DNA of 64,000 bases, taken from assembly GCA_017893485.1 (NCBI GenBank), contig CM030358.1, positions 145,094,393-145,158,392 on the forward strand, written 5' to 3'. This DNA comes from Hemerocallis citrina (Eukaryota > Streptophyta > Magnoliopsida > Asparagales > Asphodelaceae). Below the pieces are notes generated by a model. That model did no database searches, was not told the DNA's origin, and worked only from the letters and a program-made list of their open reading frames with translations. Position 1 is the stretch's first letter; every line of letters starts with the position of its first letter. Shown here piece by piece: positions 1 to 64,000 of the stretch. Position numbers and translations under genes: made by a program.

Positions 1-77
1 CACAGATACTTATTTGTTTCCATCGACTGTTAGGATTTCCAAATTGTCACAGATACTTATTTGTTTCCATCGACTGT
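1..77. repeat. Two direct copies of a 30-bp sequence
   Basis: The sequence starting cacagatacttatttg is present at 1-30 and again, identically, at 48-77, 47 bases apart. It lies just upstream of the hAT coding remnant, probably in its intron. No function is apparent. Confidence 0.8.
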
Positions 78-178
78 AAGCCTTTTCTAGAAGCATTACT
101 TTCGACATTTATTAATATATATAATGAGTCTTATATTTCTTTGAATTTATTAATGTACAGGATCAGTTCATTTTCTAA

Positions 179-1531
179 AATATCCTCAGCACAAAGAATA
201 TAAGAGGTCAAGGGTATGATGGAGCAAGCAACATGCGAGGTGCATTGAATGGACTACAAGTCTTGATTTCCAATGATTCTCCAAGTGCATATTATGTACA
301 TTGTATGGCTCATCGGCTTCAATTAGCATTAGTTGCATCATATAGAGACGTGGGTCCAATTCATCACTTCTTTAATGATTTGACTTACATTATTAACATT
401 CCTAGTGCTTCTTGCAAAAGAAATGATCAGTTGAAAGCAGCTAAAGCTTCTGAACTTGAGTTCTTAATTGCAAATGGAGAAATGGAAACAGGTACAGGGC
501 TAAATCAAATTGGCTCTTTGCAGCGAGTTGGAGATACTCGTTGGAGTTCTCATTTAAAATCAATCACAAACTTGTTGAATATGTTTAGCTCGACATGTGA
601 AGTTCTTATTAGTCTCATTGATGATGGTGGCTCTGCTCAACGTGCAGATGCAGAGAAGGCTTATGAGCTTTTAACCTCTTTCCAATTTGTCTTTATATTG
701 CACCTCATGAAAGAAGTTTTTGAAATCACTGATCTTCTTTGTCAAGCTTTGCAACGCAAGTCTCAAGATATTGTAAATGCATTGCATCTTGTATCTTCTA
801 CAAAGAAATTTCTTCAAAATCTTAGCGAGACTGGTTGGAAAGCCTTACTTGATAAGACAAGATTATTTTGTGAGAAACGTCAGATGGATATACCGGATAT
901 GTCGGATCAATATAAAAGAAAATTTCCATCTCGACATCCACAGCCGCATCTTACAATTGAACATCATTATCGGGTTGACATATTCATTGCCACAATTGAT
1001 TCTCAATTGCAAGAATTAAATATCCGATTTAATGAAAATACGGTTGGTTTACTTGTGCTAAGTGGTATTTTGGATCCGAGAGATGCATATACATCTTTTA
1101 ATGTCGAGAAAATTTGCAAGCCTGCAAGCCAATTCTATCCTGAAGATTTTTCTAAGCAAGATCAAACACATCTAAAGTGTCAACTAGAACATTATATACT
1201 TGATATTCCTCTTCGTAGTGAATTCAAGAATTTGTCATCTCTTTCCGAGTTATGTCAAGCATTAGGGAGATCTAGAAAGTCAATTATCTATCCTCTTGTT
1301 GATCAACTAATTAGGCTTGTGCTCACATTACCGGTTTCTACAACAACTACTGAGAGGGCATTTTCGGCAATGAGTTTTGTGAAAAATCGGCTTCGAAACA
1401 AGATGGAGGATGATTATCTCTCGAACTACTTGATGATTTTTATTGAAAGAGAAATAGCAGAGGACTTGTGCATAGATACAATTATCAAAGAGTTTGCTTC
1501 TATGAAAGAACGCAGATCACAATTCTTTTAA
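179..1531 (+). CDS. hAT-superfamily transposase, C-terminal part (5' truncated)
   Basis: The frame is open from 179 to the stop at 1531. The first ATG (233) is not the real start: the upstream in-frame residues GQGYDGASNM form a motif typical of plant and animal hAT proteins of the ZMYM1/TTF zinc-finger type, and this motif lies inside the catalytic domain. Features seen in order: the GQGYDGASN motif, an AHRLQLAL stretch, DTRWSSH, and near the end TTERAFSAM followed by KNRLRNKM, which is the hAT dimerisation region. The zinc finger and N-terminal catalytic part are absent; an acceptor-like tgtacag at about 162 and cctcag at about 189 suggest an intron upstream. A family member would cut and paste DNA as a dimer. 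Whether this copy is expressed or domesticated cannot be told; a decaying transposon is most likely. Confidence 0.8.
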   Translation, partial: NILSTKNIRGQGYDGASNMRGALNGLQVLISNDSPSAYYVHCMAHRLQLALVASYRDVGPIHHFFNDLTYIINIPSASCKRNDQLKAAKASELEFLIANGEMETGTGLNQIGSLQRVGDTRWSSHLKSITNLLNMFSSTCEVLISLIDDGGSAQRADAEKAYELLTSFQFVFILHLMKEVFEITDLLCQALQRKSQDIVNALHLVSSTKKFLQNLSETGWKALLDKTRLFCEKRQMDIPDMSDQYKRKFPSRHPQPHLTIEHHYRVDIFIATIDSQLQELNIRFNENTVGLLVLSGILDPRDAYTSFNVEKICKPASQFYPEDFSKQDQTHLKCQLEHYILDIPLRSEFKNLSSLSELCQALGRSRKSIIYPLVDQLIRLVLTLPVSTTTTERAFSAMSFVKNRLRNKMEDDYLSNYLMIFIEREIAEDLCIDTIIKEFASMKERRSQFF

Positions 1532-1732
1532 GCTACACTTGTTTTTTTGTTTATTGGAATGAGACAAATATATTTTTTGGAATTTTGTAAGAAATCAAGA
1601 CAATTTGACTTATTTGTTTATTTTTTTTTTAATGTGTGATATGTGAACTATCTTTTGAAGACTAGATCTCTATGCCAAAAAATTATATTTACTTTATAAA
1701 TTGTTTTTTCTTCTTAATTTTATTTATTATTT

Positions 1733-1765
1733 AGCCCCCCGACAAAATTGTTCTGGTTCGCCCTG
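1733..1765 (+). repeat. Probable 3' terminal inverted repeat of the hAT element
   Basis: About 200 bp after the transposase stop, the stretch from agcccccc to gttcgccctg resembles the reverse complement of the common plant hAT end that begins CAGGG and reads into GGAGCCAG-like sequence. The matching 5' end lies outside the window, so neither the pair nor the 8-bp target duplication can be tested. Confidence 0.45.
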
Positions 1766-1773
1766 CAAATTGG

Positions 1774-2314
1774 AGATATGAGAAGAGGTGCATTTTGGGG
1801 AAGTTGGAAGGTACTTTGGGAATGGAGAAAGAAAATGGAGGTTTATTATTTATCCAAAGGAAGGGAGAATTTGTGCACAGTGGATTCAAATACTGTATAA
1901 TCTGGTACTTGTGTTATTTGTTTGGATGTGTGAAATAAGAAATAAAATAAACCTGGAAGTATATGGAAACAGACTGCATAAAGGAATTAATGGTAATTTA
2001 TCAACCTCCTCCATCCATTCCCACACGAATACTTATCAGCCACTCACTCGCACAAATCAATACACTTTCGAAGTCAAACAAAAGAACCAATTCTCCTTGG
2101 GCATAAACTTAAAATATACAACAAGAAGAGCATAACCGGTCTTGGTCTTGCTACAGTGACGCCCATACCAGAATTGTCTTGATACAGTCGCCCATGCCAA
2201 AAACATTAAGTAGTACTTAGAATTTGCGAGCGAGAACTTTCTTTTTTAGGAAAACAAAGGAACGACAAACAACTCAGATTGTTGTAAACAACGGATCAAC
2301 ATCCAACACAATCT
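1774..2314. other. Intergenic stretch, including the SINAT 3' untranslated region
   Basis: There is no convincing gene here. The part next to 2314 must hold the 3' untranslated region of the minus-strand SINAT gene. A 115-codon open frame on the plus strand (1788-2135) has no recognisable motif and looks like chance. Confidence 0.5.
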
Positions 2315-2677
2315 TCAGGTACAAAGATTTGGAATGCACACTCCTGATTCGGGGTTTTGCTGCTCTTTCCATATACGTCCGGTGACCCTAAGCTTGAGCT
2401 CTTTCCGATCACCCCCAGAGAAAAAGAGAGCCATGTTCCTCTGGATTATGAGGCCGTCATGGCTATCCCGGACCTTGCGGTGGCTGTCTCTGATGCTCCG
2501 AGGAGTGCCTTCCCATATGAGTTTTCTTCCATTTGCCCCAACCTCGAGGCTGTAGTTGTAACCTCTGGCATCATTCTCATCTCCCATAAACCGCAAAAAT
2601 GCCATGTATACAGGGGCCATACCTAGCTGGAATGCCTCAAAATGAAGGCAGAAGTACTGTCCAAAACAGTTGAAAAC
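2315..2677 (-). CDS. SINAT exon 3 with stop
   Basis: Codes for 120 residues of the TRAF-like domain, from VFNCFGQYF to IPNLCT, then the stop at 2315. The acceptor is tgatccag at 2678. The family-typical stretches LIWEGTPRSIRD and NMALFFSGGD are intact. Confidence 0.95.
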   Translation of the reverse strand, partial: VFNCFGQYFCLHFEAFQLGMAPVYMAFLRFMGDENDARGYNYSLEVGANGRKLIWEGTPRSIRDSHRKVRDSHDGLIIQRNMALFFSGGDRKELKLRVTGRIWKEQQNPESGVCIPNLCT

Positions 2678-5600
2678 CTGGATCAAAAGAAAGAAGTATC
2701 AGATCTTGAGGAACGAACGAGTTTTTGAACAAATTTTCATGTAAAATAATAATGGGATTATTAATACTCAGGAAAACCGTATTAAACTTACAGTGAAGCA
2801 AAACATTGTAACTAGGATTACTGAATTTTAAAATAATGCATGTATCCTAAATACGAGATCAGCAAAACATTATGTCAAAAATATACACTCCCTTACACAG
2901 ATATCAAACAAGGATATTGGACTAAGATGCATAGTGCTTAATTGGTACCTAAACACACTTGGACAATGGACACAACTGGACATTAGATTTCTCTGCAAGA
3001 ACAGAATGGATAATGAATTTTACATAGTTTTACGCATGTACTACACTGACATTCTCTCCCAGCTAAGCATAATCTTTAATAATATGAACACATTAACTCA
3101 GTGGCACATTTAAGATAAGTCCAACACATTGAAGGAGTGCCCAGGAAATGTTGGTGACAAACATGAGTCTAAACATGTTCTGACTTCATGCTAGAAATTT
3201 TTTCTGCTATAAATAATTGATTTTTTTTTCTTCTAAATTGCATTACCTATTACCATCAGAGAAGGAAGCTTAACATGTAACATATCTCTACTACTATAAT
3301 GGGAGAAGTCCTTAGTGTAATTTGTCCATATCCCAAACCGTGCAACGCAAGTCTATCTCTATCTCTTCAGTCTTCATATATCTCCACATATATAATAGGA
3401 AAGGGGTGTGATGACTGCAGTGTAATTCATTTTTTCTTTTTTTTTCCTTTTCAATTTTTCCCCCAAAATTTCCCCCACGTGCATAGCACGTGTAAAATAC
3501 TAGTGAACTGTAAACAAACTGAATATCATCCTATCTTTATTGCAATAAGATACATTTAGAACAAGAACCATGAGGATCTACTGGGTCGGCCGACTCGGCA
3601 TCACTAGTGAGCAAGAGGGCTATAAAAAATAAAACAATGTATAATAAAATAAAAATAAAATAAATACACTTGGAGATAATGAAAAACCCAGGGAGTGAAT
3701 ATTTTGCACTTAAACTATTTAAAAAGTGTTCACGGCATTGAATAAAAGCAAGTGATTTTAGAGAACAGAGACGGTTGATGGAGGATACTCACCGTCAGCA
3801 TCCAGGTAGCATTTTCAACCTCACGAGGATTGGATTTCACGTAACGATGGTTGAAGGTGCAACCAGTGTGCATGTCCACTTTGTGATCATCCCTTAAATG
3901 TGTAACCAAGAATGGAATGTCCCCGACAACCGAGCACTCTGACCCTGCATAAGGGCAGTTGTATGGCCTCAAATTGCACTGAGCTTCATGCTTCAGCTTA
4001 CTGTAGTATGGAAAGATTTCAGGGCAACCCAAAGAATAGTACTTGCAAGGGAGCTCCAGTGATTCAGCAACCTTTTCTAATGCCAAACACCGGATGTCTC
4101 CAAGCTCTTGTCTGCAGGTAGGACAACGATTGTGGACCCTACTTTTACAAGTTGAACACAAAGTGTGTCCATTTGGGCACTGTACCAAAAATTAATTGCG
4201 ATTTTTGTAAAATCAGAAATAAATTTAAGAATATCCTTCAACAAATCATGCAATGCAATATTTTACAAGCTCTTGTCTGCAGGTAGGACAACTGTGGACC
4301 CTACTTTTACAAGTTGAACACAAAGTGTGTCCATTAGGGCACTGTACCAAAAATTAAATGTATTTTTTGTAAAATCAGAAATGAATTTAAGAATGCCCTG
4401 CTTCAAATAACAAATCATGCAGTGCAATATTTAGTTGATGACACTTGCCTCTACAAACTCAAAACAGCTTGAGTGCCAATTCCAATGAAATGATTACGAT
4501 AATCCTAACAGAAATCTTATATGCTTGGTACACACTTAACAAGCAGGCAGAGTGCAAAAAATTAGATTATATACGTATATATGAAATAAGATGCATTATT
4601 ATCAGAACAAGGAGAATGTAAAGACTCGCGAGAAATAAGATAAGCCACAGATAATGTGAAATGATGCAAAAGAAAAATAACAGTAGCCAAAATCAGGGAC
4701 GGATTCGATTGGGGGCAGTAGGTTATGCCACTAAATAATCAAAAGTCCTTCAAGGCTTTAATAAGTGGCTAATGATGCCTGGGGATGTAGGTTTAAAAAT
4801 GTTAGTTGCCCCCCAAGACTGTAGGTTCTGCTACTAAACAAGCAAAAGTCCTCCAAGGCTTTAATAAGTGGCTAATGATGCATGGGGATGTAGGTAAGTG
4901 GCTCATGAAGCATGGGGATGTGGGTTTTAAAATGTTATTTGCCCCCCATTAACTGGGAATTAGTTGTCTGAGTCGTCTGACACCAACCTTTCTTAGTCTA
5001 TGATTTTCAACCAAATCATTTAGGTCACTGAATTTGAACGAAACTATTTAACTCTGGTTGTATCTACTTCTCCATGTCACAAAAACTTCTTCTGTTGTTA
5101 AAATTCCAGATTTTTATCTTTTCTTTTGTTGTTGTTGTTGTTGTTGAGAGAAAGAGAATTCTTAGTAGGTATTTACCTTATTCTTCTTTTCTCTTGAATC
5201 GTTCCCTTACTCCCAAATTATAACCCAACTAACAGCAAAAGTGAAGTATTGTTGATTACAGATAAGGGTCTGACACCAATATGTCTAAAACAGGTGCTTT
5301 TAGAAATTTTGCATCACAAAATTTAAAGTTAAATGCATTATGCAACTAAGTTAATTCATTTATGAATAATAGTACTCAAGTGTAGAAATTAATAAGTAAT
5401 CACATTCACAAGGTTAATTGACCGATTGTTTGTCTGCATACACCAACGACATGTCATTGGTAGTATTGAAGACTAATCATTTAGCACCTGAGAGGCTAAA
5501 TATTTTCACTATATCCACACACCACAATTCCAGTTTATGATAAGCTTTCTTTTTTATTTTAAGAAAAAAATAGAAAAAATCTTTAAATGCAAGGTTGATA

Positions 5601-8600
5601 TAATTAAAATGAAGTTTTAAATGTATGAGCAAGATTTAAATGGATGCTTGGTACAGAATGAAGTTTCAACATGTAAGTGCAAGGTGTTAAATGTTAAATA
5701 CGTATTGTAGGAGACCAATTTTCCATATAGGGTATTGGGAATAAATTAGATATATTGGGGACATTCAGAAAATATCGGATTGCCTAATCAGATGAAAGTA
5801 CAAACCCTACATGTGATCTAAATGACCTAACATTATTATACTTGCATATTACATATACAAACATCTTAATGCAAATAATAATTACAACAGAAGTATATGA
5901 TCGCCCCCCGCTTATATGAAATTATATTATAATACAAAAACGAAAGATATCTATATCTTGGAGCTTATCAAACACACTTATCTGTAGACAATTATGCTGT
6001 AAGAAAAATGAAAAGAAGCTTCTTGAAAATAGGCTAAACCCTCATTTTGATTTATATCTCCCTTTCATCATGTACTTGTACCAATGTATAACATCTCGTG
6101 AGGTCGAAGCGAGAGCGGTTGCTTTCCTAAATTTTAAATCTCAGATTTCGGACTCGTCTCGGCAAGGGGTGTTTCGTCTCAGATCAGAGATATCGGAGGA
6201 GATCTCGGGAAAATGTGATCATCTCGAATGTTTATTTCGGACACTCAATAAAAATATTTTTTGTTACTAAATAAGATATTATATGTTCTACATGTCATTT
6301 ATCATATAAAATATTGTATAATGTAATTAATGATATGCATCAATCACGATAAATATTCGCAGAATGTAACAACTATATAAAAGAGAATGTAATATAAGTA
6401 TATAACTAAATTAAATTTGCACTGATTAGAAAAAATGTATTAGTTAATAGACTTGACTTTGCATATACACAAATAATAGAGAGAAAATCCTCACATTGTT
6501 TTAGCTTAAGGTCTTGTATTGAAAGACTTATATGCAAAAAGTAAAACAAAAAAAAGATATATATTCACAATAACATTAATGCCTATTTCGGGTGATATTT
6601 CGGTAATTTCGGCAATAATTCGGCCGATATTTCGGCAATTTCGGTCCAAAACGATATGGAGTATAAAATCTGTGATTTCGTATCGGCAATCTAGCTGAAA
6701 CGAAATTTCGGCCGTATCGGCCGAAATTTAAAACAATGTTGCTTTCTTATCTGGAGCAATGGAGATAGGAGGAAATGATGTGATGAAGTCACCCAAAAAA
6801 AATTAAAATTTGAGGACGTGATGAGAAGAAAATGGAATGACAAGGTTGCAAAACGAAGGGAAGAAGACTAAACAATTAGGATGCAATCACATCTAACATG
6901 AACAAAAAAGAAAACAAATGAGGAAGCGGTGGTAAGCAAAGGTGAGAAAGTAGGAGATAAGGGTTGAAGATAAGTAGGTTTTTTTACTACTAAAAGACTG
7001 TTTGGGGCGAATAAGATTGGCTTATATAACTAATATCGATCGACATAACGCCCAAAATATATCAATAATCTAAATCGTTGAAAACATTGAACCAATAACG
7101 GAGGCCTATAAAAACCGTGATAACGGACGATATAACACTCCAACGGCTGAGACTTAAAACACTGAACTTGAGATTTGTAATGGGATGGTTGTCTACAAGA
7201 CTACAATATACGCACAACCCAACTCTAGCCACAGACTCGTAATATTAGAGATGAGCAAATCATATAACTTTTTCAGCACATGAAATTCATCCTGAACAAT
7301 TGAAAAGGATATGCAAGTATGTGTTTTTTTATTCAAATGCAGGGACTAAAGATTACCGATATCAATATGAACTTTTTATATTCTTCAGCATGTTTATACT
7401 ATCCTACCCTCTCTAAGAAAAGTTTTAGATTTGCCCCTCAACAAAATCCATAATTGTTATGATGGTATGGAGAAAGTGTGCCAATAGATACTTGACAAAA
7501 CTTCCAATAATATTGTTCTTTGCCACATCTTGTAATGAAGATAGCAAAACCTAAAATCAAAAGGGGCAGCATCCAAAGAAAGAAAAATTAACATGGTCAA
7601 TGGTGCAGGGGCAATGCATCTTGTTTATGTCTATACAGACTATACCAACACCAATTTGACACTAAATCTTCTCTTCCAAAAACCAGCAACATGAAATATG
7701 TATGATAGGGCAGACATATGCCCTCGGCACATCCATCACACCTACTTTTTGTCTCAATTTAAGCAAGTTAAAAAAATCCTTGTCCAAGGTAATAACATTT
7801 TAAAGTAAATTATCCAACTCAAGAGTGAGAATTGGAGAATTACCGATATATTTAATTTTACGGCGGTTGGCACTTTTTTCTCAAAAAAATATATATTTAA
7901 TTTTAAATTTTGATTCCTAAATTCCCACACACAAAATATCACAAAAATATAAGATGGCGCTAGGAAAAAATCCTTAAATTTTAAAATAACAAGTAAATAC
8001 TAGATTACCATTGGTATTTAATAGAATTAGTCACAAATTAACAATTATAAGTTGTGAATGAACCTTTTGAATGATTAGACAGGTCAATACAATTTACAAA
8101 TGTTATAAATTGTGGATCGGGTTTTGTGAGTAAGATTTACAAACTTGTTAACTTTTTTTTTTAAAAGATCACGAGCGTCTAGATTGATTGCCTCATACAC
8201 CTATACAACCACCTAGGCGTCCACCTTAACTGCATAGACGCCCACTTTAACTGCTTAGGCGCCGCCTTAACCCGCCTAGACAACCACCTAAGAGACTACC
8301 TGCTTAATCTGATCGCATATCCTAAAGTCGGAGAGGTCTACCCACTGCCTCTGCCTAGGCGGCCGCCCACAAAAACACTGCTGAGAACATGAGTATGCAA
8401 ATCAAAATTCCCAACAATGTTGTGTTCCTTGGTTTGGTATGGTACATTGCATTCATAGGACTCTTTAGTTATTGGTGACAATTTTTGCATATCATCATTT
8501 CCACATATATTAGTTTGTGGGAATCCCAAAAAACCCCTCTTAGAGGAAAATGTGACTCCCACACGAACCCAACATTCCTTCCAAAACTATGCTCATTTTT

Positions 8601-9051
8601 CAGCCATACCAAGTAATCTCCTGAACATTACCGTGCATCAAACGCCCACACTCCCGATTCCCAAATCTGACAACACCCAATTGCGATAAAAATCCCCAAA
8701 ATCCTAGATCCACAACCCCCCAATCAGACCACCCACCCCTCAAACAAATCCAGAAACCACCCATCCACATTCCAAATTCCCCCACCAACATCACGAACCA
8801 AGAAACCAATCTACAATCACAACCAAATAAAATAAAATACAAAATCGCACCTGATGAATCGGCGGGTACATCGAATTGGTACAGACCGGGCACTCCAACA
8901 GCTCATGCACGCTACTCGCCGGCGCCGGCGCCGTCCCCCCTCCGCCACCGCCGCCGCCGCTTCGGCCGCCTTGAGACTTGGAAAAGGGCTGGCGAATCTT
9001 CTCATCGTCGCAGGTAGAAACGCACTCGATGTTGTCAAAATCTAACTCCAT
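2315..9051 (-). CDS. SINAT-type (SEVEN IN ABSENTIA) RING E3 ubiquitin ligase, three exons, 316 aa
   Basis: Joining 9051-8851, 4179-3793 and 2677-2315 gives an uninterrupted 316-codon protein with GT-AG introns, both in phase 0. Order: a short acidic N-terminus with a run of eight glycines (residues about 32-39), a C3HC4 RING (about 54-90, starting ECPVCTNSMYP and ending CPTCRQEL), the cysteine/histidine-rich SIAH zinc region (about 100-170), then the TRAF-like substrate-binding fold up to the C-terminus VCIPNLCT. Length and order match the plant SINAT family (about 305-325 aa), closest by eye to Arabidopsis SINAT5. Family members dimerise and ubiquitinate cytosolic and nuclear targets in hormone, light, drought and autophagy pathways. 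All zinc ligands visible in the family are present. Intron 1 (4671 nt) splits the RING; intron 2 is 1115 nt. This is the only clear host gene in the window. Confidence 0.95.
2678..3792 (-). other. SINAT intron 2
   Basis: AT-rich intron between the zinc-finger and TRAF-domain exons, bounded by gtgagt and ccag. Apart from the Helitron at 3285-3503 nothing else is recognisable in it. Confidence 0.85.
3285..3503 (+). mobile_element. Small non-autonomous Helitron (219 bp)
   Basis: It starts TCTCTACTACTATAAT directly after an A (3284) and ends CTAG directly before a T (3504), the A/T host junction of Helitrons. A perfect 7-bp stem with a 3-base loop (CACGTGC ATA GCACGTG, 3476-3492) lies 11 bases before the end, exactly where the Helitron terminator hairpin belongs. 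It codes for nothing, so it would need a RepHel protein from elsewhere. It sits inside SINAT intron 2. Confidence 0.88.
3793..4179 (-). CDS. SINAT exon 2
   Basis: Codes for 129 residues from CPNGHTLC to ENATWMLT: the rest of the RING and the SIAH zinc-finger region. The acceptor is ttggtacag at 4180 and the donor is gtgagt starting at 3792. The first part of this exon is duplicated in the intron just upstream (4266-4433). Confidence 0.95.
4101..4433. repeat. Tandem duplication of the first part of SINAT exon 2 and its acceptor
   Basis: The segment 4101-4265 is repeated at 4266-about 4433 with small differences. The outer copy keeps the branch/acceptor region (ttggtacag ending at 4342) and the frame CPNGHTLCSTCKSRV, lacks three bases inside the following codons, and then runs past the RING-like CPTCRQEL into intron sequence, reaching a TGA after about six codons. 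If spliced in place of exon 2 it would give a short protein with an altered RING. It is probably a dead duplicate, but the splice signal is intact. Confidence 0.85.
4711..4955. repeat. Imperfect two-copy tandem repeat of about 105 bp
   Basis: Two copies begin at gtaggttatgcc and gtaggttctgct and share the stretch around caaggctttaataagtggc. The second copy has an additional internal duplication of about 30 bp. Each copy ends in a run of C. The unit lies in SINAT intron 1. Confidence 0.75.
6119..6748. mobile_element. Probable non-autonomous Mutator-like element with target duplication
   Basis: The direct repeats ttgctttcct (6119-6128) and ttgctttctt (6739-6748) flank about 610 bp. The ends are loosely inverted: aaattttaaatctcagattt at the left and, read in reverse, cattgttttaaatttcggcc at the right. 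The interior is rich in repeated atttcgg and ggccga motifs and has no gene. A target duplication of 9-10 bp suggests the Mutator superfamily, but the inverted ends are short and degenerate. Confidence 0.5.
8160..8385. repeat. Repeat rich in CGCCTAGG/CCTAGGCG words
   Basis: Words such as cacctaggcg, cttaggcgcc and gcctaggcgg recur several times within 220 bp, partly palindromic, unlike the AT-rich intron around them. It is probably a degraded transposable element of unknown class. Confidence 0.45.
8851..9051 (-). CDS. SINAT exon 1
   Basis: Codes for residues 1-67, from MELDFDNIE to YPPIHQ. The ATG at 9051 is chosen because the N-terminus looks like that of SINAT5-type proteins. The donor is CAG followed by gtgcg at 8850. 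The exon is GC-rich through the polyglycine codons. It contains the first RING cysteine pair (CPVC). Confidence 0.92.
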
Positions 9052-9375
9052 TTTTTTGGGTTTTTTTTTTGTTTTTGTTTTTGTTTTTTTTCGGAGAAGG
9101 AATAATTACATGATATGGCGTCCGCTTTTTTTGTTTTCGTTTCTCTCTCCCTTTTGTTCTTTCCTTTTCCCTTCAAATGGAAGGAAAGAGAAAGGTGAGA
9201 GGGAGAGAGAAGGGTAAAATGAGGGATTTGGAGAGATGCTTCTCTCTTCTTCTTCTTCTTATTTTTTTTTCTTCTTATTTTTTATATTTTTTATATTTTT
9301 TATATTTTTTTGATTTTTGAGAATTGGAATTGGGGGAGAGAGTCAGAAAATGAAGGGGAAAGGATGATGAAAGGG
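9052..9375 (-). promoter_or_regulatory. SINAT 5' untranslated region and promoter region
   Basis: Read on the minus strand this is a purine-rich leader (GA and GAA runs at about 9160-9270) preceded by repeated TATAAAAAAT words at about 9285-9312. Such A/T-rich TATA-like sequence about 240 bp before the ATG could be the core promoter. Placement is by position and composition only. Confidence 0.4.
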
Positions 9376-9762
9376 TGGCAACGGTTGGATTGGGGTGGGT
9401 CCGGTTCTACGTATAGTTGCGGATCCGTTATTAGTGTTTTATAGAATCCGCTTGAGATTCAAACCAGTGTGGCAGTGTGTACATATTAGATTATTTTTTT
9501 TATTTTTTTTCTGGCAAAGTAACAATCAGAGGCATGGCAACCGGACCGAGCGGGCCGGTCCAGTTCCAATGAGAAAGGAGGCGAGCTCGAACTTGGCCAA
9601 TCAGCCTGGTCCCCCTGGTTCCGGACTGAGGTGGGCTAGGCCGGGCTGATTTTTATTTTAATTTTGAAATTCTCTTTTATTATTTTAACATATAAAATAA
9701 ATAAAAAAATATTTAATATTGTAATCTAGAATGATGTACAAGAGTCATAAAATAATAAATAG
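9376..9762. other. Intergenic, left flank of the transposon nest
   Basis: No gene is seen. A segment near 9690-9760 (ataaaaaaatattt, then tagaatgatgtaca) returns in the same orientation after the right end of element F at about 51839-51925, as if the target had been duplicated or the flank copied. Confidence 0.5.
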
Positions 9763-9904
9763 TTTTTTACCACATGGGTCACTAACAAATGTTTCAATTC
9801 TGTATACCTCACTTAGGGGTGGGCATCGATCGGTATCCGACCCAATATGGACCATCCACCACCGATCCAAAGAAGAACGGTTTTTAAATTTTCTCATCCG
9901 CAAC

Positions 9905-10501
9905 TGTTGCCGCTAAATTTGGTGTATGGGCAAACAGATGGAATTTGTGGATTCTTAGGAAAACTGAATAGCAAACCTGTGTACCTGTTCCGTTGGAGAT
10001 TGAAGCTGACTCCTGCCGTACACCTGCAAAAAGTGCGACACACCGGGGTTGTTCCCGGCGATGCACCCTCCGACGCTCAAGTCAATAATCAGGGAAGATT
10101 ATGCAAGAGCGCAAAAACTGGAGAAAGATTGATTACCTCTTAATGGAGATGAATGGGGGGTATTTATAGGCGCCGCTGGGATCAGATTAGGAATGTAATC
10201 CCCCTGTGGTTAGATAAGGAATGTAATCCCTAATCCCCAGTGAAGGGATAGATATGAATCATGGTCGTTGATTAGGATCTAACCAGAAACCCTAATTCTA
10301 TCCCTTCTGGACCGGGTTTGCTGCGGGTTGAGACCCGCACCCAGTTGAGGTGGATCCGTTCGCGGGTAAGTGGGTCTTCGGGGAAGATAACCAGTACCCG
10401 CTTCAGACCCGTTGGTAAGTGAAATTACCGTTTTACCCCTGAGCTTCAAGATTCGTGTCAATTTGGACGGTTCCGATTTAACCCCATTTTTAGCCACATC
10501 A
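9905..10501 (-). repeat. Element A 3' LTR
   Basis: 597 bp, bounded by TG and CA. A TATA box (CTATAAATA on the minus strand) lies near 10160. A 14-bp word aggaatgtaatccc occurs twice just beyond it (about 10189-10230). Next to its inner end is the polypurine tract. Confidence 0.93.
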
Positions 10502-10521
10502 CGAGCCCCCCACTCCTAAAG
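10502..10521 (-). other. Element A polypurine tract
   Basis: On the minus strand TTTAGGAGTGGGGGGCTCG directly abuts the 3' LTR. The core AGGAGTGGGGGGCT is shared with C, and nearly with B and D, so both families use the same plus-strand primer type. Confidence 0.8.
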
Positions 10522-10929
10522 ACTGAGTTTGGTCAACCTTTGAGGAGTAGTTTAGCTGTTTTAGTGGCTAGTGGAGTTGTATCGGAGTCCGAATGGAGGG
10601 TTTTGAATCTTGAGGGAGGTAGTAAGGTGATTTTTGAAGCTGTAAGCTGTTCTTAAGCTTCTCTGAATATCCGACGGTCTTTATCTATTTTTTCGGATTA
10701 TTTGTTTAATTTTGCGATGTGTTAACTAGTCGTTCGGGGACCTTCACAATACATTCCAGGCAATAATTGTTCGTTCAGGGGTTCAAAAACATTCCCCCGA
10801 ATTTATAATTATTTTCTAGAATTTCTAGCGAATTTTCCCGAATTTTTAGTAATTTTTTCGCAATTTTTAAATAAATAAAACGATTAAAATAAATAAAAAT
10901 TGATTTTTAATACCTATTTATGGCGTGGC
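10522..10929. other. Element A non-coding leader between 3' LTR and repeat array
   Basis: Nothing coding is seen on either strand. The matching region of C (36813-37205) is similar, for example around ttttcgga and aaataaataaaacga. It lies upstream of the antisense-gene promoter. Confidence 0.5.
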
Positions 10930-12180
10930 TTGATCTGGACCCGTTATCTGTGTTGAGCGCGATTTTCTGGGCGATTGGACGGTCGTAGTCGCTCGGCGGC
11001 TTTTTTCTCCGTTTTGGAGCTCGGATGGGCACTTGCTCGGCAGCCGACCGGGGTCTGAGGGTTCGGCTGTCCGAGCGACGTGGCGCGATCTGAGCCGTCG
11101 GATCCTGGCACGAATCTCGAGGAGGCGTGTTTCCCAAAAAAAACGTTATCTTGTCGTTTAGCACACGTGGCACGATCTGGACCGTCCATCACCAGAGGCG
11201 CGAATTTCTGGAAGATCCAACGGTCGTAGTCGCTCGGCGGCTTTTTTCCCGTTTTGGAGCTCGGATGGGCACTTGCTCGGCAGCCGACCGGAGGCCTAGG
11301 GGCTCGGCAGTCCGAGCAACGTGGCGCGATCTGAGCCGTTGGATGGTGGCACGAATCTCGAGACGAACCCATTTCCCAAGAAAATGCTATCTTGTCGTTT
11401 AGCGACGCTGGCAAGATCTGGACCGTCTGATCGAGATCTTATGCGAATGTTGAGGGAAAAGTGGATTTTCTCCATTTTGGGGCTCAGATGGGCACTTGCT
11501 CGGCAGCCGATTGGAGGCCTAGGGGCTCGGCAGTCCGAGCAACGTGGTGCGATCTGAGCCGTTGGATGGAGGCACGAATCTCGAAACTGGCCCATTTCCC
11601 AAGAAAATGCTATCTTGTCGTTTAGCGACGCTGGTAAGATCTGGGCCGTCTGATCGAGATCTTACACGAATGTTGAGGGTAAAGTGAATTTTCTCCGTTT
11701 TAGGGCTCGGATGGGCACTTGCTCGGCAGCCGACCGGAGGCCTAGGGGCTCGGCAGTCCGAGCAACGTGGCGCGATTTGAGCCATTGGATGGTGGCACGA
11801 ATCTCGAGACGGGCCCATTTCAAAAAAAAATGCTATCTTGTTGTTTAGCGACGCTGGCAAGATCTGGGCCGTCTGATCGAGATCTTACACGAATGTTGAG
11901 GGAAAAGTGAATTTTCTCCGTTTTGGGGCTCGGATGGGCACTTGCTCGGCAGCCGACCGGAGGCCTAGGGGCTCGGCAGTCCGAGCAACGTGGCGCGATC
12001 TGAGACGTTGGATGGTGGCACGAATCTCGAGACAGGCTCATTTCCCAAGAAAATGCTATCTTGTCGTTTAGCGACGCTGGCAAGATCTGGGCCGTCTGAT
12101 CGAGATCTTACACGAATGTTGAGGGAAAAGTGAATTTTCTCCATTTTGGGGCTCGGATGGGCACTTGCTCGGCAGCCGAC
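10930..12180 (+). repeat. Element A tandem array upstream of the antisense gene (about 223-bp units)
   Basis: The anchor ttgtcgttta recurs at 11151, 11392, 11615, 11838 and 12061; the last three steps are exactly 223 bp. Each unit contains gatctgrgccgt, cacttgctcggcagccga and gaatctcgag. The array stops about 200 bp before the antisense TATA box, the position of enhancer-like promoter repeats. Several short open frames in it are by-products of the periodicity. Confidence 0.9.
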
Positions 12181-12386
12181 CGGGCTCTTTGATGTTGGGG
12201 TCGGGTCGCACGTCGCTCGGATTTTGATCCCGTGTGTGCCGAGCTATTTAACTTGTATCGAATCGTTTTGCCTTTTCGCCAACCGTTGCTGCTTGGGTAC
12301 AAAGTCGTTTGGGCTTTCGTAACGCTTCAAAAGCCGATCAAGAGTCGCGCCCTTTCGTTAGGAAGCCCAAGAGACTTTTTCTTTTA

Positions 12387-12393
12387 CTATAAG
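12387..12393 (+). promoter_or_regulatory. TATA box of the element A antisense gene
   Basis: CTATAAG in tttactataagtcttcactt, followed by a CT-rich leader. The ATG is at 12588. Element C has the equivalent TATTATAAG at 38811-38819 in the same surroundings. Confidence 0.65.
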
Positions 12394-13572
12394 TCTTCAC
12401 TTCCCCACCCCCAATCTCATTATTCACTTTTACTTTCTCACTCAAGTTTTTACTCTTCACCATCGAAGTTTTTAGCTCCCGGGTGGCGCTGCTAGCTGTC
12501 GCGGCAAGGCGTTTCTTTGCTCCGGCGAACTTTTCCGGCCGTAACAATCACTTCAAGGTCATTCTCTCTCCTCTCTCTTTAGAAAAAATGGTTAAGATTA
12601 CTTCTTCGGATGAGACCCCCGCCTCGGACCGAGTCGTTAGCCGAGCGAGTAAAGAGAAGGAGGTGGTGGAGCCGACCGAGCAGACCGTGGTCCGGCCGAG
12701 CGAAAGTGGGGAGGTCGCCGAGCTGCTCCAGGAGGTTTCGGCGAGGTCCCGGAAGGGTAAGGGAGTGGTTACGGTCATCGAGCAGCTGAAGACGGCAAGA
12801 GAGTTCGGTCGGTAGCCGATCTCTCTGTCGAGCGTGGGGGGAGTACGGAGCTACTCCGAAGAGATGCTGGAGAAGGTGACCCAGGGCACCGCCAAGTCCG
12901 TAGAGGAGAACGAGCCGAGAGAGATGTCCGAGGTGGACCATATCTCTTCGGTCCTTACTGAGGCTGATCTGCAACGGATCCGGACTGGATTCCAGATCCC
13001 TGCCGAGTATGGGCTACTTCTCCCGGGACCTGGTTTCCGAGCCTGCATGTCGTCTTCGGCCGACGCGTGCATTTTTCCGGTCGACTCCTTGGCCGCCGGG
13101 CTTCGCTTTCCGTTATTTCCGTTCATTGTCGAGGTCCTCAATTGGTACGGCCTGTGTCCTGCCCAGCTAATGCCGAACACTTGGAGGCACGTCTTGGCAT
13201 TTGTTCTTCAGTGTCAAGAGATCGGCGCCGAGCCAAGTCTGTTCCTCCTTCGGAGCCTCTACCGTCCTTGCCAGCCGAACAGGAACGAGCAGAGGTTCTA
13301 CCTTTCGCCGTGGACAAGCGTGAAGTTGATTGAGAACCCGGACTCGATCAAGCATTGGAAGGAGAAGTACTTCATTGTCCGAGCTCCCGAACCCTGGGCA
13401 ATTCCGATAGCTTGGTCGAGGGAAGGCCTGCCCAAGCGAGCGAAGAAGGAGCCAGTGCTTAGTGACGAGGAGACGGAAGTCCTCAAGAAACTCCTCGGCC
13501 TGCCGACGCTAAGTTGGAAGGACATTACCGAGGAGGCTTTGTTTCGAGGGGGTCTCAGTCCGATCGACCCCA

Positions 13573-13647
13573 GTACGCCTCTGATATTTTTACTTTTTCA
13601 TTGAAGTTCTTGAAAATTTTCCAAGTTTTTTCATTCGGTTTGTGCAG
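13573..13647 (+). other. Element A antisense gene intron 1
   Basis: 75 nt, from gtacgcct to ttgtgcag, phase 1. The same intron occurs in C (40008-40083), B (31014-31086) and D (58969-59041). Confidence 0.85.
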
Positions 13648-14165
13648 AGTCTTCCGGTATGGACTATAGGGCGTTGATGGCGAAGGCCAAGGCGGCTAGG
13701 GAGCAGGAAGCGAAGAAGAAGAAGAGACCTTCGACGGGGCCTCGGGGCGGCCGAGCGCCGAAGATACCTTCCATCCCAAAGATCGCCGACCTGCCGGTGG
13801 TCGAGGTCCTGGAAGCCGATCCCGAGCAAGACCAGGTCGCGGCCTCCGATCTCCCTTCCTCGGATGCGCCGACTCCACCGGCGAAGACCGATGCTCCCTG
13901 CTCGTCGAGCGGCGAGTTCAACGTGAGCGCGGCGTTATCCCTTCAAGTTCCGCCCCTCACTGCCGAAGCGAAGAAGATTCTGACCGAGGAGCATAAGCAG
14001 ATCTTCGTCCCCGACTGGCAAGTAATGAAGGTCGACGGCTTCTTGGGGGACGGCAACATTTGTATGCAGGCGGTGAAGCATCTGCCGACCCCCAAGGATC
14101 GAGCGGCGCTTAAGTCCAGAGAGGTCGGGGACGCCACAATGCAGATCGCTCGGAACACGATGTCG

Positions 14166-14257
14166 GTAAGTGGACCGAACACCTTCGCCTTGAAGCATTT
14201 TTTGCGAAATTTTCTAAGTTTTTAGGTCCGGACTTTAACTGTTTGTTCTCTTTTCAG
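14166..14257 (+). other. Element A antisense gene intron 2
   Basis: 92 nt, from gtaagtgg to tcttttcag, phase 0. It matches C 40602-40679, B 31527-31603 and D 59455-59529. Confidence 0.85.
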
Positions 14258-15134
14258 ACCCTCTGCCACTTCAACTTTTTGGTCGAAGAGGTCGCGAGTA
14301 AAGAACAGGAGCTGACGGCGCTGTACGATCGGGAGAGGTCGGAGCGTGCGAAAGCTGTGAAGCTGTTCGATGCAGAGCAATTCCTTTCGGCAAAACGCGG
14401 TGCCGAGGTAGCAGGGTTGGAGGCAAAGCTGGCCGAAGCTATGCAGCGGTCGACGGACGAGGCAGCCAAGCTCGAGGCCTCGGAAAAGGAGAATGTCGTG
14501 CTTAAGGAGGAGCTGGCCAAAGCACGGTCGGAGGCGGAGAAAGTCGGAAGGAGACCGAAAGGGTCATGGCCAAGCGCCGATCGAAGGTGGCGAAGGCGAA
14601 GAGGGTTTTCCAGCAAGAGGCCGAGGAGCACATGTTCAAGAACATGGAGGATGCGTACGGCCGAGCCCTGCTTCATATCGCAGCTCAGAACCCGGGGTTC
14701 GACACCTCCTCCTACCACTTCTACGACCCTGTGGAGGGGGAGGAGGAGCTTCCTTCGGCAATGCTCGGACCTGAGGGACAGGCCGACGATGTCGAAGGCA
14801 CGGGTGAGACAAAGGCCGAGGATGAGGAGGAGGACGGCTCCGAGGATGAGGACGTGGACGAGGACATGGGAATCGTCGGGGGGTCGGCAGACCCGAGCGA
14901 CAAAAAAGTCGACCCCTGACTTGGTTGCGCCTTTGGTCTTCTTTCTTCTTTTTTTTTTGTAAAGCCTGACTGCGGACTGGCCACCGCTCCTGTAATGCTT
15001 TTTGAGTTTTGAATGAAAACACTTTTTGTTTGGCCAAAAATTCTCCAAGTGTTGGAGCTCGGATTTTATGTTTGACTAGTTGCAAAATTTCTCCAAGTAT
15101 TGGGCATCGGATTTATCTTTGCTTTTTAGGTAAA

Positions 15135-15877
15135 GTTTGGTCCGATCACGGAGGTTTCGTATCTTCATAAGGAGCTAAAAGAAACGAAGCGATCCGCTTT
15201 CTCATAGCCGAGAGAGGCGGTTTTATATGCTCTTGAAGCTGGAGGAGATAAAGGCAGCTGCAAGGGGGTATTGTCGTGAGTTGAAGCAACTACGGAAGCA
15301 ACCCCAAGCTTCTCGTCTCGAAGGTGAGACAGAGGAGCTTCGTAGGGAGCTTTTTGTTGTCGAGCAAAAGAATAGCGAGCTCTTGACCGAGATCCGTCAC
15401 TTGGAGGTAACGGAGAAAGAACATTCGGCGAAAGAAGAGAAGTTAGCTTCCGAGTTAGGGAAGTTGTCATCCGAGCGCCAAGAGTTGTTGGCCAAGATTG
15501 ACAAGCTTAGGAGGATTATGATAGACAGGGGGATCGAGGTCACCCATTATCGACGTCTTGCGACTGATAGTGCCAATGTTGCGGGCTCGTCAAGACCTCC
15601 TCGTTTGAAGATGTCGACACAGGATGATGTTCTGAGAGATAGGATTATCGAGCTGGAGGAAGAGATCGCGTCGCTCAAGCCTCTGCCTGAGAGGGCCAAT
15701 GTTCGTAGTACGTCGTGTACTCGCGAAGAGCGCGAGAGAGGGATTACTTTCTACGAACTTGCGACTCGTTTGCGTACGGTGAGGCGGAGCCCTGCCGATG
15801 CTCAGAGTGGCGTAGCTGTCTCGTCTAGCGGCGCCTCAGTTGGTGCCACAGTTAGAGTTAGCGACGAAGGGGGATAG
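15135..15877 (+). CDS. Element A antisense ORF2: coiled-coil exon
   Basis: Open from 15227 to 15877 (216 codons counted from an internal ATG). The protein similarity to C starts further upstream, at an acceptor-like ctttttag at about 15134, so the real start is probably a splice junction; A has a small frameshift before 15227. It is rich in Glu, Lys, Leu and Arg with heptads, includes LLTEIRHLEV, and ends in a Ser/Gly/Ala tail (GVAVSSSGASVGA). It is either an alternative 3' part of ORF1 or a separate transcript. Function unknown. Confidence 0.6.
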
Positions 15878-16124
15878 GCGTCGCCGCCCCCGCGTTTCCT
15901 TGAACCGGAGCGCTCCCCTTCCGAAGAGGCACTAAACAAGTTGTGTTGTGTTCCCTTAAGTTATTGTAAAACTCGGCCGTAGCGTCGGTCTTGTTGTTTG
16001 TAGAGCTACTTTATTTGAATAAAAACCTTTGCTTTGCTTCTGATGTTGCGTAGGGAATATTGGCTTCATGTGTTGGACTTCGACAATGTTTGAAATTTTG
16101 TTGTTTGTCTCTTCTTTTTTTCAG

Positions 16125-16586
16125 TTCGAGGCGGTAGCTCAAGACGTCGAGCCCACTCGCTTGGATGACCACGCTCGAGCCGAGGTAGGCTCGGGGGTGA
16201 CGAGGCTGTGCTTGGCGAGGTGCCGAGAGCGGCTCTATGAGGTCGAGCTGGGATTGCGCCGAGCCGAAAGCGAGCGGAACCATCTTCAGCTCATCCTAGG
16301 TCGGCGAGACATCGAGATCCGGCGTCTGGAGAGCAGGATCGCCGAGATGACCCCCATAGGAGAGGACGAAGGTTCGCCGACCGCCTTTAGCAACGCCCTT
16401 CGGATCCAGTGCGTTTGGCACAATTTTTCGAAAATAGCGGCGGAGAGGGACGATCTGCTTTCTGAGATCCGTCACTTGCAGGCTATAGAGGCGGAGCTCC
16501 GAACGGAGGGAGAGGGACTGACAGCCGAAGTTGCCAAACTGACGACCGAGCGGGACACTGATGATCATTTTCAAAGCCAAGTGTAG
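16125..16586 (+). CDS. Element A antisense ORF3: second coiled-coil exon
   Basis: Open from 16068, but the likely exon starts after ctttttttcag at 16124 (FEAVAQDVEP) and ends with a stop at 16586, about 153 codons. The stretch LLSEIRHLQAIEAELR with the following LTAEVAKLTTERD repeats the pattern of LLTEIRHLEV... in ORF2, so it may be a duplicated exon. It is absent from C. Confidence 0.5.
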   Translation, partial: FEAVAQDVEPTRLDDHARAEVGSGVTRLCLARCRERLYEVELGLRRAESERNHLQLILGRRDIEIRRLESRIAEMTPIGEDEGSPTAFSNALRIQCVWHNFSKIAAERDDLLSEIRHLQAIEAELRTEGEGLTAEVAKLTTERDTDDHFQSQV

Positions 16587-16879
16587 TAGGTTGGCCTTGT
16601 AATTTTTGTACTTTAAGGCCTTGTAACCTTGTTGTATGGAAGAGTCGCTTTGCACTGTACCCTAATTATTAATAACATTTCTTTCTCGAACTTGCATGTC
16701 CTTTGTAGCTTTGTGTAGTCGTTTTGTTTGTGATTGTGTTCGTCGCGTCGAGGTCCCTGAGCCGGCCTCTTGCTCGTTCGCGGTTCGGCGACATGAGCGT
16801 TCGGCCAGTGGTACCGAGCAGCGCTTCGGTCTCCTAATCTTGCGAACTTGCGAGATGAGTCGAGCCTTACTTAATAGTG

Positions 16880-17456
16880 GGTTCGCTGACCATCGTAAGA
16901 GTAGTTCGACGGTCATGGGAGCAATTCCGAATGGCGACCCACTCCTAGCCCGCTTAGAAGCGAGCTTACGGAGTAGAATCGAGCCAAGTGTTGGACTCCG
17001 GAACCATCGTTAGAGTTCAACGGTCGTGGGAGCAATTCCGAATGGCGACCCACTTCTAGCCTGCTTAGAAGCGAGTTTGCGGAGTAGAATCGAGCCAAGT
17101 GTTGGACTCCGGAACCATCGTTAGGGTTCAACGGTCGTGGGAGCAATTCCGAATGGCGACCCACTCCTAGCCTGCTTAGAAGCGAGCTTGCGGAGTAGAA
17201 TCGAGCCAAGTGTTGGATTCCGGAACCATCGTTAGAGTTCAACGGTCGTGGGAGCAATTCCGAATGGCAACCCAATCATAGCCTGCTTAGAAGCGAGCTT
17301 GCGGAGTAGAATCGAGCCAAGTGTTGGACTCCGGAACCATCGTTAGAGTTCAACAGTCGTGGGAGCAATTCCGAATGGCGACCCACTCCTGGCCCGCTTA
17401 GAAGCGAGCTTGCGGAGTAGATTCGAGCCAAGTGTTGGACTCCGAACCATCGGTTA
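16880..17456. repeat. Element A tandem array at the convergence point (111 bp x 5)
   Basis: The anchor gcaattccgaatggc occurs at 16921, 17032, 17143, 17254 and 17365, steps of exactly 111 bp. The array sits between the 3' ends of the plus-strand antisense genes and the minus-strand pol. C has the same core in 115-bp units. Confidence 0.95.
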
Positions 17457-17632
17457 AGTGAAGAGTAAAGGCAGAGAGATGTATGCAATCTTTACAAGTA
17501 AAGTATGAAAAAACTTTCTTTATTGATGACTAAGTCGACTGCTTCTAAAGTTGCGAGCCGTTATTACAAGAGAAAAATAAAAGAAAATTATTACAAGTAA
17601 TAGGAAGGGAACGGTTCGACATCTCGAAGTGC

Positions 17633-18790
17633 TTAAAAAGGCGCTGGTGCTCTCTCTTGGTACTTCAAGAGATGGTCGGCATTCCATGTCCTAGGGATCT
17701 CCCTGCCTTCGAGGTCTTCTAGTCAGTATGTGCCGGGGCGGACTACTTTGGCGATCTTGTAGGGTCCCTCCCAATTTGGGGCCAATTTGCTCTTCTGTCC
17801 TGGGAATGAGATGGCCAATTTCCTAAGGACCAGGTCCCCTTCTTTGAGGTCCGTGGGGCGGACTCTCTTGTTGTATGCCGACTCGATCCTTCTTCGGTAG
17901 CTTTGTTGACGAATGAAAACTCTTTCTCGGATCTCATCTATCAAGTCTAGGCTTGCTCGGAGATCTCTGGCGTTTTGCTCTTCTTCATAAGCTATCAGAC
18001 GTGGAGAGGGTATTCCGACTTCTAGGGGGATGATGGCCTCGGACCCATAGGTGAGATTAAATGGGCTCTCTCCTGTGGGGGTCCGTTTAGTGGTGCGGTA
18101 GTTCCACAGCACGTTGGGAAGCTGATCGACCCACAAGCCTTTGGAACACTTATCTAACCTCTTCTTAATGCCGGAGAGGATCTGTCGGTTAGCATTTTCG
18201 GCTTGGCCATTCGACTGGGGATGAGAAACGGAGGAGAACCGATGTTGGATAGCAAGGTCCTTGCATAGGGCTCGGAAGGCGGCCCCGGTGAATTGTGTTC
18301 CGTTGTCTGTTATCAGGACCCTAGGGACGCCGAATCGGCAGATCACGTTCTTCCAGAAGAATTGAACAACCTTGCTCTCGGTGATCGTGGCCAGGGGCTC
18401 AGCTTCTATCCATTTCGAAAAGTAGTCGATCACCACGACTAAGAATTTGAACTGACCAGGAGCTGGGGGAAGGCCCTAGTAAATCCATCCCCCACATTGC
18501 AAAGGGGATCGGACTTGATAGGGAAGTGAGTGGAGCTTGAGGGAGGCGTCGGATGTCGGAGTACTTCTGACAGGAGCTGCATTGCCGAACATGCCGTTCG
18601 GCGTCTCGTAGGAGAGTGGGCCAGAAATATCCGTAGTTCAATACTTTGCGGGCTAAGGATCTGGAACCTGAATGTGCCCCGCCAATGCCCTCGTGAAGCT
18701 CTTGTAGGGCGTAGTCTGCTTGTTCGGGGGAGAGGCATCTCAGGTAAAGTCGGCCGTCTACCTGTGTGAAGGAGCGTTTGTATAAGATAC
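17633..18790 (-). pseudogene. Element A integrase region
   Basis: An H2C2 zinc module (HEGIGGAHSG ... CSSCQKY), then the catalytic core with VIDYFSKWIEAEP, ITDNGTQFTGAAF and SHPQSNGQAENAN (Asp, Asp, Glu), then a C-terminal part with GPYKIAKV. A frameshift falls between the zinc module and the core. Confidence 0.88.
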
Positions 18791-19019
18791 CTCCGATCAG
18801 TGTGTAATGCTCGGCTCGGGTTCTCACTCTTCGAGCCTCCTTGGGATCCCCGGGGAGGAGTCCATCCCTTAAGAACTCGACGAGGGGTTTCTTCCAGTTG
18901 TCTTCGAGCAGGACAGGTAGTGCCTCCATGGAGTCGGGGGTTTCGTCCTCTATACTCGGCTTCAGAAAGACCTCTATCAGGACGGTCTGCTCGAGACCTT
19001 GAAGGGAGGAAGAAACTAG

Positions 19020-19370
19020 TTTGGAGAGGGCATCGGCCTGAGCATTTTCTTCTCGGGGTATTCTTTGGATGAGGGCTTCTTCAAACAGTGCCATGAGGCC
19101 CTTGACCTTGGCTAAGTATTTGACCATCCTATCATCACATGCTTCGTACTCGCTGAGAACTTGATTCACGACTAGCTAAGAGTCGCTGAAGATCCGGAGG
19201 CGCTGCGCTCCTGCGTATTCTGCTTCGTCGTTCGAGGCCTTGAAGTTTATTCGGAGGGAGTATTGGAGGATGAAGTCATCTGGGCCCGCCAGAATGACTC
19301 CTGCTCCGCTTCCCTCGTTGCAGGAGGACTCGTCCACATAAACTGACCAGATAGGCGGCCCCTTCGTCGC
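19020..19370 (-). pseudogene. Element A RNase H region
   Basis: Begins [18 protein letters not shown] deletion of about 13 residues follows NDEAEYAG, judged against C. The conserved SDSQLVVNQV motif reads SDS-stop-LVVNQV (TAG, about 19173). It continues to PREENAQADALSKL. Confidence 0.8.
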
Positions 19371-19999
19371 TTGACCAGACTCGGGGATGGTACTTTCAAC
19401 TATGAATTCCACTAATACCTGAGCCTTGATCGCTGTCCGAGGCTGATAAGTTATATCGTGCTGGCTCAGCTCGATAGACCACTTCATAAGGCGACCCGAG
19501 GTCTCTGGCTTGTGGAGGACCTGCTTCAGCGGCTGGTCGGTAAGAACGACCACCGAATGGGACTGAAAATACGGGCGAAGCTTTCTCGCGGTCATCACCA
19601 GGGCATAAGCCATCTTTTCTATCTTCGGGTATCGGAGCTCGGCGTCTCGAAGCACCTTGCTCACATAGTAGATGGGCTTCTGAGCCCGGTCTTCTTCCCT
19701 CACTAAAACTGCACTGAGGGTCTGCTCGGAGGCTGCCAGGTAGAGGTAGAGGGGTTCACCAGGGATCGGTTTGCTGAGGAGAGGGGGATTAACGAGGTAA
19801 GCCTTGAGCTGGTCGAAGGACTCCTGTTGCTGCTGCCCCCATTCGAAACCTTTAGCCCCTCTGAGGGCCTTGAAGAAAGGGAGGCATTTCTCCCCGGACT
19901 TCGAGAGAAAGCGCCCTATGGCGGCGAGGTGGCCTGTCAACCTCTGAACTTCCTTAACATTCTTGGGAGGGGCCATGTCTAGTATGGCCTTGATCTTCT

Positions 20000-20690
20000 C
20001 AGGGTTTGCTTCAATTCCTCGTTGGCTAACCATGAAGCCGAGGAACTTCCCTGAAGAGACTCCGAATGCACACTTGTTCGGATTGAGTCTCATGCTGTGC
20101 TTTCTCAGAACGTCAAACGCTTCTTGGAGGTCGGTCACATGATCGGCACCTCGGATGCTTTTTACAAGCATGTCGTCAACATACACTTCCATGTTTCGGC
20201 CGATTTGAGCTTGAAAAACCTTGTTGACAAGGCGTTGGTATGTGGCTCCTGCGTTCTTCAGACCGAAGGGCATGACCCTGTAGCAATAGAGGCCCTGATC
20301 GGTCACGAATGATGTCTTCGGGATATGTGGAGGGAACATCCGGATCTGGTTGTAGCCTGAGAAGGCATCCATGAAGCTGAGGAGTTCATGTCCCGAGGTG
20401 GCATCGATCAGAGTGTCAATACTCGGAAGAGGAAAGGGATCCTTGGGGCAAGCCTTGTTGAGATCAGTAAAATCAATACAAATCCTCCAAGTCCCATTGG
20501 ACTTCTTCACCATTACTACATTTGACAACCACTCAGGATAGTTCACCTCTTGTATGAACCGGGCCTTCAAGAGCTTGTCCACCTCCTCTTTAATAGCTAG
20601 CTGGCGCTCGGGGGCAAACTTGCGCCTCTTCTGTTGAACCGGTTTGGACCCCGGAACAACGCTGAGGTGGTGGACTAGGAGCTCTTCGGA
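20000..20690 (-). pseudogene. Element A reverse transcriptase region
   Basis: Contains the fingers and palm motifs [43 protein letters not shown] and the catalytic YVDD (20183-20172). The 808-codon open stretch 21602-19176 covers protease, RT and most of RNase H without a stop. Confidence 0.93.
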
Positions 20691-20969
20691 AATTCTGGGC
20701 ATGTCTGCAGCTGACCAAGCGAAGAGGTCTTGGTTCCTTCGGATGCACTGTACAATGTCCGAGCATAGGGCGGACGGGAGGGTCTTGCTAACAAAGAACT
20801 TGCAAGTTGGATCCTGCTCAGAGAAGAGCACTTCCTCCAATTCATCCACCGGCTCGGATGTCGGCCGGGCAGCATCTTGGGGGATTTCCAGAGTTTCTAG
20901 GGAGAGGACTGGTCTGAGGGTAGAGGTCATGTAACACTTACGGGCCGTTTCCTGATTGCCCTTTACTTC

Positions 20970-21420
20970 CCCTACTCCGGCCCGAGTGGGAAACTTCATT
21001 TTGAGGTGGTAGGCAGAAGGGACGGCTTCAAGGGCGGCTAGGCCGGACCGACCCAGAATGACATTGTAGGCTGTGGGGACATCTACGACCATGAAGTCCA
21101 TTGACTCCGTTCGGGTGGTAGGAGTTTTGCCAGCGGTTACGTCGAGGGTAATCACCCCTTCAATAGCCACTGGCACTCCCGTGAACCCATGGAGCGTGTA
21201 GCCGGCGGGCTTGAGTCTGTCTCGGGAGAGCTTTAGGCCTTTAAAAGCGGTGAGGAAGAGGATGTTAACGGAGCTGCCGTTATCTACTAGGATCCTCTCG
21301 ACTTTGAAATTCGCCATGTGGAGGCTGATGACGAGTGCGTCACAATGAGGGGTGCGGACACCTTCAAGATCTTCGTCCGAGAACGTGACGGGCACTCCGA
21401 GGCCTTTGGGAGGAGGGGTG
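20970..21420 (-). pseudogene. Element A protease region
   Basis: A retropepsin-like aspartic protease with the active-site loop [11 protein letters not shown] (Asp-Asn-Gly-Ser at 21284-21273), the form usual for plant TAT-like elements instead of DSG/DTG. The downstream LHGFTGVP and [14 protein letters not shown] are family-typical. It is intact in itself but lies downstream of stops. Confidence 0.8.
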
Positions 21421-21609
21421 GTGCGGACCGAATTGACTTCTCTTATAAATGCCTTCTGAGAGGAGTTTGAGGAGCCCCCCATTGGGCTCCCGTGAATGAG
21501 GTGCAGAACACGCTCCTCTTCGAAGTCGGGCGTGTCATCGCGCTCCGGACGCTTATTAGCCCCCCGAGGCGGGGGACGAAGGTCGGATCGGTCCTTCTTC
21601 ACGAATCTG

Positions 21610-23333
21610 GTCAGCTGCCCCCTCTAGATAAGGGCTTCTATCTCATTCTTCAAGGCCCGACAATCATTCGTGTCGTGGCCGTGGTCCCGGTGATAACGGC
21701 ACCACTTCTCTTTATCCCTTTTCTTGGCAGGGGTGTTCATCCTCGGAGCAGGAGGTATGATCCCTTCCTTCTCAACTTCCATCATAATGGTAGAGACATT
21801 TGTGGTGAGGGGAGTAAACTTCTCGAATCTGGAGGGAGGTCGGCGCTGGCCGGCATTATCCTTCTGGAGCTTCTTGGCTCCTTCCTCTTCTATTCCATTT
21901 CTCTTAAATCCAGAGGAAGACCCCTCCAAGTTGGGGCGGTGCTCGGCTTCTTTGGCCTGAATGTACTTTTCACTTCGGAGGAGGAGGTCGGAAAAGTTCT
22001 GTGGGGGCTTCTTGGCGAGGGAGGAGCGGAGGTTGGCATTGAGGACATTAGATTGAAATGCTTCCGCAGCGACCGACTGGTCGAGGGATGCTATAGACCG
22101 GGCTTCAGCTGTGAACCTCTTCACATAGTCTCTCAACTTCTCACCCTTCTTCTGATGGAGGTACAGTAGCGAGATGCTGGTCTTCTTAGTTCTGCGGCTA
22201 CTTACAAAATGGGTGACGAAGAGAGTCTCGAATTGCTCGAAGGAGAATATTGAGGATGGGGCAAGGCGAGAGTACCATTCTCGAGCTGGGCCCTTGAGAG
22301 TTGCGGGGAAGATTTTGCAGAGGAGGGCATCGGAAGCTTGATGGATGAGCATTAGGGTCTTGAAGCTCTCGATGCGATCAACGGGGTCAGTCTCCCCAGA
22401 GTAGGTCTCAAATTAAGGAGGCTTGAAGCCGATTGGCACGGGCGCATCCATTATAGTTCGGGAAAAAGGAGGTCTGCTAGGACGAAGGGTCCTTCCTCTG
22501 AGCTTTTCTTGTCGGTCTAACTGACCCAAGCGCCTCTCCATCTCATGGAGACGGTGATAGACTGCATCGTCCCTCCGATGGTAATCTGGCGAGGCTCTCG
22601 ACTGGTCTTCATATAAGGGAGAGCGGGGGCTACGACGACGGTAGCTCTTGGAACGGTGAGGACTTGGTACATGCCTAGAGTTGCTGGGGGCTGGAGGAGG
22701 AGATGGGGACCGTCGGCGAGGACTTCGGACTGGAGGAGGAGAGGGAATCTTCGGAGCATTAGTGTTAGGACGGAGATTGAGAGCTTGTAGGACGGTTGCT
22801 TGGAACTGCTAGAACTCGGCACGGGTGATGGGTGCCTCATCGTTCCTAGGCTGTTGCCGACCTGTGGGGGAGTGTGGCCTTCTTCTGTGACGGTCGGGGG
22901 ACTCTCTCCATCCCCTTCTGATAGGGGACCTTCTGTATTCTCGGCGGTGAGGAGATCGCTCATCCGGATGGTGCTGGCGGGAGGTTCCCTCTCGGGCCCG
23001 CTTTTCATCCAGATGGCGGCGAAGGTCCTCATCCTTCTGCCGATTGAGGACGGCGTGGTGGTGATCGGAAGCCCGGGGATGGTGAGAGGCCATAGAGTCC
23101 GAAGAGGCGTTGTGGACGGAGACGTGATCCAGATGGAGAGGCTGTTTCTGAGGGTTAGGACCCTTAGGAGGCGGCTGATTCGGAGGAGGAGGAGGAAGGT
23201 CCTATTGGAGCGGGTCTTCCGCTGGAGGAGAAAGTTGCCCCTGCTGTTGGGTAGGTTGGATGGGGATTTCTTGCTGCTGATCGGGGTTGGGTCCTCTGTT
23301 GGACCCTCTGGATCTGACTTTCCTAGGAGGCAT
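21610..23333 (-). pseudogene. Element A gag region
   Basis: The N-terminal third is Arg/Ser/Pro-rich with many RSP-type words (for example RRSPIRRG), then the retrotransposon gag core (about 22390-22080) with FKTLMLIHQASDALL and GPAREWYSRLAP, then a zinc-knuckle variant CRYHRDHGHDTNDC (Cys-X2-His-X4-His-X4-Cys, about 21700-21659). Gag packages the genomic RNA. Stops at former Gln codons interrupt it. Confidence 0.85.
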
Positions 23334-23390
23334 TGCCGGAGTGGATCTGACCAACGGGAAGAGGAGAGGGTGCTATTCGTTAGTTTCCCA

Positions 23391-23403
23391 CAGACGGTGC
23401 CAA
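23391..23403 (-). other. Element A primer binding site
   Basis: On the minus strand TTGGCACCGTCTG follows the 5' LTR. B, C and D have TTGGCGCCGTCTG, whose TGGCGCCGT fits the 3' end of tRNA-Asp. A carries one substitution in it. Confidence 0.75.
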
Positions 23404-23405
23404 TC

Positions 23406-24003
23406 TGTTGCCGCTAAATTTGGTGTGGGGGCAAACAGATAGAATTTGTGGATTCTTAGGAAAACTGAATAGCAAACCTGTGTACCTGTTCCGTTGGAGA
23501 TTGAAGCTGACTCCTGCCGTACACCTGCAAAAAGTACGACACACCGGGGTTGTTCCCGGCGACGCACCCTCCGACACTCAAGTCAGTAATCAGGAAAGAT
23601 TATGCAAGAGCGCAAAAACTGGAGAAAGATTGATTACCTCTTAATGGAGATGGATGGGGGGTATTTATAGGCGCCGCTGGGATCAGATTAGAAATGTAAT
23701 CCCCCTGTGGTTAGATAAGGAATGTAATCCCTAATCCCCAGTGAAGGGATAGATATGAATCAGGGCCGTTGATTAGGATCTAACCAGAAACCCTAATTCT
23801 ATCCCTTCTGGACCGGGTTTGCTGCGGGTTGAGACCCGCACCCAGTTGAGGTGGATCCGTTCGCGGGTAAGTGGGTCTTCGGGGAAGATAACCAGTACCC
23901 GCTTCAGACCCGTTGGTAAGTGAAATTACCGTTTTACCCCTGAGCTTCAAGATTCGTACCCAATTTGGACAGTTCCGATTTAACCCCATTTTTAGCCACA
24001 TCA
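23406..24003 (-). repeat. Element A 5' LTR
   Basis: 598 bp with TG and CA ends. The TATA box CTATAAATA (minus) is at 23662-23670, so about 340 bp of U3 precede it. Confidence 0.93.
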
Positions 24004-24008
24004 GCAAC

Positions 24009-24721
24009 CAATCTGAATCTTAATTGGATCGATTTACATCCAAGCCGATTAAACTCGGTTTGGATTGAATTGGATGGTCGGTTTGGCGTGCTACTTTTCA
24101 CCTTCAACATCATTCATAATTTTGTTGAAATTTAAAAGATCAACTCCAATCAAACTTAAGAAACAATCTGCTATTTGTTATTCAGAAATGAATTTAAAAT
24201 GAAGATTCATAAAACCACAAGTTGTTAAATGAATTTTGCCATAATTGTTTGAGATGATGACATTTAAATGAGTGAGATAAACTACTTTTTCACTTGCATA
24301 CTTCTGTAATCTTAGTTTATTATCATAAAAGAAATATCAATAAACATAGCTAATTGAATTTCAGGTACAATAAAAAAAGATTTAGAAAATAATTTCTACT
24401 TGACTAGATTAAAGTAACTACTAAATGTTACATCAACTTCATAATTCTATTAAGCTGTGCCACACTGTAAATTAAATATTTTTCAACAACATAACGCACA
24501 GGATTATAGAGAATCAAAACATATGTAGAACAACTGCTCGGTTTGTATTAAAGAAATTAAAGAAGAGTGTTTGTATCTCTAAGAAAATGAGAAATGACTA
24601 TTTGTATATTCAAAAAATTAAAAGAGAACTATATTTTTTATGGACCTATGCATAGATGTACGGTTGGTTTGGTTTCATCGGTTATTTGAAAGTCTTATCC
24701 AACAACCGAACCAGTCCAGTT
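24009..24721. other. Middle part of element F
   Basis: AT-rich, with no coding sequence on either strand. It continues the sequence interrupted at 9904 (target duplication GCAAC) and is itself interrupted at 24721 by the LTR E. Confidence 0.55.
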
Positions 24722-25548
24722 TGTAACACCCCGCAAAATTGGAAATTACAATTTTGCCCTCGTGTGTTACGTACGTGTATTTTGTAACGTGTTTTCATTA
24801 TATATTGTGATTTCTAACTATTTGTGCATTTTCTGTATTGATTTCAGTCGACTAAAATATAATATTTCAACCTCTGTATTTTACGTACTTTATATGTGTT
24901 TTCGATGCACGTATCAATTGCGTATTTTTCTATCACTAAGTGTGATATTTCTATATTGACTATTTATTTTACATGTTCGAACTCGTTTTATAAAACGAAA
25001 ATTTATTTTCCCCTATTTTGAATAAAATGCATTTTTTAAATTTTGCACGTATGATGCACGTGCAAATTCTTATTCTCATTTTATTACTCTCATTATCTGT
25101 CTTTAACATGCATTAGTTTTAATTAGCATTTTCTTGATCCATGGACCTGTAGGATAAAATCTAGCCCACTAGAAGGGGAGCCCACTAGATAATTGAATGA
25201 ATTAATTAGTAACAAGCCCATGTAGCAAGCCCACCTTTAAAATCACATTTTTTGTTATGCATGTACTAATACATGACAAGTTACAAATGTTAGTATATAT
25301 TTAGAGTTATAGAAATGTATGCATATTTGTTTATGCACGTGTGCATGCATACACCTATGAACTTGGACCAAAAAGTGGGACAAGGGGAGGCCAGTTTTCA
25401 TACAAGGGAGGAGAAGAGATGGACTTTATGTTCATGAAGAGTGGGGAGATGAAAGGTTGTAAGTTTTAGGAGTTAGGAAAATAAAAGGTTGTATGAGTTA
25501 ATTAGGAGAGTTATTAGAGGTGTAAATTTGCAAACTAAACCCTCCCAA

Positions 25549-25560
25549 AACCCTATAAAT
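25549..25560 (+). promoter_or_regulatory. TATA box in LTR E
   Basis: ccctataaatag followed by an A/G-rich tract (aaagagaaagaaagaaaa...), the usual look of a plant LTR promoter and early transcript. Confidence 0.5.
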
Positions 25561-26800
25561 AGAACCATATTCTTATCTTTTTCATTACACCAAAAATATA
25601 TCAAAAGAGAAAGAAAGAAAAAGAAAGAGAAAGAGAAAGAAAGAAAAAAAAAGAGAGTGAGAGTTCTCTTGCTTGGAGCTTTGCTAGGAAAGGAAGGTTG
25701 CTAGGAGCAAAGAGGTACTTGTGAAGCTAGGAGCAAGAAGGAACCCTTTCCTTATAGTTTTTCAACCTTCAAACTAAGGTGGATGTTCTTATGCTTTCTA
25801 ACATAGAATTTGCATGCTAAACTAGTTAAAAGAGTAATATAAATTGAATGAGTTATTATGAATAAGAATCCATGCTAGTATCTCATGTAATGATTTAATT
25901 GTTACCATGCTAATAGTTTAAAGTATAAGAATTGAATGTGTAGATAAAATGGTAGCATAACATGCAATGTTTTGTTGAAATTTAGCAATTGAATGTTATT
26001 ATGCTAACTGAAAGTAAAGAAATAATCACATAGATCATGGTAGAATATTTGCAAATTCTTGTTTGACAAATGCGTGATGAGTATGAATGATTTTATTATG
26101 ACATACTTAGAAACATAATGTTTAAAAGAGAGAAAAGGGAAAGATAAATTTTATTATGTTTGGCTTGTCGACATATGAAAAAGATGATGGTTTTCGCATA
26201 AAGAAACATTTGTGATGTCCAAAGTCGATTTTTGAGATATAGTTGGTTTTTAGTAACAAGAATTTTATTTTGTAAGATGATGAATTTTTTAAACTAACCA
26301 TGATTTCTACAATTTCAAGTTTTATTGAAACATGTAAATTTTATAAAGTGAAGAGAAAATAATAGGAAAGGCATATCTAAATAATAAGTTGAACTTGTCT
26401 TTTGTATTTTTGATTCATTTCAGTTCTAAGAGAGATATTTTTCTATTAATTTGAAAGGATAGAACCATTAGGAAAATGATTTCTTTTCGAAAAAGAACTA
26501 TATGTCAGAATAGTGTAAACAAAAGAGTACTAATGAATTTCTAAACAGAAAATATATTTGGGCTTACTGGTTAGCCAGTGCACTACAAGTTATAAGAGGC
26601 TTTCGGTTCAAAGTTTGATAGTTGATTCTATATAAATTCATTTTTTTCTAAATCCCGAAATTGAAAGAGTGTTTAAAAGTAATCCGAAATGTATTTTGAA
26701 CACAAAGTCCATTTGGACTTCTTGGTCAGAGCGGGGGAGGCTTGGGCTCTGTGCTGGTTTCGGCCTTGGTTCAGGGGTTTGAAACCCGGCCTTTGTTTCC

Positions 26801-27592
26801 TGATGCTGTTTATTTCTGGGAGACGTGTGGATGCACCAGGTGTGAGTTCGGACTCAATTTGTATTGAAGGAGAATGCCGCTCGTCTGCCGACCTTCGGTT
26901 GACCTTCTGGGACCTACGATAAGCTCGGAAAGATGTTGAAGGCTGGGCTCGGATCGGAAGGGTCGGATCCGAGGTCTTGTGTACCTGCAGACGGTCCTGA
27001 AACACCGGGGTTTGTCCCGGTGGCGGACCCTCCGACGCTCTAGTCAGTCTCTGTGAGAGAGTAGCAATAACTAGGTATATTTAAGTGGCAAAAGATTCAT
27101 TACCTCAAAAGGTGGGTGTGGGTCTAGTATTTATAGAGAATCCCAACCGGGTTTGGTTCCACTTGGGGGCCGGGTCTGGATCCGAAAGCCCGTGGGCCTG
27201 ACGTGGCAGAAGGCCCAGGGGGTTTAGGGCGGACGTGGCAATACCAGGAGTGGTATAGGGCTGACGTGGCGAAACCCTTGGCGGTATTTGGAGTTGACGT
27301 GGCTGATCGTGGGTCTCCTGCGCTTCGGGGGGGAATCGGAGGGCCTAGGCTGCGCCAGGTCATCCTTCTGCTTCGCCGGAGAGGGGGGACGGCCTGTGGT
27401 ACTGTCACGGGTCGGACTCCGAGGACTACCAAGGCTCGTCGGCATGAGGAGGCCAGTACTGTGAGGGCAAACAGGAGGTTCGGCGCCGACCCTGAAGTGG
27501 TTCGAGGCCGAGCTAGATAGCTATTTTTACCTTTTCGAGTGAGAATTGTATTGGGCCCTGGTTGGGCCTCAGGCCATTTTTACCCTATCACA
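26801..27592 (-). repeat. Element B 3' LTR
   Basis: 792 bp. The TATA box (CTATAAATA, minus) is at about 27128-27136. Upstream of it in element sense are four ACGTGGC words at 27201, 27233, 27264 and 27297, about 32 bp apart. Confidence 0.95.
27201..27303 (-). promoter_or_regulatory. Array of four ACGTGGC (ABRE/G-box-like) sites in the LTR promoter
   Basis: Plus-strand words TGACGTGGC or GGACGTGGC start near 27199, 27231, 27262 and 27295; read in element sense they are GCCACGTC(A). The spacing of 31-33 bp is about three helical turns. The 5' LTR (34960-35751) has the same array at corresponding places. Plant bZIP factors bind ACGTGGC cores. D has two good and two decayed copies (about 55461-55565). 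Confidence 0.6.
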
Positions 27593-27689
27593 CAAGCCCC
27601 CCACTCCTGCGGGGGTGCGGGAGCAAGCCTTGGGGGAGTGTTCATGGTTGTGGAAAAAATGGGAGGACGACTCACAGGGCCTTCTTGGT

Positions 27690-28620
27690 GGGGTTGTTCT
27701 GAGGCTTTGACCGGACCTCGAGCTTGTCGAGGGTTTATGGGTAAGTGAAGGCGATGGCGAACCGTTCGTACCTTCCGGAGAAGAGTACCCTGGTGCCTGT
27801 CAGAACCTCGAGAGGACGAGGGTTTATGCATCGACAAGGGTGATGGCGAGCCGTTGTTTCTTCCTGAGAAGAGTACCCAGGTGCCAGACCGGACCTCGAG
27901 CTGGCGAGGGATTACGGGTCGGTGAGGGTGAAGGCGAGCCGTTGTTTCTTCCTGAGAAGAGTACCCGGGTGCCAGACCGAACCTCAAGATGAGGGGGAAT
28001 TATGGGCTGGTAAGGGTGATGGCCAGCCGGTGGATCTTCCGAAGAAGAGTACCCAGGTGCCAGACCGGACCTCGAGCTGGCGAGGGATTACGGGTCGGTG
28101 AGGGTGAAGGCGAGCCGTTGTTTCTTCCTGAGAAGAGTACCCTGGTGCTAGACCGAACCTCGAGATGAGGGGGAATTATGGGCTGGTAAGGGTGATGGCC
28201 AGCCGGTGGATCTTCCGAAGAAGAGTACCCAGGTGCCAGACTGGACCTCGAGCTGGCGAGGGATTACGGGTCGGTGAGGTCGAAGGCGAGCCGTTGTTTC
28301 TTCCTGAGAAGAGTACCCTGGTGCCAGACCGAACCTCGAGATGAGGGGGAATTATGGGCTGGTAAGGGTGATGGCCAGCCGGTGGATCTTCCGAAGAAGA
28401 GTACCCAGGTGCCAGACCGGACCTCGAGCTGGCGAGGGATTACGGGTCGGTGAGGGTGAAGGCGAGCCGTTGTTTCTTCCTGAGAAGAGTACCCTGGTGC
28501 CAGGCCGAACCTCGAAATGAGGGGGAATTATGGGCTGGTAAGGGTGATGGCCAGCCGGTGGATCCTCCGAAGAGGGGTGCCCTGGTGCCAGACCGGACCT
28601 CGAGCTGGCGAGGGGTTTAT
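27690..28620 (+). repeat. Element B tandem array: 88-bp monomers in 176-bp dimers
   Basis: The dimer anchor ctcgagctgg recurs at 27895, 28071, 28247, 28423 and 28599, steps of exactly 176 bp. Each dimer holds two related 88-bp halves (one with atgagggggaattatg, the other with ctggcgagggattacg). The array lies upstream of the antisense-gene promoters, as the unrelated 223-bp array does in A. Confidence 0.95.
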
Positions 28621-28832
28621 AGGTCGGGCCGTTTGTGGGCGAACCGTTTGTGCCTTGGGGCTGTTTGAGTAGGGTAGTCTGTTGTTTTCGCGGAGCATTT
28701 GGGGGCGCCCTGGGATCTGTGCAAGGTTCCCAGTTCCTAGGTGCGTTAATGGCGCCGCCTAATAAATGTATGGCGCATGGTCTTCCGTCGTTTGGTTTTC
28801 CCCATGTCATAAAGGCCAGCCCCTGGGGGAGG

Positions 28833-28841
28833 CTATAAGTA
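28833..28841 (+). promoter_or_regulatory. Distal TATA box upstream of the element B antisense gene
   Basis: CTATAAGTA in gggggaggctataagtaccc, after catgtcataaaggc. D has the same context with CTATAAATA at 56936-56944. It would give a leader of about 950 nt before the ATG. Confidence 0.5.
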
Positions 28842-28859
28842 CCCCCCCCCCCTCTTTCT

Positions 28860-29640
28860 CGTAGTGGATCAGATCAAAGCAAGGGTGGTCTGTTTGGCCC
28901 TTAAAGGTGTCTGCTTCGGCGGACGCCTGTCTCTTGATAATTTTTACCCCCGGTTGTGTCGGAGAGGTAGTTTCTTTGTCGCCCGGATCTTCTCTTGGAT
29001 CTGATGGCCCTGATGTGGCGGCTAGATCCAGGGGGGATCCGGGCGAGAAGGACAACGACCGAACTTCGAAGGGTGAGCAGTTTGCAACAGGGGAGATGAA
29101 GGGCGTTCCGGGCCGGTTGTTTGCAACTGTGAAGGTTTCGTTGCTGGAGTAGGCTGGACTTTTGCAGTTGCATCAACTGGCTCGGAATGGTGCACTTCTT
29201 TCGACCTCTGGGTGTTGATCTGCTTTCGACCGGGGTGCTTGCCGAGGGGGGCGTCTTGAAGCTTTGGGCCCCGGGTAGATGAGTCGTTCTCCGATTGGAG
29301 GCTGACTACTCTGCGTCCCAATAGGGCTCCAGGTTGAGGCGGTTTCTGTCTCACCCGGGAACAGTTCGGGTCTTCGGCCGATGACGCTGTAAGCCCCGAG
29401 CTGCTCACGGGTGAAAGGGGAACCGACCCAGTCTCGGAGCCCGGGGCGTCTGTCTGAGGACGGCGCCTTAAATCTTAAAAATAAAAATGTTCCCTCCTTC
29501 GAATACTTCTTCCGCGCTGACCTCCTCGTCTGGCTGCCAGTCTGTCAATGGATGATGTCAGCATCGCACGTTTTGAGGATGTGGCGCGAATTCCCAGGCG
29601 GCAGTTGCATGTCAGATAGGTGAACAGTACTCGCGGAAAT
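28860..29640 (+). other. Element B leader region before the proximal promoter
   Basis: No convincing gene. It is similar to D 56950-57600 and contains one copy of a unit around cacccgggaacagttcggg that is present twice in D. Confidence 0.5.
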
Positions 29641-29660
29641 CGAGGAGTCGCTTTTATCTC

Positions 29661-29669
29661 CTATAAATA
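29661..29669 (+). promoter_or_regulatory. Proximal TATA box of the element B antisense gene
   Basis: CTATAAATA, 158 bp before the ATG at 29819. The preceding aaatcgaggagtcg and the CT-rich sequence after it are nearly the same in D. Confidence 0.65.
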
Positions 29670-29818
29670 TCCCCCCTTCTCCCCTATCTGTCCACTCCTT
29701 TCTTTTTCAAAAGAATTTTTTCAACACTTCAACGCTCATCTTCGCACCTTGCTGTACCAGGCTCGCCCTTCCAAAGTAACCCCAGGTGAGTTGGCAAGTC
29801 TACTTAGCTTAGGCATAG

Positions 29819-32092
29819 ATGGACAGGGCTCAGTCTGGCTCATCAGCGTCGACATCTAGGGGGGAAGTGGAGCCTATCTCTGACTCGACGTCCTGGGAGG
29901 AGCCCGTACTCGAGGAGGAGTCAGTGTACGTTGATGAGTCTTCTGACACGGTTTCGTGGGAGGAGCCGGTGGTTGAGGAGGAGGTACATGGTGCGAGGCT
30001 GTCGCGCTCTCGTCGTCCCTTCGCGGTGGAGAGCAGTGAGTCGGAGGAAGCGACTGATGGTTCGGACGACGTCCGTGTTTTGGAGTTGGCTACCGAGGGA
30101 GAGAGAGGCGAGGGCGGCATTGTGAGGAGATCCACGGTTCAGGGTGCAGGTCCGAGTTCCATGCTGACTGGTCGGGGGCCCTTATTCACTCCCCCGCCGG
30201 AGCGAACCGAGAAGAGGAAGAAGGCTCCGAGGAAGGTAGGGTCGGGGACTGGTGGTTCGAGCCAGGGGACAGGTTCGCCCGTGTAGCTAAAGCATTTCCG
30301 TCAATATCCTGACGACCTGTCCGACCCGGAGCTCTTTGGTGTGCAGGCCTCTTCGCCGAGTCGGACGAGAGTGTTGATGGACGCGATTCTGACTATCTTG
30401 GATGGCGGGGACTTGGAGGTTTTGAAGCTGGCATACCACATAGGTCCTAGTTACGAGTTGATGCTGCCAAGCTCTACTCTTCGCCCAACCGATCCCCTGT
30501 CTGCTTGGTATTGTGTCTTCCCTGTGGACGCGTTTATTTCTGGACTGAGGCTGCCGGTCCATCCGTTTGTTCGAGAAGTGTTGAATTGGGCCTCCTTGGC
30601 GCCGATGCAGTATGGGCCGAACTCTTGGAAGCAGATAATCAGTTTTGTACTGATGTGCGAGGAACAACGGGTACCCCTGCGCTTGAACGTGTTCCGAGCG
30701 ACGCTGATGATTAGTTCGGCGGCCGAGGGGGTTTACTATATCTCCCCCCGGAGCAGGAGGAAGGTTGTTCATAGCCACCCGGACTCTATCAAGGATTGGA
30801 AGAAAAAATATCTGGTGATCCGGAGTGAAGAGCCCTGGGACATTCCGACTCGATGGAACTACTCCAAGCCGAGTTATCCTGCACCGGGGCAGGGGGATCT
30901 GACGGCTGAGGAGTGGGGGTTTGTCGAGCGTCTCCGTTTGTCCCCTAGTATTAATTGGACGAAGGTGACGGAGGTTCGCCTGGCGAGCGTTGGACTGAGC
31001 CCAGCCGTTCTCCGTATGTAGTTGTTTCTTTTCCCTCGATCCTTTCGTACATTCTTGCTCATCGCTCTTAATGGTTTTTTCTGTAGATATGGATGAGGCA
31101 TCGATCCAAGCAAGGAGGCTCGCCATGAAGAAGGAAAATGCCGAGAAGAAGAAGGGGGAGGCGGCAAAGAGGCCGAGGGAGCTGCCCCTTGTTATCTCGG
31201 AGGTACCGCTCGAGCCGAGGGTTAAGAGGACTCGTTCGGAAACGGGCAAGGGGGGTGCCCCTTTGAGGGGTAAGGGCCCGGCGAGGGCATCCGATCTTGA
31301 TAAGGGGAAAGGTCCCTTGGTAGGGGTCGAGGAGGAGGACCCGGTGGTGGAGTTGTTGCGGCAGCGGTGGGCGCCGGACTGGTCGGTTCGGATGGGCGAC
31401 TGTCTGATCGAGGAAGCCCAGGCCGTAGAGGTGGTGGAGAAGCTGGAGACACCTCGTGATCGCCAGATGATGGAGAACGAGCCCGTGGAGGTGGCATTCA
31501 CGCGCCTGGCGCAGGCCACCGTGTTGGTAAGCTTGTCGACCTCCTCCTTTCTGTTTGGTCTTGCCTTAGGAGTTTTCTTCTAATCTGCGTCTTTCGGTTG
31601 CAGGCTTGTATGCAGGGAGCTAATGTGAAGAATCTCTACGAAGCGTCCTTGTTTCAAGAGCGTGCTCGGGCGGACAAGAGCGGACGAGAGACGAAGGAGA
31701 TGCGGATCGAGCTCGAGGGTTCGCGTCAGAGGGAGCAGCAGATGAAGCTGGAGCTCGAGGCCAAGGACACCGAGTGGGGGAAGAGGGTGGCCTCCTTGAA
31801 GAGGAAGTTTGCCAAGGAGAAGGGGGAGTTGACAGCTGCGTTCGCCAATGAGAGGAAAGAGCTGAAGGATGCGGGCCAGCGGATGGTGATAGCCGCCCAG
31901 GATGAGTGCTACGCGAAGGCGCTCAGTCACGTGAGGCATTTCTATCCGACCCTTGATCTGTCGAACTTCGAGTATGACATGGAGATTGATGGGACCCCGA
32001 AGATTCCTGCCGGAGAGGGGCTCGTTGACAACCCGGCCGTCGATCCTCCTGTGAACCCGATCGACGCCGAGGAGGGAAATCGAGTTGTATAA
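29819..32092 (+). pseudogene. Element B antisense gene ORF1: Transposase_28-like domain plus coiled coil (three exons, one stop)
   Basis: Exons are 29819-31013, 31087-31526 and 31604-32092; introns of 73 and 77 nt are in phases 1 and 0. Joined length is 707 codons with a single TAG at 30284-30286. Residues 1-160 are acidic and Ser/Glu-rich; about 204-347 is the conserved domain with FPVDAFISGLRLPVHPF, YGPNSWKQIISF, DSIKDWKKKYLVIRSEEPW; exon 2 is basic (KKENAEKKKGEAAKR) and ends near WAPDWSVRMGD; exon 3 is a coiled coil with DECYAKALSHV and FEYDMEIDG. The A/C version shares the domain and intron sites but differs elsewhere. Role unknown. Confidence 0.87.
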
Positions 32093-32099
32093 TTTTGTC

Positions 32100-32631
32100 T
32101 TTCTTTCTTCTTTCCTCCTTTCGATTGTATTTGCCTCCCGCGGACTGGCCCCCGTCTTTACGTGTATATATAAAAAGTAATTCGGACTTGCCAAGGGTTT
32201 TGACGCTGGTCGTTTCCGGATCTCCCCGCTTATGTGCTTCGAGTTGGCTCACTTCGTAGGTTGTGGCCTCCCTTCCCGAGGTAGGCCCCCGTCGTTCCGA
32301 CGTGGCGTGCCGCTCGAGACGAGGGGAGTATTTCTGTAACGGCCTTTGCCCCGGTTGACAGTGTATAAAGTGATGAAGGGGATGTGGCTCGGCCTTATTG
32401 TTTTGCGAGGAATCGGAGTGGGGCGAGGTGACGCCTTGGGGGTCGACCCCCTAACCGGATATTAGGTCGGGTCTGCCGAGGCGTTTGGAGTATGATACAA
32501 CGAGACTTCCTTAGTATAAGATAGGGGGGGGGGCCGCTAAAAACGGTCCTATACAAAGGAAAGCTTTACAAAAGGTTTACTTCTAGCTAAGTTAAAGTCT
32601 AGGCTTGCTCTTTGCAGGAGTTCACTGGGTG
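32100..32631. other. Element B untranslated region between antisense gene and protease remnant
   Basis: It matches the 3' region of D (60000-61200) with the coiled-coil ORF2 deleted: the shared gacgtggcgtg is followed almost at once by a stretch close to that after D's ORF2 stop. No gene remains. Confidence 0.6.
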
Positions 32632-33315
32632 CTAGGCGCCAAGGGGGAACCCCTCTGGCTCGACGGTAGGTCCGGGGGTAGGGCCATCCTTCTTAGGTTT
32701 GAATATGACGGCGTTGAGGGGGAACATTCCTCCTCCGACGGTGGTCATGTAGCACGATCGCGCTGCTTCTTGGCTGCCTCGGACGACGTCGACCCCTTGT
32801 GGGGTGGAAAATTCGAGCTCCGGATGGTAGGCCGAAGGCACCGTTTGGAGGGAGCATAACCAGGATCGGCCGAGTATGGTGTTGTAAGCCGTCTTGGCGT
32901 TGGTCACCATGAAGTCCATAGGCTTGGTCCTCTTGGCGGGAGCCGATCCTGCGGTAACATCGGGGGGTGACAATCCCTTCTAGCACGACAGGGACGCCGT
33001 AGAACCCATGTAAGGTGTATCCGGCCGGTTGGAGCTTGCCTCTAGGTAACTTCAGTTTCTCGAAGGCTTCGAGAAAAAGAATGTTCACCAAGCTGCCGTT
33101 GTCGACAAGGATTCGGCGAACTTCACGCTTAGCCATGCGGAGGCTAATGACGAGGGCGTCGCAGAGGGGGAGGCGAACGCCTTCGAGGTCCTCCCCTGAG
33201 AATGAGACGGGCGCGGTTTGTAGCTCGGGAGAGGGATCGCCTTGGACAGCATTCACTCTCGGACGAAGGCTTTTCGGAAAGTATTTGATTCCCCTCCTAT
33301 TAGCCCTCCATGGAC
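32632..33315 (-). pseudogene. Element B protease remnant
   Basis: VSFSGEDLEGVRLPLCDALV and ILVDNGSLVNILF are readable in one frame and MDFMVTNAKTAYN in another, so frameshifts near 33260 and 32960 break it. A TGA after the gag end FILH (33316-33318) separates it from gag. Nothing of RT follows. Confidence 0.8.
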
Positions 33316-34878
33316 TCAATGTAAGATAAATGGTGTGTCCGCGGCTCCCTCGGACTCGGGATCCCGACCCGGTATGTAGCTCGGAGGGGGGTTCGGGGGC
33401 GAGTGTATCCCGCTCCTAGTATCTTGTCGACCCCGCGGGACTTCTCGGGTGAATTCTCGGAGGTATCCTCGGGAGATGAGTTCCTCAATCTCGTCTTTCA
33501 GGGCCCGGCATTGATCTGTGTCGTGTCCATGGTCTTGGTGGAAGTGGCAGTAGAAGCGCTGATCTCGGTTCTTGCCGTTGTTAGGTCGGGGAGGTAGTCG
33601 AACAATGCCTTTGTCTTCGATTTCTAGGAGGATGGCGGATACGTTGTGCGTCAAGGGAGTGTATCTCTCGAAGCGGGGGACCGGTGGGACCTTCTTCATG
33701 GCCCCCGGGTCCCTTGGAGCTTTCTTTGATGGTTTGACTTCTTCGGTCTTCCGCTTTCCCTTCCCGGTGGCATCCCTGGCGTCTTCGGGGTTAAGGGCCT
33801 CTTCTGTCCTAATGTATTTCTCGACCCTACTGAGGAGGTCGGGGAAGTCGACGGGGGGTTTCTTCGCCAGAGAAGCCTTCAGCTGTCCGTGACGGACGTT
33901 GTGTCGGAATGCCGCTGAAGCGACCCCCGGGTCGAGGGAGGAGACCGACCTTGCCTCAGCGGTAAATCTCCGGACGAACACTCTGAGTGATTCCCCCTCT
34001 AACTGTTTGAGTCCGAGTAACGAGGTGCTGGTCCTTTCGGTCTTCCGGCTGGTGACGAAGTGGGCGAGAAAATTGCCCTCGAGTTGGTCGAAGGAGTAAA
34101 CGGAGCCAGGGGCAAGCTTCGAGAACCACTCACGAGCGGGACCCCGAAGGGTGGCAGGGAAGGCTCGGCATAGCAGGGGATCCGAGGCGCTGTGAATCAT
34201 CATGAGGGTTTTGAAACCCCCCATGTGATCAGCAGGATCTCCCTCGCCGTCGTAGGTCTCGAACTGAGGGGGTCGGAAATTCCTGGGTATTTCCGCTTGG
34301 AGGATGGGGGCGGAGAAGGGAGGACGGACAGGTCTGTACCCCTGAGTCGCTCTTTGGCCGCCGTCCCCCATGTGATCGAGGCGATCCTCCATCCCTTGTA
34401 GGCGCCTTAGGAGAACGCCATCGTCCTCAGGCTGGATTATTGAAGGGCGGGACGCGCTGGCTTCGGCGTCCGACCCTGTTTGGGAATGGGGGGTTTCTTC
34501 CCTGGGGGTCCGTCGGAGGGCTCCCAGAATTTCTCTTCGGAAGTCTTGGAACTCCTTGTGAGTGACGGGGGCTCCCTCGACTTGGTTTGGTTGGTCCGAG
34601 GGTTGTCTTCCGACTCGGCTGAGCGCGGATCTTCGTACCTCGGGCGGCGGTCTCGGACGGTTCGGGACCGGGTTGGAAGCGGCCCTTCCCCTGCTGCGGG
34701 TAATCCTGCGGTTGAGGATTATTCCCCGGAGGTCGGGCTGGGCTGGCCGGCCGACGCTCCTTTGGGACTCCCGAGGGAGAGCCTTGTGTTTCGACGTGCA
34801 TGGCCTGGTTTTATCAGTGTGTGGGGGCGAGTCCCGTTGGTTGACGGAGGAAGCAGCCCCCTTGCCTTTGGAGGCCAT
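33316..34878 (-). CDS. Element B gag, open reading frame of 520 aa
   Basis: It starts MASKGKGAAS after the primer site and is open to 33316. Residues about 50-80 are basic; 221-350 is the retrotransposon gag core (FKTLMMIHSASDPLL, GPAREWFSKLAP, FVRRFTAEAR); 444-457 is the zinc-knuckle variant CHFHQDHGHDTDQC (Cys-X2-His-X4-His-X4-Cys). It would assemble the particle and bind RNA. It is the best preserved gag in the window and belongs to an element without polymerase. Confidence 0.92.
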   Translation of the reverse strand: MASKGKGAASSVNQRDSPPHTDKTRPCTSKHKALPRESQRSVGRPAQPDLRGIILNRRITRSRGRAASNPVPNRPRPPPEVRRSALSRVGRQPSDQPNQVEGAPVTHKEFQDFRREILGALRRTPREETPHSQTGSDAEASASRPSIIQPEDDGVLLRRLQGMEDRLDHMGDGGQRATQGYRPVRPPFSAPILQAEIPRNFRPPQFETYDGEGDPADHMGGFKTLMMIHSASDPLLCRAFPATLRGPAREWFSKLAPGSVYSFDQLEGNFLAHFVTSRKTERTSTSLLGLKQLEGESLRVFVRRFTAEARSVSSLDPGVASAAFRHNVRHGQLKASLAKKPPVDFPDLLSRVEKYIRTEEALNPEDARDATGKGKRKTEEVKPSKKAPRDPGAMKKVPPVPRFERYTPLTHNVSAILLEIEDKGIVRLPPRPNNGKNRDQRFYCHFHQDHGHDTDQCRALKDEIEELISRGYLREFTREVPRGRQDTRSGIHSPPNPPPSYIPGRDPESEGAADTPFILH

Positions 34879-34944
34879 GGGGGTTCGGTTGTCGAGGTCT
34901 TTTGAGGGTCTGGATCGGATCGGCTTCTGGAGCAGTGGTTCCCA

Positions 34945-34957
34945 CAGACGGCGCCAA
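34945..34957 (-). other. Element B primer binding site
   Basis: TTGGCGCCGTCTG on the minus strand, two bases after the LTR. TGGCGCCGT fits the tRNA-Asp 3' end. Confidence 0.8.
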
Positions 34958-34959
34958 CC

Positions 34960-35751
34960 TGATGCTGTTTATTTCTGGGAGACGTGTGGATGCACCAGGT
35001 GTGAGTTCGGACTCAATTTGTATTGAAGGAGAATGCCGCTCGTCTGCCGACCTTCGGTTGACCTTCTGGGACCTACGATGAGCTCGGAAAGATGTTGAAG
35101 GCTGGGCTCGGATCGGAAGGGTCGGATCCGAGGTCTTGTGTACCTGCAGACGGTCCTGAAACACCGGGGTTTGTCCCGGTGGCGGAACCTCCGACGCTCT
35201 AGTCAGTCTCTGTGAGAGAGTAGCAATAACTAGGTATATTTAAGTAGCAAAAGATTCATTACCTCAAAAGGTGGGTGTGGGTCTAGTATTTATAGAGAAT
35301 CCCAACCGGGTTTGGTTCCGCTTGGGGGCCGGGTCTGGATCCGAAAGCCCGTGGGCCTGACGTGGCAGAAGGCCCAGGGGGTTTAGGGCGGACGTGGCAA
35401 TACCAGGAGTGGTATAGGGCTGACGTGGCGAAACCCTTGGCGGTATTTGGAGTTGACGTGGCTGATCGTGGGTCTCCTGCGCTTCGGGGGGGAATCGGAG
35501 GGCCTAGGCTGCGCCAGGTCATCCTTCTGCTTCGCCGGAGAGGGGGGACGGCCTGTGGTACTGTCACGGGTCGGACTCCGAGGACTACCAAGGCTCGTCG
35601 GCACGAGGAGGCCAGTACTGTGAGGGCAAACAGGAGGTTCGGCGCCGACCCTGAAGTGGTTCGAGGCCGAGCTAGATAGCTATTTTTACCTTTTCGAGTG
35701 AGAATTGTATTGGGCCCTGGTTGGGCCTCAGGCCATTTTTACCCTATCACA
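34960..35751 (-). repeat. Element B 5' LTR
   Basis: 792 bp, nearly identical to 26801-27592. The TATA box is at 35287-35295 (minus). The other ACGTGGC sites match those of the 3' LTR. Confidence 0.95.
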
Positions 35752-35756
35752 TTTCC

Positions 35757-36200
35757 TTTTTTTTTTTCTTGTTTTCACATCTTTTGAATTTTTATGAAGA
35801 AGACTTTTAATTAAATCTCATTTTTCTTCCTATAAAATTAAAGTGAAAATTATTAGAGTAAGTTATAAGATTTTATGGTATATTTTGAGAAAATAAAAAT
35901 GAAATATAAGTTGCTTAATAGGTTCTAACTCTAAAGAATTATTATTAATTTTCCTTGTAAAAGATCTCTTGAAGGAAAGATGGGTAACAAGTATAAAACT
36001 CTCTTTTGTAAATAAACACTCTTGTTGAGGATGTGGATTTGTTTAATTTGTTTGTAGAAGTTTATAATGTTGAATCTTTTGAGAAAAAGATTATTTGTTC
36101 TATGTTTGAAAATGCATGAATAAGTACTAAGCTGACACATGAATATTTATTTAAGAACAAGTTGGAGACATAGGAATGTTTATGAAATGGTATGTGTACC
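35757..36200. other. Middle piece of LTR E between B and C
   Basis: AT-rich and non-coding. It is almost identical to 49982-50422, the second unit of the internal duplication of E. Confidence 0.8.
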
Positions 36201-36792
36201 TGTTACCGCTAAATCTGGTGTGGGGGCAAACAGATAGTATTTGTGGATTCTTGGAAAACTTTGAATAGCAAACCTGTTACCTATTCCGCCGGAGTTTGAC
36301 CATTGACTCCCGCCGTCCACCTGCAAAAAGTGCAAGACATTGGGGTTGATCCCGGCGACGCAGCCTCCAACGCTCAAGTCAGTAATCAGGGAGATTATGA
36401 AAGAGCGTAAATTGGCAAAAGATTGATTACCTCCTAATGGAGATGGATGGGGGGTATTTATAGCCGCCATTGGGGTCAGATTAGGAATGTAATCCCTATG
36501 GTTAGATAAGGAATGTAATCCCTAATCCCCAGTGAAAGGATAGATATCAATCATGGCCGTTGATTAGGATTAATCAGAAACCCTAATTCTACCCTGCTGG
36601 ACTGGGTTTGCTGCGGGTTGAAACCCGCACCCAGTTGAGGTGGATCCGTTCGCGGGTTAGTGGGTCTTCGAGGAGGAGAACCAGTACCTGCTTCAGACCC
36701 ATTGGTAGGTGAAATTACCATTTTACCCCTAAGCTTTAAGATTCATTCCTGATTTGGACGGTTCTGATTTAACCCCATTTTTAGCCATATCA
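36201..36792 (-). repeat. Element C 3' LTR
   Basis: 592 bp with TG and CA ends. The TATA box (minus) is at about 36456-36465. The polypurine tract follows at 36793-36812 (TTCGGGAGTGGGGGGCTCG on minus). Confidence 0.93.
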
Positions 36793-36812
36793 CGAGCCCC
36801 CCACTCCCGAAG

Positions 36813-37205
36813 ACTGAGCTTGATCAGCCTTTGAGGAGTAGTTTACTGTTTTAATGGCTAGCGGAGTTGTATCGGAGTCCAAATGCAAGGTTTCGAATCT
36901 TTGCAGGGGGCAGTATGGTGATTTTTTAAGTTGGTTGCGCTCTAAGTTGTTCTCGAGCTTTTCTGGTCATTCGGTGATTTTTATCTATTTTTTCGGAATA
37001 TTTACTTAATTTTGCGAAGTGTCAATTCGTCGTTCGGGGGTCTTAATAAATGGTCCTAGGCAATAATTACTTACTCGGGAGTTCAAAAATATTTCCCCGA
37101 CTTTATAATTATTTTCCAGAATTTTTAATTAATTTTTCCGAATTTCTAACCATTTTTCGCAAATTTTAAATAAATAAAACGAATTTAATAAATAAAATAC
37201 CGAAT
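36813..37205. other. Element C non-coding leader between 3' LTR and repeat array
   Basis: Similar to A 10522-10929. No gene is seen on either strand. Confidence 0.5.
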
Positions 37206-37209
37206 TATG

Positions 37210-38650
37210 GCGTGGCGCGATCTGGACCGTTGATCCTGAGCGAGCGCGAATTTCTGAAAGATCGGATGGGCAGAGTCGCTCGGCAGCGTTTTTCTTCACT
37301 TTCGAGGGTCGGATAGGCACTTGCTCGGAATCCGAGCGAAGTGGCTCGGTTCTTCCCTCGCGCAAGTGGTTCGGATCACTAGTCACTCGGCTCGGAATTC
37401 CGAGCGACGTGGAGTGATCTGAGCCGCTGGATCTTGGCGCGAATCTTGAGGCAGGCACGGTTCCCAAGAAAATACTATCTTGTCGTTTAGTGGACATGGC
37501 GCAATCTAGGCCGTCCATCATCTCAGGCGCGATTTTCGCAACGATCCAACGGTTGGAGATGCTCGGCAGCATTTTTCTTCACTTTCGAGGGTCGGATTGG
37601 CACTTGCTCGGAATCCGAGCGAAATGGCTCAGTTTTTCCCTCGCACGAGTGGCTCGGATTGCTAGTCGCTCGGCTCGGATCTCCGAGTGACGTGGAGCGA
37701 TCTGAGCCGTCGGATCTCGGTGCGAATCTCGATGGTGGCTCGATTCCTAAGAAAACACTATCTTGTCGTTTAGTGGACGTGGCATAATCTGAGCCGTCTG
37801 ATCGAAATCTTACGCGAATTTTGAGGGAAAGTCGTTTTTCTCCATTTCGTAGCTCGGATTGGCACTTGCTCGGAATCCGAGCGAAATGGCTTGGTTTTTT
37901 CCCTCGCACGAGTGGCTCGGATCGCTAGTCACTCGGCTCGGAATTCCGAGCGACATGGAGCGATCTGGACCGTTGGATGATGGCACCGATCTCGATGCTG
38001 GCTCAGTTCCCAAAAAACACTATCTTGTCGCGTAATGACGCTGGCATGATCTGAGCCGTCTGATCGAAATCTTGCACGAATTTTGAGTGGAAAGTTATTT
38101 TTCTCCGTTTCTTAGCTCGGATTGGCACTTGCTCGGAATCCGAGCGAAATGGCTCGGATGGCCTGTCGCTCGGGTTTTGGATCCAAGGGACGTGGGGCAA
38201 TCCTAGCCGTTGGAAGATGGCACAGATCACGATGCTGGCTCAGTTCCCAAGAAAATACTATCTTGTCGCGTAGTGGTGCTGGCATGATCTAAGCCGTCTG
38301 ATCGAAATCTTGCACGAATTTTGGGGAGAAAGTTGTTTTTCTCCATTTCGTAGCTCGGATTGGCACTTGCTCAGAATCTGAGCGAAATGGCTCGGATGGC
38401 CTGTCGCTCGGGTTTTGGATCCGAGGGACGTGGGGCAATCCTAGCCGTTGGAAGATGGCACAGATCTCGATGGTGGCTTAGTTCCCAAAAAACACTATCT
38501 TGTCGCGTAGTGGTGCTAGCATGATCTGAGCCGTCTGATCGAAATCTTGCACGAATTTTGGGGGGAAAGTTGTTTTTTCCATTTCGTAGCTCGGATTGGC
38601 ACTTGCTTGAAATCCGAGTGAAATGGCTCGGATGGCCTGTCGCTCGGGTG
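37210..38650 (+). repeat. Element C tandem array upstream of the antisense gene (about 237-283 bp units)
   Basis: The anchor tgtcg in ctatcttgtcg recurs at 37481, 37764, 38026, 38264 and 38501. Units share gatctgagccgt, ttggcacttgctcggaatccgag and gatctcgat. They are related to the A array, with different unit lengths. Confidence 0.88.
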
Positions 38651-38813
38651 TTGGATCCGAAGTGCCGAGCTGTTTTACTTGGGTCGAAACGTCGCTCCCT
38701 TTGCCAACAGTTGCAGTTCTCCGTAACTTAGTCGTTTGGGCTTTTGTAACGCTTCAAGGGAGGCCCAAGAGTTGCGCCCTTACGTTACAAAGCCCAAGAG
38801 GCGTCTTTTTTAT

Positions 38814-38819
38814 TATAAG
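38814..38819 (+). promoter_or_regulatory. TATA box of the element C antisense gene
   Basis: TATAAG in ttttattataagttttcac, 190 bp before the ATG at 39009. It matches the A promoter. Confidence 0.6.
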
Positions 38820-39008
38820 TTTTCACCCCCTCAACACTTCACCTCATTTCTCACTTTCACTTTCTCACTCTTGGTTTTTACTTCTTAGTAAAGTTTTTAG
38901 CTCTCGAGTGGCACTGCTAGCTGTCGCGGCAAGGCGTTTTAAGCTTCGGCGAACTTTTCCAGCCATACTAGTCACTTCAAGGTCAGACCCTCTCCTCATC
39001 TTTGTAAA

Positions 39009-41261
39009 ATGGTTAAGATTTCTTCCATGGATGAGACCCCCTCCTCGGACCGAGGCGTCAACCGAGCGGCCAATCCGAGCAAGGGTAAAGGGAAGGAGGT
39101 AGTGGAGCCGACCGAAGAGACTACGGTCAGGCCGAGTACAAATGGGGAAGTTGCCGAGCCTCTCAAGGAGGTAGTGGCCCGATCTAGCAAGGGCAAGGGT
39201 GTGGAAACCATAATCGAGCACCTGAAGACTGCAGGGGAGTTAGGTCGGCACCCGAGCACTCTGTCGAGCGTTAGCGGTGTGCGGAGCTACTCCGGGGATC
39301 TGTTGGAGAAGGTGACGCAGGCACCGCCAAGTCGATCGAGGAGAACGAACCAAGGGAAACCTCTGAGGTGGATCAGATCTCTTCGGTCCTGACCGAGGCG
39401 GATTTGCATCGGATTCGGAGCGGGTTCCAAATCTCCACGGAGTACGGGCTCCTTCTCCCTTGCCCCGGCTTCCGAGCGTGCACCTCATCCTCGGCCGATA
39501 TTTGCGTTTTTCCTGCCGACTCCCTGAATGCCGGACTTCGGCTGCCGCTGCACCCTTTCGTGGTCGAGGTGCTGCAGTGGTATGGCTTGTGTCCGGCTCA
39601 GCTGATGCCGAACACTTGGAGACACGTCATGGCATTCGTTCTTCAATGCCAGGGGGTCGGCGCTCAGCCCAACATGTTCATCCTTCGGAGTCTCTGCCGT
39701 CCTTGCCAACCAAGCAAAAATGAGCAGAGGTACTACCTCTTGCCGAGAAAGGGAGTGAAGCTGATCGAGAACCCGGACTTGATCAAGCATTGGAAGGAGA
39801 AGTACTTCCTCGTCCGAGCTCCCGAGCCATGGGTGATCCCGACGGTGTGGTCGAGGGACAGTCTGCTGAAGCGGGCGAAGAAAGAGGCCGTTTTCAGCAA
39901 CGAGGAGGCGGAAATTGTGGAGAAGTTGCTCGGGCTTCCGACCCTCAATTGGAAAGACATCACCGAGGAGGCATTATTCCGAGGGGTTCTCAGTCCAATC
40001 GACCCTAGTACGCTTCTTCAAATCTTGTTTTGTCTTTGAGGTTTTGGAAAAATTTTCTAACTTTTTTCACTCGGTTTGTGCAGAATCTCCCGGCATGGAC
40101 TACAAAGGTCTGATGGCTAAGGCACGAGCGGCTAGGGAGCAGGAGACAAGGAAGAGAAAAAGGACCGTGTCCGGACCCCAGGGCGGCCGAGCGCCCAAGA
40201 TCCCCTCGGTCTCTCCGACCCCCGAGCGGTAGGTTGTTGAGGCTCCTCTGGTCGAGTCCGAACAAAGCCTCGTCGTGCCGACCGTCCCACCTACCTCGGA
40301 TGCGCCGACCCCACCGGTGCGAACAGATGCTCCAGGGTCTTCTGGCGGAGCGTTCAACATCACCGCGGCGCTGGCTCTCGATGTCCCGCCCCTCACTGCC
40401 GAGGCGGAGGCGATTCTGACCGAGGAGCACAAGCGCATCTTCGTCCCCGACTGGCGGGTGATGAAGGTCGACAGATTCTCAGGGGACGGTAACATTTGTA
40501 TGCAGGCGGTGAAGCACCTGCCGACCCCTAAAGACCGAGCGGCGCTCAAGGCGGGTGAATTTGGTGATGCCGCGATGCAGATCGATCGGAACACTATGTC
40601 GGTAAGTAGTAGATCACTTTCTTGAGAATTTTTCTAAGTTTTTGCGCTCGTGCTTGACTGTTTCTTATATTGCTTGTAGACCCTCTACCACTTCAACTAT
40701 CTGCTCAAGGAGTTCCCTAGCAAGGAAAAAGAGATGACCGTTCTGAACGACCGGGAACGGTCGGAGAGGTCTAAGGCGGTGAAGCAGCTGGAGGCCGAAC
40801 ATTTGCATTCCACTTCGCTCGAGGCTGAGGTTGCCGACCTAAAGGCTCAACTCGCCGAGGCGCTGAGGAGCTCGGCCGCCGGGGCTTCCAAGGTTGAGAC
40901 CCTTGAAAAGGAGGCGACTCGACTCGAAGGGGAGTTGTCTAAGGCTCAGAAAGCGACGGAGGAAGCCCTGAGCGAGCAAGTGTTGAAGGTGGCGGCCGCA
41001 GAGAAGGCGGTTCGGGACGAAGCCGAGGCTCACATGTTGACCAACATGGAGGAGGCGTACGGCTGAGCGTTGAAGCATATCGTCGCTCAGAACCCTGGAT
41101 TCGACGTCTTGTCCTACTACTTCATTGACTCCGTAGAGGGTGAGGAAGAGCTGCCCTTGGCCGAGCTCGCTCCGAGGCCGGAGGGCAAAGACTCCGAAGG
41201 CGAGGGGGGTGCCGAGCGTGCGATTGTAGCTGTGCCGAGCGATGATGAGGTCGACCCCTGA
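39009..41261 (+). pseudogene. Element C antisense gene ORF1: Transposase_28-like domain plus coiled coil (three exons), decayed
   Basis: Exons are 39009-40007, 40084-40601 and 40680-41261, with introns of 76 and 78 nt at the same sites as in A. Breaks: loss of one base near 39318, TAG at 40230-40232, TGA at 41064-41066. The domain (about 39380-39845) shows FPADSLNAGLRLPLHPF, LMPNTWRHVMAF, LIKHWKEKYF and APEPWVIP. Exon 2 repeats IFVPDWRVMK, and exon 3 starts TLYHFNYLLKEF and is a coiled coil ending in an acidic tail. Both splice donors are GT and both acceptors AG in spite of the age of the copy. Confidence 0.85.
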
Positions 41262-41475
41262 CTTTGTCGCCTCTTCTAATTATCTTATTCTTCTCTCTTT
41301 TTTTTGTAATGCCTAACTGCGGACTGGCCACCGCTTTTTGTAGCTTTTGGACTTTTAATGAAATGGTTTCTTTTCGGCTGAATATTACAAAATTTCACGA
41401 AGTTATTCAACTCTTTTTGCTCGGATTGTGTCCTTAAGTGTCGAAGACTTCTTTTGATATTTTTTCGCTTTTCAG

Positions 41476-42315
41476 GTTGAGTTAGGCCCGATTACTGAGG
41501 TCTCCCATCTTCGTACTGAGCTGGAGAAAACGAAGCAGGCTCTTTCTCGCAGTCGTGATGAAGCGTTTTACAACTTCTTGAAGTTGGAGGACATTAAAGC
41601 AACCGCAAGGGGGTATTTTCGCGAGTTGAGGCAACTGCGGAAGCAATCTCGAGAGACTCGTCTCGAAGGCGAGATAGAGTTGCTCCGTAAGGCGCTCTTC
41701 GATGTCGACCAAAGGAATAGTGAGCTTCTGGCAGAGATTCGTCACTTAGAGGTAACGGTGAAAGAGCACTCGGCGGAGGAAGAGGAGTTAGCTTCAAAGG
41801 TGGGGAAGTTGATGTCTGAGCGCGATGAGTTGACGGCAAGAATTGACAAACTAAGGAGGGTCACGATCGATAGGGGTATCGAAGTGACTCATTTCTGTCG
41901 TATTGTGGCCGACAGCACTAACGTCGCAGGCTCGTCTAAACTTCCCCGTTTCAAAGTATCGGTGGAGGACGATATTCTGAGAGACAGGATCGTCGAGCTA
42001 GAGGAGGAGATTACAACGCTGAAACCTCAGCCCGTAAGGACCAACGTTCACAGTACGTCGGGTACTCGCGAAGAAAGCGAGAGAGGAATCTCGTTCTATG
42101 AACTTGCAACTCGTTCGCTCGTCGTTAGGCGGAGCCCCACTGACGCTCAGAGTGGTGTAGCTGTTTCGTCTAGCGGCGCCTCGGTTGGGGCCACAGCTAG
42201 AATTAGTGGCGAAGGGGGTTCTCGCTTTGCTGGTTTAGAGTCAAGCTCGGAGGTAAGGCGACGCTGCCTTCGTGTGTCTCTGAACCGAAGTGTTCCCCTT
42301 TCGAAGAAGCGCTAA
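41476..42315 (+). CDS. Element C antisense ORF2: coiled-coil exon, 279 codons open
   Basis: Open directly from the acceptor tttcag (41470-41475) to the stop at 42315, with no ATG near the start: VELGPITEVSHLRTELEKTK. Leu/Glu/Lys heptads run to about residue 125, then RGIEVTHFCR, a second short coiled segment (LRDRIVELEEEI), and a Ser/Gly/Ala tail. The same exon exists in A and, diverged, in D. The lack of an ATG and the conserved acceptor say it is spliced to an upstream exon. Confidence 0.65.
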   Translation, partial: VELGPITEVSHLRTELEKTKQALSRSRDEAFYNFLKLEDIKATARGYFRELRQLRKQSRETRLEGEIELLRKALFDVDQRNSELLAEIRHLEVTVKEHSAEEEELASKVGKLMSERDELTARIDKLRRVTIDRGIEVTHFCRIVADSTNVAGSSKLPRFKVSVEDDILRDRIVELEEEITTLKPQPVRTNVHSTSGTREESERGISFYELATRSLVVRRSPTDAQSGVAVSSSGASVGATARISGEGGSRFAGLESSSEVRRRCLRVSLNRSVPLSKKR

Positions 42316-42414
42316 ACAAGTTGTATGATGCTCTTCAAGTTATTATAAAAACCCTGTTGTAGTGTCAGTCCTATTTGGTCTCTTAACAAAAGAGTTTGTT
42401 TTGCTTCTTATGGG

Positions 42415-43125
42415 ACTCCGAACTCGTCGTTAGAGTTTGTTCAACGGTTGTGGGAGCAATTCCGAATGGCGACCCACTTCTAGCTCGCTTAAGAGCGAGC
42501 TTGCGGAGCAGAATCGAACCAAGTGTTGGACTCCGAACTCGCCGTTAGAATTTGTTCAACGGTTGTGGGAGCAATTCCGAATGGCGACCTACTCCTAGCT
42601 CGCTTAAGAGCGAGCTTGGGGAGCAGAATCGAACCAAGTGTTGGACTTCGAACTCACCGTTAGAGTTTGTTCAACGGTTGTGGGAGCAATTCCGAATGGC
42701 GACCCACTCCTAGCTCGCTTAAGAGCGAGCTTGGGGAGCAGAATCGAACCAAGTGTTGGACTCCGAACTCGTCGTTAGAGTTTGTTCAACGGTTGTGGGA
42801 GCAATTCCGAATGGCGACCCACTCCTAGCTCGCTTAAGAGCGAGCTTGCGGAGCAGAATCAAACCAAGTGTTGGACTTTGAACTCATCGTTAGAGTTTGT
42901 TCAACGGTTGTGGGAGCAATTCCGAATGGCGACCCACTCCTAGCTCGCTTAAGAGCAAGCTTGCGGAGCAGAATCAAACCAAGTGTTGGACTCCGAACTC
43001 GTCGTTAGAGTTTGTTCAACGGTTATTGGAGCAATTCCGAATGGCAACCCACTCCTAGCTCGCTTAAGAGCGAGCTTGCGGAGCAGAATCAAACCAAGTG
43101 TTGGACTCCGAACTCGTCGTTTGGG
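42415..43125. repeat. Element C tandem array at the convergence point (115 bp x 6)
   Basis: gcaattccgaatggc recurs at 42456, 42571, 42686, 42801, 42916 and 43031, steps of exactly 115 bp. Each unit also holds an inverted pair, agctcgctta agagcgagct. It lies between the ends of the antisense genes and pol, as in A. Confidence 0.95.
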
Positions 43126-43297
43126 TAAAGAGTAAAAGCAGAGAGATGCAAGCAATTTTACAAGTAAAATATGAAAAAACTTTCTTTATTGATAACTAAT
43201 AGTTGGCTGCTTCTAAGTTGCGAGCCGTTATTACATGAGAGAAATAAAGAAAAAAATACAAGTAAAAGGAGAGGAACGGTTCGACATCCCAGAATAC

Positions 43298-46200
43298 TCA
43301 GAGAGGCATTAATGCTCTTTCTTGGTATTTCAAAAGATGGTCGGCATTCCAAGTCCTGGGGATCTCTCTGCCTTCGAGGTCTTCTAGTCTATATGTCCCG
43401 GGCCGAACTACTTTGGCGATCTTGTAGGGTCCCTCCCAATTTGGAGCTAGTTTACTCTTTTGACCAGGAAAAGAGATCGCTAACTTTCTCAGGACCAAGT
43501 CCCCTTCTTTGAGGTCGATAGGACGGACTCTCTTATTGTATGCCAACTCGATCCTTCTTCGGTAGCTTTGTTGAAGAATGGCAGCTCTTTCACGGATCTC
43601 ATCAATCAAGTCTAGATTTGCTCGGAGCTCTCTGTCATTTTGTTCTTCTTCATAAGCCATTAGACAAGGAGAGGGTATACCAACTTCTAGGGGGATCATA
43701 GCTTCGGATCCATAGGTGAGATTGAATGGGGACTCTCCTGTGGGGGTTCGTTTTGTGGTGTGGTAGTTCCACAGCACGTTAGGGAGTTGATCGACCCATA
43801 AGCCTTTAGAGCATTTATCCAACCTCTTCTTAATACCGGAGAGGATCGGTCAGTTAGCATTCTCCACTTGGCCATTCGACTGTGGATAGGAGATGGAGGA
43901 GAAACATTGTTGGATGGCGAGGTCTTCACATAGAGCTCGGAAGGCAGCCCCGGTAAACTGGGTTCCGTTGTCTGTTATGAGGACTCGAGGGACACTGAAT
44001 CGGCAGATTACGTTCTTCCAGAAGAACTGAAGTACTTTGTTCTCGGTGATTGTCGCCAAGGGCTCGGCCTCTATCCACTTCGAGAAGTAGTCGATTGCCA
44101 CGACTAAGAATTTGAACTGGCCGGGAGCTGATGGGAATGGCCCTAGTAAATCCATCCCCCACATTGCAAAAGGGATAGGACTTGATAGGGAAGTGAGTGG
44201 AGCTTGTGGGAGGCGACGGATGTTGGAGTACTTCTGACAAGAGCTGCATTGCCGAACGTGCAGTTCGGCGTCTTGTAGGAGAGTGGGCCAGAAATATCCA
44301 TAATTCAACACTTTGCTGGCTAGGGATCTGGACCCTGAATGTGCCCCGCCAATGCCTTCGTGAAGTTCTTACAGGGCGTGGTCGGCTTGTTCCGGGGAGA
44401 GACATCTCAAATAAGGCCTGCCGTCTACTTGTGTGAAGGAGCGCTTGTATAGGATGCCCTCGATAAGTGTGTATCGCTCTGCTCAGGTTCTCACTCGGCG
44501 AGCTTCCTTAGGATCTTCGGGGAGGAGCCCATTCCTTAGGAACTCAACGAAGGGTTTCATCCAATTATCTTGAAGCAGGACGGGTAGGGACTCCAAAGAA
44601 TCGAAAGTTTCGTCTTCTATACTTGGCTTCAGGAGCACCTCAATCAAGACGGTCTGCTCGAGACCTTGGAGGGAGGAGGAGGCTAGCTTGGAGAGGGCAT
44701 CGGCCTGAAAATTCTTTTCTCGGGGGATTCGCTGGATGAGAGCTTCTTCAAACAGGGCCATGAGATTTCTGACCTTGGCTAGGTACTTAACCATTCGGTC
44801 ATCTTGTGCCTCGTACTCGCCTAGGACCTGATTCACGACTAGCTAGGAGTCGCTAAAGATCCGGAGGCGCCGCGCCCCTGCATTGCGAGCCATTCCGAGG
44901 CCAGCTATGAGTGCTTCATATTCCGCTTCATTGTTGGAGGCCTTGAAGTTGATGCGGAGAGATTATTGGAGGATGAAATCATCTGGGCCGGCCAGAATGA
45001 CCCCGGCTCCGCTTCCCTCGTTACAAGAGGATCCATCCACATAAACCGACCAGACGGGTGGTCCCTTCATTGCTTGGCTGAACTCGGGGATGGTACTTTG
45101 AACTATGAATTCAGCTAAGGCCTGAGACTTGATCGCGGTCCGAGGTTGATATGTTATATCATGCTGGCTCAGCTCGATAGACCACTTCATGAGGCGACCG
45201 GAGGTCTCTGGCTTGTGGAGAACTTGCTTCAGCGGTTGGTCGGTAAGAATGACCACCGAATGGGACTGGAAATATGGGCGAAGCTTTCTTGCAGCCATGA
45301 CTAGGGTGTATGCCATCTTCTCTATCCTCAGGCAGCGGAGCTCGGCATCCCGAAGTACCTTGCTCATGTAATATATGGGCTTTTGAGTCTTATCCTCTTC
45401 CCTTACAAGGACGGCGCTGAGGGTCTGCTCGGAGGCTGCTAGGTAGAGGTAGAGGGCTTCATCGGAAATTGGTTTACTGAGGAGAGGAGGATTAACTAGG
45501 TAAGCCTTGAGCTGGTCGAATGAATCTTGCTGCTGCTGACCCCACTCGAAGCCTTTAGCCCCCCTGAGAGCCTTGAAGAAGGGAAGGCACTTCTCCCCTG
45601 ACTTGGAAAGGAAATGACCTATGGCTGCCAGGCGACCCATTAGCTTCTGCGCCTCTTTAACATTCTTTGGGGGAGCCATATCTAATATGGCTTTGATCTT
45701 CTCGGGGTTGGCCTCGATTCCTCTTTGGCTTACCATGAAGCCTAGGAATTTCCCCGACGAGACACTGAACACACATTTGTTCGGATTGAGTCTCATACTG
45801 TGTTTTCTGAGTACGTCGAATGCCTTTTGCAGATCGACCACATGATCCGCCCCGTGGATGCTCTTCACAAGCATATCGTCAACATATACTCCATATTTCG
45901 GCCGATCTGTGCTTGAAAAACCTTGTTGACGAGGCATTGATACGTGGCACCTGCATTCTTCAAACCGAAGGGCATTACCCTATAGTAGTAGAGGCCCTAG
46001 TCGATTATAAATGAGGTCTTGGGATATCTGGGGGGAACATACGAATCTGATTGTAGACTAAGAAGGCGTCCATGAAGCTGAGGAGTTCATGGCCCGAAGT
46101 GGTGTCAATCAAAGTATCGATGCTTGGAAGAGGGAATGGATCTTTGGGGCATGCCTTGTTGAGGTCGGTAAAGTCGATACAAATCCTCCAGGTCCCATTG

Positions 46201-49065
46201 GACTTCTTCACCATCACTACATTCGAGAGCTATTCAGGATAGTTTACCTCTTGTATGAACCGGGCCTTCAAGAGCTTGTCCACTTCCTCTTTTATAGCTT
46301 ATTGGCGCTCGGGAGCGAACTTGCGCCTCTTCTGTTGGACCGGTTTGGACCCCGGAGCAACGCTGAGGTGGTGGACCAAGAGCTTTTCGGAAATTCCAGG
46401 CATGTCTGCAGCCGACCATGCAAAGAGGTCTCGGTTCCTTCGGATGCACTGGACTATGTCGGAGCATAGGGCGGATGGGAGGGTCTTGCTAACAAAGAAC
46501 TTTCGGCTTGGATCCTGCTCAGAGAAGAGCACTTCCTCCAACTCATCCACTGGCTCGGACGTTGGTCGGGCAACATCATGGGGGATTTTCAGAGTTTCGA
46601 GGGAGAGGACTGGACCCAGGGTAGAGGTTATGTAGCATTTGCGGGCTGTTTTCTGATTGCCTTTTACTTTCCCTACTCCTGCCCGAGTGGGAAACTTCAT
46701 CTTGAGGTGATAGGCGGAAGGGACGGCTTCAAGAGCTGCTAAGCCGGGGCGACCCAAAATGACATTGTAAGCTGCAGGGACCATTACGACCATAAAGTCC
46801 ATCGACTCCGTTCGGGTAGCAGGAGTTTTGCCAGCGGTTACGTCGAGGGTGATCATCCCTTCAATAGTCATTGGCACTCCCGTGAACCCATGGAGTGTGT
46901 AGCTGGCGGGTTTGAGTCTGTCTCGTGATAGCTTGAGGCCTTGGAAAGAGGCGAGGAAGAGGATGTTAACGGAGCTGCCATTGGAGATTGATGACAAGTG
47001 CGTCACAATGGGGGGTTCGGACACCCTCAAGGTCTTCATCTGAGAATGTGACAGGCACTCCGAGGCCTTTAGGAGGAGGTGTGGCGCGAACCGAATTGAC
47101 TTCCCTTATAAATGCCTTCCGAGAGGAGTTGAAAGAGCCCCCCATTGGGCCCCCATGAATGAGGTGTAGGACACGTTCCTCTTCGAATTCGGGCGTTTCA
47201 TCGCGTTCAGGACACTTGTTAGCCCCCCGAGGCGGGGGAGGAGGATCGGTTCGGTCCTTTCTCACGAACCTGTTTAGCTGACCCCTTTGGATGAGGGCTT
47301 CTATCTCGTTCTTCAGGGCCCGACAATCATTGGTGTCGTGGCCATGGTCCCGGTGATAACGGCACCACTTCTCTTTATCCCTCTTCTTGCCAGGGGTGTT
47401 CATTTTTGGCGCAGGAGGTATCACCCCCTCCTTCTCAACTTCCATGAGAATTGTGGAGATGTTGGCGTTCAGAGGAGTAAACTTTTCAAATCTGGGGGGG
47501 GGTCGGTGTTGCCCGCCATTATCCTTCTGGAGCTTCTTGGCCCCTTCTTCTTCTGTTCCCTTTCTCTTAGACTCGGAGGAAGACCCCTCCAAGTTGGGGC
47601 GGTGCTCAGCTTCTTTGGCCCGAATATACTTTTCGCTCCGGATGAGGAGGTCAGAGAAGTTCTGTGGGGGCTTCTTGGTGAGGGAGGAGCGAAGGCTGGA
47701 GTTGAGGACATTGGATTGGAATGCTACTGCAGCGACCGACTAGTCGAGGGATGCTATGGACCTGGCTTCCGCTGTGAACCTTTTCACATAGTCTCTGAGC
47801 TTCTCACCCTTCTTCTGGTTGAGGTAGAGTAGCGAAATACTGGTCTTCTCAGTTCGGCAGCTACTCGCGAAATGGGTGACGAAGAGGGTCTCAAATTGCT
47901 CGAAGGAGAATATTGAGGATGGGGCAAGGCGAGAGTACCGTTCTCGAGCCGGACCCTTGAAAGTTGCGGGGAAGGTCTTGCATAGTAGAGCATCAGAAGC
48001 TTGGTGGATGAGCATGAGGGTCTTAAAGCTTTCGATTTGATCGACGGGATCAGACTCCCCAGAATAAGTCTCGAATTGAGGAGGTTTAAAGCCAATTGGT
48101 ACGGGTGCCTCCATTATAGTTCGGTAAAAAGGAGGTCGACTCGGGCGAAGGGTTCTTCCTCTAAGCTCTTCTTCCCTGTCTAACTGACCCAAGCGCCTCT
48201 CCATTTCATGGAGACGGCGGTAGACAACGTCATCCCTTTGACGGTAATCAACCGAGCCTCTAGACTCGTCTTCGTACGAGGGAGAGCGGGGGCTACGATG
48301 ACGGTAGTTCCTATAGCGGCGAGGACTAGGAATGTGCCGGGGGTTGCTAGGAACTGGGGAAGGAGTTAGGGACCGTCGGTGAGGACTTCGGACCGGAGGA
48401 GGAGTGGGAATCCTTGGAGCATTGGTGTTGTTGGGACGGAGATTGAGAGCTTGTAGGATGGTTGCTTGGAATTGCTGGAACTCGGCACGGGTGATGGGTG
48501 CCTCATCGTTCCTTGGATGTTGCCGATCGGCAGGGGAATGGGGACTTCTCCTGTGATGCTCGGGGGACTCTCTCCGCCCCCTTCGGGTAGGGGACCATCT
48601 GTAGTCTCGGTGGTGAGGAGATCGCTCATCCGGACGTTGTTGGCGGGAGGCTCCCTCTCGGGCCTGCTTTTCATCCAGACGGCGGCGAAGATCCTTATCC
48701 TTCTGCCGATTGAGGATGGTATTGCGAAGGTCGGAAGCTCGGGGATTGTGGGAGGCCATAGAATCCGAAGAGGCATTGTGGATTGAGACGTGGTCCTGAT
48801 GGGGATGTTGTTTCTGTGGGTTGGGATGCGAGACCCCTGCACCGGCATGTTGAGGACCGGGGGGACCCTTAGGAGGTTGTTGGTTTTGAAGAGGAGGCTG
48901 GTCCTGTTGAAGAGGGTCCTCGGCTTGAGGCGGAAGTTGCCCCTGCTGCTGAGCAGGTTGGAATCGTTGGATGGGGACTTCCTGTTGCTGATCGGGGTTG
49001 GGTCCACGGTTGGACCCTCTGGATCTTACTTTCCTAGGAGGCATGGCTGGAGAAGATCTGACCAA
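43298..49065 (-). pseudogene. Element C gag-pol polyprotein, decayed
   Basis: The ATG at 49044 (MPPRKVRSRG) is the start matching A; an in-frame ATG lies at 49065. gag is open for 441 codons to a TAG at 47740 (former Gln codon) and continues in frame to 46966 with the knuckle CRYHRDHGHDTNDC. In the protease about 48 bp are lost, so residues before NGSSVNILF, including the catalytic Asp, are missing. RT: a TAG in place of Trp near 46230, frameshifts near 46025 and 45890; YVDD is at about 45890. RNase H has TAG in SDS-stop-LVVNQV at the same codon as A (about 44840). Integrase pieces (44311-43850 and 43822-43298) show VAIDYFSKWIEAEP and ITDNGTQFTGAAF. Confidence 0.92.
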
Positions 49066-49101
49066 CGGGAAGAGGGGAAGCTGCTATTCGTTTGCTTTCC
49101 A

Positions 49102-49114
49102 CAGACGGCGCCAA
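49102..49114 (-). other. Element C primer binding site
   Basis: TTGGCGCCGTCTG on the minus strand, next to the 5' LTR; TGGCGCCGT fits tRNA-Asp. Confidence 0.8.
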
Positions 49115-49116
49115 TC

Positions 49117-49708
49117 TGTTACCGCTAAATCTGGTGTGGGGGCAAACAGATAGTATTTGTGGATTCTTGAAAAACTTTGAATAGCAAACCTGTTACCTAT
49201 TCCGCCAGAGTTTGACCGTTGACTTTCGCCGTTCACCTGCAAAAAGTGCTAGACACCAGGGTTGATCCCAACGACGCACCCTCCAACGCTCAAGTCAGTA
49301 ATCAGGGAGATTATGAAAAAGTGTAAATTGGCAAAAGATTGATTACCTCCTAATAGAGATGGATGGGGGGTATTTATAGCCGCCGCTGGGGTCAGATTAG
49401 GAATGTAATCCCTGTGGTTAGATAAGGAATGTAATCCCTAATCCCCAATGAAAGGATAGATATGAATTAGGGTCGTTGATTAGGATTAATCAGAAACCCT
49501 AATTCTACCCTGCTAGACTGGGTTTGCTGCGGGTTGAAACCCGCACCTAGTTGAGGTGGATCCGTTCGCGGGTTAATGGTTCTTCGAGGAGGAGAACCAG
49601 TACCCGCTTCAGACCCATTGGTAGGTGAAATTACCATTTTATCCCTAAGCTTTAAGATTCGTTTCTGATTTGGATGGTTCTGATTTAACCCCATTTTTAG
49701 CCATATCA
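49117..49708 (-). repeat. Element C 5' LTR
   Basis: 592 bp. The TATA box (CTATAAATA, minus) is at about 49371-49379. Confidence 0.93.
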
Positions 49709-49713
49709 GTACC

Positions 49714-50663
49714 CATGATCCTTATGCATGAATTGTTGAGTTTTGAGTTAGTAAAATCTCGTTACCGGCAAATATTGAAATAAAAGAGTTGAGATATAAA
49801 TTTGAGATATGGTTGTGGATCTATCTTTGTAGTGGTGATTAAGACCGGTAAGAGATAAGACTAATTCTAAGCTTGGAAATCTATTCATGTCTTAAACTAA
49901 ATAATTAGGCACATAAGTGAAGATGTAATAGGCTTGGGCAAACGTAAATGGTTCAGGGGTTCGAAACCCGACCTTTGTTTCCTTTTTTTTCTTGTTTTCA
50001 CATCTTTTGAATTTTTATGAAGAAGACTTTTAATTAAATCTCATTTTTCTTCCTATAAAATTAAAGTGAAAATTATTAGAGTAAGTTATAAGATTTTATG
50101 GTATATTTTGAGAAAATAAAAATGAAATATAAGTTGCTTAATAGGTTCTAACTCTAAAGAATTATTAATAATTTTCCTTGTAAAAGATCTCTTGAAGGAA
50201 AGATGGGTAACAAGTATAAAACTCTCTTTTGTAAATAAACACTCTTGTTGAGGATGTGGATTTATTTAATTTGTTTGTAGAAGTTTATAATGTTGAATCT
50301 TTTGAGATAAAGATTATTTGTTCTATGTTTGAAAATGCATAAATAAGTACTAAGTTGACACATGAATATTTATTTAAGAACAAGTTGGAGACATTGGAAT
50401 GTTTATGAAATGGTATGTGTACCCATGATCCTTATGCATGAATTGTTGAGTTTTAAGTTAGTAAAATCTCGTTACCGGCAAATATTGAAATAAAAGAGTT
50501 GAGATATAAATTTGAGATATGGTTGTGGATCTATCTTGGTAGTGGTGATTAAGACCGGTAAGAGATAAGACTAATTCTAGGCTTGGAAATCTATTCATGT
50601 CTTAAACTAAATAATTAGGCACATAAGTAAAGATGTAATAGGCTTGGGCAAACGTAAATGGGT
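49714..50663. repeat. Internal tandem duplication of LTR E (about 715 bp, second unit here)
   Basis: Unit 1 is made of 26762-26800, 35757-36200 and 49714-49952 (now split by B and C). Unit 2 is 49953-about 50663. Both begin near gttcaggggtt and end near gggcaaacgtaaatg. The duplication existed before B and C inserted. Confidence 0.8.
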
Positions 50664-53462
50664 GCTTCTATATAGTCAGCGGTGGATCTCCGTGGCTATA
50701 GACCTAGTTGGTGGACTGTGGTTGCTCCGTAGGAGATGGACTTATTTTTTTTTATCCGGGACTTAGGGTAATCAGACAGATATTTACCATACTCCAATGT
50801 ATATGTGTATGCCGGGGCTAGAGGGACATTTGCGGGGTTATTCTCACGATATAATAGCCAGGGAGGCTGGGATCTATTATTATAGCCAGAGAGGCTGAGA
50901 TCCGTATCCGTGAAATAATCTAAATCTTGTTTTATTACCAGGTAGTTTCATAACGAGGGATCGAACCCTTCAATGTGGAGTACGTAGGCGCTTGCCCTCG
51001 GACCTATGTAGTATGGGATGCATAGAATCTGAACAAGTGTGCATTACTGTCATCCTAGTATAGAATTGTGTGCATTAGGCATTAAGGCATGACATACACT
51101 TACATGTTTAGTGTAGTCACATTTAACACTTTATTATTCATTCAACTGTTGTGTTTTTATTAAAGTAATGAGATCGTTATATGTACGACATAGAGAGGAT
51201 AGCCGAGTATAACATTTCGTCAGTTGTAAGTAACTAACGTGCCAGAGGTTGATATGCAGGTAATGGACTATTCATGAAGGAGTAAAGATGTTGTGATGCA
51301 ATTGATGTTAAAGTTATATAAGTTGTATTTTATTTCAATGTTGTAATCTTTTATTCTTCTGCTGTGTAAAACCAAATTGTATTGAACTCTGATGTATTAT
51401 TGAGAAAAGTTTTAATTTGCTTGTAAAATTGTACGAAGTGAAGTAAAGATCCTGTGGAATCTCGAATTCGTCCTTATTTGGAATTCGGGGTGTTACATAG
51501 TTGGTTATTGAAGATCAAGAACCGGGCCAACCCAAACCCCCGATTGGTTCGGTTAAAAACCGGTCGGTTCGTATTGGATTGGTTCGGATTGGTCGGTTCA
51601 GATAATAGTTGTCCACCCCTAACCTCACTCACAAATAGCCAATTTCGTATAACTCGCTCACAATTTGGATGCAACTCCAAAAAAATATTTTTGATTGTAT
51701 TATATGGAGTTAAATATTTGTAATAAAAGTAGTTATTCGAGATTAGTTTCATATTGTAAGTGAGTTATATGGAAGTTGCTATTTGTGAGTGAGATATATA
51801 AAATTGAAACATTTGTTAGTGACCCATATGGGAAAAACCCAATAAAAAAATATGTAATATTTTTTTCATGTAATATTGCAGGCTAGAATGATGTACAAAA
51901 GTCATATAAAATAAAATAAACATGTAATAAAAAAACAAATAATACAAACTACGAAAGGAGAGAATCTAAAAACAGGGCAAAGCAGCAAACTTGGGGGTGA
52001 TCTAGAGTTTGAGATAGCCTAGAGATAATTCTAGGCTTGAAAATCTATTCACGTCTTAAACTAAATAATTAGGCACATAAGTGAAGATGTAATAGGCTTG
52101 GGCAAACGTAAATGGGTGCTTCTATATAGTCAGCGGTGGATCTTCGTGGCTATAGACCCAGTTGGTGGACTGTGGTTGCTTCGTAGGAGATGGACTTATT
52201 TTTTTTAATCCGGGACTTAGGGTAGTCAGACGGATATTTACCATACTCCAATGTATATGTGTATACTGGGGCTAGAGGGGCATTTGCAGGGTTATTCTCA
52301 CGATATAATAGCCAGGGAGGCTGGGATATGTTATTATAGCCAGGGAGGTTGAGATCCGTATCCGTGAAATAATCTAAATCTTGTTTTATTACCGGGTAGT
52401 TTCATGGCGAGGGACCGAACCCTTCAATGTGGAGTACGTAGGTGCTTGCCCTCGGACCTATGTAGTATGGGATGCATAGAATCTGAACAAGTATGCATTA
52501 CTGTCATCCTAGTATAGAATTGTGTGCATTAGGCATTAAGGCATGACATACACTTACATGTTTAGCGTAGTCACATTTAACACTTTATTGTTCATTCAAC
52601 TATTGTGTTTTTATTAAAGTAATGAGATCGTTATATGTACTGCATAGAGAGGATAGCCGAGTATAACATTTCGTCAGTTGTAAGTAACTATCGTGCCCAC
52701 AGATTGATATGCAGGTAATGGACTATTCATGAAGGAGTAAAGATGTTGTGATACAATTAATGTTAAAGTTATACAAGTTGTATTTTATTTCAATGTTGTA
52801 ATCTTTTATTCTTCTGCTGTGTAAAACCAAATTATATTGAACTCTGATGTATTATTGAGAAAAATTTTAATTTCCTTGTAAAATTGTATGAAGTGAAGTA
52901 AAGATCATGTGGAATCTCGAATTCGTCCTTATTTGGAATTCGGGGTGTTACATAGTTGGTTATTGAAGATCAAGAACCGGGCCAACCCAAACCCCCAATT
53001 GGTTCGGTTAAAAACCGGTCGGTTCGGATTGGTCGGTTCGGATAATAGTTGTCCACCCCTAACCTCACTCACAAATAGCCAATTTCATATAACTCCCTCA
53101 CAATTTGGATGCAACTCCAAAAAAATATTTTTGATTGTATTATATGGAATTAAATATTTGTAACAAAAGTAGTTATTTGAGATTAGTTTCATATTGTAAG
53201 TGAGTTATAAGGAATTGGCTATTTGTGAGTGTGATATATAAAATTGAAACATTTGTTAGTGACCCATGTGGGAAAAACCCAATAAAAAAATATGTAATAT
53301 TTTTTTCATGTAATATTGCAGGCTAGAATGATGTACAAAAGTCATATAAAATAAAATAAACATGTAATAAAAAACAAATAATACAAACTACGAACGGAGA
53401 GAATCTAAAAACAGGGTAAAGCAGCAAACTTGGGGGTGATCTAGAGTTTGAGATAGCTTAGG
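50572..53462. repeat. 1454-bp tandem duplication across the right end of LTR E and element F
   Basis: taattctaggcttg at 50572 returns at 52026, and the LTR E end at 51498 returns at 52952, an offset of 1454 bp. Unit 1 is 50572-52025 and unit 2 is 52026-about 53462. The copies differ at only a few percent of sites. The unit contains the last 0.9 kb of E, the 3' flank with the hairpin element, and the right end of F. Confidence 0.92.
51624..51793. mobile_element. Hairpin (MITE-like) element, about 170 bp
   Basis: The left arm begins ctcactcacaaatagc (51624) and the right arm ends gctatttgtgagtgag (51793); the arms are about 45 bp with some mismatches and fold into one long hairpin. A second copy at about 53079-53248 comes from the tandem duplication. 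No clear target duplication was found. Confidence 0.55.
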
Positions 53463-54084
53463 GTTAGATCAAAGAGAGGGCATTGGACTATTGTCATGCA
53501 CCTCAACGTAACATAAACCTATGATCTCATCGCCCAAAATTCCCTAGTGAGTTTCAACTGCCAGTATTTTCAATCTTCAATCTTCATGAGTTAATGAGAT
53601 TAGGTGTCCATACTCGGAGAGTTCTTGAGATATGGTCTTCGTTCCTCAGAGTTCTTGAGATGTGGTATTCATTCTTCGGGAGTTTGTTTTCATTCTTCGT
53701 ATTCGGGAGTGTTGCTACCACTTTGAGCCTTCTTGTATACCTTGAGTCCTCTGCTCCATTTTCATTCAATCTTCCAAGCACACCAGCAGTTGTAAAGTCT
53801 CAGGTGTGAAGTGATTCATTTTCTCATTCAATATTCTGCCAACAAAAGAAAAAAGCATTTTCCGATGCTACGATTGACATCTGGGTGTGTGTGTGGGGGG
53901 GGGGGGATCACGTGTTATGCGATAAAAAATAGGATATGCTTCATTATTTTTACACCAAGTTAACACATCAAAGTTGTGTTCACTAGGTAGTGAAGGTTGT
54001 GCATTATACCATTTTAATTCACTTGCTACATTTATTTTTTATTTTTTAGAATTAATAAGAATCTATACTGCAGCTGATGATGAT
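53463..54084. other. Non-coding stretch
   Basis: No gene is seen. It holds repeated words (agttcttgagat, 53619 and 53649) and a run of G after gtgtgtgtg at about 53889. A 71-codon open frame at 53594-53809 has no recognisable motif. Confidence 0.5.
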
Positions 54085-55060
54085 GCAATGCATTTACCTT
54101 TGGATGAAGATGATTTTTGTTGTTGTTGTATTTTGAGTAGTAGATGCAAATATTCTATCATAAGTATCATATAAATTATCTGATATTGAATCAAATCGTA
54201 CTACATATTCATCAACAATAAAAGTTAAATCTTCAACCATGTTATAAAACAAAATAATCAAACTCTTCATATCATCTAACTTGATATGAAGATCTATTAC
54301 ACTTGCAACACAATATAACATAGGAAGATAATGAAAATATTTCATAAATTTTGCATAAGTAGAGATAACAATTTTCCTAATAAAAGGACAAATTTTATTT
54401 CTTGAAAAGTTTGCATTATAGTAACTATAGTAAATAAAGTATAACTAGAACTGGACTCATAAGATTTTGAAAATTGAAGAGTTGCATCTTGAAATTGTTT
54501 TAAAAATTTTAACAAATTTTCAGCATAGTCCCAACATTGTTCATTCATGCAAAAGTTTCCTATTTAGTAACAGTTTGGTTTGGATATGGAATTAAGACAG
54601 TTGAATTTTACTAAAATAGTTTCATTAGCCCTCGAGTGGGCGTCGAGGTAGTTTCTCGTTCAAGAAGTCAAATCGTCTCATTCGAAGAGTATGAAAGGAA
54701 GTTGACAAAAAAGCTGAGGCGGGTGGGTGGGAAATTTTATTCCTTTAAGCCTAAACCAATTTTCGAAATCTTGAAGGTTATGACCACTCAAACCTATAAA
54801 ATGCACACAATCTTTTATTGCATTAACATATGGTTCGACTATCTTCAATGCATCTTGTACACACAAATTGAGGATATGACATGCACATTTAATATGAAAT
54901 ATTTCAAGCACTAGAGGCATAAACGTTTACTCTGATGAAGGAACAGCCTTTTTATTACTAGCGGCATTATCAAGACTAATAGATATAATCTTATCTTGAA
55001 TACCCAAATTATTGCATGATTTTCTAATTTGTGATGCGATAGCCGCATCATTATAGGGAT
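54085..55060 (-). pseudogene. hAT transposase remnant (RICESLEEPER/Ac type), interrupted by element D
   Basis: On the minus strand, in pieces: NDAAIASQIRKSCNNLGIQDKI followed by SISLDNAASNKKAV, then IKCACHILNLCVQDAL with WFRLKGIKFPT, then WDYAENLLKFLKQFQDATLQF and LDIHIKLD-like text. The order and the words CAHILNL and LDNAS are typical of hAT transposases of the plant zinc-finger BED class. Several stops and frameshifts break it, and element D begins immediately upstream at 55061. Confidence 0.72.
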
Positions 55061-55859
55061 TGATGCGGTTTATTTCTGGGAGACGTGTGGATGCACCAGG
55101 TGTGAGTTCGGACTCGATTTGTATTTGAAGGAGAATGCTGCTCGTCTGCCGACCCTTGACTGACCGGGTGGAGTTCGTGGCGACCTCGGGGTGGCTCGGA
55201 GATCTGGGCTCGGATCAGAGGATTCGGATCTGAGGTCTTGTGTACCTGCAGACGGTCCTGAAACACCGGGATTTGTCCCGGTGGCGGACCCTCCGACGAT
55301 CTAGTCAGTCTCTGTGAGAGAGTAGCAATAACTAGGTGAATTTAAGTGGCAAAAGATTGATTACCTCCAAAAGGTGGTGAGGGTCTAGTATTTATAGAGA
55401 ATCCCAACCGGGTTTGGATCCGTTTGGGGGCCGGGTCTGAACCTGAAAGCCCATGGGCCTGTCGTGGCATAAGGCCCAGGGGGTTTAGGGCTGACGTGGC
55501 AATACCAGGAGTGGTATAGGGCTGACGTGGCAAAGCCCTGAGCGGTATAGAGCTGACATGGCTGATCGTGGGTCTTTTGTGCTTCTGGGAGAATCGGAGG
55601 GCCTAGGCTGCGCCAGGTCAACCCCCTGCTTTGCTAGAGAGAGGGGGAGGGGCGGCTTATGGGGCTGTCACGGGTCAGAGACCGAGGACAACTGAGGCTC
55701 GTCGGATACGAGGAGGCTGGCTCCGGGGGGGGTGCACTTGAGGTTCGGTGCCGACCCTGTAATGGTTCGAAGCCGAGCTAGATTGCTATTTTTACCTTTC
55801 TCGAGGGAGCGTTGTATTGGGCCCTGGTTGGGCCCGCAGGCCATTTTTACACTACCACA
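55061..55859 (-). repeat. Element D 3' LTR
   Basis: 799 bp, homologous to the B LTRs. The TATA box (minus) is at 55389-55397. ACGTGGC words at about 55495 and 55526 remain from an array of four. Its inner end adjoins the polypurine tract (CAGGAGTGGGGGGCTTG on minus). Confidence 0.93.
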
Positions 55860-55949
55860 CAAGCCCCCCACTCCTGCGGGGGGTGCGGGAGCTAGCCGGG
55901 GAGGAGTGTTCATGGTTGTGGAAATGGGATGGCAAATCGTTGAATCGTC

Positions 55950-56760
55950 CGGAGGAGAGTATCCTGGTGCCCGGCCCAGCCTCGATATGACGAGGGATTA
56001 CGCGTTTGACAAAGGCGATGCGAGACGTTGTTTCTCCCTGAGAAGGAGGCCCTGGTGCACGACCGAACCTCGAGATGACGAGGGTTTATGTGTCGGCAAG
56101 GGTGATGGCGAGCCGTTGCTTCTTCCTGAGAAGAGTACCCTGGTGCCAGACCGAACCTCGTGATGAGGAGAGATTATGGGTCGGTAAGGGTGATGGCGAG
56201 CCGGTGATTCTTCCTAAGAAGAAGGCCCTGGTGCTCGACCGAACCTCGAGATGACGAGGGATTATGTGTCGGCAAGGGTGGTGGCAAGCCGTTGTTTCTT
56301 CCTGAGAAGAGTACCCTGGTGCTCGACCGCACCTCGAGAAGACGAGGGATTATGTGTCGGCAAGGGTGATGGCGAGCCGGTGATTCTTCCTAAGAAGAAG
56401 GCCCTGGTGCTCGACCGCACCTCGAGATGACGAGGGATTATGTGTCGGCAAGGGTGATGGCGAGCCGTTGTTTCTTCCTGAGAAGAGTACCCTGGTGCAC
56501 GACCGCACCTCGAGAAGACGAGGGATTATGTGTCGGCAAGGGTGATGGCGAGCCAGTGATTCTTCCTAAGAAGAAGGCCCTGGTGCTCGACCGCACCTCG
56601 AGAGGACGAGGGATTATGTGTCGGCAAGGGTGATGGCTAGCCGTTGTTTCTTCCTGAGAAGAGTACCCTGGTGCACGACCGCACCTCGAGAAGACGAGGG
56701 ATTATGTGTCGGCAAGGGTGATGGCGAGCCGGTGATTCTTCCTGAGAAGAAGGTTTGAAC
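55950..56760 (+). repeat. Element D tandem array: 88-bp monomers (about nine)
   Basis: The anchor ctcg in acctcgaga or acctcgtga recurs at 56069, 56157, 56245, 56333, 56421, 56509, 56597 and 56685, steps of exactly 88 bp. Alternate monomers resemble each other (gtgattcttcctaaga against ttgtttcttcctgaga), so the dimer order of B is visible here too. Confidence 0.95.
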
Positions 56761-56935
56761 CGTGTGGTCTGTCGCTTTAGCGGAGTCTTGATGGTGCTTC
56801 CGGGATTCGTGTGATGGTCCATTTTTCCAGGGGCATTAAATGACGCTGCCAGCCTGGACGCAGGTGGCGCATGGGCTTCCGCAGATTGGCTTTCCCAATG
56901 TCATAAAGGCGGGTCTTGGGGGAGGCTATAAATAC

Positions 56936-56944
56936 CTCTCCCTC
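56936..56944 (+). promoter_or_regulatory. Distal TATA box upstream of the element D antisense gene
   Basis: CTATAAATA in ggaggctataaatacctc, preceded by ccaatgtcataaaggc. It is the same context as B 28833. Confidence 0.55.
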
Positions 56945-56949
56945 CCCTG

Positions 56950-57530
56950 GCGGGTTTGATCACAGCAAGGGTGGTTCAACGGCCCCCTGAGGTGTCTGCT
57001 TCGGCGGGTGTCTCTCTTCTAGAAAACTTTGTTATGGCGCCAAGGGGCCTCGAATCGGTGGCGACTCTGCCGTCTGGATCCTTTCTCGGGTCAGACGACT
57101 CTCATGCGGATGTCTGGCCCGAGAAAGATCGGGACGGGAGGGGCATCCATCGTGTCCTGGCTCTGGGGGTGAAGAGCCTCGGATATGCGGATCGATCTTT
57201 ATTCTTGGTAGGGTTCTAGGTGATGGTGGCTTTCCTCCCACCCTCGAACAATTCGGGGTTTCGGTCGACGAGGCCTTAAGTCCCGATCTGTTCGAGGGTG
57301 AGAGAGGAGCCGACCGAGCTCTGGAACCTGGGGCGCAGGCGGTGGTGGCTTTCCTGCCACCCGGGAACGATTTGGGGTTTTCGGCTGCCGAGGCTGTAAG
57401 CCCCAAGTTGTTCGCGGGTGAGAGGGGAGCCTGCCGAGTCCTGTAGCCTTAAATCTAAAAAAAAAATTTCGCTGAGCACTTCATCCGGCCCGAACCCTGT
57501 GTCTGGTTGCCAGCCTGGCACTGGATGACG
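56950..57530 (+). other. Element D leader region with a two-copy repeat
   Basis: Units of about 118 bp at 57222-57337 and 57345-57450 share tggctttcctsccaccc and gggtgagagrggagcc. No convincing gene. Confidence 0.6.
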
Positions 57531-57535
57531 TCAGA

Positions 57536-57543
57536 AGCCCATG
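57536..57543 (+). promoter_or_regulatory. Perfect TGACGTCA palindrome in the antisense-gene promoter of D
   Basis: The bZIP-type palindrome lies about 95 bp before the proximal TATA box, with a further gaggacgtggc at about 57549. B has the decayed forms tgatgtca and gaggatgtggc at the same places. Confidence 0.5.
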
Positions 57544-57632
57544 TTTCGAGGACGTGGCACAGTTTTCTAGGCGGCCGCTACACGCCAATCGGTGAACAGT
57601 AATTGCAGAAATCGAGGAGTCGTTTCTTCCCT

Positions 57633-57640
57633 CTATAAAT
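57633..57640 (+). promoter_or_regulatory. Proximal TATA box of the element D antisense gene
   Basis: CTATAAAT, 171 bp before the ATG, in a context nearly identical to B (aaatcgaggagtcg before, CT-rich after). Confidence 0.65.
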
Positions 57641-57803
57641 GTTCCCCCCTCTCCTCCTATCGTCCACTTCTCACTTCGCCTCTTTCTCTTCCTAACAGAT
57701 TTCCCAACATCTCAGTCTTCGTTCCTACCCTTCGCTGTATCAAGTTCGTTCTTCCGAGGCGACCCCCGGTCTGTTGGTAAGTTTGTTTTTAGTTTAGGCA
57801 TAG

Positions 57804-59985
57804 ATGGATAGGGCTCAGTCGGGCTCGTTGGCATCGTCGTGTGGGGGGGGTGCAAATTCCGCCTCCAGACTGACTTTGCGGGAGGAGTCGGATCTCGAGG
57901 GGGAGTCTGTTGGTGAGGAACAGCCAGTGTATGACGTGAAGCCGCTGCGGTCTCGGAGGCTTTTTGTTGTGGAGAGTAGTGATTCTGAGGAGGAGGGGGG
58001 TGGTAGTTCTGCCGAAGTTCAGATTCTACGGATGGTTTCTGGAGAGGAAGGGGGAGCCGAAGGGGCTCAGATAGGAGGTCAGGGCGTGGGCTCGAGCTCC
58101 ATGCCGATAGGTCTGGGGCGACTATCTACCCCCTCCCCTGAACGGACCAAGAAGAAGAAGAGGGCTCCGAAGAAGCGGGGGTCGAGGATTGGGGGCTCGA
58201 GTCAGGCGCCTGTTGACTTGACGACAGGGTCACCCCTACGGTCTAAGCCGTTCCGTCGGTACCCCGACGATCTTTCTGATAAGGAGGAGTGTGGGGTTCA
58301 ACCGTCGTCGCCGAGCCGGAAGAAGGTGATAATGGACGCATTTCCGACCGTTCTAGAGGCAGGTAACTTAGAGGCTTTGCGGTTGGCATACCATATAGGG
58401 TCCGGCTATGAGCTCATGTTGCCGAGCTCCACTCTTCGACCGACTGACCCTCTGCCGGATCAGTATTGCGTCTTCCCCGTGGATGCCTTTATCTCTGGCT
58501 TTAGGTTGCCCGTTCACCCGTTCGTCCGAGAGGTGCTGAACTGGGCGTCCTTGGCGCCGATGCAGTACGGGCCCAATTCCTGGAAGCAGATCATCTGCTT
58601 CGTGTTGTTGTGCGGGGAGCAGAGGGTACCTCTTCGGTTGAACGTCTTCCGAGCGATGATGATGATTGGTTCGTCGGCTGAGGGTATCTATTACATTTCG
58701 CCCCGGGGCAAGTCGAAGTTTGTTCATGGTCACCCGGACTCCATCAAGGAGTGGAAGAAGAAGTATCTAGTGATCCGGAGTGAGGAACCTTGGGATATTC
58801 CCACTCGGTGGAATCACTATAAGCCGAGCTATAAAACGCCGAGGTCGAGGGACCTGACTGCCGAGGAGTGGGGTTTTGTTGAGCGTCTCCGTTTGTCATA
58901 TAGCGTCGACTGGGCGAAGGTGACCGAGGGCCACTTGACGAATGCCGGACTGAGCCCGGCCGATCCATGTATGTAGTTGTTTCTTTCTTTTTGGCGTTGT
59001 TGTTCCTCCGTGCTCATTGTCCTTACTGGACTTTTTCACAGGTATGGATCCTGAGTCGATTAAGGCGAGGAGGCGCGAAATGAAAAAGGAGGAGACCGAG
59101 AGGAAGGCGAAGACGAGGGGGTCGTCCCAGGGGGTTATCGAGGCCTCTGTTCAGCCGAGGGCAAAAAGGACTCGCTCGGAGACGGTCCAGGACGCGGCGG
59201 TTCAGGGCGATCCGGACCAGGGTAAGGTAACCGATCTTGATAAGGGGAAGGGCCCTCCGGCGGATCCGGAGATAGAGGAGAGGCTCCGGCGGCCGTGGGT
59301 GCCGGATTGGTCGATTCGCGAGGGAGACAGTTTGACCCGAGGGCGGCAAGCCGTCGAGGTGGCGAGTAAGTTGGCGACCCCCCGGGATCGCTCGGAGATG
59401 AAGGCCGAGTCCCTGGACGCGGCGTATACACGCCTCGCACAGGCCAATGTGCTGGTAAGTTTGTCAACCTCTCTTGTTCCGCAATCACGTTGTAAAGGAG
59501 GCTTCCTTAGTTGTGCTTGGTGATTACAGGCGACCGTGCAGGGGGCCCACGTGAAGGGCCTTTACGAGGCTGCTTTGAAGCGGGAGCGCGATAGGGCGGA
59601 CAAGGCCGAGCAGGAGACGAAGGTGATGAAGACAGAACTCGAAGGCTCTCAGAAGAGGGAGCAAGAGATGAAGGCGGCATTCGACAAGGAGAGGGGGGAA
59701 TGGGCGGAGAAGATGGCGGCCCAGGAGAAGGAGTTTGCCAAGGAGCTGAAAGAGTTGACAAAGACGAGTCAGCTTCTGGTGGTCAAGGCCCAAGACGAGT
59801 GTTATGCGAAGGCACTCAGCCACGTGAAGCACTTCCACCCGGCCCTTGATCTGTCGAACTTCGAGTATGACATGGAGGTCGACGGGACACTGAAGATTCC
59901 CAGCGAAGGAGCTGCTCCCGACCCACCCGTCGACCCCCTCGTGGACCCGCATACCGATGCAGAGGTGGGAAAACAGACTGTGTAG
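57804..59985 (+). CDS. Element D antisense gene ORF1, intact: Transposase_28-like domain plus coiled coil, 677 aa in three exons
   Basis: Exons 57804-58968, 59042-59454 and 59530-59985 join without any stop or shift; introns of 73 and 75 nt start gtatgt and gtaagt and end cacag and tacag, phases 1 and 0. Residues 1-160 are acidic/Ser-rich with a KKKRAPKKR patch (possible nuclear signal); about 193-335 is the conserved domain (FPVDAFISGFRLPVHPF, YGPNSWKQIICF, DSIKEWKKKYLVIRSEEPW); exon 2 is basic with MKKEETERKAK and ends near WVPDWSIREGD; exon 3 is a coiled coil, then DECYAKALSHVKHF and an acidic Pro/Asp tail. It is transcribed opposite to the retroelement. Function unknown; a DNA- or RNA-binding helper of the element is one possibility. 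Confidence 0.9.
58969..59041 (+). other. Element D antisense gene intron 1
   Basis: 73 nt, phase 1, pyrimidine-rich before the acceptor. Same site as in A, B and C. Confidence 0.88.
59455..59529 (+). other. Element D antisense gene intron 2
   Basis: 75 nt, phase 0, gtaagt to tacag. Same site as in A, B and C. Confidence 0.88.
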
Positions 59986-60200
59986 TTTTTGGTCTTTCTA
60001 TTTTCTCCCCTCGATTGTATTTGCCTTCTGCGGACTGGCCACCGCATTTTTTGTAAGAAGTGATTCGATTTTCAGAATAAAAATGATTTTTGACCGGCCA
60101 AGTGTTTTGACTTCGGGTGTTTCCTGGCTCTCCTTGCCTATGCGTTTTGAGTTGGCCGGTTTTCTTGTGGGCTGCGGATCTTCTTCCCGAGGCGGACCCC

Positions 60201-60710
60201 CGCCGCTCCGACGTGGCGTGGCTCCAGAGCAAAGTTGAGTCCCTGGTGGCCACGTTGGTTCGCTACCGAAAGGGGGCTTGTGATACTGACGCGGCTCTTA
60301 ATTATTACCGGAATAAGTCTGAGGCCTTGAGGGAGGAGGCGAGCCGGCTGAGGAGGGCGATGGTGGAACGGGACCTAGGAGGCGTCGGTTTTGGACATAC
60401 CATGTCGAACGCCTCGGTGCAGAGGCCCCCTTCCGAGAGGTTACTTCGTGATGTCATAGTGGAGAAGGAGATGGAGATACACCGCTACAAGACGATGCTG
60501 GGCGTCTCGTCCTCTTCTTCCGTGGGTCGGCGAGCGGATGGAGTTCCTTCCGCGCTGCTCCTGCTGGAGCGCATGCGACCGGGGGATACTCAGAGCTCCG
60601 TGGCTGGTGCGTCGACCGCGGCTGAGCCGGTGGACCGGGATGACGATGAGAGGGCTCCTAGCCGTTCGGTCGGAGTGGTCCTGCCCTTTGTTGGACCCCC
60701 GGGGCCCTAA
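60201..60710 (+). CDS. Element D antisense ORF2: coiled-coil exon
   Basis: The frame is open from 60117 to the stop at 60710, but similarity to ORF2 of A and C is clear only from about 60216 (VAWLQSKVESLVATL). It shares with them RRAMVERDLGGVGF, matching the RRIMIDRGIEVTHY type, and LLRDVIVEKEMEIHRYK. There is no convincing ATG for this region, so entry by splicing is likely; cggacccccgccgctccgac upstream offers no obvious acceptor. It is deleted in B. Confidence 0.5.
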   Translation, partial: RRSDVAWLQSKVESLVATLVRYRKGACDTDAALNYYRNKSEALREEASRLRRAMVERDLGGVGFGHTMSNASVQRPPSERLLRDVIVEKEMEIHRYKTMLGVSSSSSVGRRADGVPSALLLLERMRPGDTQSSVAGASTAAEPVDRDDDERAPSRSVGVVLPFVGPPGP

Positions 60711-61198
60711 GATGGTAGCTTCCTTCGGCTTGAGATGAGGGGAGCGGTCCTGTAACGGTCATTACTTGTTTTTTCATACTCAACTAAAGGTATGAATAAA
60801 GAATTCTTTTTTCCCTTTCGCTTTACTTAGGAATGCGGTAAGCGTTGGCGGAGGCGCGGTTCGGCTTCTTTGGTTTGTGAGGGATCAACGCGGGGCCTTG
60901 GGAAGGGCCCCTGGCCCGAAGCTGGGTTGGGCCTACCGAGGTACTGAGGACGGTACCGGAGTGAGGGTTCGGGGACCGCTCCCGATGTTGGGCGTTTAAG
61001 TTGGATCTGCCGAATCATTTGGGGTTTTGTCAAAAAAAGAAAAACAAGGGATTCCTTTCATACCAGATGGGGGGGGGGGGGTCGTCGAAGCCGCCCTTTA
61101 CATATGAGAGTTTACAAAGGGTTTTTCATACAATAGCCAAGTTAGACCTTATGTATGCTTCTCTAGGAACTTCGTTAGGGGCTCGGCGTTTGGTTAAG
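60711..61198. other. Element D untranslated region between ORF2 and the pol remnant
   Basis: No gene. A polyadenylation-like gaataaaga is at about 60794, after ORF2. A G-run (61070-61081) and cctttacatat correspond to a similar stretch in B (32525-32560). Confidence 0.55.
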
Positions 61199-61545
61199 GA
61201 TCTTCGGATGGGAGTGGCCCAGGGCTGGTGTCATCTTGAAGCCAAGTACCGAAGACCAGAAGCCGGAGGTGATGGACTTCCATGAGTACTGTCTGATCGA
61301 GACCCTCGAAGGAGGAAGGGGCGAGTTTGGACGGTGCGTCTGCTTGAGCGTTCTGTGCCCGGGGGACTCTGCTAACTGTGGCGCAGCTGAAGGATGCCGG
61401 GGGTCGTTGGACTGTCGTCGAGCCTCCAATCATGCACTCATCGCTGGCCTCGTATTCCCTGGTGATCTGTTTGACCATGAGCTGGGATTTGCTGAAGAGA
61501 TCCCAGATACGTCGGAGGGCTTTTAAGCGAAGATATCTTCGTTGC
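61199..61545 (-). pseudogene. Element D RNase H C-terminal remnant
   Basis: FSKSQLMVKQITREYEASDECM and, after a shift, QNAQADAPSKLAPSSFEGLDQTVLMEV correspond to the end of RNase H in A (SDSQLVVNQVLSEYEACDD ... NAQADALSKL). Here the conserved Gln codon is CAG. RT and the first part of RNase H are missing between this and the protease, which places one deletion edge. Confidence 0.8.
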
Positions 61546-61583
61546 GGCCTACGCGGGCGGTGCTGCGAGCGGCTTATCCGGAA

Positions 61584-63845
61584 CTACTTTGATTCCTCCT
61601 TGGCGTCGAACAGGGCCTCTTCTGGTTCGTCGAAAGGCTCGGGAGCTGGGCCATCTCTCTCGGGTGCGAGTTCGGTGGCGTCGAGAGGGAACACACCCTC
61701 TCCGACGGCCGTCATATAGCACGACTGCGCGACTTCATGGCTCCCTCGGGCGATGCCTACCCCTTGGTGGGTGGGGAATTTGAGTTTTAGATGGTAGGCC
61801 GAAGGCACCGCTTGGAGGGAGGTCAGTCCAGGTCGGCCGAGAACGGCGTTGTAAGCTGTCTTGAAGTTGACAATCATGAAGTCCATGAATTCGGTCCTCT
61901 CGACAGGAGCCGACCCTGCGGTGACCTCGAGGGTAACAATCCCTTCTATTGCGACAGGGGCGCCGAAGAATCCATGCAACGGGTATCTGGCGGGCTTGAG
62001 CTTTCCACCGGGTAATTTGAGGCTCTCGAAGGTTTTGCGGAAAAGAATATTAACTGAGCTACCGTTGTCAACGAGGATTCGGCGTACCTCGCAGTTAGCC
62101 ACGTGGAGGCTGATGACGAGGGCATCGCAGTGGGGTAGGTGAACGTCTTCGAGGTCTTCTTCTGAGAAGCTGACTGGCCCCGGCTGTGGCTTGGACGAGG
62201 GGTTGTTTTGGACAGCATTCGCCTCTTGGAGGAGGGCTTTTCGGGCTGTATTTGACCCTCCCCCTATCGGCCCTCCGTGGACATAGTGCAAGATGAATGG
62301 CGTGTCCGTGGTTCCCTTGGACCCGAGATCCTGTTCACGGAGGTGGGTCGTCGTATGGTTCGGGGGCGAGAGTCTCCGTCTCCTGTCGTCTTGCCGATCC
62401 CGGCGGCCTTCTCGGGTGAACTGCCGGAGGAACCCTTGTGAGACGAGTTCCTCAATTTCGTCTTTCAGGGCTCGGCATTGATTGGTATCGTGCCCATGGT
62501 CTCTGTGGAAGCGACAGTAGAAGCGCTGGTCTTGATTCCTGTTGCCATTAGGTCGGGGAGGTAGTCGGACGATGCCTTCGTCTTCGACTTCCAAGAGGAT
62601 GGCGGATAGGTTGTGGGTCAAGGGAGTGTATCTCTCGGAGCGGGGGACCGGCGGGACCTTCTTCATGGCCCCCGCGCCCCTCGGAGCTTTCTTTGATGGT
62701 TCGACCTCTCCGACCTTCCTCTTTCCCTTGTCGATGGCCTCCCGGGTATCTTCAGGATTAAGGGCCTCTTCTGCCCTGATGTATTTTTAGACCCTGTTGA
62801 GGAGATCGGGAAAGTCGACGGGGGGCCTCTTCGCCAGCGAAGCTTTCAGCTGTCCATGACGAACGTTGTGCCGAAAGGCCGCCGAGGCAACGCCTGGTTC
62901 AAGAGAGGGGACCGACCTCGCCTCCGTAGTAAATCTTCGGACGAACACTCTGAGGGATTCTCCCTCTATCTGCTTGAGCCCCAGTAAAGAAGCGCTAGTT
63001 CTCTCCGCCTTCCGGCTGGTGACGAAGTGGGCGAGAAAATTGCCCTCTAGTTGGTCGAAGGAGTAAATGGAGCCGGGAGCGAGCTTTGAGAACCATTCAC
63101 GAGCCGGACCTCGAAGGGTGGCCGGGAAGGCTCGGCACAGCAGGGGATCTGAGGCGCTGTGAATCATCATGAGGGTCTTGAAGCCCTCCACGTGATCAGC
63201 AGGATCTCCCTCGCCGTCGTAGGTCTCGAACTGAGGAAGTCGGAAGTCCCGGAGTATTTCTGCCTGGAGGATGGGGGCGGAGAAGGGAGGTCGGATAGGT
63301 CTGTACCCCTGAGCCGCTCTTTGGCCGTCGTCCCCTATGTGATCGAGGCGATCTTCCATTCCTTGGAGGCGCCTTAAGAGTATGTCATTGCCTTCTGGCT
63401 GGATTGTTGATGGTCGGGACATGCTGGCCTCGGAGTCCGACCTGGTTTGGGAACGGAGTGTTTCTCCCCTGGGGGCCCGTCGGAGGGCCCCGAGAATTTC
63501 TCTTCGGAAGTCCTGGAACTCCTCCTGAGTGACGGGGGCTCCCTCGACCCTGTTGGGCTGGCCAGCAGGCTGCCTTCTGATACGGCTGAGTGCGGGCCTC
63601 CGTCTCTCGGGCGGTGGTCGTGGATGGTTCGGGGCCGGGTTGGAAGCGGCCCTTCCCCTGCTGCGGGTGATTTGACGGTTAACGATTATTCCTCGTAGGT
63701 CGGGCTGGACCGTACGGGTGGCGCTTTGCCGGGATCCCTGACGGGAATCCCCATGCCTTGATGCGCGTGGCCCGGCATTGGTATTTGGTGGGGGTGTGTC
63801 CCGTCGGTTGACGGTGGACGCGGCCTCCTGGCCCCTGGAGGCCAT
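61584..63845 (-). pseudogene. Element D gag-protease, one stop
   Basis: From the ATG at 63845 (MASRGQEAAS) one frame runs to 61584 with a single TAA at 62787-62789. gag core: FKTLMMIHSASDPLL and GPAREWFSKLAP; knuckle CRFHRDHGHDTNQC (Cys-X2-His-X4-His-X4-Cys); protease with [13 protein letters not shown] and FGAPVAIEGIVTL; the frame ends FDAKEESK. The protease is intact here, unlike in B. A longer reading from a TTG inside the primer site is not needed. Confidence 0.9.
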
Positions 63846-63910
63846 AGGAGTTCGGCTACCGAGGTCGCTCGATGGTTGGGCTCGGATCGGCTTCTGAAGC
63901 AAAGTTCCCA

Positions 63911-63923
63911 CAGACGGCGCCAA
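63911..63923 (-). other. Element D primer binding site
   Basis: TTGGCGCCGTCTG (minus), two bases from the LTR. TGGCGCCGT fits the tRNA-Asp 3' end. Confidence 0.8.
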
Positions 63924-63925
63924 CC

Positions 63926-64000
63926 TGATGCGGTTTATTTCTGGGAGACGTGTGGATGCACCAGGTGTGAGTTCGGACTCGATTTGTATTTGAAGGAGAA
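63926..64000 (-). repeat. Element D 5' LTR, first 75 bp visible
   Basis: Identical over all 75 visible bases to 55061-55135. The rest is beyond the window. Confidence 0.93.

What the first reader, a model, noticed from the sequence alone, without database searches (positions are those of the whole stretch)
57804..59985. An intron-containing gene carried antisense inside four retrotransposons, open in D
A, B, C and D all carry on the opposite strand a gene with three exons and two introns of 73-92 nt. Both introns sit at the same places with the same phases (1 and 0) in two families whose LTRs do not resemble each other. Every donor is GT and every acceptor AG, even in the oldest copy. In D the spliced frame is open for 677 codons. 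A retroelement normally loses introns when its RNA is copied; antisense introns are not recognised in the genomic RNA, so this orientation may be what lets the gene keep them. Antisense extra ORFs in TAT-lineage elements, and the Transposase_28 family name, are known; the spliced structure with its own promoter is what I see here. The function is unknown.
Basis: partly seen in the sequence, partly recalled or inferred. Interest (0 to 1): 0.85.

Follow-up and report, generated by a model that had tools for sequence, protein, structure and literature searches.

The report
Spliced reverse-strand gene inside retrotransposons
Several related jumping elements in this large genome carry, on the strand opposite to their own genes, an old gene that still has two introns at fixed places and looks kept by selection; the gene family was known, its split structure appears not to have been described.

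Summary
A, B, C and D each carry on the + strand, antisense to their own genes, a Transposase_28 (TRP28, PF04195) gene with two GT-AG introns (8 of 8; 73-92 nt; phases 1 and 0); D's joined frame is open for 677 codons. In the 3.78-Gb host genome intron 1 is present in 65 of 65 copies read and intron 2 in 62 of 62 judgeable ones, in three families. D-type exon1-exon2 and exon2-exon3 joins have 0 genomic matches against 1776 unspliced exon1-intron1 joins. dN/dS of the joined frame is 0.28; shifted frames give about 1. Grass TRP28 proteins imply a phase-1 intron at the same spot. No RNA was seen, so splicing is inferred. Known: antisense TRP28 ORFs typify Retand elements, and maize Grande's gene23 has its own promoter. 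Not found in the papers I could search: the introns. A 17-nt 3'UTR element of these genes has 25,297 genomic matches (control 1). Against forced splicing: in the third family both introns are stop-free multiples of three.

The parts
55061..64000 (-). Element D, non-autonomous, continues about 0.73 kb past the window; left LTR 55061-55859
   Evidence: LTR match to L051 926-1726, 98.9%; gag at 62787-63923
57634..57641 (+). TATA-like box of D, about 170 bases before the ATG; inferred promoter
   Evidence: Matching box in B at 29662; unchanged CTCTATAAATG in 29 of 30 close copies
57804..58968 (+). Exon 1 of D: acidic N-terminus and TRP28 domain
   Evidence: model of residues 178-389 pLDDT 85.8
58969..59041 (+). 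Intron 1 of D, 73 nt, GT-AG, phase 1
59042..59454 (+). Exon 2 of D, begins just before Met-Asp
59455..59529 (+). Intron 2 of D, 75 nt, GT-AG, phase 0
59530..59985 (+). Exon 3 of D with stop codon; Lys/Glu-rich, looks like a coiled-coil tail
   Evidence: coiled coil judged by eye
60029..60045 (+). 17-nt 3'UTR element of D
61584..62666 (-). Protease-region frame of D (sense)
   Evidence: tblastn to A pol residues 32-396; no match to residues 397-808
62787..63923 (-). gag of D (sense)
   Evidence: PF03732
29819..32092 (+). TRP28 gene of B; introns 31014-31086 and 31527-31603; one stop in exon 1
26799..35751 (-). Element B, non-autonomous (gag and protease region only)
   Evidence: LTRs 26799-27592 and 34958-35751, 99.4%
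12834..14920 (+). TRP28 gene region of A (decayed; true start not determined, end approximate); introns 13573-13647 and 14166-14257
9901..24003 (-). Element A with reverse transcriptase and RNase H
   Evidence: LTRs 9901-10501 and 23401-24003, 97.2%; Pfam
39368..41260 (+). TRP28 gene region of C (decayed; start not determined, end approximate); introns 40008-40083 and 40602-40679
36200..49708 (-). Element C, with pol pieces
   Evidence: LTRs 36200-36792 and 49116-49708, 94.4%

Best explanation
This is a real, old, intron-bearing accessory gene of Retand-like Ty3/gypsy elements, placed antisense between pol (in B and D, the gag-protease part) and the 3' LTR. It is most likely transcribed on the + strand from an internal promoter (TATA seen in B and D), spliced of two short introns and polyadenylated in its own 3'UTR, giving a protein of about 680 residues: acidic N-terminus, folded TRP28 domain, Lys/Glu-rich tail. 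In the element's genomic RNA the introns read as their reverse complement and should not be recognised, and the spliced antisense mRNA lacks the LTR ends and primer site, so each round of reverse transcription copies the introns intact. I expect the protein to act in the nucleus as a regulator of the element. Shown: gene structure, intron conservation, constraint on the joined frame, no spliced D-type joins in the genome. Inferred: transcription, splicing, promoter, protein function.
For: Same sites and phases in A, B, C, D. Intron 1 in 65 of 65 and intron 2 in 62 of 62 judgeable copies: A, B, C; 30 of 30 close D copies including D; 20 of 20, one breaking off inside intron 2; 8 A-type copies, 6 of them reaching intron 2; 4 of a third family. 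Spliced joins 0 and 0, unspliced first join 1776, reversed control 0. dN/dS 0.28 in frame, 1.01 and 0.93 in shifted frames; D-B 0.20, A-C 0.18. In 19 copies of the second set splice bases differ from D in 2 of 152 cells, other intron bases in 411 of 2506. Grass proteins imply the same phase-1 intron before Met-Asp. From papers: own promoter and nuclear product of Grande gene23 (PMC7264820, passages).
Against: No RNA evidence. By columns the splice sites are not significantly more constant (0 of 8 against 33 of 132, p = 0.20). In the third family both introns are stop-free multiples of three in 4 of 4 copies. No TATA box in the stretches scanned for A and C. Most copies read are broken: 7 of 30 and 3 of 20 have the joined frame open from start to stop. 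In D alone 112 intron pairs would do. The unspliced control for junction 2 did not complete.
Confidence: 0.75

Rival explanations
1. The introns are real relics, but the working product is the unspliced first frame (about 390 residues with TRP28) or, in the third family, the whole unspliced frame; splicing no longer matters.
For: TRP28 lies wholly in exon 1 and is the most constrained part (0.15); the third family is open unspliced for 585-700 codons in 4 of 4 copies. PMC11963269 describes single ORFs only.
Against: Exons 2 and 3 are constrained in the joined frame (0.39 and 0.27), although the unspliced D frame stops at codon 391; splice dinucleotides stay intact in 119 of 120 cases in close copies.
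Confidence: 0.13
2. The antisense RNA, not the protein, is what matters: it pairs with the sense RNA and tunes silencing.
For: Suggested as a possibility in PMC7264820 (passages); the TATA box and 3'UTR element are kept.
Against: A pure RNA role does not explain dN/dS of 0.28 with shifted frames near 1.
Confidence: 0.07
3. The introns are chance GT-AG pairs that happen to keep the frame open.
For: 112 two-intron models of D would be open.
Against: Same sites and phases in three families and in grass proteins.
Confidence: 0.03
4. A host gene was captured recently by one element and spread by recombination between families.
For: Grass TRP28 proteins look like tandem host genes (names; inference).
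Against: A/C and B/D proteins are far apart on the tree (branches 0.75 and 1.33) and cross-family introns are 49-61% identical, so sharing is old; antisense TRP28 is reported in 97% of Retand clusters (PMC11963269).
Confidence: 0.02

Closest known systems
Retand-lineage elements with antisense TRP28 ORFs (Vicient 2025, PMC11963269; parts 1-3 of 5 read; term search)
   Same: Antisense TRP28 (PF04195) ORF between pol and 3' LTR, tandem repeats there, some non-autonomous families with gag and protease but no RNase H or integrase
   Different: The paper reports single ORFs found with ORF Finder; in the held text 'intron' occurs 0 times and 'splic' and 'exon' only in references. Here the gene has two conserved introns and a longer protein
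gene23 of maize Grande (described in PMC7264820, passages; the 2013 original is not held)
   Same: Antisense gene with its own promoter; nuclear protein
   Different: Whether gene23 has introns is unknown to me
Intron of Ogre elements (PMC6317226, passages)
   Same: A spliced intron in a Tat-lineage element
   Different: Ogre's intron is in the sense RNA between gag-protease and RT; these are in an antisense gene
HBZ of HTLV-1 (named in PMC11963269; that HBZ is spliced is recalled, from no call)
   Same: Antisense nuclear regulator of a retroelement
   Different: No sequence relation tested; HBZ is read from the 3' LTR (recalled), this gene apparently from an internal promoter
Grass TRP28 proteins such as Os06g0165300 (P0060) and LOC101759474 (P0032)
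   Same: TRP28 domain; implied phase-1 intron directly before Met-Asp
   Different: About 30% identical to D in the domain; no firm homology of the tails; apparently chromosomal gene clusters; their DNA was not seen

Membership tests
Transposase_28 (PF04195) | Profile score above Pfam's cut-off | tested here: met
   D 52.3, A 49.6, C 49.9 bits, cut-off 26.2; B by homology to D only
Retand lineage (Ty3/gypsy, Tat) | Antisense TRP28 gene between pol and 3' LTR | tested here: met
   A, B, C, D: TRP28 on +, gag-pol frames on -, gene on the 3' LTR side
Retand lineage (Ty3/gypsy, Tat) | RT phylogeny within Retand | not tested
   No RT tree was built; B and D lack the RT core
Grande gene23-type accessory gene | Transcribed from its own promoter | tested here: inconclusive
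   TATA in B and D, none in the stretches scanned for A and C; no RNA
Grande gene23-type accessory gene | Nuclear protein | not testable with these tools
   No localisation data
Ogre-type intron | Intron in the sense RNA between gag-protease and RT | tested here: not met
   These introns have GT-AG on the strand opposite to gag-pol; a separate sense intron was not looked for
Grass TRP28 gene family | Intron 1: phase 1, directly before Met-Asp | tested here: met
   Inferred from peptides: KG|MD in spliced models, KGK, KGN, KGEH in read-through ORFs, three with the intron kept in frame; D and B T|GT ATG GAT and C|AT ATG GAT. In A, C and the third family the split codon lies a few codons further upstream of Met-Asp
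Grass TRP28 gene family | Intron 2: phase 0 before the tail | tested here: inconclusive
   Read-through ..LQ|V.. in P0079, P0107, P0115; about four codons from D's site in the alignment; tails without firm homology

The most novel reading that the evidence does not exclude
An old cell-type gene with introns lives in reverse inside a whole lineage of LTR retrotransposons and is tied to that orientation, because only there do its introns survive reverse transcription. Grass TRP28 genes that look like tandem host genes share its first intron, so either the element took the gene from a chromosome as DNA, or hosts took it back with its introns. The 17-nt 3'UTR element kept in some 25,000 copies belongs to the same circuit, as a binding site for the protein or an RNA-processing signal.
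Probability: 0.35. Interest if true: 0.8.

Novelty: new variant of a known kind. Interest (0 to 1): 0.6.

Why it matters
Retroelements usually lose introns from whatever they reverse-transcribe. A gene that keeps two introns across families by sitting on the opposite strand is a natural mirror of the laboratory retrotransposition reporters. It makes the question of why these elements carry an antisense gene testable: for D-type genes neither splice join occurs in the genome, so a spliced read would be genuine expression. If right, surveys that count single ORFs have missed the second half of the protein, and TRP28 may not be confined to transposable elements.

Tried and rejected

Papers: listings; passages or sections. 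None of what I saw describes introns in antisense TRP28 ORFs. The Grande 2013 paper and the DOI I tried for the Steinbauerova survey are not held, and the RIRE2 and Retand originals were not sought by id, so a printed description there cannot be excluded.

Full report
What is there. The window (48% G+C) lies at 145.09-145.16 Mb of contig C1 of a 3.78-Gb assembly of 701 contigs; C1-C11 are 217-472 Mb long. I did not identify the organism. Four LTR elements lie on the minus strand: A 9901-24003, B 26799-35751, C 36200-49708 and D from 55061 to about 0.73 kb past the window end. A and C carry RT and RNase H. D has gag, the protease region and only the edge of the RT frame, with no tblastn match to residues 397-808 of A's 808-residue pol frame; B has gag and the protease region. 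So B and D look non-autonomous. Each element has a plus-strand TRP28 gene on the 3' LTR side.

Gene structure. D's three exons join to 677 codons. The eight introns are in the observation check: all GT-AG, phase 1 then 0. Cross-family intron identity is 49-61% in the pairs compared. An open joined frame alone would not prove this: 112 two-intron models of D stay open.

Genomic copies. The TRP28 part of D gave 150 scored matches out of 55,450 loose candidates. I read 50 of the 150: the 30 best (D among them) and 20 chosen from the weaker ones. Both introns are present in 30 of 30, with 119 of 120 splice dinucleotides intact, and in 20 of 20 (77-91% identical to D; L047 breaks off inside intron 2), with 77 of 80 intact. 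Without L047, splice bases differ from D in 2 of 152 cells and other intron bases in 411 of 2506; by columns with at least two differing copies 0 of 8 against 33 of 132, p = 0.20, because columns are few and copies related. With A as query, 150 scored of 57,292 candidates, I read 8: intron 1 in 8 of 8; L055 and L058 are interrupted before intron 2; the other 6 have it, one with its donor changed to AT. With the grass protein P0032 as query, 79 scored of 46,495, a third family appeared; of it I read 4, picked for their long frames: both introns present, 84 and 75 nt, GT-AG, phases 1 and 0. Together with A, B and C this is intron 1 in 65 of 65 and intron 2 in 62 of 62 judgeable copies. In the third family both introns are multiples of three without stops in 4 of 4, so the gene is one open frame of 585-700 codons. 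These four were picked for long frames, so how common this is in the family is not known.

No processed D-type copies. The exon1-exon2 join has 0 genomic matches with up to 2 mismatches; the exon1-intron1 join has 887 + 889 = 1776, reversed control 0. The exon2-exon3 join has 0; its unspliced control did not complete. A-type and third-family joins were not searched. This fits the orientation argument, but does not show that splicing happens.

Selection. Pairwise NG86 dN/dS: D-B 0.20 (N-terminus 0.23, TRP28 0.08, exon 2 0.44, exon 3 0.24; dS above 1 in most parts, so rough), A-C 0.18. Between the two D-like sets, 120 random pairs of real copies (30 and 17; L035, L038 and L047 left out) give 0.28 overall: N-terminus 0.42, TRP28 0.15, exon 2 0.39, exon 3 0.27. 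On 60 of these pairs frames shifted by one and two give 1.01 and 0.93; reverse-strand frames 0.98, 0.43 and 1.18, the 0.43 being, by my reckoning, the frame whose third positions coincide. Pairs share copies and are not independent. Copies were chosen by TRP28 similarity, which biases that part low but not exons 2 and 3. Of variants shared by at least two of 30 copies, 35 were nonsynonymous and 33 synonymous in exons 2 and 3, expected ratio 2.5-2.7.

Open or broken. Of the 30 close copies 9 have no internal stop and a frame of 3n, and 7 of these (D included) keep both start and stop; of the 20 others 3 are open. Most copies read are decayed.

Relatives elsewhere. The third protein search scored 7996 candidates and found 242 relatives; 120 were listed, the named ones all grasses, but one query row was a grass protein. 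Spliced models read ..KG|MDPSVY; read-through ORFs, mostly on short contigs, end in KGK, KGN, KGEH and the like, as a phase-1 GT donor gives. In P0079, P0101 and P0115 the intron is kept in frame, 72, 84 and 84 nt by my count of residues. That is the phase and place of intron 1 in B and D, directly before Met-Asp. Read-through ends ..LQ|V.. (P0079, P0107, P0115) point to a phase-0 intron about four codons from D's second site in the alignment; the tails themselves show no firm homology. Neighbouring locus tags on one contig (for example VPH35_135587, 135589, 135606, 135614) suggest tandem host genes; I did not see their DNA. In a tree of 70 of 122 domains the 66 grass-like proteins form one side and the four element proteins the other, support 100/99; the root is not known. 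If they are host genes, this bears on the statement in PMC11963269 that no TRP28 similarity was found outside transposable elements.

Domain. The model of residues 178-389 is confident (pLDDT 85.8, pTM 0.84) but matches no solved or viral fold. DNA binding is predicted for TRP28 in PMC11963269; I did not test it.

3'UTR element. TGCGGACTGGCCACCGC follows D's stop by 43 bases: exact in A, C and D, three mismatches in B; chance expectation for the window 0.12. The genome has 12,588 + 12,709 = 25,297 matches with at most one mismatch, reversed pattern 0 + 1. Among the D-like copies 16 of 30 have it exactly, while the second set mostly reads C at its first base (14 of 20 so). I read 20 exact places, the first listed on C1: all 20 have GTA..GCC shortly before and AATGAAA, AATAAA or a near variant after it, by eye; 8 of 20 match the gene end of A or D over long stretches by blastn, 12 do not. 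In the third family 3 of 4 copies have it with one mismatch, 85-90 bases after the stop. The 20 were chosen by exact match, so their identity is no evidence; the shared setting and the genome count are.

Mechanism and standing. My reading is a spliced antisense accessory gene, probably encoding a nuclear regulator. Known already: antisense TRP28 ORFs in Retand (PMC11963269; PMC6317226 gives 23% of Retand elements), own promoter and nuclear product for Grande (PMC7264820). Not found in the searches named under Tried and rejected: the introns. RNA is the missing proof.

Noticed in passing
60029-60045, 41318-41334, 14971-14987, 32139-32155: 17-nt element TGCGGACTGGCCACCGC after the stop of the TRP28 genes; 25,297 genomic matches with at most one mismatch against 1 for the reversed pattern. 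Function unknown.
   Followed up: partly
L085-L088: Third TRP28 family whose two introns are both stop-free multiples of three, so the gene is open with or without splicing.
   Followed up: partly
P0001-P0120: Grass TRP28 proteins with neighbouring locus tags on single contigs look like tandem host genes and imply the same first intron.
   Followed up: partly
15227-15877, 16068-16586, 41578-42315, 60117-60710: Further + strand ORFs next to the TRP28 genes; A's 216-residue one has a 73% relative in C, D's 197-residue one has no relative in the window. Possibly second antisense genes.
   Followed up: no
27638-28729 and 55844-56861 (88 nt); 42298-43172 (115 nt); 16793-17458 (111 nt); 11243-12211 (223 nt): Tandem repeat arrays inside the elements, as reported for Retand elements in PMC11963269.
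   Followed up: no
57845-57860: G run early in exon 1 near an indel shared by several close copies whose joined frame stops at codons 23-25; that the run is the cause was not checked.
   Followed up: no
233-1531: ORF with a hAT dimerisation domain (PF05699), a DNA transposon piece.
   Followed up: no
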